Shown in pieces: positions 1 to 49,203 of a stretch of 49,203 nucleotides of DNA. Origin of the DNA: Deltaproteobacteria bacterium GWB2_55_19 (GTDB lineage: Bacteria; Desulfobacterota; GWC2-55-46). How positions within the stretch are numbered: position 1 is the first letter of the stretch; each line of letters opens with the position of its first letter. Below the pieces are notes generated by a model that was not told the DNA's origin, did no database searches, and saw nothing but the letters and a program-made list of their open reading frames with translations. The stretch spans positions 56,039 through 105,241 of the forward strand of contig MGPQ01000017.1 of NCBI GenBank assembly GCA_001797465.1, written 5' to 3'. A program made the translations under genes and the position numbers.

Positions 1-134
1 CCTGCCTCAAGCAAGGCGAGAGCGCCCATACCGAGCGCAAAGGCGATGTTCGAAGCATGCCTGGGGTTCCGGGACAGGGTGAAGGCGCCGAGCGCCAGGC
101 ATACGACCGAGGCTATTATTGTCAGTATCATCAT
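1..134 (-). CDS. 5' end of a membrane sensor, possibly PrsK-like histidine kinase (partial)
   Basis: An open frame starts at an ATG pair (132-134, 129-131) and runs off the left edge with no stop; an in-frame TAA at 147-149 closes the frame upstream. The 44 visible residues begin MMILTIIASVVCLALGAF, a first transmembrane helix. A short basic loop with SRNPRHASN follows, then a second hydrophobic stretch (IAFALGMGALALLEAG). This helix, 'R.P.H..N.AFALG' loop, helix pattern is what I recall from the N-terminal membrane domain of histidine kinases such as PrsK, the XrtA-associated sensor kinase. The neighbouring EPS/exosortase locus makes that identity plausible. The kinase domain is outside the window, so only 'membrane protein start' is firm. 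Confidence 0.5.
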   Translation of the reverse strand, partial: MMILTIIASVVCLALGAFTLSRNPRHASNIAFALGMGALALLEA

Positions 135-328
135 GTATTCAACCGCTTACGCAGGATTCCCCGCCCAGCGCGACGGACAGGGGCTTAAAAAATATAGTGT
201 GACTCTAATCACTTGAAGGCATCCCTGGTCCCTGATAACCTTAAAGAGTAATGACCATCCGCCCGTTCAACAAAGTCACGCCCTTCTTTTATGGTCTTTT
301 TGCTATTTTAATAATCAGGCGATTCTGT

Positions 329-334
329 TAAAAT
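329..334 (+). promoter_or_regulatory. Candidate extended -10 promoter for the secreted protein gene
   Basis: TAAAAT at 329-334 is preceded by TGT, forming an extended -10 (TGTTAAAAT). The hexamer 17 bp upstream (TTTTAA, 306-311) is a poor -35. Transcription would start near 341, giving a leader of about 55 nt before the ATG at 396. The 135-395 stretch between the two divergent genes shows no other clear structure. Confidence 0.3.
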
Positions 335-395
335 ACGTACAGTTTTGTCCCTTACGCATTATACCGTTAACCTAAACCGCGGGGTGATGGAAGAT

Positions 396-1481
396 ATGAA
401 AGGTGCTATCCGTTTAACAGCAGTTTTTTTTGCGCTATCCGCGCTTGCTTCTCCGGAGGCGTTTGCCCAGCCAAGCGTAACGACGTTAAGCGGCACGATT
501 GCCAGCGGCCAGGCGCTCACCATAATCGGGGCCGGATTCGGCGCAAAGACGCAGGTACAGCCGGTATCGTGGGACGATTTCGACGGCGGGACAAACAGCT
601 CGACCCTGGGCGCTCCCGTAATCGGAGATACCTGGACATTCCACAATCTGGCTACAAGCTCTCCGGTAAGCGCCTCGTACAGCAATGCGCTTTTGCGGAC
701 AAACAGCTCGCTTTCCGCCAAGTGTTCGATGTCGGCGAGCAATGGCCAGAGCGTCTGCTCATTCGGATGGACCGGCCACAGCCATTCTCAATTGTATTTT
801 ACATACTGGCGTTATAATACACCCTCCGGCACGGTGACGAGAAACCACAAGCAGTTTTATGTCTTCGGGAACAGCTCAAGCGATCTGCCGCAGGTGCTCC
901 TGGCCTCAATCCCGTGCGCCGACCCGACATGGCAGGTCTACGACAACCAGGACGAGAACGAGTACAACACCGCCGGATGGACCTTCGACAACACCAACGA
1001 CTTGTGGCAGAGGTGGGAGGTATTAGTCAAATTAAACGAGCCGTACACGTCAAGCAACGGGGTTTTCCAGGTCTGGAAAGACGGCGTTTTAGGCGTCGAT
1101 GTTTCCACGATGAAGATACGCGACACAGACAATTTATTCGACGATTTCAGGCTCGGGAACATGCACGCCCATGACGCCCTGGGGCAATGCGCCGCCGGAG
1201 GCGATAACGTAGTCTACTTCGACGACCTCTATATCGATACAACGCCTCAGAGGGTGGAGATAAGCGACTCGCCTACCTGGGCGTCAAGCACCCATCGGGA
1301 GATCCAGCTGTTGACGTCCTGGTCAGACACTTCGGTTACGGTCACCCTCCGGAACGGCGCTTTTTCGACCCTTAATAATCTCTATCTGTATGTTGTCGAT
1401 GCGAATGGAGACGCGAACTCAGAGGGACACCTTTTGTGCACCGGTTGCCCCGCCGCCCCAACCAGCGTCGTTGAGCAGTAA
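396..1481 (+). CDS. Secreted protein with IPT/TIG-like segment and ConA-like beta-sandwich
   Basis: This is the only plus-strand gene in the EPS half of the window. From the chosen ATG the protein has 361 residues: a signal peptide (MKGAIRLTAVFFALSALASP, cleavage likely after AFA), an IPT/TIG-like strand set (SGTIASGQALTIIGAGFG), then a long beta-rich part. The motifs WQRWEVLVKLNEP and FQVWKDGVL resemble ConA-like polysaccharide-lyase/lectin folds (heparinase- or glucuronan-lyase-like); that is inference by fold appearance. Starts at TTG 345, GTG 384 and ATG 387 are also in frame; 396 gives the best signal peptide and has a GGTGAT-like ribosome site. There is no PEP-CTERM tail, so it is not an obvious exosortase substrate. 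It converges on the EPS operon end and could bind or cleave the polysaccharide. Confidence 0.7.
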   Translation: MKGAIRLTAVFFALSALASPEAFAQPSVTTLSGTIASGQALTIIGAGFGAKTQVQPVSWDDFDGGTNSSTLGAPVIGDTWTFHNLATSSPVSASYSNALLRTNSSLSAKCSMSASNGQSVCSFGWTGHSHSQLYFTYWRYNTPSGTVTRNHKQFYVFGNSSSDLPQVLLASIPCADPTWQVYDNQDENEYNTAGWTFDNTNDLWQRWEVLVKLNEPYTSSNGVFQVWKDGVLGVDVSTMKIRDTDNLFDDFRLGNMHAHDALGQCAAGGDNVVYFDDLYIDTTPQRVEISDSPTWASSTHREIQLLTSWSDTSVTVTLRNGAFSTLNNLYLYVVDANGDANSEGHLLCTGCPAAPTSVVEQ

Positions 1482-1552
1482 TTTGAAAGAGGCGCTCAGC
1501 CGTGGAGGAAAAGTGTCTCTCCCGGCTTTCATGTCTTATCCGGGCGGAATGA

Positions 1553-2521
1553 TCAGACTCCGGCGTTTTTTTTGAAATCCGTAAATTTTTCTTCCCAGCT
1601 CGACCGTAGCTCCTCCCTGAACTCCTTTACCTCTTCTTCGAGCTCCTCCTGAGTGCTTAACGCGGCCCGTATCGCCTCCGCTATCCCTTCGGCGGTATTC
1701 CCGGCGTATACGCACCCGCTTGTGAAATATTCCATGAGGGCCAACGTCTTCGAGATTATGAACGGCTTGCCAAGCGCGACGGCCTCATATGCCCCGCATA
1801 AAAGACAGTCCTCGCGCGTCGTCAGATCCACCAGCACATCCGCCGAGCTCAAAAGGCCCAGATATTCCTCCTCGGGCAGAAAACCCGTAAGCACGACGTT
1901 CTCCGGAAGCGCCTCGCGGCGTATGCCCGGCGCTTTTCTGTAATTGCCGGTAATATACACGCAGACCCCGCTACCCACCCTTGAAGCCGCCTCTATCACT
2001 TCGTTATAAGGCTCGTCCCATGAAAAACTGCAGATATACAGGATGTTTTTCGCGCCTTTCAATTTTATGGCCTTTCCCGGGCTGATACCCGGAAGCCTGT
2101 CCTGCAGGACAAACCCCATTCCCCTGTTCCGCTCGACAGCATCTTTCAAGGAAGATGTCGTGACTATCGTAAGGTCCGACTTCCTGTGGATATACCTGCA
2201 GACCAGGTTTAGCAGGGCGGACTTCCCGTCAAAAGGGAATACGCCGGAGGTGTGCGCGTCGACGATCAATCTCTTGCCGAAGGCCAATTTATAAAATACC
2301 CCCAGAAGGGAAAGCGCCAGCGACGGGTTCTGCACGAACAGCAGATCGGGCCTTTCCTCCATTAATTTAAGGACGGTCCTGACGGTAAGGACGACATACC
2401 TCGATATCCGGCTTCCTTTGCTCGTGAATGTGTATAGCGGAACGCCGAGCGCGCCGCAGAGTTCAGTCGTCCTTCTGTGATCCTCCCATGAAATCCATAT
2501 TGCCCGCTTGCCGGACTTCAT
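1553..2521 (-). CDS. GT4-family glycosyltransferase
   Basis: This is a 322-residue two-Rossmann protein and the last gene of the EPS operon. The N-terminal half opens with KRAIWISWEDHRRT and includes LIVDAHTSG. The C-terminal donor-binding half has NILYICSFSWDEPYNE, VVLTGFLPEEEYLGLLSSAD and the nucleotide-sugar ribose site around CGAYEAVALGKP. Only the second glutamate of the EX7E motif is evident, as in some GT4 subgroups. It likely adds one sugar to the lipid-linked repeat at the inner membrane face. I chose the ATG at 2521 because AAGG precedes it and it leaves 20 bp after the upstream stop. The frame is open to 2563, which would overlap the radical SAM gene. Donor and acceptor cannot be told from sequence. 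Confidence 0.8.
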   Translation of the reverse strand: MKSGKRAIWISWEDHRRTTELCGALGVPLYTFTSKGSRISRYVVLTVRTVLKLMEERPDLLFVQNPSLALSLLGVFYKLAFGKRLIVDAHTSGVFPFDGKSALLNLVCRYIHRKSDLTIVTTSSLKDAVERNRGMGFVLQDRLPGISPGKAIKLKGAKNILYICSFSWDEPYNEVIEAASRVGSGVCVYITGNYRKAPGIRREALPENVVLTGFLPEEEYLGLLSSADVLVDLTTREDCLLCGAYEAVALGKPFIISKTLALMEYFTSGCVYAGNTAEGIAEAIRAALSTQEELEEEVKEFREELRSSWEEKFTDFKKNAGV

Positions 2522-2541
2522 TCTACCTTGCGGGACGACCA

Positions 2542-3534
2542 TCAGACCGGGCATCTGAAGCAAGTCCCCTCTCCTTTATTGAGTTTGTTCCTGAGAGCGT
2601 ATTTACGCCTGGAATTGACGTATATGCTGTCGTTCCATATCTCGGAGATCTTTATCTCTTTTAAATTCCTGAACTTTCTCGCCGGGTTATTCGCGACATG
2701 ACAGCAGGGGTAGATGTCCCCGTTCCACTGAACTGCTATCGCGAACCATAGCCACCTGCATATCTTTCTTTTGGCCTTGTACGCCTTCACTCGGTTTTTC
2801 TGGGTCGTCGCGCTGTTTTCCCGCGAACTCCAGTCAGGTATGGTGTTAAAGTAATTTATCCCGAGCCTCGCAGCGGTCTTCTGCGCCTCCTCCATCTCGC
2901 CCTTGTTGAAGTCGGTCCTTATATACTGCCATTCTATCTCCGGGAGGGCTGAGTTCATCTCTCTTTTGCACCTGACGAATGTCTCAAGGTTCCTCATCAC
3001 CAGGTTGAAGTCCCCTCCCGCCCGCACCTTTTCGTAGGACTCGCTTGTGGCGCCGTCTATCGCAATTATCAGCTTGTCGAGCCCGGCATTGATGAGGCCG
3101 CGGGCCATCGACTCGGTCATGAAGTGCATGTTCGTGCTTATCACGGTCCCTATGTTCCGTTGGTTGGAAAGCTCGACCATCCCGCATATATCCTTGTTCG
3201 AAAGCGGCTCTCCCCACACATATAGCGCGGCCTCGAGGATATAATCGCCGATGTCGTCGAGGATAGATTTATAGAGGCCGATCGTCATCCTGCCGTCGTC
3301 GAGCTTGAGATTGGACTTTCCGCTCCTGCATCCGTCGCATTTAAGGTTGCAGAAGCTCGAAGACTCCACCTTCAGGAGGAACGGCCTGCCAAAGACCTTG
3401 GGCCTTCTCAGGAAATACTGCGGCAGGACAAAGGCGACGTTGGCGAGCTTCTTGACGGTAAGATGCCTCCAGGCGATCTTGAAATGCCTGAAGAACGAGT
3501 CAAGCGCCCTGTAATTCATCCATCTCTTTTTCAT
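2542..3534 (-). CDS. Radical SAM protein with C-terminal SPASM-like domain
   Basis: This 330-residue protein has the iron-sulfur motif CNLKCDGC at residues 62-69 (Cys 62, 66, 69; Cx3Cx2C), which binds the SAM-cleaving 4Fe-4S cluster. A TIM-barrel core follows with GEPLSNKD and ISTNMHFM. The C-terminal extension has cysteines in ICRWLW, IYPCCHV and CFRCP, which suits a SPASM/twitch auxiliary cluster. GGAG sits 6 bp before the ATG. Radical SAM/SPASM proteins in polysaccharide loci are usually of unknown substrate; sugar or peptide modification is possible. It is tightly packed between GT4 genes, so it probably acts on the EPS repeat or a linked molecule. A second radical SAM gene lies at 18277-19368 and is only distantly similar. 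Confidence 0.85.
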   Translation of the reverse strand: MKKRWMNYRALDSFFRHFKIAWRHLTVKKLANVAFVLPQYFLRRPKVFGRPFLLKVESSSFCNLKCDGCRSGKSNLKLDDGRMTIGLYKSILDDIGDYILEAALYVWGEPLSNKDICGMVELSNQRNIGTVISTNMHFMTESMARGLINAGLDKLIIAIDGATSESYEKVRAGGDFNLVMRNLETFVRCKREMNSALPEIEWQYIRTDFNKGEMEEAQKTAARLGINYFNTIPDWSSRENSATTQKNRVKAYKAKRKICRWLWFAIAVQWNGDIYPCCHVANNPARKFRNLKEIKISEIWNDSIYVNSRRKYALRNKLNKGEGTCFRCPV

Positions 3535-3553
3535 GCAATCTCCACTTGTAAAA

Positions 3554-4648
3554 TCAGCCCAGATAAACGTCCATATATTTGCTGACCATGCCGCCTATCA
3601 GAAAGCGTCCGGTCACCTTTTCAAAGGCCTTAGAGGCGAGATCCCTCCTCAACTCCGGGTCCCCACGCAGTCGCTCAATCGCCCTTGCGAGCCCGGATAT
3701 GTCACCCGGCGCCACCAGGACCGAATCTATTCCGCTCTCGAGTATCTCCCCGAGCCCGCCGACGCCCGAGGCCACGACCGGCACCTTAAGATACATCGCC
3801 TCAAGGAGTGTATACGGAAGCCCTTCGTGCAGGGACGGCATCACCAGGAGGTCGAGCGACCTGATGCATCCGTATATATCCTTTCTGAAACCGTGGAAGA
3901 CCACCTTGTCCGACAGGGAATGCCTCTCGCAAAAGGCCTTAAGCGCCTTTTCAAGGTCCCCGGCCCCGTATACATTAAGTCTTAAGTCCGGCTCCCCTCC
4001 GAGACGCCTCATCGCCTCCAGGAGATATATATGCCCCTTTACAGCCGATAGGCGTCCTATGATGCCTATCTCGAATCTCCCGGCGTCCGCCGCCACTATC
4101 CTGAGCGCCTCCGCCGGCTCTATCGCACTGATGCCGTTATAAATCACGGTGCCGCCTCCGTTACTGCCGGACCCTCCGCAACAGGACTGGATATCCCTGG
4201 ACACAAAGACCACCTTTGAGACAAAGGCCTTCGTCACGAGCCTGTCGAGGAGGAGGTTAAACCTCATCCTTGCGCCATTGAGCCCGCTTGAAGGCTCGAG
4301 CCTTCCGTGCTCCGTCTTGACTACCCTCGCCCCGCACGCCTTCGCGGCCATTGCGCAGAGTATATTCGCCTTGTAACCGTTATTATGGACGACATTTATC
4401 CCCTCTTTCCTGAAAAGCCTCGCCAATCCAACCACGGCCAGAGGGCTGTATTTGAACGAGGACATGACAAAGGTCCTTACGCCGGCCCCACGCAACCTCT
4501 CAGAGAGCATGCCTTCATTGAAGAGCACCACTATCACTCGCACGGACGGGTCTTTGCCGAGCTCGGTCGCGAAACTGTATATGAACTGCTCGACGCCGCC
4601 GTAGAGTTCGCCTGTCGAACATATCGCTAGCCTGAGCGGACCCGCCAT
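3554..4648 (-). CDS. GT4-family glycosyltransferase
   Basis: This is a 364-residue GT-B fold enzyme. The N-terminal acceptor domain has STGELYGGVEQFIYSFA, where the glycine loop binds the donor phosphate, and VVHNNGYKANIL. The donor domain has GIIGRLSAVKGHIYLLEA, VVFHGFRKDIYG and the EX7E motif in PSLHEGLPYTLLEAMYLK, followed by PVVASGVGG. This is classic glycosyl transferase group 1. The ATG at 4648 is one base after the TGA of the polymerase gene and has AGAGG nine bases upstream; an in-frame ATG at 4678 would overlap that gene. Coupled translation with the polymerase gene is likely. It builds part of the EPS repeat in the cytoplasm. Confidence 0.88.
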   Translation of the reverse strand: MAGPLRLAICSTGELYGGVEQFIYSFATELGKDPSVRVIVVLFNEGMLSERLRGAGVRTFVMSSFKYSPLAVVGLARLFRKEGINVVHNNGYKANILCAMAAKACGARVVKTEHGRLEPSSGLNGARMRFNLLLDRLVTKAFVSKVVFVSRDIQSCCGGSGSNGGGTVIYNGISAIEPAEALRIVAADAGRFEIGIIGRLSAVKGHIYLLEAMRRLGGEPDLRLNVYGAGDLEKALKAFCERHSLSDKVVFHGFRKDIYGCIRSLDLLVMPSLHEGLPYTLLEAMYLKVPVVASGVGGLGEILESGIDSVLVAPGDISGLARAIERLRGDPELRRDLASKAFEKVTGRFLIGGMVSKYMDVYLG

Positions 4649-4649
4649 G

Positions 4650-5885
4650 TCAACAGGCCTCTGCAAGGCCTTTTCCATTTTCCGTAGCCAGGCGCTTCGT
4701 AACCACTATGAGCCCTCCGAAAAGGTACCATTCGTAGCTGGAGAGCCCGTAGCTCGCAAAACTGAAAAGGATATTCATTAAAAACCAGACCTGCAGGGCG
4801 CTCGTGAGCCCGACGAAAAAATCGTCCCTGTCAACGCGCCTCTTCATATCGCGGGAGAGCGACCTGAGCCTTGAGAACAGCGTCCACGCGTAGAACAAAA
4901 ATAGCAACAGCCCGGCGATGCCGATCTCTATCAATATCTCAGCGTAAAGGTTATGTGCCTTAAGCCCTTTTCCGGCGATGTTCGCCATAGCCTCAAGAGA
5001 GGTGCCGAGGCCGTGCCCCAGGATCGGCCTTTCCATGGAAATCCTGAAGTTGTCTTTGACCCCTTCTATCCTGGTGGATGCCGTCTCCGAGCCCCTGACG
5101 TCGCTCTCGGTTATCGAGAGGTATCTTTCCATATGTTCGTCGTCCATATTCGCAATGGCCAGGGACCCGGCGAGGACCAATATGACGGCTAACACGACCT
5201 TATGCCTGCTTTTGACGAATATCCCGGCCACTATGACCCCAAGCGCCAGGAACCCCGACCTCGACGCCGTCAGGACAAGGGCGTAGACCAATAGCGGAAG
5301 GCCGGCGATATAAACGGCCTTTAAGCCGATCGACCGGCGAAGCGAGAGGTAATGGAGGAAAGGGATCACCGAGGTTATCACGTACGCGAGCCCGTTCGGG
5401 TTTATGATGTCATACGGAGACCCCGCCAGTCTCTCCATTGTGGCGCCTCCGCCGAGGTGCGTGGACCCGCCCCAGTAGCCATACGCCGCGTTCATATATA
5501 GAGGCTCCAGTACCCTGAACGTCTGCACAACGATAAAAATCAACAGAAAGACCTTGAGCTTCTTTTCCGTATCCACCAGAGATACGGTGAAAAAGTAAAA
5601 GACTAAAGCCTTGATAAAATCTGGTATCCCCGCCTTTATTACGCTTCCAGGCCAGGCCACAAACGGCACAGTAATGAGAATATACAGAAAAAGTAGCGCA
5701 AGCACCCTGTCCAGGCCGCGGTCGCCCTCATACTTGTCCTTACTGCCCCCCAGCACAAAAATGGTTATAAGGGCGATGAGGATAAGGTCGAACCTGATGG
5801 CGCCGAGGAACGGGACCCTGGTGGGAAGATGCGTAAACCAGCTTATGATGAAGAGCATGTATAGCTTGAAGGCTGTATCCCGCAC
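4650..5885 (-). CDS. O-antigen ligase / Wzy-type polysaccharide polymerase
   Basis: This is a 411-residue polytopic membrane protein with about ten hydrophobic helices. The Wzy_C-like periplasmic loop lies near residues 260-310: RPILGHGLGTSLEA, then KAHNLYAEILIEIGIAGL, the conserved 'H-N-x-x-x-E' hallmark of O-antigen ligases and Wzy polymerases. It would join repeat units delivered by the flippase, or ligate glycan to a carrier. XrtA loci often carry an O-ligase-like gene (TIGR03097), but its N-terminus here does not look like that subfamily, so I give only the superfamily call. It sits 6 bp after the PaaK-like gene and one base before the GT4 gene. Confidence 0.85.
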   Translation of the reverse strand: MRDTAFKLYMLFIISWFTHLPTRVPFLGAIRFDLILIALITIFVLGGSKDKYEGDRGLDRVLALLFLYILITVPFVAWPGSVIKAGIPDFIKALVFYFFTVSLVDTEKKLKVFLLIFIVVQTFRVLEPLYMNAAYGYWGGSTHLGGGATMERLAGSPYDIINPNGLAYVITSVIPFLHYLSLRRSIGLKAVYIAGLPLLVYALVLTASRSGFLALGVIVAGIFVKSRHKVVLAVILVLAGSLAIANMDDEHMERYLSITESDVRGSETASTRIEGVKDNFRISMERPILGHGLGTSLEAMANIAGKGLKAHNLYAEILIEIGIAGLLLFLFYAWTLFSRLRSLSRDMKRRVDRDDFFVGLTSALQVWFLMNILFSFASYGLSSYEWYLFGGLIVVTKRLATENGKGLAEAC

Positions 5886-5891
5886 GCGCCT

Positions 5892-7244
5892 CTATACCCC
5901 CGGCACCCTGCAGATGGAGAACCGGTATTTGCCGGAGCGCTCCTGCGGGATGCTGTCCACATATTCTATTCTGATTTCTATGTCGCCGAAGACGCGGCGG
6001 AACTCATCGGAGAGCTCTAACGCGCTCTCTTCCGAGAAGTCAGCCCCTCTGACGAGTTTTATCGTGATGGATTCTACCGTATCCTGCACTATCTGCATCT
6101 GCTCGAGCCCCTTGATGGCCGTAAGGGTCCTCTCGACGAGCGATACCCCCGCGACCATCGAGCCGTCCTTTTTCAAAAGGAAGTCCGCGACCCTCCCGGC
6201 GACCCTTTCCATCAACGGAAGACCCCGCCCGCACTCGCAGCTCCGCTCCGTATATACGCCAACGTCTTCGATCCTGTACCTTATGAGGGGCATGCCCCGG
6301 TTGATGAGGTCCGTAACGACTATGGCCCCCTCCTCCTGCTCGCCCGCTGGCGCGCCGTCGTCTTTTATGAATTCGACGAGGAGGTGGTCGATGTTCAAAT
6401 GCATCCCGTTATGCCTCTCGCATTCGCAGGAGATGAGCCCGACCTCCTCGCACCCGTAGCGGTTCGTCACAGCGCACCCGAAGACCTCCTCGATGACCTC
6501 CCTCTCGTGCGGCATGAGCATCATGGAAGTAGAGATTATTCCTTTCGGCTTCAGGTCAGAGATGCGGTTATCCCGAAGGAACCCGGCAAATATATAGAGG
6601 GAGTGCGAGTGGCCGAAGATGACGGTCGGCTTGTATCTCTTGTAGATATCCACGAAGTCGCTCATGCTCTTGCGGTTCAGGTTAAGGGTGTCGAGATATA
6701 TCACCCTGTCGACGAGCGCGTTCCTCAAGACCTTCTTGAGGGTGTCGGCCAGGGGCGGGTTTCCCCAGAGGGCGGCTTTCTTGTCTCCAAGCTCCCAGTT
6801 GGCCCATCTGTCGCTCCTTATCGCGGCCGCGTTCCGCATCTCCTGGCAATCGGCGTCAAAGTAAAGCGTCAGGGACTTTCCGGTCGAGCCGCCTGTCTTC
6901 GCCGAGACAAGGTCCTCTTTCCTGTATCTTCCGGAGACGAGGCCCCCGGCATTTTCCCGTATCTCTTTCTTTGTAAGGATAGGGATCCTCCGGATATCGG
7001 CTCCGGTCCTTATGTCCTCCGGGCGCACCCCGGCAGAGTCAAAAGAGGCCCTGTAATAGGCGCAATTCTCGTACGCGTACCTTATTATCTCTTGCGCGCG
7101 GGCGAACTGGACCCGCATTAGCTCGGCGCGTCCCATCCACTGGGTGCCCTCAAGTGCCTTTAAGGTCTGGAGCCTTACGCTATGGTCCTTCAGGTCCCAG
7201 AGCGGATGAAAGAGGTTTTTTGAAAAGAAGTTAGAGAGCGTCAT
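5892..7244 (-). CDS. PaaK/CapK-like adenylate-forming enzyme
   Basis: This 450-residue ANL-superfamily enzyme shows TGGSTGK at residues 117-123 (AMP/phosphate loop), TNRYGCEEVGLISCEC (the acyl-adenylate motif, like YG.TE in phenylacetate-CoA ligase), and INRGMPLIRYRIEDVG with a following C.CG pair. Such proteins occur in capsule and EPS clusters as CapK or 'coenzyme F390 synthetase-like' proteins. They probably activate a carboxylic acid, or transfer acyl or amino-acid groups to sugars; the substrate is unknown. The start overlaps the end of the methyltransferase by 4 bp (ATGA), so the two are translationally coupled. Confidence 0.85.
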   Translation of the reverse strand: MTLSNFFSKNLFHPLWDLKDHSVRLQTLKALEGTQWMGRAELMRVQFARAQEIIRYAYENCAYYRASFDSAGVRPEDIRTGADIRRIPILTKKEIRENAGGLVSGRYRKEDLVSAKTGGSTGKSLTLYFDADCQEMRNAAAIRSDRWANWELGDKKAALWGNPPLADTLKKVLRNALVDRVIYLDTLNLNRKSMSDFVDIYKRYKPTVIFGHSHSLYIFAGFLRDNRISDLKPKGIISTSMMLMPHEREVIEEVFGCAVTNRYGCEEVGLISCECERHNGMHLNIDHLLVEFIKDDGAPAGEQEEGAIVVTDLINRGMPLIRYRIEDVGVYTERSCECGRGLPLMERVAGRVADFLLKKDGSMVAGVSLVERTLTAIKGLEQMQIVQDTVESITIKLVRGADFSEESALELSDEFRRVFGDIEIRIEYVDSIPQERSGKYRFSICRVPGV

Positions 7245-7968
7245 CTGCCAAATTCGTCCTGCCTGAACCAGAGGTATTTTAAAAGCCTTTTTATCCTGCC
7301 TGCCGTGTATATGTCTTCTCCGAGAGGAAGTTCCTTGAACGCGGAGAGTTTAAAAGATCCGGCGTGCCTCTCCGGGTGTTTTGAGAGGACATACAGGTAA
7401 TATATGGAACTGCCGGGCAGATCGACCCCTTTCCTGTATACGGGCTTGAAGCCGTGCTCACAAAAAATCCTTTCTATGCAGAAGGGGGTCATCCTCCAGT
7501 AATCCGAGTACCCGCCTTCCTCGTAATGGACCGACTGCACGAACGGGACGATGAAGACTATCGAATCCCTGCTCATGTCGCAGATGTTCTTTGCGGCCTG
7601 GAAAATGTTGAAGACATGCTCGAATACGGTATGCGTGAAACGCAGTCATACGCCTGGAAGTGCCCGCCGGGGAGAGGGGTGTTCAGGTCTATGTCCAGGC
7701 TGTCTTCGAGCGTTATCTGCATGCCGGTCTGCCTTCCTCCCCCGAGGTTTGAGACGAGGTATTCGTCGGCGCCCTTGAAGTAGTTCCTGTAGACGTCGCC
7801 GAATTTGTCCTCGTCCGCCCATCCGCTCACATTTATGACCCTGCCTTTGAAGTGCGGCGCTATCTTTGCGAGCTCGATATTGCTCCAGAGGCGCGCCCTC
7901 CTGAACACGGGCTCGTTTGCCTTTAAAAAACCGAGCCTGTTAAAAAAGACTCTTAGCCTTTTTCTCAT
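7241..7968 (-). pseudogene. SAM-dependent methyltransferase split by a frameshift
   Basis: Two adjacent frames form one class I methyltransferase. The first (7573-7968) starts MRKRLRVFFNRLGFLKANEP and carries VINVSGWADEDKFGD and LEDSLDIDLNTPLPGGHFQA. It then runs out of sense after AYDCV and stops. The second frame continues with FTHTVFEHVFNIFQAAKNIC, the expected 'D.v...vlEHv' motif IV region, and then MSRDSIVFIVPF. That part is open to 7241. The break falls at the triple A at 7638-7640 (TTT on the coding strand). One extra T would restore a single reading frame of about 241 residues. It is either a real inactivating deletion or a homopolymer sequencing error. Intact, it would methylate an EPS sugar. 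It overlaps the PaaK-like gene by 4 bp. Confidence 0.85.
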
Positions 7969-7980
7969 CGCGTTTTCTCT

Positions 7981-9498
7981 TTAACCCCTCAGAGGCAGCA
8001 TCGTGCGTATCAAGGCCCGCTCGGACTTGGTGAAGGAAATGTACATTATGCTGACGAGATACACCGGCACGGAGGCTATGCCGACGAGCAGGATGCTGGC
8101 ATAAGAGGGCGTGCTCAACAACCCCCTTGAAAGTATAAATAAGACGGCCATGTATGCGGCCGTATAAAAGCCGGTCACAAAAAGATTGCGATAATACCTG
8201 CTCATCCCGAGCCCTACGCACCTGCCGGCATAAAGCGGTATTATGAAAAACCTCGATATCACCAGCGGCACCGCGGTGCCGATCGCGGCCCCGATGAGTC
8301 CGTAGCGTTTTATGAGGACAATGCTCAAAACAAGGTTGACGGCCGCCTCCGCCACGTTTACATACGCGAGATACTTGTGCCTTGAGATCGCGTACAGGAT
8401 GTTATTGGCCGGGGTCTGGATGATCTCGACCATGACCGATATCGTAAGGACCACAAGCACCGGGTAAGCGTCGAGATATCCATCCCCCATCCACCTCGCG
8501 ATGAACGGCCTCCCGACTATCATGATCACGCCGCCTCCGAAAACGGCCAGGACGGCGTTGACCTTCGTCATGAAAAGAAGCTTGTTTCTTATCTCTTCAT
8601 GGTTCCCTTCGGCATGGAGCCTCGTGAACACCGGCACAAGCATGTTAGTCGCCCGGAGGACCAGCGACATGAAGTATTCCGCGAGCCTCGCGCCGATAAC
8701 GTAGTGTGTCACATGCCCGGCGGTAAGGAGCCACACTATGACGAACGAATCGATCTTGAACCTTACCTGGTCCCCTATCTGGTTCAGGAACGACCAGATG
8801 CTGTATCCGAAGAGATCCCTGACCTTTTCCCTCTCAAAGTACTTGAGCCCTATCCTCATGCCCTTGAAAAGGCGTCTTGAAACGAAATAGAATATCAGGT
8901 TAGAGATCTGATTGCAGACAAAGACGATTATAAAGAGCGTGAGGACCCCGTGTCCCCTGTTAAGGAAAAATACGGTTAAGGCCGTATTCAGGACAAGCGT
9001 GAAAAAATGCCCGTAGGCGAGGAGGTCGTATCGCACATACGCCCCGATTATCCCTGAAAAGGCCTTGAGCGGGAACTCTATGGCAAGGTTCAGGCCTATG
9101 ACAAGGATGGACGTCCGTATGATGTAGAGCTTCCCGGGGTCGGTCACGAGATACTCCGCCATGTAGCCGATAACGACCGTGGCGAGTATTATGACGGCGG
9201 CCATGAGGCAATAGATGACCAGCGACGTGTTGATCACCCTGTTGGCGCTCTCAGTCTCCTTTTTGGCTATGTAGTGGCTCATATACCGCGTGACCGCGGT
9301 GGCCATCCCCATGTCTATGAGGTAATAGTAGCCCACCATGGTCCCGAGTATGACCCATATCCCGTACCACTCGTCCCCCAGCTTGCCGATGATGAACGGC
9401 GTCATGAAAAAAGAGACGCCTATGTTCGCCACCATTAGCAGGGTCCGCGATACGGAACTCTTGAAAAGTTTTTGTGCGGTGCTTTGTTCGCCTGACAT
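7981..9498 (-). CDS. Wzx-type polysaccharide flippase
   Basis: This 505-residue protein has 12-14 hydrophobic helices of the MOP superfamily (polysaccharide synthesis/RfbX-MATE type). Near the start are SSVSRTLLMVANIGVSFFMT and DEWYGIWVILG, typical for the first two helices; later are VPVFTRLHAEG and AISRHKYLAYVNVAEAAVNL. It would flip the undecaprenyl-linked repeat across the inner membrane before polymerisation by the Wzy-like protein at 4650-5885. The ATG follows GGGGCGGTA, which doubles as a weak ops-like match (see findings). It sits 12 bp before the broken methyltransferase and 158 bp after the GT2 gene. Confidence 0.9.
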   Translation of the reverse strand: MSGEQSTAQKLFKSSVSRTLLMVANIGVSFFMTPFIIGKLGDEWYGIWVILGTMVGYYYLIDMGMATAVTRYMSHYIAKKETESANRVINTSLVIYCLMAAVIILATVVIGYMAEYLVTDPGKLYIIRTSILVIGLNLAIEFPLKAFSGIIGAYVRYDLLAYGHFFTLVLNTALTVFFLNRGHGVLTLFIIVFVCNQISNLIFYFVSRRLFKGMRIGLKYFEREKVRDLFGYSIWSFLNQIGDQVRFKIDSFVIVWLLTAGHVTHYVIGARLAEYFMSLVLRATNMLVPVFTRLHAEGNHEEIRNKLLFMTKVNAVLAVFGGGVIMIVGRPFIARWMGDGYLDAYPVLVVLTISVMVEIIQTPANNILYAISRHKYLAYVNVAEAAVNLVLSIVLIKRYGLIGAAIGTAVPLVISRFFIIPLYAGRCVGLGMSRYYRNLFVTGFYTAAYMAVLFILSRGLLSTPSYASILLVGIASVPVYLVSIMYISFTKSERALIRTMLPLRG

Positions 9499-9544
9499 TA
9501 CCGCCCCTGTGAATGCCCTTGTTTGAGGTTCAGTAAACGCATCA

Positions 9545-9656
9545 TCAACATATCTTTACCGGCGCTATCTGGAAGGTATTGACGAGGATGTATTTAGGAA
9601 GATACCTGAGCCGCGTCGCCAACATTTGAACCTCTTCTCTATGGTCCCTGAACTTT
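9545..9656 (-). pseudogene. Possible gene remnant between glycosyltransferase and flippase
   Basis: The gap of 158 bp holds an open frame ending with TGA at 9545-9547 that runs back into the GT2 3' end (open to 9694) but has no good start. Its translation looks protein-like: HREEVQMLATRLRYLPKYIL and then VNTFQIAPVKIC. It could be the tail of a lost gene at the edge of an AT-richer island, or simply chance. I do not recognise the family. Confidence 0.22.
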
Positions 9657-10604
9657 TCATCTCTCTTTACAGGTGCCTGCCATGCGGGTCCGAATCACCT
9701 TAAGGAACCTCACCATGCTCGTTGGAAAGAAATTCCTCAACATAAGCAGTAGAACGGATAACTGAAGCGGGTCTATGGCAAGGGATTTAAACCCGAACGC
9801 CATGGATTCAATCCTGTTTATGCGTTGATAATATTCACACCTGTTTTTGTAGGTATAGGCCCTTGCCTTGCTTATAGCGCCGTTGCTTATCAGCCCGGGG
9901 TTTGCGTTCAAGAACCGCTCCATAACTAAATCCGACTGTTCCTGTCTCTTTTCCCGTTTTTTTGACATCTGGCCCGAATGCCCCACCCTGTAAACCATCA
10001 AAGGGCTGTCGACAAAATCAAACGCATAATATGCGGATAGTCTTAACCACAGGTCCCAATCGATCGCCATTTCAAGCCCCTTGTCAAAGGCACCGTGCCT
10101 GTCGAAACACTCCCTTTTTACGATTGACGATGAAAAAGGTATGAAATTATCTACAATAAGGTGCTCCGCCACAGCCCCCCTGCGCGGTTTTTGCAGCTTG
10201 GGCATGGTAATCGGGTTATTGTCTGCATCAACCCATTTTGCATTGCAAAAAACGACCCCCGTCTCCTGCCGTTGCCCGAATAGCGGCATCTGTCTCTCAA
10301 GCTTTTCCGGGAGCCAGTAATCATCCGCGTCGAGAAAGGCCACGTAAGCGCCTGTCGAGTTTTCTATTCCGCGGTTTTTGGCCGACGCCTGCCCTGACCT
10401 TTCCTGATATATATATTTTACCCTGCTGTCGGCAAGATAAGGGGACATTACCTCATCGGTATTGTCCGTTGACCCGTCGTTCACGATCACGACTTCGAGA
10501 TCGCCAAATGTCTGGCTCAGGGCGGAATCTACGGCAGTAGGCAGAAATTGCGCGTAGTTGTACGTTGTGATTACCACACTTACGACCGGACGATTCTGAG
10601 ACAC
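9657..10604 (-). CDS. GT2-family glycosyltransferase
   Basis: This is a 315-residue GT-A enzyme. VSVVITTYNYAQFLPTAVDS opens the nucleotide-binding fold, VNDGSTDNT and AFLDADDYW give the DxD region (about residues 94-97), and the acceptor part has DWDLWLRLSAYY, the usual 'ED/WD' catalytic area. The start is GTG, directly abutting the TAG of the acetyltransferase gene, with AGGAG about six bases upstream. The gene is visibly AT-richer than the operon on either side, as are the next three genes upstream, which suggests a separately acquired block. It adds a sugar to the EPS repeat; specificity is unknown. Confidence 0.88.
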   Translation of the reverse strand: MSQNRPVVSVVITTYNYAQFLPTAVDSALSQTFGDLEVVIVNDGSTDNTDEVMSPYLADSRVKYIYQERSGQASAKNRGIENSTGAYVAFLDADDYWLPEKLERQMPLFGQRQETGVVFCNAKWVDADNNPITMPKLQKPRRGAVAEHLIVDNFIPFSSSIVKRECFDRHGAFDKGLEMAIDWDLWLRLSAYYAFDFVDSPLMVYRVGHSGQMSKKREKRQEQSDLVMERFLNANPGLISNGAISKARAYTYKNRCEYYQRINRIESMAFGFKSLAIDPLQLSVLLLMLRNFFPTSMVRFLKVIRTRMAGTCKER

Positions 10605-11198
10605 CTATTCTCCTGTAATGACAAAATCCCCGCTGCCTCTGTAGTTAAGGATTACAGCGGGTATGCCTCCGACTACCGCATTGTCCGGGACGGATTTATT
10701 TACAACTGCGTTGGCGCCTATGGCGACGTTGTTTCCGATGACGATTTTCCCAAAGACCTTCGCGCCCGGGCCTATATAGACATTGTCTCCTATGACAGGC
10801 ACGCCTCTTTCGTCCCCTCTTCCACTCTCTCCGATTGTGACGCCCTGCGAGAGGTTCAGGTTCTTTCCGATAACCGCCTGCGGGTGAATGGTCACCCCTC
10901 CCCAATGCCCTATGTAGAGCCCCTTTCCTATCACGGCTTCAATAGGAATGTTCAGCCCCGTAAATACAGACAAGACAAAATATAAGATATTATATGGGAC
11001 CGTTAACAGCCTTAAAAACAGGTTTTCCCCGGCCTTTAAATGCAAATATCTCCCGATTCTGTATAAAAAGGTAATCCATATCCCCGGTGAATACACTATA
11101 AGGCGAAGAATAGCGCCGATTCTTTTTCGTCTCATCAGTATCAGGTACCTGCCGAGATCTGATTCCAGGAACATGTATAATTCTGCAATTGACTTCAT
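10605..11198 (-). CDS. Serine acetyltransferase-like LbH O-acetyltransferase
   Basis: The protein has 197 residues. After a helical N-terminal part (MKSIAELYMFLESDLGRYLI) come left-handed beta-helix hexapeptides: PIEAVIGKGLYIGHWGGVTI, AVIGKNLNLSQGVTIG, GVPVIGDNVYIGPGAKVFG and NAVVNKSVPDNAVVGGIPA. The order and the histidine in GHWGG resemble CysE-type transferases. In a sugar locus it more likely acetylates a hydroxyl on the EPS than makes O-acetylserine; that is inference. I take ATG 11198, 18 bp after the deacetylase stop. The frame is open to 11294, but those residues (rich in R and C) do not look like this family. Confidence 0.82.
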   Translation of the reverse strand: MKSIAELYMFLESDLGRYLILMRRKRIGAILRLIVYSPGIWITFLYRIGRYLHLKAGENLFLRLLTVPYNILYFVLSVFTGLNIPIEAVIGKGLYIGHWGGVTIHPQAVIGKNLNLSQGVTIGESGRGDERGVPVIGDNVYIGPGAKVFGKIVIGNNVAIGANAVVNKSVPDNAVVGGIPAVILNYRGSGDFVITGE

Positions 11199-11215
11199 TC
11201 GCCTGATCCCTGTAT

Positions 11216-12238
11216 CTATTGCGCGGCCTTTGCGGAACGCCCAAAAAGCCCTGCAATCTTTTTCACCAGACAATCCATCCCGTACAATTTCCAATAGAAA
11301 TCCACCCTGTCATCCGACACGGAATACCTTGGGATCGCGTACGGCTCGCCGGAAAAATATATCCCCTCATGGGAAACTACCGCCCCGATATAGCCGAGTC
11401 TCCTCAGAAGATCCATTGTTTTCCGGTCGTAATCTCGTCTTTTCCCGTTAGGATATGAGAATGTCCTTACTTTTTCTCCAAGTCTTTTCTCTATGATGTC
11501 TTTTGAGAGTTCAAGCTCCTCTTTTTTTTCATCGTTGCCAAGACTGGTCATAATTGCGTGGTTGACGGTATGAGAGCCTATTTCAACCCCATTACGCGAG
11601 ACCTCCATGATATGGTCCCACCCCATCTGGTCGTATTCAGGCAATGGCGCCGCCGGCAAAGATACTCCCATGAAGGAGGCGAACTCGCCGATAAACCTGG
11701 ACCTCTCGCTATCATGCGTCCCCAGGCAATAGTCCGCGAGCAGATTCCACGTCCTGTCCGTGTCAATCTCCGTACCCGTGTCAATACAAAATGCCCGTTC
11801 GTTGTGGCAATATGTTTTTCTTTCACCTTTTCTCTCTGCAAGAACGAATCTCAACGCATCCCACCAGAACCACCGTTTGAAATCAACGAAGCCGGTAGAG
11901 ACAAAAAGCGTAGCTGTCATTCCGTTTTTTATCAATAACGGGAAGGCAATGTCGTAAAAATCCATGTAAGCGTCGTCAATCGTAATAACTACTGGAGCCT
12001 CCCCGGACCCGCCTTTTGTCAACGGGTCCAGCAGGCCTGCAAGGCTTGTCACCCTGAAATCCTTCCTGATAACACCAATCTGCCACTCGAAAGTTTCTTT
12101 TGACATACGGTTCATTGCCCTGCCATCACAAAACCTGTGATACATTATTACCCTGGGGATTCCGCGGGTCAGGTGAAGCGTCAGCCGCCTTATGGCCGAC
12201 ACCACAAGCAGTCTTTTTATGAATTTCACCAGCCGCAT
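11216..12238 (-). CDS. Polysaccharide deacetylase (NodB domain)
   Basis: This 340-residue protein has the carbohydrate esterase 4 motifs VIMYHRFCDG, VVITIDDAYMDFY (motif 1; the second Asp of the usual TFDDG is present as IDD), EIGSHTVNHAIM (motif 2, metal-binding His pair) and TFSYPNGKRRDYD (motif 3 region). It removes N-acetyl groups from amino sugars in the EPS, possibly at the membrane. ATG 12238 has GGAG four bases upstream; a GTG at 12253 directly follows the previous stop and is the alternative. It has no signal peptide, only a basic, weakly hydrophobic start, so it may be cytoplasmic or membrane-associated. It is one of three NodB domains in this locus. Confidence 0.87.
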   Translation of the reverse strand: MRLVKFIKRLLVVSAIRRLTLHLTRGIPRVIMYHRFCDGRAMNRMSKETFEWQIGVIRKDFRVTSLAGLLDPLTKGGSGEAPVVITIDDAYMDFYDIAFPLLIKNGMTATLFVSTGFVDFKRWFWWDALRFVLAERKGERKTYCHNERAFCIDTGTEIDTDRTWNLLADYCLGTHDSERSRFIGEFASFMGVSLPAAPLPEYDQMGWDHIMEVSRNGVEIGSHTVNHAIMTSLGNDEKKEELELSKDIIEKRLGEKVRTFSYPNGKRRDYDRKTMDLLRRLGYIGAVVSHEGIYFSGEPYAIPRYSVSDDRVDFYWKLYGMDCLVKKIAGLFGRSAKAAQ

Positions 12239-12253
12239 ACAGCTCCAGCGCAC

Positions 12254-12808
12254 TTAAACAGAGTATTCCCTCATCCTGATAACTTTTGCTGGATTCCCGG
12301 CTACTATCGCATCCTTTGGCACGTCTTTTGTCACTACCGAGCCCGCCCCAACGACCGCGTTGTCTCCTATCGTCACCCCCTTTAATATAGTCACCCTGCC
12401 CCCTATCCAGACGTGATTGCCGATTTTTACAGGACGAACCACGCTCCCATCATAGCCCTTCCCTGATATCTTGTGGTCTTGAGTGTATATCATGACATAC
12501 TCACCCATCATTATGTGGTCACCCAGTATCAGTTCGCCGTTGCCCCTTATCCAAGCGTGATTGCCGATATTAGCGCATTCCCCCATCGTTATAAGATGAC
12601 CGCCAAACCCGAAGTCCGCGTTTTTGCCGACCCCGAATATCTTTCCGGTCTTTTTGAATATCCTCCTGCATACGAATGTCCGGAACTCGTGTGAGAGCCT
12701 GCCGAAAACGCCCCACCTGTCTCCGTACGAGAGCTTTATTGCAAAAAAATAATATATTATATAAAAGAGAAGCCTTTTTGGCGTATGCCTTTTTACCTTA
12801 TCAAACAT
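12254..12808 (-). CDS. LbH acyltransferase (WbbJ/maltose acetyltransferase type)
   Basis: This 184-residue protein has hexapeptide repeats: [40 protein letters not shown], then [20 protein letters not shown] and [19 protein letters not shown], ending [14 protein letters not shown]. The histidine in YTQDHKISG matches the catalytic position of xenobiotic/maltose acetyltransferases. It most likely O-acetylates an EPS sugar with acetyl-CoA. I chose ATG 12808 because of a strong GGAGG seven bases upstream; the frame is open to 12844. The 101 bp to the GT4-deacetylase stop hold nothing I recognise. Confidence 0.85.
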
Positions 12809-12909
12809 AGTCTGTCCTCCGAATACATGAGCGCCGCACATCAAGCTTGCCGACGAAAAAACTGTTCGCAGGCCCTGTCCTCGCGAGGCATCTATTCACG
12901 TCGATTTTC

Positions 12910-15084
12910 TTATCTGCCTCTCAAGGACAGGCTCGTGAAGAAGAGAGGGGCGCTGAACTCTCCGTTAAGCCTCGTAGTCATGCTTGAGTCTACCATCTTG
13001 CGGCCCATGGTGAAGCCGTTGCTCCCCCTGCATAGCGAAAACGCGCACTCATATCCGGCCTCCCTGGCCGCCTTCTCCACTGATTCGTTGAATTCCAGCT
13101 TGCCCCCGAACGGGTAGGCGAGCGTCTTTACCGGCCTGCCGGTCCTCTCCTCTATGATCCTTTTTGAGTTTACAAGCTCTGAGGAGCAGACCTCAGGGTC
13201 AAGCGCCGAAAGCCGGGGATGTGTTACGGTGTGACTGCCGAATTCAATGCCGCCCCCGGCCATCTCACTTATCTCATCCCATGAAAGATAGAGCCTTTTG
13301 CGCTTCAACTCCTCGTAGTCGAGCCCGAGCCTCCCGTATATGAACCCTGTGAGCTCGGATTTACGGCTATTATCCATTCCCTTGCTCGCCTGGGTAATCT
13401 CCCTTATTACCCAGGCGACACTCACCTCGTCGCTTTTTTCAAGCAGGTACTTCTTAAGCCCGAAACACGTCAGGTCGAGTATGTGCCTGGATGTGGACAT
13501 CACGGCGTATCTCAGCGCGTCGAAGAAAAGGGGCTCTCCGGTTTCTATCGGCGCAGTGCTTATAAATATCGCCGCTGGCACCCCGTTCGCCTTAAGCACA
13601 GGGAACGCGTTTGTGTAGTTGTCCCTGTACCCGTCATCGAATGTCATGAGCACGGAGTTGCGCGGGTAAGCGCGTCCGCCATTCATACAGCCCAGGAACT
13701 CGGAAAGCGAGAGCATGTAAAAATTTTTTTTGAGGAACAGGACCTGTTTTTCGAAGTTCCCTGCCTCCTGCTCTATCTCCAGCGGCTTAAGACGCACCTT
13801 GTTGATGCTGTGGTACGCGAGGACCAGGGGGAGCGGGTCTTTTTTTTTAACGACAGAGTACGCCCCGGAGTAATAAAAAAGACCGCTGAGCGAGAGTTTC
13901 GCCGCCTTTTTAAGCCTTGTCTTGCCGAACTGGAACGCCTCCCCGGCGTTCATCCGTTTTTTATCGCGGGCCAGATAGACGAAGAGGTCCTCGTTGGTCT
14001 CTATCATGTTCCTGAGCGTAAAATTCCTTGAGACCCTCCTCTCACCGCTTTGCCCCATCCTCCTTCCAAGCTCCGCGTCATCCAGGAGCCTGAGTATCGC
14101 CCCGGCAAGCCCGTGGCTGTCTGCGGGAGGCACAAGGAACCCGGTCTCGTTGTCGATAACCGCCTCGGGGTTCCCGCCGCAGTCCGTGGCTATCACGGGT
14201 TTGCCGGCGGCCATCCCCTCCAAAGCCGCGTTTGAAAACCCTTCGCTTAAGGACGGGAGCACCATCATGTCAAAGGACGACAGCGTCTCCGGCACGTCCT
14301 TGCGGTCGCCGAGAAATATGAAGTAATCCTCGAGGCCGAGCCTTTCTATCTCCTCTTTCACTTCCCTGTAATAATCCGTGTCCTTGTAGCCGACCATGAC
14401 GATCTGGAAGTCCTTGTTGCGTCTGACGACCTCCGCCACGGCCCTGACCAGATGTATGTGTCCCTTCACAGGACGCAATGACGCAAGCATCCCTATTACT
14501 TTCTTCCCCCTGCCTATGCCGAGCGAGGCCCCCTGGCCTTTTGCTCCCTGCCTGTACCTCTCTATTTCCACCCCGTTGTAGACGGTGATGATCTTGCCGC
14601 CAGGGGTCCACTCGCGCCTCATTATCTCCCGTTTCACCGCGTCTGATACCGAGATTATCCTCGTATAGAAGCGGTTGAGCGCCCTGTATGCCCATACGTG
14701 CTTTTTCTCAAGCTGGTAGCCTAAGTCCCTCCTGCTGGAAACCACCGCAGGCACGCCGGCGAGCATCGCTATCGCCCCGCCCCAGATATCCGCGTCATGG
14801 TGGTACGTGACGACTATGTCTATCTTTTCGCTCTTGAGGAACTTGTAGAGCCCGGCGCCTTTCCTTACCCCCTCAAGGCTTATTATCTTATCGAGGTCTA
14901 TTATCCTCGAGTCGATCCCCTTCCGCCTTATGTCGTCGACAAGCTCTCCGCCCTTCAGGCAGAAGACATACGGCGTAAACCTGGCCCTGTCGATATTCAA
15001 GACGATATCGTAGATGTTCTTCTCGGCCCCGCCCATCTTCCCGAAGAGAGATGTCAGGAACAGTATCTTGATCTTTTTTTCCAT
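12910..15084 (-). CDS. Fusion of GT4 glycosyltransferase and NodB polysaccharide deacetylase
   Basis: One 724-residue frame joins two enzymes. Residues 1-375 are GT4: LFGKMGGAEKNIYDIVLN, SLRPVKGHIHLVRA near 202-215, and the EX7E motif EGFSNAALE at 281-289. A basic linker (about 376-415) leads to a carbohydrate esterase 4 domain: VLAYHSIN at 421-428, TFDDGY at 481-486, FGSHTVTHPRLSA at 615-627 and YPFGG at 657-661. No stop, start or ribosome site separates them, so this is a true fusion. The start ATG shares a base with the TGA of the GT2 gene. It may add an N-acetylated sugar and deacetylate it in the same complex; the pairing is inference. Confidence 0.9.
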   Translation of the reverse strand: MEKKIKILFLTSLFGKMGGAEKNIYDIVLNIDRARFTPYVFCLKGGELVDDIRRKGIDSRIIDLDKIISLEGVRKGAGLYKFLKSEKIDIVVTYHHDADIWGGAIAMLAGVPAVVSSRRDLGYQLEKKHVWAYRALNRFYTRIISVSDAVKREIMRREWTPGGKIITVYNGVEIERYRQGAKGQGASLGIGRGKKVIGMLASLRPVKGHIHLVRAVAEVVRRNKDFQIVMVGYKDTDYYREVKEEIERLGLEDYFIFLGDRKDVPETLSSFDMMVLPSLSEGFSNAALEGMAAGKPVIATDCGGNPEAVIDNETGFLVPPADSHGLAGAILRLLDDAELGRRMGQSGERRVSRNFTLRNMIETNEDLFVYLARDKKRMNAGEAFQFGKTRLKKAAKLSLSGLFYYSGAYSVVKKKDPLPLVLAYHSINKVRLKPLEIEQEAGNFEKQVLFLKKNFYMLSLSEFLGCMNGGRAYPRNSVLMTFDDGYRDNYTNAFPVLKANGVPAAIFISTAPIETGEPLFFDALRYAVMSTSRHILDLTCFGLKKYLLEKSDEVSVAWVIREITQASKGMDNSRKSELTGFIYGRLGLDYEELKRKRLYLSWDEISEMAGGGIEFGSHTVTHPRLSALDPEVCSSELVNSKRIIEERTGRPVKTLAYPFGGKLEFNESVEKAAREAGYECAFSLCRGSNGFTMGRKMVDSSMTTRLNGEFSAPLFFTSLSLRGR

Positions 15085-16232
15085 CAGCCTTTTCGCGGGA
15101 CCCAGACGGCCTGTTTTTCGTTATGGATGAACTTCCAGAAGGCGTGAGCCGCGGCTATGTTAATGACGCAGAAGTAGAACGGGATATAAAAGAGCCTTAC
15201 GTTCTTTCCCCCGTTCTTTTCGATGTAGAGTCCGGCCAGGGCCGAGGCGTAGAAGACGTTCTGCATGACGAATATCGCCATGTAGAGCCCCTCTCCGGAA
15301 AGCGCGAGGTTCAAGATATACATCGCGCCGAGGAAGGCGAATACCCCGTAGCGGAGCACCTTGTGGGATAGGAGCTGCCAGGAGAAGAGCCCGTGCCTCA
15401 AGGGGTTAAGGAGGCCCCTCATGTCCCAGAGCGCGTGGAGCGAGCGCAGTGAGACCCTTACCCTCATCCTGTACTCGTCCGACGACGCGGAGAGCGAACT
15501 CTCGTTCAGGAACGCCTCCGGGTCATAGACCACCCGGTACCCCTTCTCGACCACCTTTAGCGGCAGGACGAAGTCCGGTATCTGGTCCGGCCTCATAGCC
15601 GAATAGAGGCTTTTCCTCACGGCGTCGATGCCCCCGTCCACCCCGACGACAGAGCCGATCGATGTCTCGAGCGAGCGTAGCCAATTCTCGTACTTCATGT
15701 ACGCCGAGCATCCGCCCCCTATTACCGAGCCGTCCTTGTTCACATATACCATCTTACCGGTCGCATACCCGACTGTAGGGTCGGCGAAGTTGGAGACGAG
15801 CTCCCTTAAAGCCCCAGGCGCGTATAAGGAGTTGGCGTCTGAAAATACGATTATCTCGCCGGTCGCCTCGGGGACGGCCATGTTCAGGGCCGCGGTCTTG
15901 CCCTGCCTCTTCTCCTGCCTTATGAGGCAGACGCCCCTTTCCGCGTATCCCTTTGCTATCTCGTCAGTTGCATCCGTCGATCCGTCCGAGACGACTATTA
16001 TCTCAACCCTGTCTTTCGGGTAGTCGAGCCTGAGCTTGTTTTCGATCGTCGCCCCTATGTGAGGCTCCTCGTTGAAGGCCGCGATGACGATAGATACGCG
16101 GGGTGTGATGCGCCCTTTATTCACGCGCCTTTCAAGGACCCTCGCCAGGGCCAGGGCGATTACGGGATATATGAAATAAACATAACCCGCAAGAAGGAGG
16201 GACGCCCAGAATATCGCTTTTACAAGGATCAA
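15084..16232 (-). CDS. Membrane GT2 glycosyltransferase (cellulose synthase-like)
   Basis: This 382-residue protein has an N-terminal membrane helix (FWASLLLAGYVYFIYPVIAL), a GT-A domain with RVSIVIAAFNEEPHIGATI, VSDGSTDATDE and VFSDANSLY (DxD-type), the acceptor-side GVDGGIDAVRKSLY, then three or four C-terminal helices. This layout fits processive or flippase-independent GT2 enzymes and many EPS transferases. The expected Q/RxxRW motif is not clear; RVSLRSLHALW lies in the right place. The start overlaps the DUF362 stop by 4 bp and the end shares a base with the next start, so it is in a coupled chain. Confidence 0.87.
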   Translation of the reverse strand: MILVKAIFWASLLLAGYVYFIYPVIALALARVLERRVNKGRITPRVSIVIAAFNEEPHIGATIENKLRLDYPKDRVEIIVVSDGSTDATDEIAKGYAERGVCLIRQEKRQGKTAALNMAVPEATGEIIVFSDANSLYAPGALRELVSNFADPTVGYATGKMVYVNKDGSVIGGGCSAYMKYENWLRSLETSIGSVVGVDGGIDAVRKSLYSAMRPDQIPDFVLPLKVVEKGYRVVYDPEAFLNESSLSASSDEYRMRVRVSLRSLHALWDMRGLLNPLRHGLFSWQLLSHKVLRYGVFAFLGAMYILNLALSGEGLYMAIFVMQNVFYASALAGLYIEKNGGKNVRLFYIPFYFCVINIAAAHAFWKFIHNEKQAVWVPRKG

Positions 16233-17407
16233 ATCTTTATAACCTTCATGTCTATCCGCCTGAACTCTCCGTTGGATCCAGTATCCTCATGCACGCCGAG
16301 CCCTTTTTCATGGGCGATATGGAGGTACTCGTGGGACAAAAGGACCTCTCCCCTGGCGCCGGCTTCGAGGCCGAGCAGGCTCAATGCGACGGTATCGAGC
16401 GCGACCGGGTCGAGGGACACAAGGAGGGTATTCGGCGCGGCCCCGCCGAATGCCTTCCACCTCTCAGGCGGGCCACCCTTTTTCGCGAGCCTGCCGAAGA
16501 GCCCGTCCATGACTATAAGGCGGGTCTTTGCGCGTATCTCGGGGTGGCTGTTCAGGTCGACAATCGACGAGTCGAGTATCGGCGGGTGGAGGTACTCAGG
16601 GGAGGACTTCCCGTCGCTGAACCTTACGGTCCCGTAGTGGTTCTTGAGCGCGCCGCTGTTCGACGTAAATTGATGGCTCTTGAGTATCGGGACATTTATT
16701 ATATGCGCCGCGCTTGTCACTACCTTAGGCATGTAACATCTGATTGGCGCACCATTTTTATCCCTTACATCCGAGCTCATCTTTACTTCAGAGCTTAAGT
16801 CCGCCTTTACAAGGTCGTTGCCGAGGGTCTTGTATTGGACCTTCCTTAAAAAACTCGACCCGAAAGGCTCGACATACCTGACGTTAAAACGCACCCTCTC
16901 CCTGAACTCATCCGGGATTATCCTCGTGCAATCGTAGACGATGATGTCTGTTTCCGGGACCCCCACGTATTTGACGAGGCCGCCTATAACGGCGTTAAGG
17001 ACCGCGGGAGAGGCGACAAACCCCTTGAAACCCTTATAGAGGTCGTTGAAGTTGGGCTTTACAGCCACTGTCTCGCCTTTTTTGTAAGAGACGAAGAGCC
17101 GTTTCCATGCGGCAGACTCATCCGCTTCAGAGGCAAGCTCTTTTATCGAATCGTTCAGCATCCTTTCAACAAGGCGCCCGTCGACGGAATCGACATACGG
17201 GTATGAGCTGTAATCCCAGCGTGTTGCGCCCTCCGAACGGACGGATACGACCCTGGAAGCCCCTCTCATTTTATCCCCCGTCCCCTTTGGCCCAAGCGTC
17301 GCCACGACAGATGCCGCTTCAGAGAGACCTGGTTTAAGCCCGCTCCTGGCGAGCAGGAAGGCCGTAAACGCAAGCAGGCCTTTTATGATAAACGACCTTC
17401 TCGTCAT
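16229..17407 (-). CDS. Tat-exported DUF362 protein
   Basis: The 392-residue protein begins MTRRSFIIKGLLAFTAFLLA, a good twin-arginine signal (TRRSFIIK) and hydrophobic core, so it is probably exported folded. The body fits DUF362: VAVKPNFND, IIVYDCTRIIPDEF, ISAAHIIN-like VVTSAAHIINVPILKSHQ, LKNHYGTVRF, RLIVMDGLFGRLAKKGGPP and LVSLDPVALDTVALSLLG. DUF362 has no agreed function; some members carry ferredoxin cysteines, absent here. GGAG precedes the ATG by five bases. It lies 15 bp after a formyltransferase and two genes after a radical SAM gene, forming a compact cassette whose product I cannot name. Tat export suggests a bound cofactor. Confidence 0.85.
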   Translation of the reverse strand: MTRRSFIIKGLLAFTAFLLARSGLKPGLSEAASVVATLGPKGTGDKMRGASRVVSVRSEGATRWDYSSYPYVDSVDGRLVERMLNDSIKELASEADESAAWKRLFVSYKKGETVAVKPNFNDLYKGFKGFVASPAVLNAVIGGLVKYVGVPETDIIVYDCTRIIPDEFRERVRFNVRYVEPFGSSFLRKVQYKTLGNDLVKADLSSEVKMSSDVRDKNGAPIRCYMPKVVTSAAHIINVPILKSHQFTSNSGALKNHYGTVRFSDGKSSPEYLHPPILDSSIVDLNSHPEIRAKTRLIVMDGLFGRLAKKGGPPERWKAFGGAAPNTLLVSLDPVALDTVALSLLGLEAGARGEVLLSHEYLHIAHEKGLGVHEDTGSNGEFRRIDMKVIKI

Positions 17408-17422
17408 CTTTCTCCCGGCGCA

Positions 17423-18280
17423 TTACTCATATATCTCTATCTTCTTTTTAGAGGCAGGGCCCTTGAGGTAATCCCTTATGGCGCCTTCGCGAACCGTCTT
17501 CCAGGTCTTTCGGACGACCGCCGGGGTGACCTGTCTGCCGAGATAGAGCCTGCCTTTCCGCGTAAGCGGATGTCTCTTTACGGTCCCATCCTCGATATCT
17601 CCCAAGGCCTTCAGCATCAGCTCTATGCCGAGCTTTACGACCTTGACGTAGAGCGTCTCCTGGTTGTCGTCCTCGGAGATAGCCGGACGGCCCTGATATA
17701 TGATGTCCCCGTCGTCTACGCCCTCACTCACATAGTGGACGGTGGCGCCGACGTACTCGGGTTCCCTGTTGTACACGGCCCAGAGTGTCGTCCAGACACC
17801 CCTGTACCACTGGGCGAGCCCCCCGTGGAGGTTTACCACCCCCTTCGGAGGAATGGCAATTATAGCCTTTTTGAGGATCGAGGTGCCGCATACGGCGATG
17901 ACGTCGGGCTTAAGCGCCCTTATCTCATCCACGTATTCCGGGGCGTTTATCGCCCTTACGCCCTCTGTGCGGACGACCTTTATCCCCGCCCCGGCGCTAA
18001 GCCTTACCCCGTCCTCTCCGAAACCCTCGTAATTTATCCTGTAGGCGAGCTCCCTGTCCCTTTTTCCGTAAAGCCCTTCCTTTACCCTTCCGGAGATGAG
18101 CTTCGGGTTTTTAAGGTATCTGATCCCCTTGGAGAAGAGCGGCTCGCAGGCACGGTTCTGGCTTTCGACAACGACGCCGACGACGTTAGCGCGCTTCAAT
18201 AACTGGTTCGCGAAATAGACGTCCGAGATATCATTGCTTACGAGTACTACGACCCTCTGTTTTCCGGCCTTATTTGTCAC
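17423..18280 (-). CDS. Formyltransferase-family protein (GART/Fmt-like)
   Basis: This 285-residue protein has the hydrolase/transferase core of folate-dependent formyltransferases: PDVIAVCGTSILKKAIIAIP, VVNLHGGLAQWYRG (the N and H of the usual NLHPS..P.YRG; the serine is replaced by glycine) and VDDGDIIYQ (the catalytic Asp). Together these are the Asn-His-Asp triad. It probably formylates an amino sugar or other amine using 10-formyl-THF, as in viosamine or Qui4N formylation; the substrate is unknown. I chose GTG 18280, which overlaps the radical SAM stop (GTGA) and has AAGGG just before it. ATG 18307 is in frame but lacks a ribosome site. Confidence 0.85.
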   Translation of the reverse strand: MTNKAGKQRVVVLVSNDISDVYFANQLLKRANVVGVVVESQNRACEPLFSKGIRYLKNPKLISGRVKEGLYGKRDRELAYRINYEGFGEDGVRLSAGAGIKVVRTEGVRAINAPEYVDEIRALKPDVIAVCGTSILKKAIIAIPPKGVVNLHGGLAQWYRGVWTTLWAVYNREPEYVGATVHYVSEGVDDGDIIYQGRPAISEDDNQETLYVKVVKLGIELMLKALGDIEDGTVKRHPLTRKGRLYLGRQVTPAVVRKTWKTVREGAIRDYLKGPASKKKIEIYE

Positions 18281-19368
18281 AGGCCCTTCTTCAGATAATA
18301 TGAGCATGTCTCGCCGAGCGTCGGGTAATAGACCCGCATGATGCAGTTCTCGCAGACCTTCGTCGTCTTCTTTTTCTGCTCCCTTATGAAGGCCCTGTGC
18401 TTCATGTTGCCCCAGACGGATTCAAGGTCGTCTTTAAGGAGGTTGCCGATCGCGTACCTGTTGTACATGGGGCAGGGCACGACATTACCGAACGGGTCTA
18501 CCGTTATGAATGTCGAGCATATAAGGCACCTTTTGAACTCATGCACGCCCCTTGTGAACGCCTCGTCCTTTGCCATGTCCACGGCCCAGTAATTCACATA
18601 TACCCCTGGCCCGTTCTTTTCGGCCTTCATCTCCTTGACTGTCTCCCTGAACTCTCTGGTCTGCTCGGGGCTTAAGAGGTGCGACTCCCCGTCGCTCGTC
18701 GTAAAGTAAGGCTCTGGGAGTACGCCTCCGACGGCTGAACGAGCGATGTTCTCAGGGCTGAATTCGGCGACGACCCTCGGGTATACGGCGTTTACGGGAT
18801 AATCCTTGAGGAACTCGACTATGTCTTTAAAGTGCGCGAAGTTGAGGTTGGAGATTGTGGTGCAGATGATGATATGCGGCCTCTCTCCCTTCCTTTCGCG
18901 GCAGATGTTCTCTATCGCGCCCTTTACGCGGTCGAAGGTGCCGTCTTGCCCCCGGATGGCGTCGTTCCTCGTGCCTACGTCGTCGAGAGAGATATATATC
19001 GTCCCGAGCCCGGCCTCGACCAGGTTTCTCGCCGTCTCGGCGTCGAGGAGGATGCTGTTAGTCGGAAAGTATGTCTCGATGCCGTTATCCCGGCAGTAAC
19101 GTATCGCCTTGAAGATGATGTCTTTCCTCAAAAGCGCGTCCCCGCCGAATATCTCAAGAGTCTTTATCCCGTAATCCTTCAACTTTTTGAGGATTACCGA
19201 CCACTCCGCCCAGCCGAGCTCCCCGGAGGCCGCGTCCCCGTTCCTCTTCCAGATATTGCAGGTCCGGCAACGGCTCGTGCACCGGTTGGTGAGGTATATC
19301 ATCGCGTCGATGGCGCGGACCCTGTGCCCGTAATATTCCCTTTTGAATGAATTCAGGATGTCTTCCAT
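18277..19368 (-). CDS. Radical SAM/SPASM protein
   Basis: This 363-residue protein has CTSRCRTC at residues 30-37 (Cys 30, 34, 37), the SAM-cluster motif, and LEIFGGDALLRKDI as the 'GGEP'-type second motif. A C-terminal SPASM region carries CLICSTF, VVPCPMYNRY and KVCENCI. A textbook AGGAGG lies six bases before the ATG, the strongest ribosome site in this part of the operon. It overlaps the formyltransferase by 4 bp and follows two acetyltransferase genes by 10 bp. SPASM proteins modify peptides or small molecules by radical chemistry. With no precursor peptide visible next to it, a sugar or lipid-linked substrate is more likely; inference only. Confidence 0.88.
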   Translation of the reverse strand: MEDILNSFKREYYGHRVRAIDAMIYLTNRCTSRCRTCNIWKRNGDAASGELGWAEWSVILKKLKDYGIKTLEIFGGDALLRKDIIFKAIRYCRDNGIETYFPTNSILLDAETARNLVEAGLGTIYISLDDVGTRNDAIRGQDGTFDRVKGAIENICRERKGERPHIIICTTISNLNFAHFKDIVEFLKDYPVNAVYPRVVAEFSPENIARSAVGGVLPEPYFTTSDGESHLLSPEQTREFRETVKEMKAEKNGPGVYVNYWAVDMAKDEAFTRGVHEFKRCLICSTFITVDPFGNVVPCPMYNRYAIGNLLKDDLESVWGNMKHRAFIREQKKKTTKVCENCIMRVYYPTLGETCSYYLKKGL

Positions 19369-19378
19369 GCCGCGCCTC

Positions 19379-20488
19379 CTACGCCGACTCCTTTGCCTTC
19401 CTGAGCCTGCCCCTCACTCCCCGCGCCAGGGGGACGAGACGGGACTCCACGAACAAAAGCATCCTGCCGTAGAGGCGCCCCCTGTAAAAGCTCAGCCTCG
19501 AGCACCTCCTGCCGTCCCCGGTCCAGTGCTCCTTGTAGAAACTCGCCCCGCTCCCCATATCGTACTCACACCTCTCGTTCCTGAAAAGGTGCTCTACTAT
19601 ATGGAAGTCGAGGACCGAGCCCGGCGAGAGGTCCCTGAAGGACTCGTCGAAATCGGCCGTAAGCCCATATATCCTGTTATTGTACCTCAGGTGGTACTCG
19701 AACGCTATCGCCTCGCCGTTCAGCCTCAAGACCCAGATGTCCAGGCCCCCATTTGCGGACATCGCCTCGGAGAGGGCGGTGTAAAAGGCCCTGTTCTCCT
19801 CGGTGCTCGCAATCGACCCCTTTATCGTGTGCTTCCAGCCCTTGAGGCCTATGCCGAAGATGACCGGAAGGGCGCCGGAGACCTCCTCAACGGATGAGTA
19901 CTTCCTCACTGTCACGTCCCCGGCCCTGCCTATCCTGTTGAGTTTGTTCCTTATCGCCTTCTTGAACCGGACGGACCTTCCGCCGTAATACTCCTCCCAC
20001 GGCATGTCCGTCTTGAGTACCGGATAAACGGAGGCCGGATCAACGGTGAACCTTGCCCCCCTAGCCTTGAGCTTTTCTTCGAGCACAGGGAGGTTCGCCG
20101 AATCATCGGGGATGCCCTGCAGGTCGATAAGGTCCCATGCTTCATGGTAGAGCCTCTCCACCATTTCCTCAATGACCTTTTCCCTGTTTTCGGATATGAT
20201 GAAATCGCCGACGGTCCAGTTGGCGTCTCCCATGAAAGCGACCTTCCTTATGGGAAGCCCGCGGAACCTGCCATTGAGCGACATAAGAGGCGCGGCCCCG
20301 ATAATCCTCCCCTCATCTTTGGCGAGGATCACAAGCAGATCTCCCGCCTTGGCGAAGCTCCTCCACCACGAGGCGAGCCACTCGTGGGTAAGGTATACGC
20401 TCCCGCTCGTGCTCCTTAAGAGAAGGCTGTTCCACTCTTCTTTAAGCCTTAAGAAGCCTTCAAGATCCCTTATGCAGACCAATTCCAT
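19379..20488 (-). CDS. BioF2/FemAB-like GNAT acyltransferase (copy 1)
   Basis: This 369-residue protein is of the Acetyltransf_6 (CelD/BioF2-like) type found in EPS and XrtA loci. It shows VYLTHEWLASWWRSF near residue 35, a GNAT core with ALPVIFGIGLKGWKH, LDIWVLRLNGEAIAFEYHLR and NNRIYGLTADFDESF, and the C-terminal DMGSGASFYKEHWTGD, which matches the family's 'G...YK..W' ending. It is paralogous to the next gene upstream, with the same order of motifs. Its first 29 bp overlap the end of that gene. GGAAGG sits eight bases before the ATG. A role in acylating, or adding an amino acid to, an EPS sugar or carrier is inferred from context. Confidence 0.82.
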   Translation of the reverse strand: MELVCIRDLEGFLRLKEEWNSLLLRSTSGSVYLTHEWLASWWRSFAKAGDLLVILAKDEGRIIGAAPLMSLNGRFRGLPIRKVAFMGDANWTVGDFIISENREKVIEEMVERLYHEAWDLIDLQGIPDDSANLPVLEEKLKARGARFTVDPASVYPVLKTDMPWEEYYGGRSVRFKKAIRNKLNRIGRAGDVTVRKYSSVEEVSGALPVIFGIGLKGWKHTIKGSIASTEENRAFYTALSEAMSANGGLDIWVLRLNGEAIAFEYHLRYNNRIYGLTADFDESFRDLSPGSVLDFHIVEHLFRNERCEYDMGSGASFYKEHWTGDGRRCSRLSFYRGRLYGRMLLFVESRLVPLARGVRGRLRKAKESA

Positions 20489-21608
20489 TCAGATACCTTC
20501 CTATGCGCGCCTTTGCCGCGCCCTTTACCGTGAGTATCCGCCTTATTATCCCGGGGCGGTATATCTCTATGTCGGAAAGCCCCCTTGACACCTGCGTCCA
20601 TCTCTTCTTGTAATCGTCCGTCTTACCCATAAGCAGGAAATCGTACTCTTTCAGCCCCGCCCCTATCGCCTCCTCTATCGCGTTTGCGTGGAGGAGGAGC
20701 CCCGGCGCAAGCCCCCTGTCAAAAGAGGCGTCGAGACCGGCCTGAAAAAAATAAACCCTGCCCTTGTAAATTATATTGTAGAGGGCGGCGATGTTCCTCC
20801 CCGCGACCGAGAGGAACGAGAGCCTCAAAAACCCATCCTTAAGCATCACTTCAGATACCGACCGGAGGAACCCCTCGAAACTCCCGCCTGAGAAAGAACC
20901 CGGCTTATTAAGCGCCTCCCACCTCTTCTGATGCAGCCTTTTGAATTCCCTGAAGTCGTCTTCCAGCTCTCCCGGGTCCGTTGTGCTCCTTATAAAGGCG
21001 TCCGCGTGACCCGCAAGCCTTCTCCTCCCGGCCCTTAGCTTCGACCTCATGGAAGGGCTCAGTCCTTCCATGAAAGAGGACCAATCGGCCTGGAGCGGGA
21101 TATAGGGGCATTCGCTCCGCCTTTCCTCGAAACCGAGCCCCGCCCCTTTAGCAAGCCCTTCGAGCATCGAGATGGTCGAAGACGATGAGGGTATTTTATG
21201 CAGGGCGATCGTATCGGCCATGTCGTTTTCGGAGATGTACCGGAAGACGGCCTCCACCACCTCTTCCTCATAGCCAGCCTTCGAGATCATGTCCATGTAC
21301 TCGGAGATGAGCGCCTCGGCGCATGTGCCGAGGAAAAAAAGGCCCCTTGAGGCGTCCACGCCCGCCTCAATCCGGCTCGTCACATAAAACGGCCCAATGC
21401 CCACGAGGTCTTCGCCCTTATAGGCAAGGAGTATCATGAGGCCGCGGTCCTCTCTCTTGTAGGCCTGCCACCAACGGTAGAGCCACTCCCATCTGAGGAA
21501 AAAACTCTCCGCTGGAGAGGCGGCAAGGACCGCGTTCCAGGCCCCTTTCAGGGAGAGGAACCCTTCATCCGTCTCTATCCGCCGTATTTCTATCTGGCTG
21601 TCGGCCAT
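20460..21608 (-). CDS. BioF2/FemAB-like GNAT acyltransferase (copy 2)
   Basis: This 382-residue protein is paralogous to the downstream gene: SFFLRWEWLYRWWQAY mirrors VYLTHEWLASWWRSF, and the core has FREFKRLHQKRWEALNKPGS, LSVAGRNIAALYNIIYKGRV, FQAGLDASFDRGLAPGLLLH and DFLLMGKTDDYKKRW. The tandem pair suggests duplication followed by specialisation. It lies 6 bp after the exosortase gene, so it is co-transcribed. FemAB-like proteins are a known component of XrtA gene sets (TIGR03019), but I judge these two closer to the Acetyltransf_6 type. The reaction is unproven. Confidence 0.82.
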   Translation of the reverse strand: MADSQIEIRRIETDEGFLSLKGAWNAVLAASPAESFFLRWEWLYRWWQAYKREDRGLMILLAYKGEDLVGIGPFYVTSRIEAGVDASRGLFFLGTCAEALISEYMDMISKAGYEEEVVEAVFRYISENDMADTIALHKIPSSSSTISMLEGLAKGAGLGFEERRSECPYIPLQADWSSFMEGLSPSMRSKLRAGRRRLAGHADAFIRSTTDPGELEDDFREFKRLHQKRWEALNKPGSFSGGSFEGFLRSVSEVMLKDGFLRLSFLSVAGRNIAALYNIIYKGRVYFFQAGLDASFDRGLAPGLLLHANAIEEAIGAGLKEYDFLLMGKTDDYKKRWTQVSRGLSDIEIYRPGIIRRILTVKGAAKARIGRYLNGIGLHKGS

Positions 21609-21614
21609 AAGCGC

Positions 21615-23126
21615 TTAAGGTATGAACCTCGTAAGCTCGGGTATCATTGCGCCCGCGAACCCCTCAAGCGCCTCCTTCGGCTCCGCCCCGTCCAGGTCCT
21701 CGGCGTTTATCGTAACGAAAGCGCCTCCCGTGCCCCTCCCCATCAGGGAATTAAAGGCCGTATGGAAGATGACGTCATACCTTCCAGCGACGACCCTGCC
21801 GTTGATCATGTACCAGAAGAGCGTTGTCGTCCTCCGCCCTCCCGCTTCAATAGTTTTTTTGTTGACCGCGGCCTCTGCGCCGGTGGAGAGCTTTATTCGT
21901 ATCGGAGCGGCGCCGTTGTGGAAGGCGGAACTCCTGAAATTCACGAGCTCCCTGCCCTGCGACTGCGACTCGAAGTACCCGATATTGAGCGTTATATCTA
22001 CTCCGGCCCCGCGGTATCTGCGCGTGAGCCCCTGGTCCGCGCCGGACTCCTTCCTCATCTGGTCCGGCATATCAGCACCGGCCGCGGCAAGTCCGTTGAC
22101 CATAAGCGGAAGCATCCTCAGGTCTTCCTTCAACGGGACCGGGGGGTTTGAACGAAAGCTGACAAAGAGACCGGCAACAACGAGCAATACGAGGGTAATT
22201 ATAAGCGGCGCGTTCCGGGCGGCAGGAAACGCGCCGTGCTTATCCTGTGCGCCGTCTTCGGCCTTTCGCCCCCCTTCGCCTCTTGAGAGTATCCAGACCC
22301 CGGCAAATAGGACTATGTACCCGGCGAAGGACACCACCATCGCGTGGAGGACATGAAGCGGCCCGTGGAGGTCGCCGGCGAGGTTGTGGTAAGCGAGAAA
22401 GCCTATCAGCGTCACCCTTGCGGCATTGGCCAGGACCGACATGATGAGCGCACCCGCAACGAGGGCAACCCTCCTCCACCAGCCGCGTAGCGCGACGTAC
22501 GCGAGCGGGACCCCTATCGCCGCCACGGAGACGAGGTAATTGACTCCGCTGCACACCTTCGCTACCTCGAGCGTTATATTCGGGAGCTCGATGTATATCG
22601 ATTCCCTGTACGCCGGGATGTGCATGACCTGAAGCAGTTTCGCGCCCACGCCCGCGGAAAAATTCTGGAATGGATAATGGAGCCCCTCGGTCAGCTCGCC
22701 CCAGGATGTGAGCATGAACGCAAGGTAGAGTAGCGGGAAGAGGACCGCTTTAAGGACGGGCCACCCGAAGACGAACGCCACCGCCCCGAGCATCGTCAGC
22801 ATGAGCGAGAGCTCCTCGAGGGCTAATACCCCTGCCGCGCGCCCGATGATAAAGGCCGCGAGCCCCGTTGCGAGGAGCGGCGCGCCCCAGAGGCCGCCGG
22901 AGACGGGCGTCCCCTTGAGCGACCCGGCCTTTCTCCGGATCAGGTATGCGCTTATAAACGGTATCAGGAACCCGTGGGAATAGACCGGGTTCGTCCACCA
23001 GGTGACGGCGAGCGTGGATAAGAGGCTTATGTAGCAGAAAAAAACGCCGAGCGAGACGAGCGCGGCCTGGATGACCGTCATGGCCCCCTCGCTCGGCGCC
23101 GCCGTTGTTTTTTCCGCCGCGCCCAT
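21615..23126 (-). CDS. xrtA: Exosortase A fused to EpsI-type domain
   Basis: This 503-residue protein is a sorting transpeptidase of the inner membrane. Residues 1-285 are the exosortase: YSHGFLIPFISAYLIRR (49-65) is the family hallmark. The catalytic triad is Cys192 in VCSGVNYL, Arg237 in NAARVTLIG and a His in LHVLHAMVV (258 or 261). Eight or so helices surround them. After a hydrophilic linker (281-305) and one helix (307-324), residues 330-503 form the EpsI/DUF3485 domain (YRGAGVDITLNIGYFESQSQ). This A-type fusion is known in XrtA systems, which cleave PEP-CTERM tails and are tied to EPS. No PEP-CTERM protein is encoded in the window. The start overlaps the deacetylase stop (TAATG). Confidence 0.92.
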   Translation of the reverse strand: MGAAEKTTAAPSEGAMTVIQAALVSLGVFFCYISLLSTLAVTWWTNPVYSHGFLIPFISAYLIRRKAGSLKGTPVSGGLWGAPLLATGLAAFIIGRAAGVLALEELSLMLTMLGAVAFVFGWPVLKAVLFPLLYLAFMLTSWGELTEGLHYPFQNFSAGVGAKLLQVMHIPAYRESIYIELPNITLEVAKVCSGVNYLVSVAAIGVPLAYVALRGWWRRVALVAGALIMSVLANAARVTLIGFLAYHNLAGDLHGPLHVLHAMVVSFAGYIVLFAGVWILSRGEGGRKAEDGAQDKHGAFPAARNAPLIITLVLLVVAGLFVSFRSNPPVPLKEDLRMLPLMVNGLAAAGADMPDQMRKESGADQGLTRRYRGAGVDITLNIGYFESQSQGRELVNFRSSAFHNGAAPIRIKLSTGAEAAVNKKTIEAGGRRTTTLFWYMINGRVVAGRYDVIFHTAFNSLMGRGTGGAFVTINAEDLDGAEPKEALEGFAGAMIPELTRFIP

Positions 23127-23968
23127 TACCTTTTCAGCCTCTCGGCAAATACCTCTTCAATGGTGCCGAACCTGAAACGCTCGATGAGCCTTTCAAGCTT
23201 CGCGGCGGTCTTATCGATGTTCACATAATGCCTGAACTTCGAAAACCCGGTGCCGTTCAGCCTGGGCTGTCCAGTATCGAGCTCCCAGGGATGAAAGTAT
23301 ATGATCGCCGGCTGGCGCTCCGTCTTGTTCAGATACCGTATGCCCCACTCAAGGAACTTTATCGGGAACATCCGGAGATACCCTCCACCGGCTATGGGGA
23401 TGTTCTTCCCGAAGAGGCGCACGGTGGAAAGCGGCAGTTCGAGGATATTGCCCACGCCGTCCCTGTCGAGGTTTACGGCGAAGCGGCTGAAGTCCGGATA
23501 CCCGTAGCGGTCGTGGTGGATGGGGAAGATGCTCGAATCATACGCGAACCCCTCCTCTATGAGCACGTCGAGCGCCCACATGGATTCCCTGGTTATGGAA
23601 TAGCTCGGGGCCCTGTATCCTCTCACGGGCATCCCGCTTATCCCCTCGATAATCCCCTTGGACTTTCTTATGTCCTCGCGGAACTCATCCCGCGAGAGGT
23701 CGTAGGCGAGCCTGTGGTTGTACCCGTGGCACGCGATCTCATGTCCATTGCTGGCGATCTCCCTTACGATGGCCGGATGATGCTCCGCGACCCACCCGAG
23801 GATGAAAAAGGTCGCCTTGAGGTCATGGCCGCCGAGGAGCGCGAGGACGTCGGCCGTGGCCTTCTCGACCCGGCTCTCGTAACTCTTCCAGTCCCCGAAG
23901 CTCACCACTCCGGAAAAGGCGGATACCATGAAGTAATCTTCTATGTCTATCGTAAGCGCGTTTAGCAA
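23126..23968 (-). CDS. XrtA-associated polysaccharide deacetylase (DUF3473 type)
   Basis: This 280-residue protein matches the TIGR03006-like deacetylase that accompanies exosortase A. It has ALTIDIEDYF at residues 4-13 (Asp 8 and 11), HEIACHGYNH at 76-85 (the metal His pair H81, H85), RGYRAPSYSI at 116-125 (motif 3) and the DUF3473 tail AIIYFHPWELDTGQPRLNG. There is no signal peptide. The start codon is TTG; the frame has no ATG nearby, and family members begin almost exactly here. It is the first gene after the ops-like leader, so its transcription marks entry of polymerase into the distal 22 kb. It would N-deacetylate the EPS. Confidence 0.9.
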   Translation of the reverse strand: MLNALTIDIEDYFMVSAFSGVVSFGDWKSYESRVEKATADVLALLGGHDLKATFFILGWVAEHHPAIVREIASNGHEIACHGYNHRLAYDLSRDEFREDIRKSKGIIEGISGMPVRGYRAPSYSITRESMWALDVLIEEGFAYDSSIFPIHHDRYGYPDFSRFAVNLDRDGVGNILELPLSTVRLFGKNIPIAGGGYLRMFPIKFLEWGIRYLNKTERQPAIIYFHPWELDTGQPRLNGTGFSKFRHYVNIDKTAAKLERLIERFRFGTIEEVFAERLKR

Positions 23969-23978
23969 GGTTTTCAGG

Positions 23979-23990
23979 CAGGCTACCGCC
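23979..23990 (-). promoter_or_regulatory. ops-like RfaH recruitment element
   Basis: The minus strand reads GGCGGTAGCCTG, matching the E. coli ops element GGCGGTAGCGTG at 11 of 12 positions. It lies 10 bp upstream of the deacetylase start and 186 bp downstream of an RfaH/NusG-like gene, on the transcribed-sense strand. In enterobacteria ops pauses RNA polymerase and recruits RfaH, which then suppresses Rho-dependent termination. The match is seen directly; function is inference. A similar-quality match in antisense orientation inside an unrelated gene (44206) shows that chance hits occur. Confidence 0.55.
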
Positions 23991-23993
23991 GTT

Positions 23994-24014
23994 CAGGTGC
24001 GCTCGGCGCACCTG
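23994..24014 (-). other. Hairpin just before the ops-like element
   Basis: CAGGTGCG and CGCACCTG form a perfect 8-bp stem around a five-base loop. There is no U-tract on either side, so it is not a simple terminator. Its place four bases before the ops-like motif suggests a transcription-pause or RNA-structure role. Confidence 0.5.
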
Positions 24015-24061
24015 TCTCCCCAAAAGAAAGGCAGGGTCAGGGAATAAGCCCCCTCGATTAC

Positions 24062-24073
24062 TCAGCTACCGGG
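24062..24073 (-). promoter_or_regulatory. Second GGTAGC core, JUMPstart-like
   Basis: The minus strand reads CCCGGTAGCTGAG here. Enterobacterial JUMPstart leaders contain an upstream GGTAGCTG box as well as ops, and this box resembles it. The spacing to the ops-like site is about 75 bp, longer than in JUMPstart. The rest of the 23969-24175 leader repeats GGGGCTTATT twice (near 24046 and 24098, minus strand) and has no clear promoter. Confidence 0.35.
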
Positions 24074-24175
24074 GAGGGGGCGATTGCAGGCTCAATAAGC
24101 CCCTTGACCATTCTCAGGGCTTTTCAACAAACGCTTATGCCCGCTTCGTACTGTAAAATCAGGAAGGGGCTCAGG

Positions 24176-24676
24176 CTATGATATCTTCAGAAGGAACGCC
24201 CTGTCCACCACCGCTCTCGCGTTCACGGTCTTAAGGAGTATGGAGACCCTCTCGGTGTCCTTGATCTCTTTTTCAAATACCGCGTCGAACCCCTCGAACG
24301 GGCCGGCCTTTATCTGGACCGCGTCGCCGGCGCTGAATACTTCCCTGCCGAAGGTTATTAATCCCCCCTCGGTCCTGCGCTCGATCGAGGATATTATATC
24401 CTCCGCCACCGGGGTCGGGCAGTTCTCCGACCCGACGATCTTCCTTACGCCCCTGGAGTACTTGACGAGCCTGAAGTTCCTGAAGATGTCGAACCTGATG
24501 AACAGATAACATGGGAAGAGCGGGCTCACGGTCTCGACGGCCCTGCGCCTTACGCACCTGCGCTCCTTCACCCTGGGGTTAAGCACCTCGAAGCCCAGAC
24601 CGGCGAACTTCTTCTCCAGCGCGTCCTCGTTCCTGGGTTTCGTGTATACGAGATACCACTTGCGCCCTTCCGTCAT
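24176..24676 (-). CDS. RfaH/NusG-like specialised antiterminator
   Basis: The protein has 166 residues. Residues 5-105 form an NGN domain (RKWYLVYTKPRNEDALEKKF, then PLFPCYLFIRFDI and GVRKIVGSE), which binds the RNA polymerase clamp. Residues 112-150 form a KOW domain (GDAVQIKAGPFEGFDAVF). The length and the charged VKERRCVRRRAVE loop suit RfaH/UpxY/LoaP-type paralogs rather than housekeeping NusG. Such factors keep polymerase going through long polysaccharide operons. It overlaps the sugar transferase by 4 bp and is followed by a 207-bp leader bearing an ops-like site, so it probably acts in cis-like fashion on the genes below it. Confidence 0.88.
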   Translation of the reverse strand: MTEGRKWYLVYTKPRNEDALEKKFAGLGFEVLNPRVKERRCVRRRAVETVSPLFPCYLFIRFDIFRNFRLVKYSRGVRKIVGSENCPTPVAEDIISSIERRTEGGLITFGREVFSAGDAVQIKAGPFEGFDAVFEKEIKDTERVSILLKTVNARAVVDRAFLLKIS

Positions 24677-26064
24677 CTTGCTCCCCTGCCTGTAAGCACC
24701 ACCTTTATGGTCCTCAAAAATATCATGACGTCCATGAGGGGCGACATGTTCTTTATGTAGTATATGTCGTACTGGAGTTTCTCAAGCGCGTCCTGGACCG
24801 TCGCGCCGTAGGGATATTTTACCTGCGCCCAGCCGGTGAGGCCGGGTTTGACCACGGTCCTTATCTCGTAGTACGGGATGACCTCCTTGAGCTTCTGGAC
24901 GAAGAACGGCCTCTCGGGCCTGGGTCCGACGAAGCTCATGTCGCCCTTTATCACGTTTATGAGCTGCGGAAGCTCGTCGATCCTTATCTTCCTTATGACT
25001 CTGCCGACCCGGGTCACCCTGTCGTCGGTTGCGCCTGCCCACACCGGCCCGCTCTTTGCTTCGGCGTCTGCGCACATGGAGCGGAACTTGTAGATATTGA
25101 ACAACTTGCCGTTCTCGCCTACGCGGACCTGGCTGAATATCGACGCCCCCTTTGATTCGAGCCTTATTATCAGGGCGGTCAGTACGAGCACGGGCAACGA
25201 TATGACGAGACAGACGACGGCGAGGGCGACGTCGAACATCCTTTTTACGATCTTCCTCGATCTCAGGGACTTGAACCCGTCGGAGAAGACCATCCAGCTG
25301 GGTTTCAGATGATTAAGCGGTATCTGCCCCGTCATCCTCTCGTTGAAGGTCTCGCCCTCCTCGACCTCGACTCCCTTCAATTTGCAATCGAGGAGCGCCG
25401 CCATGGGGAGCTTGGCCCGCCTGTCCGGGAGCGCCACGATTATCATGTCGATTTTTTCGGCGTCAATCACCCTCATTATGTCCCCGTAGCCGCCTATGAC
25501 GCCGGGGTTTACGATGGAGACGCCCTGTTTCTCCGGGTCGTCGTCTATGAAGCCGACGAGCCTGAACCCGTCCCATGTGCTCTTGTATATCTCCTGGCCT
25601 ATTTTCTTCGCGAGCCCCTCGGAGCCTATTATTAGGACGTTCTTGGACGGGAGCTGCTTGCTAATCGAGCCGAAGATCCACCTCCAGAAGAGCACGGCCG
25701 CCGGGGTGGTTATCGTGTTTATGAGGAGTATCCCCCTCCATGTAAAGAATATCGGCAGGAGATAGAATATGCTTGATAAGGCCAGGGCGGCCGCGAGCGA
25801 AGCGGCAAGGAGCTTTACGAACATGACCCGGCCGGGCCGGTACATCTCGGCGGAATAGAGGTCGAACGCGGAAAAAGACACAAGGTAGGTTATGGTTATG
25901 GCGCCGGTCTTTAAAAATGCGGGATCGTAATTCACCACGCTCCCGTAATCCAGCCTGAACCTTATGGCCGCCGAGAGGAGCGCCGCGGCGAAGATGATGA
26001 CGCCCTCCGAAAGCACTACCAGGACCTGCTTCGGGGAAAAATGCCTGTTTAACATGAATAACAT
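24673..26064 (-). CDS. Undecaprenyl-phosphate sugar-1-phosphate transferase, XrtA-associated (TIGR03013 type)
   Basis: This 463-residue PNPT/WbaP-like enzyme starts the repeat unit by moving a sugar-1-phosphate onto undecaprenyl phosphate. The N-terminal half has four or five helices and then a CoA_binding_3-like domain (NVLIIGSEGLAKKIGQEIY). The catalytic C-terminal domain has KRMFDVALAVVCLVISLPVL (membrane re-entrant helix), FNIYKFRSMCADAEA, RKIRIDELPQLINVIKGDMS, VGPRPERPFFV and VVKPGLTGWAQVKYPYG. That last pattern is typical of the PEP-CTERM-linked EpsB_2 family. AGGAG sits nine bases before the ATG. It is 12 bp after the autokinase, so it is co-transcribed. Confidence 0.92.
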   Translation of the reverse strand: MLFMLNRHFSPKQVLVVLSEGVIIFAAALLSAAIRFRLDYGSVVNYDPAFLKTGAITITYLVSFSAFDLYSAEMYRPGRVMFVKLLAASLAAALALSSIFYLLPIFFTWRGILLINTITTPAAVLFWRWIFGSISKQLPSKNVLIIGSEGLAKKIGQEIYKSTWDGFRLVGFIDDDPEKQGVSIVNPGVIGGYGDIMRVIDAEKIDMIIVALPDRRAKLPMAALLDCKLKGVEVEEGETFNERMTGQIPLNHLKPSWMVFSDGFKSLRSRKIVKRMFDVALAVVCLVISLPVLVLTALIIRLESKGASIFSQVRVGENGKLFNIYKFRSMCADAEAKSGPVWAGATDDRVTRVGRVIRKIRIDELPQLINVIKGDMSFVGPRPERPFFVQKLKEVIPYYEIRTVVKPGLTGWAQVKYPYGATVQDALEKLQYDIYYIKNMSPLMDVMIFLRTIKVVLTGRGAR

Positions 26065-26076
26065 CAGCCGTTGCTC

Positions 26077-27087
26077 CTAATAATAATACTTGCCGAGCTT
26101 TATGTCGGCGCCGTTCAGCACCACGCCGACCACATTGCACTTTGAAAGGGACTTAAACGCCTTCAACACTATGTCTTTCTGGGTCTTCCCCGCCCTTACC
26201 ACCATGATGACCCCGTCTACAAGCCTCGATATCACGTTCATATCGACGAGCGGGAGCACCGGGGGGGAGTCCACCAGCACATAATCGAATTCGGCCTTGA
26301 GCGAATCTATGACCCCCGCTATCCTCGACGACCCGAGTATCTCGGAGGTCTTTCTTGTGATGTTGCCGGCCGGGAGTATGAAGAGCCCTGTATCCTCCAC
26401 CTGGAGTATGGACGCGTGCAGCTCGGCCTCTCCCTTCAGTATGTCCGAGAGCCCCTGGGCGCAGGCAGGCTCCAGAAGCTCAGCCACGGTCGACGGCTTC
26501 CTCAAATCGCACTCGACCATGACCACCCTTTTTTTGAACTCTGTGGCCATCACATAGGCGAGGTTAAGCGATGTAACTGACTTGCCCTCGCCCTTTATCG
26601 CGCTCGTTATAGCGAAGACCGACGACGGCTTCTTCTGGTTTATCTGCTCGATGTTGGTGAAGAGCACCCTGTACTGCTCGGCGACCATCTGGTCGGATTC
26701 CAAGGCCTCGATCGGCCTTTTAAACCTTGCGCGGCTGTACTTGAAATGCCTCTTGGTGGAGCGCTCCGGCGAAGAAGACGGGAGCCCGAAGCTCTTTCTC
26801 AGGGACTCCAGGTCGACCTCCGGGGTGCACTCCTCCTGCGCGGGCGCGAGGCAGAGCTCGCTGTCGTAGGCGGCCCTCTTCTGCCGGTCCATGAGCGTAG
26901 CATGCGCCTCGTTAAGCTCGCCGACCCTCTCGGCCCTCTCTTCCTCGGTGTAAAGCGAGTAAACGGCGACCGAGTCGGTCCCGTAGACCGCCATCGCCTT
27001 CCTGTACGAATCCTCTATTTCTCCTTCGGAGACGCCCGGGCTGAGATTCAATATCCTGTAGTAGTCCTTTACCATGCGCTTGTCCAT
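26077..27087 (-). CDS. XrtA-type tyrosine autokinase (CpsD-like) with N-terminal J-like domain
   Basis: The protein has 336 residues. Residues 130-336 form a BY-kinase: Walker A SAIKGEGKS (162-170), Walker A' VVMVECDLRKPST (188-200), Walker B YVLVDSPP (269-276) and a C-terminal tyrosine cluster GKYYY (332-336) for autophosphorylation. It works with the separate Wzz protein, as in CpsC/CpsD pairs, to control chain length. Unusually, residues 7-76 resemble a DnaJ J-domain: DYYRILNLSPGVSEGEIEDS for helices I-II and LNEAHATLMDRQKRAAYD for helix IV. The HPD tripeptide is missing (VYGTD in its place), so it should not stimulate DnaK. It may be a docking module. It is 4 bp after the MinD-like gene. 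Confidence 0.9.
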   Translation of the reverse strand: MDKRMVKDYYRILNLSPGVSEGEIEDSYRKAMAVYGTDSVAVYSLYTEEERAERVGELNEAHATLMDRQKRAAYDSELCLAPAQEECTPEVDLESLRKSFGLPSSSPERSTKRHFKYSRARFKRPIEALESDQMVAEQYRVLFTNIEQINQKKPSSVFAITSAIKGEGKSVTSLNLAYVMATEFKKRVVMVECDLRKPSTVAELLEPACAQGLSDILKGEAELHASILQVEDTGLFILPAGNITRKTSEILGSSRIAGVIDSLKAEFDYVLVDSPPVLPLVDMNVISRLVDGVIMVVRAGKTQKDIVLKAFKSLSKCNVVGVVLNGADIKLGKYYY

Positions 27088-27091
27088 CTCC

Positions 27092-28123
27092 TCATGCCCC
27101 CGCCTTCGTAGCGCGTCTTGCGCGCGGGCCTATGACGCCGTTCAGGCACGCCTCTATCGACGCGGCCGCCCTGGACGAAGGGTACTCGTTCACCAGGGGG
27201 CGCCTCAACCTTATCGACTCCGCCACGCAGTCCTCCGAGGCTATGTAGCCCGCCGCCCTTATGTCCACCCCAAAGTAGTCTTGACAGGCCCGCGATACCG
27301 CGGCCCCGAGGGCTTCGTCTTCCTGCCTCCTCACAAAGTTGACGACCACGGATATCGAAGTGTCCCCCATGAGGCGGCGGAGCGTCTCACCCCTTTCGGA
27401 GTCGAGCTCTTTAAGATGGCGTATGATGTCCGCTACTGTCTTCACCTTGAGCGACCATTCGGGGTTCTCGAATATCCTCTTCAAAAGGCCCTTGAGCTCC
27501 AGGTCGCCGTGTGAGTTGATGACGTTCCTCATCCGGCGCAATATCAGGCATTTTATGAACCTGTATGTGTTCTCGATTGAAGTCGGCTCCGGCGTCGTTA
27601 CGAGGATACCCTCGTCGCCTGAAAGGAACAGGTCGAGCATGTTCGAGGCGGTGCCGGGGCCGACGTCCATGAGTATGTAATCGTAGTCGAGGGTCCCGAG
27701 CGCCGCCTTCAGCTTTTCAATCTTATCGCTGCCCGCGTCGGCTATGTCGAGCGAGTCCCTTGCGCCGCTTATAAGGTCGAGGTTCGGTATGGAGGTCTTC
27801 GATACAAGGTCGGCGATCTCCGCCACCTTGTTGTTCAGAAAGCTCGAAAGCGAGAGCCTGCCGCCGTCCATGCCGAGGAAGGTGTGCAGGTTCGACGCCC
27901 CGAGGTCCGCGTCGACGAGGAGGACCCTATGTCCGGACTTCGACAGGAGCACCCCCATGTTCGAGGCGATAAGGCTCTTGCCGACGCCGCCCTTGCCGCC
28001 GCCGATCGTCCAAAGCCCCGCGGCCGGGCCGGGCGCCGCCAGAACGACCTCGAGTCTCGGCGCCTCCTGGGGCGCATTGCCGCCTTTTTGCGCCTTCTGG
28101 AATATCCTGCTTATAATCCCCAT
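27092..28123 (-). CDS. MinD/ParA-like P-loop ATPase
   Basis: This 343-residue ATPase of the FlhG/MinD type has the deviant Walker A GGGKGGVGKS at residues 41-50, VLLVDADLGASNLHTFLG (Walker A'; 67-84) and YDYILMDVGPGTASNM (Walker B region). It has no tyrosine cluster, so it is not a BY-kinase. The first 35 residues are a basic, proline-rich extension (MGIISRIFQKAQKGG), perhaps for membrane binding. It sits one base after the Wzz gene and 4 bp before the autokinase. Proteins of this type position flagella or secretion machines. Here it could place the EPS export complex at a pole or regulate the kinase; both are inference. Confidence 0.87.
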   Translation of the reverse strand: MGIISRIFQKAQKGGNAPQEAPRLEVVLAAPGPAAGLWTIGGGKGGVGKSLIASNMGVLLSKSGHRVLLVDADLGASNLHTFLGMDGGRLSLSSFLNNKVAEIADLVSKTSIPNLDLISGARDSLDIADAGSDKIEKLKAALGTLDYDYILMDVGPGTASNMLDLFLSGDEGILVTTPEPTSIENTYRFIKCLILRRMRNVINSHGDLELKGLLKRIFENPEWSLKVKTVADIIRHLKELDSERGETLRRLMGDTSISVVVNFVRRQEDEALGAAVSRACQDYFGVDIRAAGYIASEDCVAESIRLRRPLVNEYPSSRAAASIEACLNGVIGPRARRATKAGA

Positions 28124-28124
28124 G

Positions 28125-29645
28125 CTATTTGCCGCCGCTTACAATCTTCAGATATCCCCGCTTCTTTTCCGTCTGCTTTTTTTGAAACACCGGTATCGAG
28201 GCAAGCACCTGGTACGGCAGGACGGCCTCAAGCTCCTCCGGCTTCCTGAACGCGGGGTTCAGGTACTCCATCATGAATATCAGCCCGAGGCCCGCGCCCA
28301 CGCCGGCCGCAAGGCCTCCGAAAGCGACCTTCATCTTGTCGTTCTTGTAGGGGCGCTCCGGGAGGTTCGCGGGGTCTATGACCTTGAACCTCTCGCCCTT
28401 CTGCCTCTTTTCCATGTTCTCGGCGAGCCGCGCGTTCAGCTTCTTTTCAAGGAGGGTCTGATAATTCTTGAACGAGATGTCGTAGTCCCTGTGAAGGTCC
28501 GACATCCTCTGCTCGTTCGCCGGCGAGTCCTCAACCCTTTTCTCGTACTCCTTTATCTGCCTGCGCACCCCCGCCTCCCTCTCGCTGAGGGCGGCTATCT
28601 GCGCCTTGTATTCGCCTCCGCCGTAGGTCCTCGCAGGTTTTTTCGCGTCCGCGCCGTCCTTGTCAGAAGGGCTCTCCCTGGCCTCGATCCGGGATTCGAT
28701 ATCCTGGATGCGGTTCTTTACGATTATTATGTCCGGGTAGCTCTCTTTATACGTGGAGCGCAGGAACGCGAGCTCGTTATTGAGCCTCTCAAGCTCCGCC
28801 TCAAGCGAGACCTGCCTGCCGCCGGCGGACGGGCTATTGACAGCCGCGCCAGCCGCCTCTTCCTGGACGATCTTTCTCTCCTCGGCCGCGCGCATGGCGA
28901 TATTCAGCGACTGGAGCTCCATCTGGAGCCTGTCGAGCGTGCGAAGATTTGCCTCGAGCTGTTCGGGGAGACTGCCCATGCGGGATTCCTTGAAACGCCT
29001 CAGGGCCCTTTCCTGCACCTCAAGGTCCTGCTTGGCCCTGTCGAGCTCGTTAGAGAGGAACTCGGAGGTCCCTTCCGCGTACTGCTCCCTGGCCTTGAGG
29101 TTCTCGTCGATGAAGAACGACGCCAGGGTGTTCGTCACCTGCATTGTGACGTAAGGGTCCTTTCCGGTGTAATTTATGCTGAAGGCGTCGCCGCCCTTCT
29201 TGCTGTCGCCCATGACCTTTATCTCGATATCCCTGCGGAGCATCTCTATCAGGTCCTCCCTGCCGGCGGCCTCCGTCTTGCCGAGGCCTAAGCGCCCTGA
29301 CATGGATCCCAACAGGCCGCCGCCGTCCGTCCCCTTATAGAGGTTGAAGTCCTCGACTATCTGCTCGAGCCTGGACCGGCTCAATATCTGCTGTTTTATG
29401 GTATTGAGCCTCTCGACGAACGGGGTCTTATCGGTGGGCATCACGTACTGCTCGGGGACCTGCTGTTGCTCGACGAGTATGAGCGTGGTGGAGCGATAGC
29501 GGACCGGTAGCGACCTGCTTATGACGAGCCCTGCGAGCGTGCATAAGATTACAGGCGCTATGAGGACCCACTTTCTGAGATAGACAATCTCGGCCAACTC
29601 GAGTAAATCCTTGTGATCCTTGCCGGATGACATCATATGCTCCAA
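28125..29645 (-). CDS. Wzz-type polysaccharide co-polymerase, XrtA-associated (TIGR03007 type)
   Basis: This 506-residue inner-membrane protein has two transmembrane segments: WVLIAPVILCTLAGLVISRS near residue 31 and a C-terminal KVAFGGLAAGVGAGLGLIFM near 450. Between them lies a periplasmic domain with the Wzz fold (FVERLNTIKQQILSRSRLEQ) and long coiled coils (KAREQYAEGTSEFLSNELDR and LEAELERLNNELAFLRSTYK). The proline-rich segment before TM2 (IDPANLPERPYKN) is typical. It sets chain length with the autokinase. Its first 13 bp overlap the barrel gene. The length fits the family, longer than E. coli Wzz because of the coiled coils. Confidence 0.9.
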   Translation of the reverse strand: MEHMMSSGKDHKDLLELAEIVYLRKWVLIAPVILCTLAGLVISRSLPVRYRSTTLILVEQQQVPEQYVMPTDKTPFVERLNTIKQQILSRSRLEQIVEDFNLYKGTDGGGLLGSMSGRLGLGKTEAAGREDLIEMLRRDIEIKVMGDSKKGGDAFSINYTGKDPYVTMQVTNTLASFFIDENLKAREQYAEGTSEFLSNELDRAKQDLEVQERALRRFKESRMGSLPEQLEANLRTLDRLQMELQSLNIAMRAAEERKIVQEEAAGAAVNSPSAGGRQVSLEAELERLNNELAFLRSTYKESYPDIIIVKNRIQDIESRIEARESPSDKDGADAKKPARTYGGGEYKAQIAALSEREAGVRRQIKEYEKRVEDSPANEQRMSDLHRDYDISFKNYQTLLEKKLNARLAENMEKRQKGERFKVIDPANLPERPYKNDKMKVAFGGLAAGVGAGLGLIFMMEYLNPAFRKPEELEAVLPYQVLASIPVFQKKQTEKKRGYLKIVSGGK

Positions 29646-30766
29646 TTTAGAGGCGTCAAGGTGACATTGATAAACACCTGGTCCCTGTCAAAGTCCTCGT
29701 CCGGGGCGCCCTCGCCCCGCTGCTCGAAATGTGAATAGCCGCCGGATATCCGCATCCATCCCCTCGGTTGCCAGTAAGAGCCTAACTTCGCGTCGTACGA
29801 CGCTATATCCACTTCGCCGGAAGGCTCGGAGACTGTGTCGCCGAGGCTCAGGGAAAGGGTCAGGCCAGAGGACTCTCCAAGCGTCTTCGCGACCCCGGCA
29901 TAGAGCCTGTTCGCTACGCTTAGCTCTCCGGAGAGCCCGCTCGAGTGGGTGATGTCCCTCGTGAAGCCGGCGTTCACGGCGCCCCACTTGAACTCCTTTA
30001 CGGCCGAGGCGTCGATAGCCCAGTCCGCGCGCGCGCCGTCCCCGGAAAGCACAAGGCCGGCCGAGAGGCTCGCGGATAGGCTTTCTGAAAACTTTTTAGA
30101 CAACTCTATTGACACCTTATGGACATCCTCGTCTCCCGCCCCATCCGTCTCGAAGTGATATCTGGAGTAAACATACCCCATTTTAAAGGCCGCGAGGTCC
30201 GTATACGCGTAACGCCACGACGCCGACGCGCCATCGACCCGCGTGTCAACAAGTGACGGGCTGTCAAAGTCTATGACCGAGTCTTCAATGGTGATTTCCA
30301 GGGCGGCCTTTTCCGTAATTTCCTTGGTAAAACCGAGTTCCGCCGTATTGGAAAATATTTCCGCGTAGTCCGTCTGTACGCCGGCATCGAGGGCAACGAT
30401 GGAATCCCTGGACTTCTTCAGGGTATCCCTGAAATCCACCTTCAAGCCGTTTGAGACCGCGAGGTCCGCCTCCAGGTCCGCGCTTTGCGAGGTGTAATCG
30501 AGACCAGTTTCTTTCTGGTAGAAGGCGGCGCTCAATTCGTAAGCCCCCTTGAATTTGAGCTTCCTGGATCCCGAGGTCACATGGACCGCCGGCGAAAGCC
30601 TCGTGACGAAGTCGGAAGAGGCGACAGCGTCAAAGGCCGGGTTGCTGTCGTACCTCTCCTCGACCGTGAACTGAGGTCTGACGACCGTCTCGGCCGTAGC
30701 CGCGCCTGTTATGGTGAAAGACAACGCCAGGGCCAGTAGGCCTGCTCTGCCTGGTTTACGGCACAA
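29633..30766 (-). CDS. Outer-membrane beta-barrel protein
   Basis: The 377-residue protein has a signal peptide (RAGLLALALSFTITGAATA) and then alternating polar/hydrophobic strands rich in aromatic and glycine residues: KLKFKGAYELSAAFYQKETG, TDLAAFKMGYVYSRYHFETD, GLTLSLSLGDTVSEP and RGWMRISGGYSHFEQRGEG. The pattern suits a barrel of about 16 strands, like the outer-membrane proteins of XrtA loci (TIGR03016-like). It likely forms or lines the exit pore for the EPS, since the Wza-like protein here is short. The start is TTG and overlaps the export gene by 11 bp, with GGGGGA about eight bases upstream. Confidence 0.82.
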   Translation of the reverse strand: MCRKPGRAGLLALALSFTITGAATAETVVRPQFTVEERYDSNPAFDAVASSDFVTRLSPAVHVTSGSRKLKFKGAYELSAAFYQKETGLDYTSQSADLEADLAVSNGLKVDFRDTLKKSRDSIVALDAGVQTDYAEIFSNTAELGFTKEITEKAALEITIEDSVIDFDSPSLVDTRVDGASASWRYAYTDLAAFKMGYVYSRYHFETDGAGDEDVHKVSIELSKKFSESLSASLSAGLVLSGDGARADWAIDASAVKEFKWGAVNAGFTRDITHSSGLSGELSVANRLYAGVAKTLGESSGLTLSLSLGDTVSEPSGEVDIASYDAKLGSYWQPRGWMRISGGYSHFEQRGEGAPDEDFDRDQVFINVTLTPLNWSI

Positions 30767-31355
30767 AGACGGTGTCCCCCGGCTTTAATAGGACGGACCC
30801 GTCCTTTTTGTCGGAAAGGAGGTCGTCGAACTTTACCCTTATCTTCTCCTCGCCGCCGCCTTGCTTCTGGCGGACGAGGACCATGCTGTTCTTCGAGGCA
30901 TACTGCGTAAATCCGCCCGCGAGCGCGATCGCCTGGAGCAATGTGGTCCTGGACTTCAGCGCGTACGTGCCGGGCGCCTTGACCTCGCCTATCAGGTAGA
31001 CCTTGTAGCTCCTTATCTCCTGGACTATGACCGAGACTACGGCAGTAGACTGGTACTCCTTGAGCCTCTCGACTATGCCGTCGCGGAGCTCGCTTGGCGT
31101 AAGCCCCGTTGCCTGGACATCCCCTATCAGCGGTAGCGATATCTTGCCGTCAATCCTTACGAGGACCGTCTTTGATATCTCCGGGTTCTTCCAGACCGAG
31201 ATCTCGAGGATGTCCTCGGGGCCTATCTGGTAAGACGCCTCGGCAGGCGGCTGTCTCTCCCCTGCAACGACCGCGCCTCCGGGGATGAACAAAAGGGAGA
31301 GCGCCGCGAACAGGGCCGGTAGCGCGATAAACATCAGGAAACGCGGGGTCTTCAT
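30756..31355 (-). CDS. Wza-like polysaccharide export protein, short form
   Basis: The 199-residue protein has a signal peptide (MKTPRFLMFIALPALFAALS), the Poly_export domain (YQIGPEDILEISVWKNPEIS, then IDGKISLPLIGDVQATGLTP) and one SLBB domain (VYLIGEVKAPGTYALKSRTT). It ends GDTVFVP, a usual final motif. There is no lipobox cysteine, and it is about half the length of E. coli Wza. It matches the short export proteins of XrtA loci (TIGR03027-like), which rely on a separate outer-membrane partner, here probably the barrel protein downstream. AAGG sits eight bases before the ATG, and a candidate extended -10 promoter lies in the 64-bp gap upstream. Confidence 0.92.
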   Translation of the reverse strand: MKTPRFLMFIALPALFAALSLLFIPGGAVVAGERQPPAEASYQIGPEDILEISVWKNPEISKTVLVRIDGKISLPLIGDVQATGLTPSELRDGIVERLKEYQSTAVVSVIVQEIRSYKVYLIGEVKAPGTYALKSRTTLLQAIALAGGFTQYASKNSMVLVRQKQGGGEEKIRVKFDDLLSDKKDGSVLLKPGDTVFVP

Positions 31356-31401
31356 CTCATTAGCCTTTCAATTCAAGACCAAACAGGTCCATTTTATCTT
31401 T

Positions 31402-31407
31402 AGTATA
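31402..31407 (-). promoter_or_regulatory. Candidate extended -10 promoter before the export gene
   Basis: The minus strand reads TGATATACT, an extended -10 (TGA plus TATACT). No good -35 is seen 17 bp upstream. The identical nonamer lies upstream of the TrmJ-like gene at 45816-45824. It would let the EPS export module be transcribed without the PilZ gene. Confidence 0.35.
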
Positions 31408-31419
31408 TCAGCTTTCGCG

Positions 31420-31791
31420 CTACTCGTCGATTTTAAGCCTCTCGGAAAACTTAAGCCCGCTCAAAGCCGCCTTAACCGATACCCTCTCGGTCCAGACGGC
31501 CCTCGCCCTCGCGCGCACGCCGAGGCCGTCTATGTCCACCGCTATCTCGTCTTCCGAGGTAAGGGCCCTTCCCTCGTACATGATCCTCGCCCCGTATTCC
31601 GAGTAGTCCTTGAGGACAGCCCTGCCGCTCTGCCGCCCGGCGGAGTATGTAAGGCCGAGATCGCACCTGACCCTGTCTCCGCCCCTCCTGTCGAGGAAGA
31701 AGAACGAACAATGCGGGCATGTGACCTCAACCGCCTCTTCCAGCTTGTAAAACGCCTTCCTGCATTCCGGACAGACCCTGATCTCGATCAT
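31420..31791 (-). CDS. Zinc-ribbon plus PilZ (c-di-GMP binding) protein
   Basis: The 123-residue protein has two CxxC knuckles, CPEC at 7-10 and CPHC at 25-28, forming a short zinc ribbon. A PilZ domain follows: DRRGGDRVR (34-42) supplies the RxxxR c-di-GMP motif, and DYSEYGARI (62-70) the D/NxSxxG motif. Both ligand-binding motifs are intact, so it should sense c-di-GMP. It is the first gene upstream of the export module (64-bp gap) and could activate or gate EPS synthesis. Zinc ribbons joined to PilZ are known in Deltaproteobacteria; the partner is unknown. It looks cytosolic. Confidence 0.87.
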   Translation of the reverse strand: MIEIRVCPECRKAFYKLEEAVEVTCPHCSFFFLDRRGGDRVRCDLGLTYSAGRQSGRAVLKDYSEYGARIMYEGRALTSEDEIAVDIDGLGVRARARAVWTERVSVKAALSGLKFSERLKIDE

Positions 31792-32153
31792 CTGCGAGCA
31801 TCCCTGCGCGTTTTCCAGCTCAACCGTATTAAATACTGGTCGGCTGGTGTCCCTCTTTTGAAGATGAATAAGGATACCCGCAAGCCGGTATTAATACAAT
31901 CGGCCAAAAGCATAAAAAACTGTAAAAAAGTCTTAGGGTAAAGTTAAAATGGTTTACATCTTTCGATGTAATACTTTTGGCGAAGGGATGAGCCGCCCCT
32001 TGAATGCCTCTCCCGGCGCCTCCTGCAAATGCCCTTTCGCAAGATAGCCCGTTCCGCTTGTAATGGTTTACACAGTCTGCCGGGTGATTTTAAGACTTGG
32101 GGACAAACCTGTTTGGGAGGAAAGCAGAAAGGGAAGGGTTTTCCGGTCCGCGC
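31792..32153. promoter_or_regulatory. Control region before the EPS operon, with dyad and direct repeat
   Basis: This 362-bp gap carries no gene. At 31954-31971, TTACATC-TTTC-GATGTAA is a perfect 7-bp dyad. The 11-mer AATGGTTTACA occurs at 31948-31958, overlapping the dyad, and again at 32062-32072. On the minus strand TTTTTT-17-TATTAA (near 31890-31915) is a weak promoter candidate. The dyad has the size of a LuxR/FixJ-type operator, and the adjacent gene is a LuxR-type regulator. I saw no sigma-54 GG-N10-GC promoter. Confidence 0.4.
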
Positions 32154-32807
32154 TCAGACAGAGCCCTGCCTGGCGAGGACGCTGTTCACATCCGAGTTCT
32201 TTATCGCGTAGCTTATAAGCTCCCCTCTGGTGCGGACGTTGAGCTTCTGGAATATGCGGTTTAAGTGGGTCTTGACCGTAGGCTCGCTTATGTGGAGCTT
32301 GTAGGCTATCTCCTTGTTCCTGAACCCCTCGCCTATAAGCGCGACGACCTCCTTTTCCCTCCCGGAGAGCGCAACAGGGCCTTCCTTGCCGAGCGCGTTT
32401 ATGCCGTTAAGGAGGTTTTTGAACGTCTGCTTATCTATCCAGACCTCCCCTTTCGCGACCGACTTGATCGCCTTGACGAGCAGGGACGGGTTGGAGTTGC
32501 CGAGAAGCACGCCGCTTATCTTTTTCTTGAGTATCGCGGCAACGAGGTTGTCCCTGCCGCAATTGGTGTCAAGGAGGATTATATGGAAGGACCTCGATCC
32601 GGACTCGATGTCCGGGAACTGGTTATAGAGGGTGGTGAAATCCGTAAGCAGTATGTCTATACTGAGGGAGTGGAGCTTTTCAACGGTGCACGCCTCTCCG
32701 GGGACGACCGCCTCAACGACCCGCACATCCCTTTCGGGTTCGAGTATCCTGGAGACGCCTTCGGAAAAGACCATGTTGCCAAAGGCGAGCATTACTTTTA
32801 CAACCAT
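32154..32807 (-). CDS. LuxR/NarL-type response-regulator-like transcription factor
   Basis: The 217-residue protein has a receiver-like N-terminal part (MVVKVMLAFGNMVFSEGVSR, then IDILLTDFTTLYNQ with the Asp at the phosphorylation position). The acidic pair expected after beta-1 is missing (AFGN), so phosphorylation is doubtful. The C-terminal HTH has LSGREKEVVALIGEGFRNKE, IAYKLHISEPTVKTHLNRIF and RGELISYAI, textbook LuxR/NarL. I chose ATG 32807, seven bases after GGGG; the frame is open to 32831. It has its own promoter (32969-32996). It stands next to the EPS operon head and reads toward it, so EPS genes are likely targets. Confidence 0.87.
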   Translation of the reverse strand: MVVKVMLAFGNMVFSEGVSRILEPERDVRVVEAVVPGEACTVEKLHSLSIDILLTDFTTLYNQFPDIESGSRSFHIILLDTNCGRDNLVAAILKKKISGVLLGNSNPSLLVKAIKSVAKGEVWIDKQTFKNLLNGINALGKEGPVALSGREKEVVALIGEGFRNKEIAYKLHISEPTVKTHLNRIFQKLNVRTRGELISYAIKNSDVNSVLARQGSV

Positions 32808-32968
32808 TTTACAGCCCCGCTTCAAATGCAAAAATGACTTGCGTTAAATTCACAAAAACTTGTTTAGCACCGCTTAAAACACATGATTTATTTAATACAG
32901 AAACTCCCCGCCAAAACGCGGAAATAGCGTATTTAAGATATTACCACACAGCGTATGCTTTTTAAAGG

Positions 32969-32996
32969 ATTTTATAACACAACCCGCGCGTGTAAA
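32969..32996 (-). promoter_or_regulatory. Sigma-70 type promoter for the LuxR-type gene
   Basis: On the minus strand TTTACA (32991-32996) and TAAAAT (32969-32974) are separated by 16 bp; each matches the consensus at 5 of 6 positions. The start would be near 32962, leaving a leader of about 155 nt, AT-rich and without clear structure. The remaining part of the 32808-33166 gap holds no gene I can see. Confidence 0.6.
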
Positions 32997-33166
32997 TACC
33001 AGGCCCCTCCTGGACGACCGGCGATTGGGAGGCCCTCGGCGCGCTGTTTTTTGAATTTTAAAATATATCCGATTATCCTGGATTGTCAAGGGGTCGCAGA
33101 CGATATCCCGCTGGCCGGAACATTGGGGACAAGACTCTGTCTTGCGGGGCATTAACCCTGGTATGG

Positions 33167-33197
33167 AATAAAAAGGGCGGGGCCTTCGGCCCCGCCC
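33167..33197 (-). terminator. Rho-independent terminator of the hybrid sensor kinase
   Basis: The 10-bp stem GGGCGGGGCC / GGCCCCGCCC (33175-33184 with 33188-33197) has a 3-base loop and on the minus strand is followed by TTTTTATT. It lies 25 bp past the kinase stop. Confidence 0.88.
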
Positions 33198-33221
33198 GAA
33201 AGAGCTCCGCGGCATGGGGGG

Positions 33222-36200
33222 CTATTTCCGGTCGAGGACCTCCCTTACCCGTTTGAGGAGCCCGGAGGCGGAGATGGGCTTTACATAAAAGTCCAGCCCC
33301 TCCTCGAGTATGACCTTCTGGCTTATGAAGTCCTGGCTGTAACCGGAGAGGAAGAGCGCCCTCACCGAAGGGTTTAACCTCCTTATCTCGCCGAAGGCCT
33401 CCTTGCCGTTCATCTTCGGCATTATCATGTCGAGGACGAGCATGTCGACGTCCTTGCCGATCTCCGCGTACTTCTTTACCGCGTCCTCGCCGTCGACGGA
33501 CTCGATAACCGTGTAGCCGAACTCTTCAAGAAGGGCCTTTACGAGGCTCCTCACCTCCGCGTCGTCCTCGGCAAGGAGTATCGTCTCTGTCCCGCCCTTC
33601 GGGGACTCGGTCCTTATCTCCGCTTCCTCAGCGGCCTTTATCCCGGCGAGCGGGAGGTATATCTTGAACTGGGTGCCGACCCCCGGCTCGCTGTATGCGT
33701 TTATGTAACCGTTATGCTGTTTAATTATGCCGTAGGCCATGGAGAGGCCGAGCCCCGTGCCCTTGCCGACCTCCTTGGTGGTGAAGAACGGGTCGAATAT
33801 CCTCTCGACGACCTTCCTGTCCATGCCTGTGCCTGTGTCCGAGACGGTAATGAGCGCGTATTCGCCTGGGCGCATGTAGCCCTGGTCCTTCAACGCTTCG
33901 GTGGAAAGCCTTATGGTCTCGGTGGCGATTGCGAGTGTCCCGCCCTTCGGCATCGCGTCGCGCGCGTTAGTCGCGAGGTTCATGAGGACCTGCTCTATCT
34001 GAGAAACATCGGCGGTGACTACCGGGTCAGCGTCCGATAACGAGACCTTGAAGTCGATATCCTCGCCTATGAGCCTGGAGAGAAGCCTCTCCGTGTTCCT
34101 TATTATATCGTTCACCCTTACGGGCTTCAACTCCACGAGCGTCTTCCTGCTGAAGGCGAGGAGCCCGCGCGTCAGCTTGGAGGCCCTCTCCGAGGACGAG
34201 ATTATCTGCCGGACGTAGTTCATCTGCCTGGAGTCCCTGGGAAGCATGAGTTCAAGTAGCCCCGCCGAGCTCATGATCGCCGTAAGGATGTTGTTGAAGT
34301 CGTGGGCGATGCCGCCGGTCAGCTGTCCCACCGCCTCCATCTTCTGGGCCTGGATGAGCTGGGCCTCAAGGTGCTTCTGCGCCGTTATTTCTCGCATGAT
34401 GCCACGGCATACAGGGCCGCCCCCGGCCTCATCGACGCCCCTGGCCGAAATAGAGAGCCATATCTCCTGTCCGTCCTTTCTCCTTACGCGCGCCTCGAAC
34501 TTTGCCTCTCCCTTTTCCCTGAGCTCGCCTTTAAACCTCTCCCTGTCCGGTTCCTCGATGAAAAATCCGTCAAGGCGCTTTCCTATAAGCTCGGAGAGCC
34601 GGTATCCGAAGACCTCCTCGGCGACAGGGTTCAGGTCCATGAGCCTTAAGTCGGGGGTGGCGACGAATATTACGTCCCTCGATTCCTCGAGTATGGTCCT
34701 GTACTTCTTCTCGGATATCCTTAAGGCCTCCTCGGCCCTCCTCTTTTCCGTTATGTCCTCGCCGGAGCAAAGTGACCCGATGACGGCGCCGGACGGGTCC
34801 CGGAGGAGCGTACTGTGCCAGGACACGGTCCTTAAGCCCCCCCCGGCGGTAACTATGTCGTTTTCGTAATAGTCGACGCTTACCTCGCCGTTCATGCACC
34901 TTGCAAAACGGCCGAGCATCTCCTTGCGGATATTCTCCGGGATGAAGGACTCGAACCAGTCCATGCCGACGATATCCTCGGCGCCGAGACCCAGGAGCTC
35001 GCACCCCCTCCTGTTTATGAGCTTCACCTTCTTATCCAGGCCGATGGCGACGATCGAAACCCCGGCGAGGTCGAGGTACATGCGCGCCCTGTCCTTTTCC
35101 ATCAGTATCTCGGCGTTCCTATCCCTTATGTCGCTCGCCATCCTGTTGAAGGAGATGTTGAGCTCGCCTATCTCGTCGCGCGACTTTACGGGCAGGGCGA
35201 CGTCGTAGTTCCCTGAGGCTATCTCGCCGGCGGCCCTGGCAAGTATGCCTACCCTCTTGACCATCTTTCTTATAATTAGCAGGTATAACGCGATTATGAG
35301 GATTCCCGCCATGCCGGCGCCTATGACCGCGCTTTTAAGCATCTCGTATGCCGGACGCACGACCTCGGACTCGTCTGTCTCGACAAGGAGCGTCCAACCA
35401 AGGGCAGGGAAGCACATCGAGGCCCCGGCGACCTCGATGCCCCGGTAGTCCTTGTAGAAGCCGGCGACCTCGATGCCGCCCTCCAGGCACTTGCCGACCG
35501 GCTCGGTGTCGACCTTCTGCCTCATGGCCGCGTCCTTTATGAATATGGAATCCGTGAGCATGACGCGGTTGCCGTTGACGAGATATACCTCCATGGTCTC
35601 GTGCCTGCCCCTTGACCATGAAAGGGCGCCGAGCTCCATATTCGACTCGCCGCTTAAGAGGCGGTCCAAGTCCGAAAAGGGAATGTAGGCCGTTATCACG
35701 CCCAGGAGGCCGCCTGAGGCCTCGTCGAGCACCGGCGCGGAGACCGCGATCTCTGGGATATTGGAGCCGTAGTTTTTCTCCTCGGCTATCGAGGTATTTA
35801 CGGAGCCCATTAAGAAGCTCTCATCGAGAGAATGGTCCTGGCCGACCCTGGTCGGGTCGGTCGAGGCGAGGACCCTTCCAACTGGGGAAATCAGGCTGAT
35901 TGTCGTTATGCCGATGCCGTATTCGGCGTTTTCACTGATGAAATAGGACGCCAGGCGCCCTCTGGAGCCTTTCTTTCCGGCGACGGCCTCCCTGGCTAAC
36001 GCCTTTATCGACTTGTCATTGGCAAGACCCGCGACACGCCTCTTAACGACATCGAGGTGTTGCAGGACCTGCCCCTCGTAGGCCTCGGCTATGACGGTCA
36101 TCTCTTTCAGGACCGCGCCCTTCAGCTGTTCCTTGTTCTTCCTGTATCCGTAGACAAAGGTGAGCGTTATGGGGAGCAGTATGATGAATACCGCCAAAAG

Positions 36201-36230
36201 GGCCTTCTGTGATAGGGAGAGGTTCTTCAT
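33222..36230 (-). CDS. Hybrid sensor histidine kinase (Cache-HAMP-PAS-PAS-HisKA-HATPase-REC)
   Basis: The 1002-residue membrane kinase runs in order: TM1 (11-28), a dCache-like periplasmic domain (about 30-298), TM2 (300-321), HAMP (323-375), PAS (about 385-500), PAS/PAC (505-620), HisKA with the phospho-acceptor His643 in [10 protein letters not shown], and HATPase with N755 ([10 protein letters not shown]), DTGTGMD (798-804) and GKGTGLGLS (822-830). A C-terminal receiver carries Asp889/890, the phospho-Asp934 and Lys984. No DNA-binding output is fused, so it must act through another protein. It has its own promoter and terminator, so it is a single-gene unit. The signal is unknown; the Cache domain suggests a small extracellular ligand. 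Confidence 0.94.
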
Positions 36231-36249
36231 AAGGTTTTCAGGTGCAAAT

Positions 36250-36278
36250 ATTATATCTTTTTAATCCGGTTTTTACAA
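36250..36278 (-). promoter_or_regulatory. Sigma-70 promoter for the hybrid sensor kinase
   Basis: On the minus strand TTGTAA (36273-36278) and a perfect TATAAT (36250-36255) are 17 bp apart. Transcription would start near 36243, only about 13 nt before the ATG, so the leader is very short and has no ribosome-binding site. Confidence 0.75.
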
Positions 36279-36311
36279 TGGGTTGAATCAGATGGCATGA
36301 GGCAAAGGGAT

Positions 36312-36342
36312 AAAAAAAGGCGCTCAAATAATTGAGCGCCTT
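36312..36342 (-). terminator. Rho-independent terminator of the small charged-protein gene
   Basis: AAGGCGCTCAA (36317-36327) and TTGAGCGCCTT (36332-36342) form an 11-bp stem with a 4-base loop. On the minus strand seven T follow. It lies 23 bp past the stop of the small gene and just before the kinase promoter. Confidence 0.9.
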
Positions 36343-36365
36343 CGTCAAAGCCTCTGGACCCATAC

Positions 36366-36692
36366 TCAGTGCCTGAGGCCTTCGTTTTGCTCGGGCCCGT
36401 TGTCCCCGTCCCCTCCATCGTCCGCGCGCTCCCCCTTTACGCGGCGCACCCAGTCGACGAACTTGTCGAGCGGGGTCTTCTTTACTATCTTTATAATCTT
36501 GTCGTGGACCACGATCTTTTCGTCTTCCTGTATCTCGTCGCGGAGCAGAAGCACCACCCCCATGAACCAGTTGGGGATAGACCCGGGCTCGGCGGACTCC
36601 CGCACCTCGTACTCGACGACCTTGGAAGACCCACGAGCGGCCACTATCCTTAAAGGCCCTCCGGCCTCGGCCATGACTTTGCTATGCCGCAT
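36366..36692 (-). CDS. Small charged protein of unknown function
   Basis: I do not recognise this 108-residue protein. It has no signal peptide or membrane helix. The middle is a likely beta structure (LRIVAARGSSKVVEYEVRE, then NWFMGVVLLLRDEIQEDEKI and VVHDKIIKIVKKTPLDKFVD), and the tail is very acidic and glycine-rich (DDGGDGDNGPEQ). It has its own strong terminator, which supports it being a real, separately transcribed gene. ATG 36674 is an in-frame alternative; GGGG upstream favours 36692. The 290-bp gap upstream (36693-36982) holds only a short CTGG-type tandem (36890-36911) and no clear promoter. Confidence 0.6.
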   Translation of the reverse strand: MRHSKVMAEAGGPLRIVAARGSSKVVEYEVRESAEPGSIPNWFMGVVLLLRDEIQEDEKIVVHDKIIKIVKKTPLDKFVDWVRRVKGERADDGGDGDNGPEQNEGLRH

Positions 36693-36982
36693 ATCTCAAA
36701 GCCCCCTCTTCGGAATCTGCATTGTGTGTCCGGATTGCCGAACCTCTCAATCTGCGATTCTATATGCATCGGGGGATTAAGGCAGTGACCGTGATTACAG
36801 AACCATACTCAGGCAACGAACCTGAAACGGCTTGTTGAGGCTCGGCATGGCAACGAATGACGGCTTAAAAGGTCTTTAAAAAAAGGGTTGACTGGCTGGC
36901 TGGACTGGCGGGAATAAAAGGACGTTAGCGGCGTATGGCCTGAAAACTGAGAAAACTTTTGCCGCTTTTTATCCGGCCTCTC

Positions 36983-38182
36983 TCATATCACCTTCCAGTC
37001 GCATCCGTAGTGGGCGTTAAGGCGGTAGACCCTTATTATCCTGTCGAGCGGCATCTCTATGTAGGGGACCTCTTCTGGAGGGGTCGGGATAAAGTACGAA
37101 ACGAGACAGCGGTTAACGGCCCTGTGCGCGATGACGAGCACATCCCTCTTTTCGGCCTCTATCCGTATGACAGACTTCTTTACCCGCTGTATCAGGTCCC
37201 TGTAAGACTCGCCCCCTGGATACCTGAAGTTGAACTTGTCGTTGCTACGCGCCTCGTTCACCTCCGGGCGCCCCTCGGCTATCTCGGCGTAAGAGAGGCC
37301 GTCGCAGAGGCCGGAGTTTATCTCGTTCAACTCCGGTAGCACGACCCTCTCGCAATCAAAAAAAGCGGCTGTCTCGATCGTGCGCCTCTTGGCGCTCGTA
37401 AATACGACGAGGTCTCTCCCTTTAAAATGGGCGGCGAGCCTTCCGGCGTATCCGGCGCCCCTCTTTGTCAGGGGCGAGTCCCCCCCTATCCTGTCCTCGC
37501 AATTGAAATACGTCTCGCCGTGGCGCGTCAGGAACACCTCCTTGTCCATGAGGTTCACGGCGCCGAGAAAATCCGCTATCTCGTCGAGGAAGGGCCTCTC
37601 ATCCCCGTAGGCCCTTACGACGGAGAGCCCGAAGTTTATGATCTTCATGTGCGCGACATCTGAGACCGGCTCGTAAACGCCCTCGTAGTGGCCGAGCCTC
37701 CTTGCGAAATCGGCCCTCGCGGCCTCGGGTGCGAAGCCCGCGTAGTCCGCGCTATGCTCAAGCTTTATCCGTATTATCTTTTCGATTATCTCCGGGTCGT
37801 CGCAGACGTTCTCGACGAAGACGTGCTCGAACCCGTGCTTGCCGCACTCCTTCTCAAGGTATGCCCTCCTCGACGCGGTCACGTTCGTCGCGTCGTATAT
37901 GGCGATATCTCCCGCGCCTCCGAGCCACTCGGCGAGGTCTGAAAAACACCTCTTGGCTATCCTCTCCCTCTCGCGCGCGAACACGGGCTCCTTAGGGTCG
38001 AAAAAATCGCTTTTGGACGAGGGCGGCCCGAGCGACTCCCTCCTGTACGCGCCGACGTTGAATATCCGCGCCCTGTACCCCTGCCATTCGAGGTACCTAT
38101 GAAGCCGGAGCGAAAGATAGCTCTTGCCCCGCGCCGGGAGCCCCGCCATTATGATCGCGAGCTTCGCTTTTCCATTGTCCAT
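36983..38182 (-). CDS. Bifunctional 6-phosphofructo-2-kinase/fructose-2,6-bisphosphatase-like protein
   Basis: The 399-residue protein has the two-domain layout of the eukaryotic enzyme that makes and breaks fructose-2,6-bisphosphate. Kinase part: P-loop MAGLPARGKSYLSLRL (12-27), FNVGAYRRE (41-49) and IYDATNVTASRR (95-106). Phosphatase part: FLTRHGET (217-224, phospho-His221), SAKRRTIETA (263-272), LNEINSGLCDGLSY (285-298), the hallmark NFRYPGGESYRDL (318-330) and VIAHRAVNRCL (350-360). All expected catalytic residues seem present. Bacteria mostly lack this regulator, though scattered deltaproteobacterial copies are known. It is divergent from hrpB with an 89-bp gap. Carbon-flux control into EPS sugars is a possible role. 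Confidence 0.9.
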   Translation of the reverse strand: MDNGKAKLAIIMAGLPARGKSYLSLRLHRYLEWQGYRARIFNVGAYRRESLGPPSSKSDFFDPKEPVFARERERIAKRCFSDLAEWLGGAGDIAIYDATNVTASRRAYLEKECGKHGFEHVFVENVCDDPEIIEKIIRIKLEHSADYAGFAPEAARADFARRLGHYEGVYEPVSDVAHMKIINFGLSVVRAYGDERPFLDEIADFLGAVNLMDKEVFLTRHGETYFNCEDRIGGDSPLTKRGAGYAGRLAAHFKGRDLVVFTSAKRRTIETAAFFDCERVVLPELNEINSGLCDGLSYAEIAEGRPEVNEARSNDKFNFRYPGGESYRDLIQRVKKSVIRIEAEKRDVLVIAHRAVNRCLVSYFIPTPPEEVPYIEMPLDRIIRVYRLNAHYGCDWKVI

Positions 38183-38236
38183 TGAGAGACGCCCCTTTCG
38201 TATAAACAGAACCCATTTTATCCGTTCAAGTGAATA

Positions 38237-38265
38237 TTGGCTACCTCTAAAAATTCTGTTATCAT
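38237..38265 (+). promoter_or_regulatory. Promoter for hrpB, predicting a leaderless mRNA
   Basis: TTGGCT (38237-38242) and TATCAT (38260-38265) are 17 bp apart, and TGT precedes the -10 to form an extended -10. The start point falls at about 38271-38272, the A of the hrpB ATG. No ribosome-binding site is present, which fits a leaderless transcript. Confidence 0.55.
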
Positions 38266-38271
38266 CCCCCG

Positions 38272-40791
38272 ATGGACTTAAAGACCGGCCTTCCCATAGA
38301 AGCCGTAATACCGGAAGTACGCCGCGCCCTATCCGGTGTCGGGCTTGCCGTCCTTGAAGCGCCGCCCGGCGCGGGCAAGACTACGGTCGTCCCCATCGCC
38401 CTCTTAAACGAAGGCTGGCTTGCGGACAGGCGCATCGTAATGCTTGAGCCGAGGAGGCTCGCGGCCCGGGCCGCGGCGTCGAGGATGTCCTCTCTTTTAG
38501 GTGAAGACGTCGGCAGGACCGTCGGTTACAGGACCCGGCTCGATTCCCGTGTCGGGCCAAATACAAAAATAGAGGTCGTCACCGAAGGCATACTCACGAG
38601 GTTCCTCCAGGCAGACCCCGCGCTCGAAGGTGTCGGGGCGATCATATTCGACGAGTTCCATGAAAGGTCGATACACGCGGACCTGGGGCTCGCGCTCACC
38701 CTTGAGGCGCGCTCGCTTTTAAGGGAAGACCTCCGCGTGCTCGTCATGTCGGCGACGATAGACACCGCCGGGATATCAGCGCTCCTCGGCTCCGCCCCTG
38801 TCGTCAGTTGTTCGGGCAGGGCCTTCCCGGTCGAGGTGCGCTATCTCCCGAAGGCGTCGCGGCCCGAGCGGGCTCTATATCTTACCGGCCCCGAGTTCAT
38901 CTCGCGGGTCACAGGCGCGATCCTTTCGTCTTTGAATGAAGGGCCGGGTAGCGTCCTCGTATTCCTGCCCGGCGCGTCTGAAATAAAGAGGGCCGAAAGG
39001 GCGCTCAAGGAAAAGGCCCTGCCGCCGTACGTCGATATTATGCCCCTGTACGGCGACCTCGGCCGCGAGGCGCAGGACGAGGCGATAAGGCCGTCCGGAC
39101 CGGGCAGGAGAAAGGTCGTGCTCGCGACTTCCATCGCCGAGACGAGCATTACGATAGACGGCGTAAGCATCGTAATAGACGGCGGGCTTAAGAGGGCGCC
39201 GAGGTTTTCCCTGGGGACCGGCATGGAGCGGCTTGAGACAATAAGGGTGACAAGGGACTCGTCCGACCAGAGGAAGGGCAGAGCAGGGAGGACCGGGCCC
39301 GGCTTATGTATGCGCCTCTGGACAGAGGATGAGGACCGGACAATAAAGGAAAAGTCGACGCCTGAGATACTGGAGGCCGACCTCGCGCCGCTCGCGCTTG
39401 AGTTGTCCGCCTGGGGCGTAAAAGACCCGTCAACGCTTAAATGGCTCGACCCGCCGCCGCCTTCAGCTATGTCGCAGGCGAAAGAGCTCCTTGCCCGCCT
39501 CGGCGCGATAGACGGAAACGAGACGATTACCCCGCACGGCAACGCCATCTCGCGCCTCCCCTTGCATCCGCGCCTCGGACACATGGTCGTAAAAGGCGCG
39601 GAGACGGACGAAGGCGGGCTCGCCTGCCTTTTATCCGCCCTCCTTATGGAGCGGGACATCTTCAAAGACGGAAAGGACACGGATTTAAGGCAGAGGCTCC
39701 ATTATATTATGGGAGAATCAGACGTCTCTCTTCAGGCGGACAGAGGCGTTGTCGAGCGCGTAAGGCAGTCCGCGCGGCAAATAGAGCGCGTCCTCAACAT
39801 AAAAAAAGGCCGCATCGACGTCGAAAGGACCGGGGGGCTCCTCGCGCTCGCCTACCCTGACAGGATAGGCAAGCGGCGCGAAGGTAAGGACGCGCGATTT
39901 CTCCTCGCCAACGGGAGGGGGGCGTACATAAAGTCCGTGGACGCTCTCTCGACCGAAGAGTACATCGTCGCGGCAAGCCTCGACGGAGGCGACACGGAGT
40001 CGGCCGTCTTCCTCGCCGCCCCGATAAAAGAATCAGAGATACTCAAACTCTTCGCCGATGATATGGAAAAAGACGAGGGCGTCTCATGGGACCAGTCACA
40101 AAAGGCCGTAACATCCAGAAGACGGGTCCGGTACTGGGGCCTTACCCTCAGGGACGAGCCGCTTAAAGGAACAGACAGGGCGAAGGTCTTGAGCGCATTC
40201 CTATCCGGCGTAAGGGAGAACCGCGGGGTACTGGACTGGGACAGGGCCTCTGAGGGCTTAAGGGCGCGCGTAGCCTTTTTGAGGCGCGCCGAAGGCGGTG
40301 CCGGGCTTCCGGACCTTTCCGACGACTGGCTCTTCGATAATCTGGACGAGTGGCTCGGGGAAAGGGCGCTCGGCATGACCCGCTTAGAGGAGCTTAAAAA
40401 GATAGACCTGAACGGCGCGCTCCTCTCACTCCTCTCATGGGAAGACAAAAAAAAGTTAGATGAGCTTACCCCGGCCTCCATCAAGGTCCCGAGCGGGTCA
40501 GTCCTCCGGATAGATTATTCCGGGGAAAGGCCCGTCCTCGCCGTCAAGCTCCAGGAGATGTTCGGGTGCGAGAAGGCACCTGCCGTTCTGGGCGGAAAAG
40601 TCCCTCTCCTCATCCATCTCTTGTCGCCCGCCGGGAGGCCGCTTCAGGTAACTGACGACCTCAAGGGCTTCTGGAAGACGAGCTATGAGCTCGTCAAAAA
40701 AGAGATGAAAGGGCGGTACCCGAAGCACCGCTGGCCCGACGACCCACTGGAGGCGGAGCCAACGAGGAGGGTGAAACACCCGAGAAAGTGA
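38272..40791 (+). CDS. hrpB: ATP-dependent helicase HrpB
   Basis: The 839-residue DEAH/RHA-type helicase is of usual length for HrpB. Motif I is APPGAGKTTVVPIALLN (near residue 30), motif II DEFHERS (DEAH variant, near 126), motif III VMSATID, motif V TSIAETSITIDGV and motif VI QRKGRAGRTGPG. HA2 and HrpB C-terminal domains follow (ARLGAIDGNETITPHGNAIS and the HrpB_C tail GRYPKHRWPDDPLEAEPTRR). HrpB's cellular role is unclear in most bacteria; it is not essential in E. coli. It is the only large plus-strand gene in this half and its own promoter is visible. Confidence 0.96.
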   Translation: MDLKTGLPIEAVIPEVRRALSGVGLAVLEAPPGAGKTTVVPIALLNEGWLADRRIVMLEPRRLAARAAASRMSSLLGEDVGRTVGYRTRLDSRVGPNTKIEVVTEGILTRFLQADPALEGVGAIIFDEFHERSIHADLGLALTLEARSLLREDLRVLVMSATIDTAGISALLGSAPVVSCSGRAFPVEVRYLPKASRPERALYLTGPEFISRVTGAILSSLNEGPGSVLVFLPGASEIKRAERALKEKALPPYVDIMPLYGDLGREAQDEAIRPSGPGRRKVVLATSIAETSITIDGVSIVIDGGLKRAPRFSLGTGMERLETIRVTRDSSDQRKGRAGRTGPGLCMRLWTEDEDRTIKEKSTPEILEADLAPLALELSAWGVKDPSTLKWLDPPPPSAMSQAKELLARLGAIDGNETITPHGNAISRLPLHPRLGHMVVKGAETDEGGLACLLSALLMERDIFKDGKDTDLRQRLHYIMGESDVSLQADRGVVERVRQSARQIERVLNIKKGRIDVERTGGLLALAYPDRIGKRREGKDARFLLANGRGAYIKSVDALSTEEYIVAASLDGGDTESAVFLAAPIKESEILKLFADDMEKDEGVSWDQSQKAVTSRRRVRYWGLTLRDEPLKGTDRAKVLSAFLSGVRENRGVLDWDRASEGLRARVAFLRRAEGGAGLPDLSDDWLFDNLDEWLGERALGMTRLEELKKIDLNGALLSLLSWEDKKKLDELTPASIKVPSGSVLRIDYSGERPVLAVKLQEMFGCEKAPAVLGGKVPLLIHLLSPAGRPLQVTDDLKGFWKTSYELVKKEMKGRYPKHRWPDDPLEAEPTRRVKHPRK

Positions 40792-41315
40792 CGCCTGCGT
40801 TAAACCAGCCCCTGTATAGCGGGTCCAGGTTTTGCACCTCGATTCGTGACTCCATAAACGCCTCTTGTTGGCTATTCGAACCTTCTGCCCAAAGCCCTTT
40901 TGCACGCTCCGCGCTTATCCGCAGGGGCCCCTAACGCTTCCTTCCTCCCCCGCTCGGCGCGGGGCCAATTTCAAATCGGGTCATTTAGGCTAAATGAACT
41001 TACAGCCGTTCGATACGAATTTGCCCGTCCGGCCAGGACCGCTCGCGCGCCACTTATAGCGCTACGCGTCTAATCCACCCCGGCGCGCTCGCCTCCGCCT
41101 ACCTTATGCGTTCTACGCCCTGCGCCTGTGTATTGGTAAAACAGAACAAAAACATCTTTTTTGTTTTTTAAAAACCCCCAGTAGGTTGAGTTAGCGAAGC
41201 GTAACCCAACGTTGTTTTGCAGGTCTAATCTTTTTAGATTGTTGGGCTTCGCTGCGCTCAGCCCAACCTGCACTACTGCAAAAAAACTTTTTTCGGGAAT
41301 CCCGTCGGGTGCGGG
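40792..41315. other. Gene-free 524-bp stretch with dyads and a REP-like doublet
   Basis: No convincing coding frame fills this gap between hrpB and the Wzz gene, which meet tail to tail. At 40981-40997, TCATTTAG-G-CTAAATGA is a perfect 17-bp dyad, operator-like rather than a hairpin. A REP-like doublet occupies 41181-41276. I see no clear terminator for either gene. Confidence 0.6.
41181..41276. repeat. REP-like palindrome doublet
   Basis: Two palindromic units in inverted order flank a short spacer. The first (41181-41210) contains GGTTGAGTTAGCGAAGCG and ends TAACCCAAC. The second (41241-41270) contains GTTGGGCTTCGCTGCGCT and ends CAGCCCAACC. Between them AATCT-TTTT-AGATT is a small hairpin (41227-41240). 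'GGTTGGGCTTCGCT..GCCCAACC' repeats of this kind are dispersed in many bacterial genomes, often copied by RAYT transposases. Only one doublet is present here. Confidence 0.6.
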
Positions 41316-42476
41316 TCAGGCCCCCATTTTACGCAGTCTCTCAAGCCACTGTATCGAGAATACCAGGAGTATCGAGAGGAGGAGGGAGGCAAACGTCGCG
41401 GTGGCAATTATGAGCCCGCGCTTCGGCTTGGATTTTTTCTCAGGGGGTTTGGCGTAGTCGAGGACCTGGACGATCGGCGAGTCCTTCGACTCCTGAATCT
41501 TGGCCATCTCGAACTGCTGGGTCAGGAGCTCGAAGAGCGTCTCCTGTATCTTCGCATCCCGGAGGAGTGTCGTGTACCTCGCCGTCAGCCTCGGTATGTT
41601 CGAGGTCGGCACGAAGAGGTCCTTCTGCCCGCTCCCCTCGTCGAGCTCCCTCATCTGCTCCTTCAATTGTTTGACCTGGGTCTTCAGTATCTCCACCTGC
41701 GGGTTCGTGGGCGCGGCGTAGGAAAGGAGCGTTTGCAGTTCGAGCTCCCTGGCCATGAGCTGGCCTTTTATCGAGCCAACGGCCTCTATGATGACCCTCG
41801 ACTGCTCGTCGAGCTTAACCGCCCTGTTAGTCTCCATGAAGGTCTTCATTTCATTCTCGATCCTGTCGAGCTCGTCCTTTGCCTCAAGGAGCCGCTTTTC
41901 GATGAACAGCCGCATCCTCTTGCCCTGGGACATGACGACCTGTTTGTTTATCCTGTCGAGCTCTTCAACGAAGGCGTTGGCCATCCGGGACGCGGTCTCA
42001 GGGTCCTTGTCATCCACGGAGATGAGTATAATCTCCTCCTTTGACTTTGAGATGGAGACATTTTTTTCGAGCGACTTGCGGGTGTCCTCTATCTCCTCCT
42101 TATCGTATACCTCGCGGAGGTTAAACCTTTTTATGATCTCGTCCTGCACGGTATTGCTGTTGAGTATCCCGACCCAGAGGTCGGCTGGGGATTTAAGGCC
42201 AAGGAAACCGCTCAAGGCCCCGCCCATGGCAGTCGGGAGCTGTGAGGCTATCATGGAGGCGCCGAGTGTGGCCTCCTGCTGTGGAGGGAGGACGCTCGCC
42301 GTCGAGGTATAGACCTTTGGGAGGAGGAAGCTGACGATCGTCGAGAGTATGAAGGTCGCGCCGACTATCGCGGCTATCAGCTTTTTGTGCCTCTTTACGG
42401 TCTCAAGGTAGACGGTAAGTTCTGTCTCGAAGGACCGCGGGTTCTCGTTTGTCATCTGCTCTGGCATATCTTCCAT
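41316..42476 (-). CDS. Second Wzz-type chain-length determinant
   Basis: The 386-residue inner-membrane protein has TM1 HKKLIAAIVGATFILSTIVS (about residues 35-55) followed by the Wzz domain (FLLPKVYTSTASVLPPQQEA) and a coiled coil (RLFIEKRLLEAKDELDRIEN). The proline-rich VLDYAKPPEKKSKPKRG precedes TM2 (LIIATATFASLLLSILLVFS). It belongs to the Wzz/FepE group and is shorter than the XrtA-associated copy at 28125-29645. It may control O-antigen or a second polymer. It sits 40 bp after the epimerase gene, so the two probably form an operon. Confidence 0.88.
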   Translation of the reverse strand: MEDMPEQMTNENPRSFETELTVYLETVKRHKKLIAAIVGATFILSTIVSFLLPKVYTSTASVLPPQQEATLGASMIASQLPTAMGGALSGFLGLKSPADLWVGILNSNTVQDEIIKRFNLREVYDKEEIEDTRKSLEKNVSISKSKEEIILISVDDKDPETASRMANAFVEELDRINKQVVMSQGKRMRLFIEKRLLEAKDELDRIENEMKTFMETNRAVKLDEQSRVIIEAVGSIKGQLMARELELQTLLSYAAPTNPQVEILKTQVKQLKEQMRELDEGSGQKDLFVPTSNIPRLTARYTTLLRDAKIQETLFELLTQQFEMAKIQESKDSPIVQVLDYAKPPEKKSKPKRGLIIATATFASLLLSILLVFSIQWLERLRKMGA

Positions 42477-42516
42477 TCCGTAAAAATATCAAGGTGATGA
42501 GACTAAAGGCGGTGGC

Positions 42517-43467
42517 TTAACCCTTCGACATGCGCCAGTCAAGCGTGAGAGCTATGCCCTTTTCAAGGTCCATTTCCGGCCTCCAGCCGAGGAGCGCGGC
42601 CTTATCCACCTTAAGACAGCTTTTTTTAAGGTCGCCGGCGCGCGCGGCCGCCCTGGCCGGGTTTTTCAGCCCTGCGCTCAGAGGCCTTTTCGCGTCGAGC
42701 GCGGAGGCGATCGTTGTGAAGAGGTCGAGCGTATGTGTGGCGACCCCCGTCCCGATGTTAAAGAAATCCGCGCTCCCATTATTAAGGGCGAGGAGGTTGG
42801 CCCTGGCGATATCTCCTACGAAGCAGTAGTCCCTCGTCATGCCCTTCGGCTCGTCCTTGAAGTGGTAGAGCGTGCATGGCTCACCCTTTAAAAGCCTGTC
42901 CATGAATATCGCGACGACCCCGGCCTCTCCGTGGGGGATCTGCCTCGGGCCGTAGATGTTCGCGTACCGTAGGACCGTGTAGTCGAGCCCGTACTGGTGC
43001 TTGTAGAAGGCGAGGTAATGCTCTGAGACGAACTTCGTTATGGCGTAAGGGGAGAGCGGCTTCGGTGAGTACGCCTCAGAGGTCGGGTACTCCACGGCCT
43101 CTCCGTAGACGGCCCCGCCCGAGGAGATGAACACGACCTTTCTCGTGCCAACGGCCCTTGCTGACTCAAGGACATTTAGGAACCCGCAGACGTTCACGTC
43201 CGCGTCGAAGACAGGGTCCGCCACAGAGGCCGGGACCGACATCTGGGCCGCGTGGTGGTTGACTATCTCGGGTCTCTCCATCTCGAAGACTTTTTTCAGT
43301 TCAGGCGAGCGGACGTCGAGGAGGTAGAACTTAGCCCTGGGGTTCAGGTTCTCAAGCTTTCCGGACGAGAGGTTGTCGACTACGACTACCTCGTGCCCCT
43401 CGCGTATGTAGGCGTCAACGACGTTCGATCCTATGAAGCCGGCGCCTCCGGTCAAGAGTATCTTCAT
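42517..43467 (-). CDS. NAD-dependent sugar epimerase/dehydratase (GalE-like)
   Basis: The 316-residue extended SDR has GGAGFIGSN (7-15) for NAD binding, DNLSSGKLENL, the catalytic Ser near FISSGGAVYGE (114-123), and Tyr141/Lys145 in SPYAITKF. RYANIYGPRQIPHGEAGVVA is typical of UDP-glucose/GalNAc 4-epimerases. It likely makes UDP-Gal or UDP-GalNAc-type donors for glycans. Wzz lies just downstream. A leader of about 190 nt is predicted from a possible promoter at 43663-43668. Confidence 0.9.
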   Translation of the reverse strand: MKILLTGGAGFIGSNVVDAYIREGHEVVVVDNLSSGKLENLNPRAKFYLLDVRSPELKKVFEMERPEIVNHHAAQMSVPASVADPVFDADVNVCGFLNVLESARAVGTRKVVFISSGGAVYGEAVEYPTSEAYSPKPLSPYAITKFVSEHYLAFYKHQYGLDYTVLRYANIYGPRQIPHGEAGVVAIFMDRLLKGEPCTLYHFKDEPKGMTRDYCFVGDIARANLLALNNGSADFFNIGTGVATHTLDLFTTIASALDAKRPLSAGLKNPARAAARAGDLKKSCLKVDKAALLGWRPEMDLEKGIALTLDWRMSKG

Positions 43468-43732
43468 GCTGGTTGTCCCTTTCCTGGCGTGTGTTCAAGC
43501 GGGCCGCTCCCGATGGAAGCAGGGAGCGCCCTATCAAGGGCGCATTGGGCCCTTGCGGTTTTTTTGTTATTATCGCGCCGTAGACCGGCTGGGGAGGGTG
43601 GATGGGCTAAGGCCCCGTGGGAATGCAATTCTACCGGACTCCTAACTGGTTAATGACTGCGAATCATAACACATAAGGCCGGGTTCAGGAACAATTTTTT
43701 GCATGAAGCGGAGATGGCGGGAGGAGCCTTCA
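43468..43732 (-). promoter_or_regulatory. Long leader of the epimerase gene with hairpins
   Basis: On the minus strand TGTTATGAT (-10 at 43663-43668) is an extended -10, giving a leader of about 190 nt. It contains two stems near 43501-43562 (GGGCGCTCCC with GGGAGCGGCCC, and CAAGGGC with GCCCTTG). Neither is followed by a U-tract on this strand. AGGAAAGGG precedes the start codon. The TTTTTTT run here lies on the plus strand and has no gene to terminate. Confidence 0.4.
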
Positions 43733-44048
43733 GCGGGTTCAGGTCTGCGACCAGTAGCGTCCGGTAAAAACTAAAAAAGCATGGCTTGTTGTTCTGCCTT
43801 GTTGGATAATAGAATTCGCCAGAAGCCTATTACAGAAGGAGGAACAAGCCATGCAAGGCAATCATAGCCTATTTTCCGAGCTTCTTAAACCTGAACCTAA
43901 GCCGGGTTATCCGTGAAACGCTCTTCGACCGGAAGACCCTGGTGGACATCCTGACCCTTAAACCAGAACGACTAAGGGCCTTCAGAAAAGAGCCGCTGCA
44001 AGCTACGCTTTTTTAACCGGACAGTAGTGGTTGCAAACCTGAACCCGC
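43733..44048 (+). mobile_element. Internally deleted IS derivative with 38-bp terminal inverted repeats
   Basis: The 316-bp element is bounded by inverted repeats GCGGGTTCAGG...GTCCGG (43733-43770) and their reverse complement (44011-44048), 32 of 38 bases identical. Inside, GGAGG and ATG (43851) start MQGNHSLFSELLKPEP, like the start of DUF4372/IS4-type transposases (M.QG..LFSQLL). After a deletion and frame change, another frame gives LSRVIRETLFDRKTLVDIL and ends TAA at 44014-44016, inside the right repeat. So both ends of a transposase gene remain and the middle is gone. It cannot move alone but may be mobilised by a full copy. No target duplication is obvious. Confidence 0.72.
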
Positions 44049-44106
44049 GATGATTCAAAAAAACGCAATGCGCGCGCAGGGCGCAAAATGGCCTTAGCGC
44101 CCCTCT

Positions 44107-45012
44107 TTACAGTCCTCTGGCGGCCCGCGGCCCCTTTTCTATCTCAAAGAGGACCTTGCCTTTTCTGAATATTCGGACTATGCCCGTTGAGCCGGAGATG
44201 GTGACGGCGGTAGCGTCGGTTACGTCCGTTATGCCCGCCGCGGCCATGTGCCTGCACCCGAGGCCCGGCATGTGCCCTTCTTCTTCGAGCGCGGCGTCGA
44301 GGTGGACCCCGGCGCTTACGACTACGCCGTCTTCTCTGACCACGAACGCGCCGTCCAAAAGGGCGAACTCCTTGATCGTCTCGTGCACCGCGTCGTCGAG
44401 GATATTCCGCGCATCTTCCGGGTAGCCCTTGAAGGGGTTCATGATGAGCGGGCGAGAGAGCTTCACGACATTTTCGTGGTCCCCGATTACAAAGGTCGCC
44501 CCGATGGTCCTGCCCTCGCGCCCCTCGCTTGAAAGCTCAAGCGCGATCCCGAGGACCGTCTCTATCACCTCGGGCTTGACCTTCGAGAGGAGTTCCTTAG
44601 AGACGCCCGCGGTGCTGAATATCTCGGTCTCGTTTTCGAGGTCGAGACACATGAGCGTGTCCATCGAGCCCTTTGCGGAGAGGCCTGTCATACATACGAC
44701 CCTGTCGGACGCGGTTATGACGCCCTCAGTCATGCACATGATGGCCGACAACTTTATCTGGCCGATGCGCGCGAGCCTCACCTCCGGCAGTTTTACGATT
44801 GCCCTGAGATCTCCTTTGTAGCGTTCGAGGTCATTGATGGTCGCGGCCTTTTGCGTGAGTATCACAAGGTCTTTTTTTGACGCGCACCCCTTCCAGAACC
44901 CCCAGTCGTCCGTCGAGTCTATGAAGACGAGGACAACGGAGGAACCAGTCTCCTTCTTAAGGGAGAGTGCGGCCGAGAGCATCATCCGGTTAATGTCTGG
45001 TATGCTATTCAC
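44107..45012 (-). CDS. Diadenylate cyclase-like (DisA_N) protein
   Basis: The 301-residue protein has an N-terminal domain of unknown role (1-140) and a C-terminal DAC domain: LLDGAFVVREDGVV (218-231, the DGA motif), GCRHMAAAGITD (252-263, in place of GTRHRAA) and SGSTGIVRIFRKGKV (273-287). DAC enzymes join two ATP into c-di-AMP. In the RHR motif the second Arg is Met here, so activity is uncertain. The N-terminal half is not CdaA-like membrane helices and not the DisA linker. It overlaps the TrmJ-like gene by 8 bp and is likely co-transcribed. Confidence 0.8.
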   Translation of the reverse strand: MNSIPDINRMMLSAALSLKKETGSSVVLVFIDSTDDWGFWKGCASKKDLVILTQKAATINDLERYKGDLRAIVKLPEVRLARIGQIKLSAIMCMTEGVITASDRVVCMTGLSAKGSMDTLMCLDLENETEIFSTAGVSKELLSKVKPEVIETVLGIALELSSEGREGRTIGATFVIGDHENVVKLSRPLIMNPFKGYPEDARNILDDAVHETIKEFALLDGAFVVREDGVVVSAGVHLDAALEEEGHMPGLGCRHMAAAGITDVTDATAVTISGSTGIVRIFRKGKVLFEIEKGPRAARGL

Positions 45013-45787
45013 CCTGCCCCTTCCTCTTTTTAGGCGTCGTCCTCGCGTCTATCTGCGTGAATATGCCGCGGAGCATGTTTATCTCCTTCTGCATGAGCCC
45101 GGTCCTGCCGAAGAGCCGGCGAAAGGACCGGAGGATGGATTCGAGTATATGCCCCGCGCCCCCTTCCCCGTATTCAAGGCCCCGCAAGGTCTTCTCCATG
45201 TGTACGTACATCTTATCCAATTCAGCACGCGGGGCGACCTTCACCGCCTCTGCCAACGGGTTCCCGGCCGTGAAGACCTGCCAGCAGAATATGAGGACGG
45301 CGGATGAGAGGTTCAGGGACGGGTAGTCCTCGTGCGTCGGTATCTCCACGAGCATGTCGGCGAGCTTGACCTCGTAGTTTTCCAGCCCCCGGTCCTCCCT
45401 TCCGAAGAGGACCGCGACCTTGTTGTCTGCCGCGAGCTCGAGTATCTTTCCAGTCGCCTCGTGAACGGTGAGTATCGGGTACCTCGTCCGCCCCATCCTC
45501 CGTGTCGTTGCTACGATGACGCCGGGCTCATCCGCGTAATCGCCGAGCGTCTTGAATACCCGCGCCCCCTTAAGTATATCGAAGGCGTTGCAGGCCATCG
45601 ATATCGCCGCGTCAGCCGAGTGGTCGCAGGGGTTTATGAGTACGAGGTCCGAAAACCCCGTGTTCTTCATGGCGCGGGCGACGCTTCCCACGTTGCCCGG
45701 ACTCTGCGGCTCGACAAGGACTATTGCGATGTTATTGGAGGCGGATGAGCCCTCCTTCTGTTTTTTCTCTTTTGTTTTTCGACGCAT
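45005..45787 (-). CDS. TrmJ-type tRNA/rRNA 2'-O-methyltransferase (SPOUT)
   Basis: The 260-residue protein has a lysine-rich start (MRRKTKEKKQKEGSS) and then the SPOUT methyltransferase core: VEPQSPGNVGSVARAMKNTG (the N and R of motif 1), VAVLFGREDRGLENYE (motif 2) and IPTHEDYPSLNLSSAVLI (motif 3, the trefoil knot). This order and the C-terminal helix match TrmJ, which 2'-O-methylates tRNA at position 32. A promoter with an extended -10 lies 29 bp upstream. It overlaps the DAC gene by 8 bp, so c-di-AMP and tRNA modification are linked only by transcription. Confidence 0.88.
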   Translation of the reverse strand: MRRKTKEKKQKEGSSASNNIAIVLVEPQSPGNVGSVARAMKNTGFSDLVLINPCDHSADAAISMACNAFDILKGARVFKTLGDYADEPGVIVATTRRMGRTRYPILTVHEATGKILELAADNKVAVLFGREDRGLENYEVKLADMLVEIPTHEDYPSLNLSSAVLIFCWQVFTAGNPLAEAVKVAPRAELDKMYVHMEKTLRGLEYGEGGAGHILESILRSFRRLFGRTGLMQKEINMLRGIFTQIDARTTPKKRKGQGE

Positions 45788-45815
45788 ATTGGAGGTGTGC
45801 GGTCAGGTTGTATTC

Positions 45816-45821
45816 AGTATA
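45816..45821 (-). promoter_or_regulatory. Extended -10 promoter for the TrmJ-DAC pair
   Basis: The minus strand reads TGATATACT, with TTCCAA 17 bp upstream as a weak -35. Transcription would start near 45809, about 22 nt before the ATG at 45787. Confidence 0.5.
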
Positions 45822-45888
45822 TCAAAATAGAGAGGTTCTTGGAATAGGTGGATAGGGGTCTTCCATGAAGGGATGTAAAAGGTGAAGG

Positions 45889-46950
45889 CTAAACCACGAG
45901 GTCGACCTGCTGAACTGTTCCGGGCGCGCCGTCCTCCGAGAGAAAGACGCCGGACCTCCTTACCTGCCCGAGGTCAATGTTGTCCGCGGACTTAAGATCG
46001 AAGTCTGTCGCGGCGTAGCCCAGGTATATCGCGCCCACGCCCTGCTCTTTCAGGGTCTTTAGGGTATCGGCGCCGGATGAGTCCTTTGTCCAGACAAAGA
46101 GATTATTGAAAACAGCGTCGTTTTCGTCTATCCACGAGTTCCTGTCAGTATCATAGGCCGAGAGCTCCTTGAAGCCGTTACCGCTCGACGGGCCGAAGAG
46201 CTCTCCTCCGTTATTCACCTTGCCGTCGCCGTTCCTGTCTATCGCTAAAAAGCCGGAACCAGGCACGGCAAAGGGGATGTCCTCTGCGTCCCCGTCTGAA
46301 TCAAGGTCGAACACGAACTTCATGGAAGTAAGTTCAGCGGCCCTTCCGCCAAAATTGATGACGAGCGGGTCGACGCGCCTTGCGTCCCCTGCCCTTACGC
46401 TCACCGTCTCCTCGGTTATTGAGGCCCTCTGCATGGTAAGCTCAAGAGAGAAACGGAACTCCTGCCCGTCTGCAGTCCTGATGACGCCCTCCGCTGAAAA
46501 CGAGGTCTCTTCCACCTCGGCTGTAATGGAGCGGGAGTCGTATTCGAGCCCCCACCCCTCTTGTCCATCTCCTGCGTCTTTAAGCGCCGCCTCGGTCTTT
46601 TTTATCTCGTCCGACAGTTCCTTATCGACCGTCATTATCTTTATCTTTCGGCCGGATAACGCCTCGATGAGGAGTTTCTTAAGGAAGGTCTCCTGGTCGA
46701 CCCCGCCGTCTATCTCTATCTCTTTTGCGCCCAGGTATCTCTTACCCTGGCCTTTAATGGAGGCGAGGCGCGCATAAGCCTCTTCAGAGAGGACTACCCT
46801 GTCGATGCGGCCGGATGACTCCTGCGGCCTTGCGTCCGCCTCCCCAGGCCTCCTGTCCCCGATCCAGGCGTTTAACTTCTCGCTTTTCGCCTCGCGCTCG
46901 ACATAGGAGCGTGCCTGCGCAAAGAGTATGTTCGATCCGGCTATTTGCAT
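45889..46950 (-). CDS. EF-hand-like protein of unknown function
   Basis: I do not recognise this 353-residue protein as a named family. The N-terminal 120 residues are charged and helical. The middle is beta-rich, with EVEETSFSAEGVIRTADGQE. The C-terminal part has calcium-loop-like repeats: DLDSDGDAEDIPFAVPG, AIDRNGDGKVNNGGELFGPS and YDTDRNSWIDENDAVFNNLF. Similar Asp-rich 'DxNGDGxxxxGxELFG' proteins are found in Deltaproteobacteria and other Gram-negatives. It has no signal peptide and no cysteine. AAGGG lies seven bases before the ATG. A 12-bp hairpin without U-tract lies 27 bp upstream of the start. Confidence 0.65.
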   Translation of the reverse strand: MQIAGSNILFAQARSYVEREAKSEKLNAWIGDRRPGEADARPQESSGRIDRVVLSEEAYARLASIKGQGKRYLGAKEIEIDGGVDQETFLKKLLIEALSGRKIKIMTVDKELSDEIKKTEAALKDAGDGQEGWGLEYDSRSITAEVEETSFSAEGVIRTADGQEFRFSLELTMQRASITEETVSVRAGDARRVDPLVINFGGRAAELTSMKFVFDLDSDGDAEDIPFAVPGSGFLAIDRNGDGKVNNGGELFGPSSGNGFKELSAYDTDRNSWIDENDAVFNNLFVWTKDSSGADTLKTLKEQGVGAIYLGYAATDFDLKSADNIDLGQVRRSGVFLSEDGAPGTVQQVDLVV

Positions 46951-46976
46951 ATAAATACCCTTATTCGATATATCGA

Positions 46977-47009
46977 CGCAGGCCCCTCAAACCTTTAGAG
47001 GGGCCTGCG
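46977..47009. other. 12-bp perfect hairpin upstream of the EF-hand-like gene
   Basis: CGCAGGCCCCTC (46977-46988) pairs perfectly with GAGGGGCCTGCG (46998-47009) around a 9-base loop. No T-run follows on either strand, so it is probably not an intrinsic terminator. It may act as an RNA-processing or leader structure. Confidence 0.55.
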
Positions 47010-47040
47010 ACAATCCATCTATTAGGCCCTGAGAGAGAAT

Positions 47041-47082
47041 AAAAAAAAGGCCGCGCGGGCCATACGGCCCGCGCGGCCTTTT
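47041..47082 (-). terminator. Rho-independent terminator of the sigma factor gene
   Basis: The perfect 13-bp stem GGCCGCGCGGGCC / GGCCCGCGCGGCC (47049-47061 with 47066-47078) has a 4-base loop and is flanked by AAAA/TTTT pairs. On the minus strand eight T follow. It lies 11 bp past the sigma gene stop. Confidence 0.95.
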
Positions 47083-47092
47083 GTCCGTAAAT

Positions 47093-48097
47093 TCAGACCA
47101 CGTCGGTGAACACGACTTGCGTCTCATCGAGCGCCTTTTTAATCTTGAGAAGCGCCTTTGCCTCTATCTGCCTGACCCTCTCCCTCGTTATCCCGAACCT
47201 TCTGCCCACGGTCTCCAGGGTCTCCGGCTCCTTCCCGTCGAGGCCGAAGCGCGTCCTTATTATCGTCCTCTCGTTAGGGTCGAGCGCGTCCAGCCAGACC
47301 TCTATCCGCGCGGCCCTGACCGTAGCGTCAACCGCCGCTATCGGCTCCGGGGCCGAGGTATCCTCAAGGATGTCGAGGAGGACCTGCTCTCCTCCCTCGG
47401 TCACAGGGGACTCGAGCGAATAGGTCTTCCTGTTTATGGCGTGCAGCTTCTTAACGTACCTGCCGGAGAGCCCGGACTTCTCCGAAAGCTCCCTTACGCT
47501 CGGCTCTCTGCCAAACGACGCGGTCAGCTCCCTTTCGGCCCTGGATAGCTTCGAGATATCGGTCGAAACGTGTATGGGGAGCCTGACAGTATTGGCCTGG
47601 TTCGCTATCGCCCTGTCTATCGACTGCCTTATCCAGTAGGTCGCGTAGGTGGAGAACCTGCATCCCTTCGAGAGCTTGAACCTCTCGACCGCCTTTATAA
47701 GGCCGATGTTCCCCTCCTCGATGAGGTCCTGTATCTGGAGCCCCCTGTTCACGTATCTCTTCGCTATGTTGATGACGAGGCGGAGGTTAGCCTCTATCAT
47801 CTTTCTACGCGCGTCAATGTCGCCTTTTGCGATAAGCCTGGCGAGCGCTCTCTCCTCATCGAGCTTTAGAAGAGGTATCCTTTTGATGCTGTTAAAGTAT
47901 ATGGTAACGGAATCGGCGGAGAGACCCTCTTCAGCCCCTCTCTTAAGGCCGTCTTCGGCCCTGGCCCCATAGTCCATTCCGGTACGTCTCGGCCCGCCTG
48001 TATGGCGGCCCTTTACGCCTCCTTCGAACCCCTCCGTCCCGGCCGGACGGAAGCCTCCTTCCGGTATCTCCTCGTAGCATAGATACTCAACTGACAT
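47093..48097 (-). CDS. rpoS: RpoS-like group 2 sigma-70 factor
   Basis: The 334-residue protein has a short variable N-terminus and then sigma region 1.2 (TIYFNSIKRIPLLKLDEERA). Region 2 has LRLVINIAKRYVNRGLQIQD, LIEEGNIGLIKAVERF and CRFSTYATYWIRQSIDRAIA, which bind and melt the -10 element. Region 3 and region 4 (FGITRERVRQIEAKALLKIK) follow; the latter binds the -35. NQANTVRLPIHV is closer to RpoS (NQTRTIRLPIHI) than to RpoD, so I call it RpoS-like. It would direct stationary-phase or stress transcription. AAGGAG precedes the ATG, and a strong terminator ends the gene. Confidence 0.85.
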   Translation of the reverse strand: MSVEYLCYEEIPEGGFRPAGTEGFEGGVKGRHTGGPRRTGMDYGARAEDGLKRGAEEGLSADSVTIYFNSIKRIPLLKLDEERALARLIAKGDIDARRKMIEANLRLVINIAKRYVNRGLQIQDLIEEGNIGLIKAVERFKLSKGCRFSTYATYWIRQSIDRAIANQANTVRLPIHVSTDISKLSRAERELTASFGREPSVRELSEKSGLSGRYVKKLHAINRKTYSLESPVTEGGEQVLLDILEDTSAPEPIAAVDATVRAARIEVWLDALDPNERTIIRTRFGLDGKEPETLETVGRRFGITRERVRQIEAKALLKIKKALDETQVVFTDVV

Positions 48098-48201
48098 TAA
48101 AGACCATCTCCTTCCATCAAGGGGATTTCATTACCCTCAACAGGCCTGACAAAATCCGCCTTCCAGCACTCCGGACGCTTCCATTACGCCATCCGCCATC
48201 C

Positions 48202-48801
48202 TTAAAAGTGCGACTCGGCGTAGCTAACGAGCCCCTTCTGGTCGGGCTTCATGCCGTCATCGCCCTTATGCCAATTCGCGGGGCAGACCTCGCCGTGCTT
48301 CTCGTTAAATTGTATGGCGTCCAACATGCGTAGCACCTCGTCGACGTTCCTGCCGAGCGGCAGGTCGTTTATGGTTATGTGCCGGATCTTGCCGAGCTTG
48401 TCTATTATAAAGAGGCCGCGTAACGCAATCCCCGGCTTTTCCACCAGCACCCCGTAGTTCCTGCTTATAGATTTGTCGAGATCGGATACGAGCGGGTAGC
48501 TTACGTCCCCGATGCCGCCCTGCTTCCTCTCCGTATTCCTCCACGCGATATGTGAAAAATGGCTGTCGACCGAGACGCCGATGACCTGGGCCTTCCTCAC
48601 CTCGAACTCCTCTATCCTCTCGCTCATGGCGATGATCTCCGTCGGGCAGACGAAAGTGAAATCGAGTGGGTAGAAGAAGAGGACTACGTATTTCCCCCTG
48701 TAATCCGAAAGATTGACTTCCTTTACCGTGCCGTCCCCCATGACCGCCTGCGCCTTGAAGTCCGGCGCCTCGTTCTGAACTGTCGCTTTTGTCTCTGACA
48801 T
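48202..48801 (-). CDS. 2-Cys peroxiredoxin (AhpC/Prx1 type)
   Basis: The 199-residue cytosolic thiol peroxidase has the peroxidatic Cys52 in [14 protein letters not shown], the resolving Cys173 in HGEVCPANW, and the conserved Arg in [15 protein letters not shown]. It reduces H2O2 and alkyl hydroperoxides via a dimer disulfide. GGGAGG sits 8-10 bases before the ATG. It lies 37 bp after a Fur/PerR-type gene, a common pairing for peroxide-controlled expression. No AhpF-like gene is in the window, so thioredoxin is the likely reductant. Confidence 0.95.
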
Positions 48802-48838
48802 TTTCTTATTCCTCCCTGGTATCTTTTGTTTTTTATTT

Positions 48839-49203
48839 TTACTGCTTCGTAGAGCAGTCCCTGCAAACGCCGTGAAAGTCTATGTGGTTGCCGGTGGGCG
48901 TGAACTCCTCGAGGGTCTTGTCCGGCAAGGCCAGCGCCGCCGAGTAGTCGACGAATATGTCGCCGATCTTCCCGCACTCCGTGCATATGATGTGGTGGTG
49001 CGGCGACGGGTTCGGGTCGAAGTGCTTCCTCTCCGGGTCTATCGTTATCTCAAGAAGGTCTCCCCTGTCCCGGAGCGCCTGCATGGTGTTGTAGACGGTC
49101 GCGAACGAGACGGTCGGGTGCTTCTTCTTTATCTCGGTAAAGATATCCTCTGCCGTCGGGTGGCCGGTGTTCCCCTCGAGGAACTTAAGTATCGCTATCC
49201 TCT
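48839..49203 (-). CDS. Fur-family regulator, PerR-like (5' end cut by window)
   Basis: The last 121 residues are visible; the gene continues beyond the right edge. The winged-helix part reads [20 protein letters not shown] and [14 protein letters not shown], the Fur recognition helix. The dimer part has [20 protein letters not shown], with the metal-binding His cluster, and two CxxC pairs, CTEC and CRDC, forming the structural zinc site. The adjacent peroxiredoxin gene suggests PerR-type peroxide sensing through the His-bound metal. Fur or Zur function cannot be excluded from this fragment. Confidence 0.9.

Follow-up and report, generated by a model that had tools for sequence, protein, structure and literature searches.

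A conserved hairpin-ops element downstream of an RfaH-like NusG paralog gene: a candidate cis-acting control cassette for exopolysaccharide operons

Introduction

How does an RfaH-like factor that is encoded inside a polysaccharide operon find the operon that it serves? In-operon NusG paralogs are already known, for example UpxY and TaA (PMC7593976), and their recruitment was called unknown in 2019-2020 (PMC6391919, PMC7593976). Recruitment in cis has been proposed as the way in which a new paralog finds its target (PMC7819879, citing Belogurov 2009), and a preprint of 2026 links RfaH homologs that are constitutively active with operons in their vicinity (PMC13015549). The question is raised here by a stretch of 49,203 nucleotides from the uncultured Deltaproteobacteria bacterium GWB2_55_19, the whole of which is called the window, in which an RfaH-like gene is followed by an ops-like element and by a long series of exopolysaccharide (EPS) genes. 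The original prediction, made from the letters of the window alone, had drawn attention to this order of factor gene and ops. We have evaluated the arrangement by profile searches, by comparison with related loci and by scans for structures, promoters and further target sites.

Results

Organization of the locus

The minus strand of the window carries a long exosortase/EPS locus. Its features are given below in the order in which they would be transcribed.

26077..31355, minus: proximal genes for proteins resembling XrtA-system export, outer-membrane and chain-length determinant proteins (best models below cut-off), with a MinD-like ATPase and a tyrosine autokinase
24673..26064, minus: initiating sugar transferase EpsB_2 (TIGR03013; 482.7 bits, cut-off 393.35), directly 5' of the paralog
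24176..24676, minus: RfaH-like NusG paralog, 166 aa (Pfam NusG, 60.9 bits)
24048..24081, minus: second leader hairpin, 8 bp, found by eye, with GGTAGCTG (24063-24070) in its loop
23994..24014, minus: 9-bp hairpin with a loop of 3, ending 3 nt before ops
23991..23993, minus: 3-nt linker AAC
23979..23990, minus: ops-like element GGCGGTAGCCTG on the transcribed-sense strand, 11/12 bases as in E. coli ops
23126..23968, minus: XrtA-system polysaccharide deacetylase (TIGR03006), the first gene past ops
21615..23126, minus: exosortase W (NF038142; 584.6 bits, cut-off 425)
1553..21608, minus (all-minus orientation assumed; a few ORFs unscanned or unmatched): distal genes for glycosyltransferases, acetyltransferases, a flippase-type protein, a Wzy_C protein, deacetylases and others

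The ATG of the paralog overlaps the stop codon of the sugar transferase gene, so the two genes are very likely co-transcribed. Beyond ops lie about 22 kb of EPS genes, about 20 kb of them past exosortase W, and the TTG start of the deacetylase is placed 22 nt past the first ops base. A second Wzz-type chain-length gene (41316-42476) is located outside the main EPS run. Just upstream of that run (31420-31791 and 32154-36230) are genes for a PilZ-domain protein, a LuxR-type regulator and a hybrid histidine kinase, which could possibly exert upper-level control over it.

The RfaH-like factor

The gene at 24176-24676 had been predicted to encode a NusG/RfaH paralog, and the profile searches bore this out. 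The protein belongs to the NusG family (60.9 bits against a Pfam cut-off of 22.2), and its best NCBIfam model is RfaH (TIGR01955, an equivalog model) at 100.6 bits, under the curated cut-off of 144.5. The UpxY model (NF033644; 57.0 bits, cut-off 100) and the LoaP model (NF033641; 41.9 bits, cut-off 125) did not reach their cut-offs. A profile built from relatives returned E. coli RfaH chains as the closest solved structures (4.8e-26). The Pfam search of the genome detected two NusG-family genes, the window paralog and one on another contig (C6), which we have taken for the housekeeping NusG.

Residues K10 and R73 have been named as DNA-binding residues of RfaH (PMC7593976). Their counterparts in the window factor are K13 and R75. 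The RfaH residues H20, R23 and Q24, which we take to be ops contacts, are not kept in the window protein, and over 63 loci the association between an RfaH-like [TS]R pair and the presence of the element was not significant (p 0.08). At the position of RfaH E48 the window factor has a serine; in E. coli RfaH an E48S change results in both folds being equally populated (PMC3905879). AlphaFold gave an all-beta C-terminal domain for the window factor, and this domain also came out as beta in a comparison protein from gamma-proteobacteria that has the glutamate of E48. The prediction therefore tells little about autoinhibition, and its use as evidence of constitutive activity was dropped because it did not discriminate between the two proteins.

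The leader downstream of the factor gene

The paralog and the deacetylase gene are separated by a leader of 207 bp. The ops-like 12-mer of the original prediction could be read back from its sense strand, with the single difference from E. coli ops (GGCGGTAGCGTG, taken from E. coli strain C). The hairpin that had been described before ops is also present and touches ops via 3 nt, and its length proved to be 9 bp rather than 8 bp; this hairpin has no T-run. When the entire leader was folded to minimum energy, the arms of the second, 8-bp hairpin were paired otherwise. Within the window neither motif occurred above chance, GGCGGTAGC with at most one mismatch giving 15 matches against 14.9 expected and GGTAGCTG giving 1 match against 1.1 expected. 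The Rfam JUMPstart family (RF01707) matched 23979-24004 with 16 bits (E 0.88), short of its gathering score of 35. It was one of three permissive matches in the leader; the other two, both to eukaryotic families, were attributed to chance. Since gathering scores were not attained by any Rfam family in the window, the idea of a riboswitch was set aside.

Conservation of the gene-then-ops order

In an effort to determine whether the order of gene and element is kept, as the original prediction had proposed to check on relatives, the protein was compared by tblastn (E below 1e-15) with 59 genomes, its own included, and 31 paralog loci were obtained. The core GGCGG[T/C]AGC was found on the sense strand 59-224 bp past the paralog stop in 29 of the 31. 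The core takes the form GGCGGTAGC except in two loci that have GGCGGCAGC, and it is commonly extended to TGCACCTGAAYGGCGGTAGCCYRYCC (the rows were picked by the core, so its invariance reflects selection). The core is missing from L024 and L026, which have about 33% identity and diverge more than any other of the 31 loci. The second box did not fare as well. The original prediction had likened GGTAGCTG to a feature of JUMPstart, and among the 31 loci it occurs between stop codon and ops in the window's own genome only; the nearest relative (L004) has a similar second stem without the box.

A wider scan of named genomes added the best 80 of 534 related stretches. The pool of relatives and these 80 comprised 98 distinct loci, 95 of them with at least 60 bp downstream of the gene. 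A sense-strand core within 400 bp downstream was present in 44 of the 95, as compared with no antisense core, one match to the reversed pattern, and about 0.8 cores expected from the rate elsewhere in the same loci (0.0083 per 400 bases). Within 400 bp upstream of the paralog the core was detected in 6 of the 95 loci, one of them (L025) being spurious owing to gene truncation, and never in antisense. Because the element is conserved across relatives, we consider the ops of the window to be real, though it is not above chance in the window alone. That the 12-mer merely resembles ops by chance, for which its unexceptional frequency within the window would speak, has a negligible probability given one place kept in 29 of 31 loci and the strand specificity over the 95 loci (relatives plus the best 80 of 534). 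The observation of an ops following the NusG/RfaH paralog is thus confirmed at the level of sequence.

The distribution of the element is uneven. Among the matches listed, the row labels of downstream elements were Deltaproteobacteria/Myxococcota, Nitrospirota and one Chromatiales, with one Acetobacteraceae row as a doubtful addition. Of the 96 rows of a tree, 47 have a downstream element (ops base 6 being T, C or A) and 3 an upstream element (two Verrucomicrobiota and one Imhoffiella); 43 lack both, and 3 are too short to score. The closest clade had a downstream element in 28 of 28 rows, and the element labels required 16 changes on the tree against 33.1 with shuffled labels. A survey of the phylum, covering 297 genomes, yielded 82 paralog loci (E up to 1e-20), of which 22 have a downstream element and 1 an upstream element, while 55 have none and 4 are too short; no antisense core was found in 38,786 bases. 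The cassette is a rule in some lineages and missing from others, and many more distant paralogs are without the element. In two Verrucomicrobiota loci, L104 and L112, a very similar ACCTGAATGGCGGCAGCTTG precedes the paralog, by about 500 and 22 bp. L079 has, besides its downstream element, an extra ACCTTAACGGCGGCAGCCTGCC 427 bp before the paralog gene, which possibly serves self-activation.

Base preferences within ops

The E. coli RNA polymerase pauses in ops at U11 (PMC11001881). Position 11 is a pyrimidine and position 12 a purine in 44 of 44 loci and in 60 of 61 elements of an enlarged set, and these two positions had played no part in selecting the elements. At base 6, which in E. coli ops is the flipped-out T, 50 of the 61 elements have T, 7 have A and 4 have C. 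Loci with A at this base include L109, L114, L120, L222, L246 and L250, and the A is possibly a natural specificity change. Base 10, a G in E. coli, is mostly C here (50/61).

Spacing and covariation of the hairpin before ops

The enlarged set of 61 elements, a few of which are doubtful (L119 and L284, for example), was used to evaluate the hairpin. A stem with at least 4 outer pairs ends exactly 3 nt before ops in 48 of the 61, and the same stem criterion was satisfied in 13-23 of 61 at spacings 0-2 and 5-8 and in 37 at spacing 4. The linker is AAC or AAT in 45 of 61. When only unique 3' arms were counted, 29 of 40 paired at spacing 3, against 13.8 of 40 (sd 2.7, highest 23 in 2000) after 5' regions had been exchanged among loci; the register score chooses the best register by design, and the swap control was equally free to do so. 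Each of the four outer pairs is formed by five or six pair types among the 29 pairing arms. An earlier set of 48 elements gave a comparable outcome, 37 of 48 at spacing 3 with a swap mean of 21.6 and a highest value of 31 in 1000. The hairpin arms before ops covary across loci.

RNAalifold on a MAFFT alignment recovered just 3 pairs, all of them within the ops hairpin, since loops of unequal length left the arms unaligned; the arms were therefore scored by register with swap controls. Folding energies compared with 30 shuffles were less striking, with 13 of 44 single leaders better than 95% of their shuffles. The window's own hairpin (0.07) is not among these 13, and 4 of the 44 leaders have no hairpin under the energy rule. 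One locus of a relative (L021 in G019) carries two tandem hairpin-ops elements 39 bp apart, which have different stems and share the AAC-GGCGGTAGCC / AAC-GGCGGTAGCCCA core. Seven related genomes have two cassettes each with the ops core GGCGGTAGCC in common, and the 3' hairpin arm differs in 6 of the 7; in G003, one of these six, one cassette is without a clear hairpin.

These results bear on a LoaP-like explanation, in which the factor would read the RNA hairpin and ops would be merely a pause. Covariation of the hairpin and the differing arms beside a shared ops core in the two-cassette genomes fit such a factor, as does the leader hairpin needed by LoaP (PMC12691694). Against this stand the sequence of the hairpin, which varies widely while that of ops hardly does (the rows having been chosen by the ops core), and the better score of the factor with the RfaH model (100.6 bits) than with the LoaP model (41.9 bits). 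We regard a LoaP-like mode as quite improbable.

Search for trans targets

The pattern GGCGGYAGCNYRYC occurs once in this genome, which makes the leader element the single extended element by pattern. Across five genomes GGCGGYAGCNYRYC was found at 23 sites and its reversed control at 14. Seven of them follow a paralog gene, and the remaining 16 are without the AAY linker and overlap predicted ORFs. The shorter AAYGGCGGTAGCY was not enriched in the 59 genomes, with 41 sites in 24 genomes against about 65 for the reversed control. A paralog gene precedes 27 of these 41 sites; the other 14 abut predicted ORFs or overlap them and are not continued by YRYC, and by eye, unscored, they are without the hairpin. 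AAYGGCGGYAGCYYRYC was likewise not enriched in the 297 phylum genomes, where it matched 33 sites in 27 genomes and its reversed control 31. Its sites divide into 14 downstream of a paralog, 3 near a contig edge (260 bases at most), 10 in ORFs, by a weak flag that fired on some linked sites too, and 6 elsewhere, of which all but L234 and L235 were inspected. The non-chance feature of the short ops patterns is their place behind the paralog gene and not their genome-wide number. One family, f64 (G152, G274, G333), has candidate sites on contigs other than that of the paralog, and this may be a lineage whose factor acts in trans, or chance.

Promoters, terminators and first genes around the cassette

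The distal genes could alternatively have a promoter of their own at the end of the factor gene, so that ops would sit in an ordinary 5' leader and the factor, acting in trans, would be a mere neighbour. The window itself offers a promoter-like sequence with 10/12 matches (24207-24178) that overlaps the end of the factor gene, and its leader could therefore be a separate 5' UTR. In a scan for the sigma-70 consensus only, however, such sites between gene and hairpin were not enriched, being found in 2 of 44 loci (the window and L095) against 4.3 expected. In the tightest loci, moreover, ops follows the stop by 59-69 bp, which leaves roughly 35-45 bp before the hairpin. The absence of a second extended element from this genome also speaks against a factor working in trans, and the f64 sites, some possibly before other genes, speak for it. 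Terminator-like hairpins with T-runs lie between gene and ops in 5 of 44 loci (L007, L013, L036, L037 and L095) against 0.7 expected, and these too are in keeping with separate transcription of the distal genes; three of the loci (L013, L036, L037) belong to one subclade, where either partial readthrough or a promoter would be required. Taking both sides together, we judge an independent leader unlikely.

The same terminator-like structures, together with the adjacency of the element to the factor gene, might indicate autoregulation, with hairpin and ops pausing or attenuating the polymerase that leaves the factor gene and with distal control being secondary. The window hairpin has no T-run to match such a role, and in 30 of 43 loci no more than 60 nt separate ops from the start of the next gene (crude start calls). 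Lying past the factor gene, the element should also not boost the transcription of that gene itself. Autoregulation as the principal function seems to us very unlikely. An SD-like motif precedes 11 of the 30 next-gene starts within 60 nt of ops as compared with 23 of 43 paralog starts, a Shine-Dalgarno difference that is only suggestive, the start calls being crude.

The first gene past ops could be compared in those 40 of the 44 loci that gave an ORF. In 12 of these 40 it matches the family of initiating sugar transferases; asparagine-synthase-like amidotransferases and DUF3473 deacetylases account for 6 each and GDP-mannose dehydratase type proteins for 4, and these commonest families are those of envelope polysaccharides. 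The original prediction had further suggested a two-stage relay, in which the proximal module would be made first and the factor would then license the distal module. As a reading of the window this would be possible. As a general logic it fails, since the initiating transferase is itself the first gene past ops in 12 of 40 loci, and the terminator-like hairpins of 5 of 44 loci would complicate it. In several loci the nearest co-directional upstream ORF of more than 120 codons ends at least 200 bp before the factor gene. A crude gene caller applied to 14 stretches missed the paralog in 4 and gave co-directional runs of 2 to 15 genes after the paralog in the other 10, two of which were closed after 2 genes by an opposite-strand call; no weight was placed on these runs.

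Discussion

A proposed cis-acting cassette

These data are best read as loading of the encoded factor at the internal ops, because the order is conserved among close relatives, sense-specific, accompanied by a covarying hairpin and represented in this genome by a sole extended element. By analogy with E. coli RfaH, the arrangement is probably a cis-acting, RfaH-type control cassette, in which the factor would load at the hairpin-ops element after its own gene and serve the EPS genes beyond. RNA polymerase would transcribe the factor gene and, about 160 nt past its stop, meet the hairpin, the 3 nt and ops. The ops bases fit the known pause, with the RNA end at position 11 and a purine next, and ops could form a small non-template DNA hairpin, GGC-GGTA-GCC, like that read by E. 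coli RfaH. If the E. coli model applies, the polymerase would pause there and fresh factor would dock on the exposed ops strand, displace NusG and shield the polymerase from Rho. The factor would then couple the polymerase to the ribosome, so that the roughly 22 kb of EPS genes would be both transcribed and translated. At the pause the RNA hairpin would be about 13 nt behind the RNA end, where it probably stabilizes the paused complex or restricts backtracking; alternatively, it may be an address that is read by the factor. The factor may act mainly on its own operon.

A more specific version of cis loading, which we put forward tentatively and hold to be rather doubtful, couples it to translation. 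Having just transcribed the factor gene, the polymerase would wait at ops for the factor that the ribosome following it is completing, and the variable hairpin would be a paralog-specific address. This version, if true, would explain why there is one ops per factor and why a genome may have several separate gene-element pairs, and it would give a reason why strict autoinhibition may be dispensable. It would also mean that the ancestral cis recruitment suggested for NusG paralogs survives today.

Relationship to known systems

The cassette resembles the E. coli RfaH/ops/JUMPstart system in its NusG paralog, ops core, hairpin before ops, polysaccharide targets and pause bases. It differs in that rfaH of E. 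coli lies apart from the several leaders that its product controls in trans, whereas here the factor gene adjoins the element and comes first. The linker is 3 nt here, while our own reading of the JUMPstart sequence of E. coli strain C is a CTGG/CCAG stem, 1 nt and ops. The variable hairpin sequence, the serine at the E48 position and an RfaH model score below cut-off are further differences. The EAR/epsC RNA sits inside the operon and is, to our knowledge, a structured RNA without a link to any NusG paralog gene. Like this RNA of Bacillus eps operons, the present element would be an antitermination element tied to EPS operons (PMC2864571). A conserved JUMPstart stem-loop has already been reported, and the hairpin-ops plan is listed for JUMPstart in gamma-proteobacteria (PMC2864571).

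Bacteroides UpxY is likewise a NusG paralog inside the polysaccharide operon that it serves (PMC7593976, PMC7819879), but the leader in which UpxY acts precedes the gene of UpxY, while the element described here comes after the gene. The LoaP system, with its dfn/mln leader hairpin, shares a NusG paralog, a leader hairpin and a downstream pause; LoaP binds the RNA hairpin, and the available text describes no ops (PMC12691694), which is present here. Monomorphic RfaH homologs lie in or beside long operons and are thought to be recruited in cis, and the available text makes no mention of an ops downstream of the gene (PMC13015549), where one is found here. An in-operon order of factor and target, which the original prediction had called notable, is accordingly known from UpxY and TaA. 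What is new, as far as it can be read from the DNA, is the syntax of the putative recruitment site, namely gene, hairpin, 3 nt and ops. A conserved ops after a paralog's own gene was not described in the literature searched, from which most subscription papers and supplements were absent.

Implications

The locus and its relatives provide a concrete candidate loading site beside the factor gene in several phyla, and they extend the hairpin-ops plan from gamma-proteobacteria to distant bacteria. Recruitment is made testable by natural variants, which include T, C or A at base 6, different hairpins, a tandem pair and upstream placement. The gene-then-signal order found in many relatives suggests how operon-encoded helpers find their own operon.

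Follow-up and report, generated by a model that had tools for sequence, protein, structure and literature searches.

An HPD-less J-like domain on a BY-kinase as a putative docking arm for a MinD-like ATPase in an exosortase-linked polysaccharide operon

Introduction

In CapA/CapB-type systems, a Wzz-type protein switches on its partner BY-kinase through its cytoplasmic tail, and BcsQ, a MinD-type positioning ATPase, is also encoded in a polysaccharide operon. To our knowledge, it is an open question in most bacteria what positions the export machines and what turns them on or off. One described link between the two themes is the Streptococcus pneumoniae BY-kinase CpsD, which is coupled to ParB (PMC4574921).

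J-like domains of type IV, as in Tim16/Pam16, ARC6 and CJD1, have the J fold without its HPD motif and are used for contacts with proteins other than Hsp70 (PMC3196505). The J-like domain of plant CJD1 could not substitute for DnaJ in E. coli and showed no Hsp70 binding in a yeast two-hybrid assay (PMC3196505). ARC6 binds AtMinD1 in plastid division, through a contact that maps to ARC6 residues 154-509 and is not shown for its J-like domain (PMC8646090).

Here we describe a bacterial gene in which an HPD-less J-like domain is joined to a BY-kinase, within a window of 49,203 nucleotides from Deltaproteobacteria bacterium GWB2_55_19 (contig MGPQ01000017.1). Like the free CapB/CpsD and XrtA-type kinases (TIGR01007, TIGR03018), the product is a predicted soluble P-loop tyrosine kinase beside a split Wzz-type protein, with Walker A and B motifs, C-terminal tyrosines and a modelled Wzc/CapAB fold; unlike them, it has a J-like domain, an ExDxR motif and a broken EX2RX2R motif. 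It differs from known type IV J-like proteins in being bacterial, in sitting on a kinase (or, in relatives, on a RodZ-type HTH), in its genetic link to MinD and in its YSLY-type motif. The ARC6/AtMinD1 pair shares the combination of a J-like-domain protein with a MinD partner, but serves division rather than polysaccharide export and is otherwise unrelated. CpsD likewise ties a BY-kinase to ParA/MinD positioning, but is itself ParA-like and ParB-binding (PMC4574921), whereas here a separate MinD-like protein is co-encoded. That protein has the deviant Walker A and MinD-type fold of MinD, FlhG and BcsQ, but scores below MinD cut-offs, carries its amphipathic stretch at the N- rather than the C-terminus and has a J-like partner. 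The original prediction for this gene knew of no described function for the fusion, and literature searches on a J domain with a BY-kinase, or with RodZ- or MinD-like partners, likewise returned nothing relevant, so that the partnership is apparently undescribed.

Results

A J fold without HPD at the N-terminus of a BY-kinase

The fusion gene runs on the minus strand, which the original prediction had not specified; the gene and its parts are listed below.

26077..27087, minus strand: J-like/BY-kinase fusion gene, 336 amino acids plus stop (ATG at 27087, stop codon 26077-26079)
26863..27066, minus strand: J-like domain, residues 8-75, with the four main J helices and a further short one covering YSLY (Pfam DnaJ, model and PDB fold matches)
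26974..26982, minus strand: G36-T37-D38 at the position of DnaJ's HPD (from sequence; HPD is absent from 93 related domains)
26950..26961, minus strand: YSLY motif, residues 43-46, near-invariant in J-kinases
26737..26847, minus strand: flexible linker, residues 81-117, pLDDT mostly below 50
26080..26700, minus strand: BY-kinase domain, residues 130-336, with Walker A KGEGKS, Walker A' ExDxR, Walker B DSPP and C-terminal YYY
26512-26514, minus strand: residue 192, Asp to Glu in Walker A'; the equivalents are likewise Glu in all J-kinases scored

Both halves of the predicted fusion score above family cut-offs, bearing out the claim of a J-domain-like module on a tyrosine kinase: residues 8-75 match Pfam DnaJ (PF00226) at 38.8 bits against a cut-off of 27.8 (E 1e-9), and the NCBIfam BY-kinase family TIGR01007 is matched at 138.2 against 108.05. 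Pfam also scores AAA_31 C-terminal of the DnaJ domain. Residues 1-124 find E. coli DnaJ J domains among PDB sequences (E ~1e-5) with the HPD replaced; the stretch between helices II and III where Hsp40s carry HPD reads Y35-G36-T37-D38, in agreement with the predicted loss of the motif.

An AlphaFold2 model of the J part (residues 1-84, 27 sequences) has helices at 9-12, 21-35, 40-45, 48-66 and 68-80. The original prediction had recognised J helices I, II and IV but had left out helix III, which the model shows too. Among the 50 PDB matches listed by Foldseek for this model (m6c98c7794d1c), essentially all are J-domain proteins, with probabilities of 0.99-1.00 and TMq mostly 0.6-0.73; examples are the J domain of CbpA (3ucs, TM 0.73/0.82) and Tid1 (2dn9, TM 0.71/0.75). 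The E-values are weak (best 1.5e-3), as is usual with an 84-residue helical model, and the assignment therefore rests on the agreement of the whole match list and not on single E-values. The predicted structure of the N-terminal ~80 residues is thus a J-domain fold (TM ~0.7), as had been anticipated, and the module as modelled is a J fold without HPD, that is, a J-like domain of type IV. In the model of the full protein (26 aligned homologues), the J-like helices are followed by a very-low-confidence linker (~82-114) and then by the kinase, whose modelled part structurally matches Wzc and CapAB.

In the kinase part, Walker A, Walker B and the C-terminal Tyr cluster are present and conserved in the homologue alignment. 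Walker A' is ExDxR/K throughout the J-kinases scored, as it is in the MinD-kinase fusion described below, and DxDxR in the other BY-kinases listed; one motif count gave a single ExDxR among non-J kinases that was not reproduced among those listed. This Asp-to-Glu change is conservative, although the DxDxR of BY-kinases is lost. The EX2RX2R ring motif is also incomplete: its last Arg is Phe here and is Arg in 0 of 26 J-kinases, but in most other kinases; the MinD-kinase fusion lacks this Arg too. Given these two alterations, kinase activity and ring assembly are no more than putative.

The fusion lies in an exosortase-type export operon

The neighbouring genes relevant to the analysis are listed below.

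30756..31355, minus strand: Wza-type SLBB export protein
29633..30766, minus strand: outer-membrane protein, TIGR03016-like
28125..29645, minus strand: Wzz-type polysaccharide co-polymerase, TIGR03007-like (241 bits, below the cut-off of 278.85)
27092..28123, minus strand: MinD-like deviant-Walker ATPase, 343 amino acids, its gene ending 4 bp before the start of the kinase; putative partner of the J-like domain
28082..28123, minus strand: amphipathic stretch at the N-terminus of this MinD-like ATPase, MGIISRIFQKAQKG, a proposed membrane-targeting helix (prediction only)
24673..26064, minus strand: polyprenyl glycosylphosphotransferase, TIGR03013 (EpsB_2), 482.7 against a cut-off of 393.35
24176..24676, minus strand: NusG/RfaH-like antiterminator
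21615..23126, minus strand: exosortase W (XrtW) with EpsI-type C-terminal domain, NF038142, 584.6 against a cut-off of 425

Genes for the Wza-type protein, outer-membrane protein, Wzz-type protein, MinD-like ATPase, J-kinase, glycosylphosphotransferase, RfaH-like factor, a deacetylase and exosortase W follow one another in the same direction. The predicted exosortase setting is confirmed by the XrtW match, but its attribution to XrtA did not hold: XrtW fits the exosortase far better, and the kinase, although its top NCBIfam match is the XrtA-associated tyrosine autokinase TIGR03018, reaches only 145.8 of the 230.65 bits required. Of 59 genomes, 16 encode a full-length XrtW, and each of these also has a J-kinase. 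Any exosortase-like match is found in 20 of 22 J-kinase genomes versus 5 of 37 others (Fisher 3e-9, uncorrected for relatedness), and this profile links the fusion to exosortase-type export generally, rather than to XrtA as the original prediction had it.

Upstream of the export genes lie a PilZ protein whose N-terminal stretch resembles a zinc ribbon (31420-31791) and a LuxR-type regulator (32154-32831). Such a pair precedes the export genes in many J-kinase loci and suggests a c-di-GMP input.

J-kinases form a conserved family within one order

Searches of 297 genomes from the phylum, together with 59 relatives, found further J-kinase fusions only in three families (f1, f3 and f4) of the same bacterial order, where at least 27 homologous fusions occur. 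Our set comprised 29 loci, with 27 full or near-full proteins, one frameshifted gene and one cut by a contig end. HPD occurs in none of the homologues, while 26 of the 28 scored carry YSLY and a single one carries YALY; another pattern match, YALL, is ambiguous. For the J part, dN/dS is 0.09-0.26 in five pairs (dS is saturated in a sixth), so that, in the pairs measurable at sequence level, the domain is under purifying selection. Because at least 27 homologous fusions keep the domain under such selection, the fusion is not a chance event.

The J-like domain is absent from the other kinases of the phylum. Free, J-less kinases there mostly start with a short MSKIxxALEKA helix, and the J-like domain occupies that place in J-kinases. 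Restriction of the fusion to one type of exosortase operon was considered and rejected: a second group of J-kinases (G197, G283, G298, G316, G311 and G119) adjoins another glycosyltransferase, with a non-XrtW exosortase ~26-30 kb away on the same contig where contigs allow. At one locus (L094, 9040-9998, genome G320) the J-kinase gene is split into several frames, by frameshift or assembly error.

HPD-less J-like domains are linked to MinD-like ATPases

A MinD-like gene lies directly upstream in 28 of 28 distinct J-kinases with upstream sequence. In the window, this protein has a deviant Walker A, GGGKGGVGKS, that fits KGGxGK[ST]; it matches Pfam ParA (54.2 bits) and CbiA (58.6 bits), and falls below the MinD cut-offs of TIGR01968 and TIGR01969 (72.6 versus 212.9 and 84.4 versus 201.75).

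To place the J-like domain itself, an HMM of the J part was searched over 247 genomes of the phylum. Scores fell into layers, with J-kinases at 99 bits or more, proteins of ~200-315 amino acids at ~61-88 bits, and then ordinary DnaJs. The middle layer consists of a J-like domain followed by a RodZ-type HTH_25, without HPD and with YSLF, YSLL, YSFF and similar sequences at the YSLY position. In a J-domain tree of only 81 columns, HPD-bearing DnaJs (branch value 100), J-HTH proteins (96) and J-kinases are separate. Single genomes of other phyla (Bacteroidota, Firmicutes, Campylobacterota and others) gave DnaJ-level scores only.

The J-HTH proteins share the MinD linkage. Outside the order, in 25 of 25 J-HTH loci the gene just upstream, on the same strand, encodes a homologue of the window's MinD-like protein (E 1e-53 to 1e-76), and all 15 J-like/HTH loci of Myxococcota follow a MinD-like gene, two with weak MinD matches (38 and 44 bits). 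A further 20 loci included 13 HPD-less domains, all with MinD (four as a neighbour, nine in a single MinD-J-HTH chain), and seven HPD-bearing J proteins, none of which has one. Altogether, 93 distinct HPD-less domains comprise 82 with a MinD-like gene upstream, nine fused to MinD and two without, both at contig ends; part of this tally came through the MinD search, and the unbiased counts are 25/25, 15/15 and 13/13. By comparison, 0 of 16 HPD-bearing J domains have a MinD-like neighbour, some of these control flanks spanning only ~1.5 kb.

The relationship is reciprocal: of the best 30 MinD-like homologues in the phylum, 29 adjoin a J-like gene, and the remaining one is fused to a BY-kinase. 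J-linked and J-less MinD-likes divide fairly sharply by score: those at ~169 bits or less lack a J-like neighbour, save one J-linked exception at 165. In the MinD tree, 11 J-less rows fall on one side of a branch (value 96), and all kinase-linked rows group with the MinD-kinase fusion (99); two rows labelled 'JHTH', L091 and L094, are truncated or broken J-kinases. The wider neighbourhoods of 20 loci (J-HTH loci and the fusion locus) differ from one another, and no homologues of polysaccharide-export proteins appeared in them at the threshold used, except at the fusion locus, L187. The MinD-like gene is the only neighbour found at both J-kinase and J-HTH loci. As a separate observation, in two loci of family f14 (L203 and L204) a Wzz/kinase/EpsB_2 cluster is flanked by a J-less MinD-like gene that lies on the other strand, and the association of MinD with export may therefore be wider than that with the J-like domain.

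A distinctive N-terminus of kinase-linked MinD-like proteins

The amphipathic stretch belongs to an extension of ~37 residues that typifies kinase-linked MinD-likes and is rare in HTH-linked ones (median 37 versus 10 residues in J-HTH-linked proteins, with start codons picked by a simple ribosome-site score). These extensions mostly begin like MSFLSRFLGKK, MTVFNFDWIKKLF or MGIISRIFQKAQK, and in 3 of the 26 kinase-linked proteins the start is not clearly amphipathic. The extension is predicted from sequence to be a membrane-targeting helix. Ordinary free BY-kinases start with MSKIIxALEKAxxEG, and the MinD-like protein in the window begins with the similar MGIISRIFQKAQKGG (28082-28123, minus strand). 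It is as though the partner had taken over this helix, although the likeness may be chance.

Natural fusions join the same domains

Nine single-chain MinD-J-HTH_25 proteins occur in Myxococcota (L234-L238, L240, L249-L251), and Pfam finds all three domains in each of the three scanned; our searches found no name or function for them. A different fusion, of 604 amino acids (genome G043), joins a MinD-like domain to a BY-kinase; it has no J domain, and its gene follows one for a Wzz-type protein. It comes from one MAG, has a long branch in the tree, and no second example was found in the family and class of that genome (two genomes only). At this locus (L157, 592-2403, minus strand) the deviant Walker A reads GSGEKGAGKS and its signature lysine looks lost.

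Discussion

We favour, with moderate confidence, an explanation in which an HPD-less J fold has been repurposed as the kinase's docking arm for the MinD-like ATPase. J-kinases and J-HTH proteins share only the J-like domain and the MinD neighbour, which single chains also join, and docking of the J-like domain onto the MinD-like ATPase is on these genomic grounds probable. The evidence for the MinD-like ATPase as partner is strong; from it we infer, tentatively, direct binding, membrane attachment, any effect on either ATPase, and positioning. Co-occurrence and fusion fall short of proving direct contact by the J-like domain. The docking role of the original prediction is sensible in itself, but the partner that finds support is the upstream MinD-like ATPase, not DnaK and not primarily the export complex.

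The proposed mechanism starts from a pair of a MinD-like ATPase and a J-like/RodZ-type-HTH protein, encoded by two genes or as one chain, which is the common and presumably older arrangement in the phylum and Myxococcota. In this order, a BY-kinase would have replaced the HTH half, and the pair would have come to sit in an exosortase-linked exopolysaccharide operon. The MinD-like ATPase, membrane-bound in its ATP state via the N-terminal amphipathic stretch, would grip the J-like arm and so concentrate the soluble kinase beside the Wzz-type protein. Contact of the kinase with the Wzz tail is likely by analogy with CapA/CapB. Cycles of autophosphorylation on the C-terminal tyrosines would then control chain length and export, at times or places set by the nucleotide state of the MinD-like ATPase. 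A tentative extension, to which we give somewhat less than even weight, is that docking places the kinase at the membrane next to the Wzz-type protein and that the ATP cycle of the MinD-like protein controls this step.

The closest alternative, and the nearest to the original prediction, is that the J-like arm docks the kinase to the export complex itself, at the Wzz-type tail or another operon product, with the MinD-like gene a bystander. The J-kinase gene does lie within an intact Wza/Wzz/kinase operon, and the established activation of CapA/CapB-type kinases by a Wzz-type tail would suit such a contact. However, the other kinases of the phylum manage without the domain, and the same domain follows or joins MinD in HTH proteins unrelated to polysaccharide export, at loci that show no export genes yet always have the MinD-like gene. 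This indicates a MinD-like partner rather than the export complex, and we regard the alternative as unlikely.

The altered ring motif raises a further option, namely that the domain is a homotypic oligomerisation module, or a spacer that alters kinase assembly, in place of the EX2RX2R contact. The loss of the last Arg throughout the J-kinases scored would fit, and J-like domains can pair with J domains, as Tim16 does with Tim14 (discussed in PMC3196505); nonetheless, the near-perfect MinD linkage in two architectures would be left unexplained, and we consider this option distinctly improbable.

A surviving co-chaperone role, in which the domain recruits DnaK to the kinase or nascent export complex, would accord with the J-type fold and overall sequence, but is rejected as highly implausible: HPD is missing in 93 of 93 related domains, HPD-less CJD1 failed in both Hsp70-related assays (PMC3196505), and the source genome already encodes two normal HPD-bearing J proteins. 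Equally remote is the notion that the whole MinD/J block is functionless inherited baggage in the polysaccharide operon, for which the broken gene copy in one MAG (L094) might speak, against the low dN/dS, the tight gene spacing and its persistence in at least 28 genes across several genera.

If the favoured docking explanation is true, a chaperone fold now serves as a plug for another family of ATPases, and MinD/ParA-type positioning is joined to Wzz/BY-kinase control of polysaccharide export. More speculatively, and with appreciable doubt on our part, HPD-less YSLY-type J-like domains may be a dedicated partner class for a MinD-like clade in at least two phyla, regulating a MinD-type ATPase as true J domains do Hsp70, with one lineage having swapped its HTH output for a tyrosine kinase and thereby placed export under a MinD-type positioning cycle. 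The docking explanation would also provide a first functional hypothesis for the widespread, nameless pair of MinD-like and J-like/HTH proteins in this phylum and Myxococcota, and would mean that a Pfam DnaJ label need not imply a DnaK partner.
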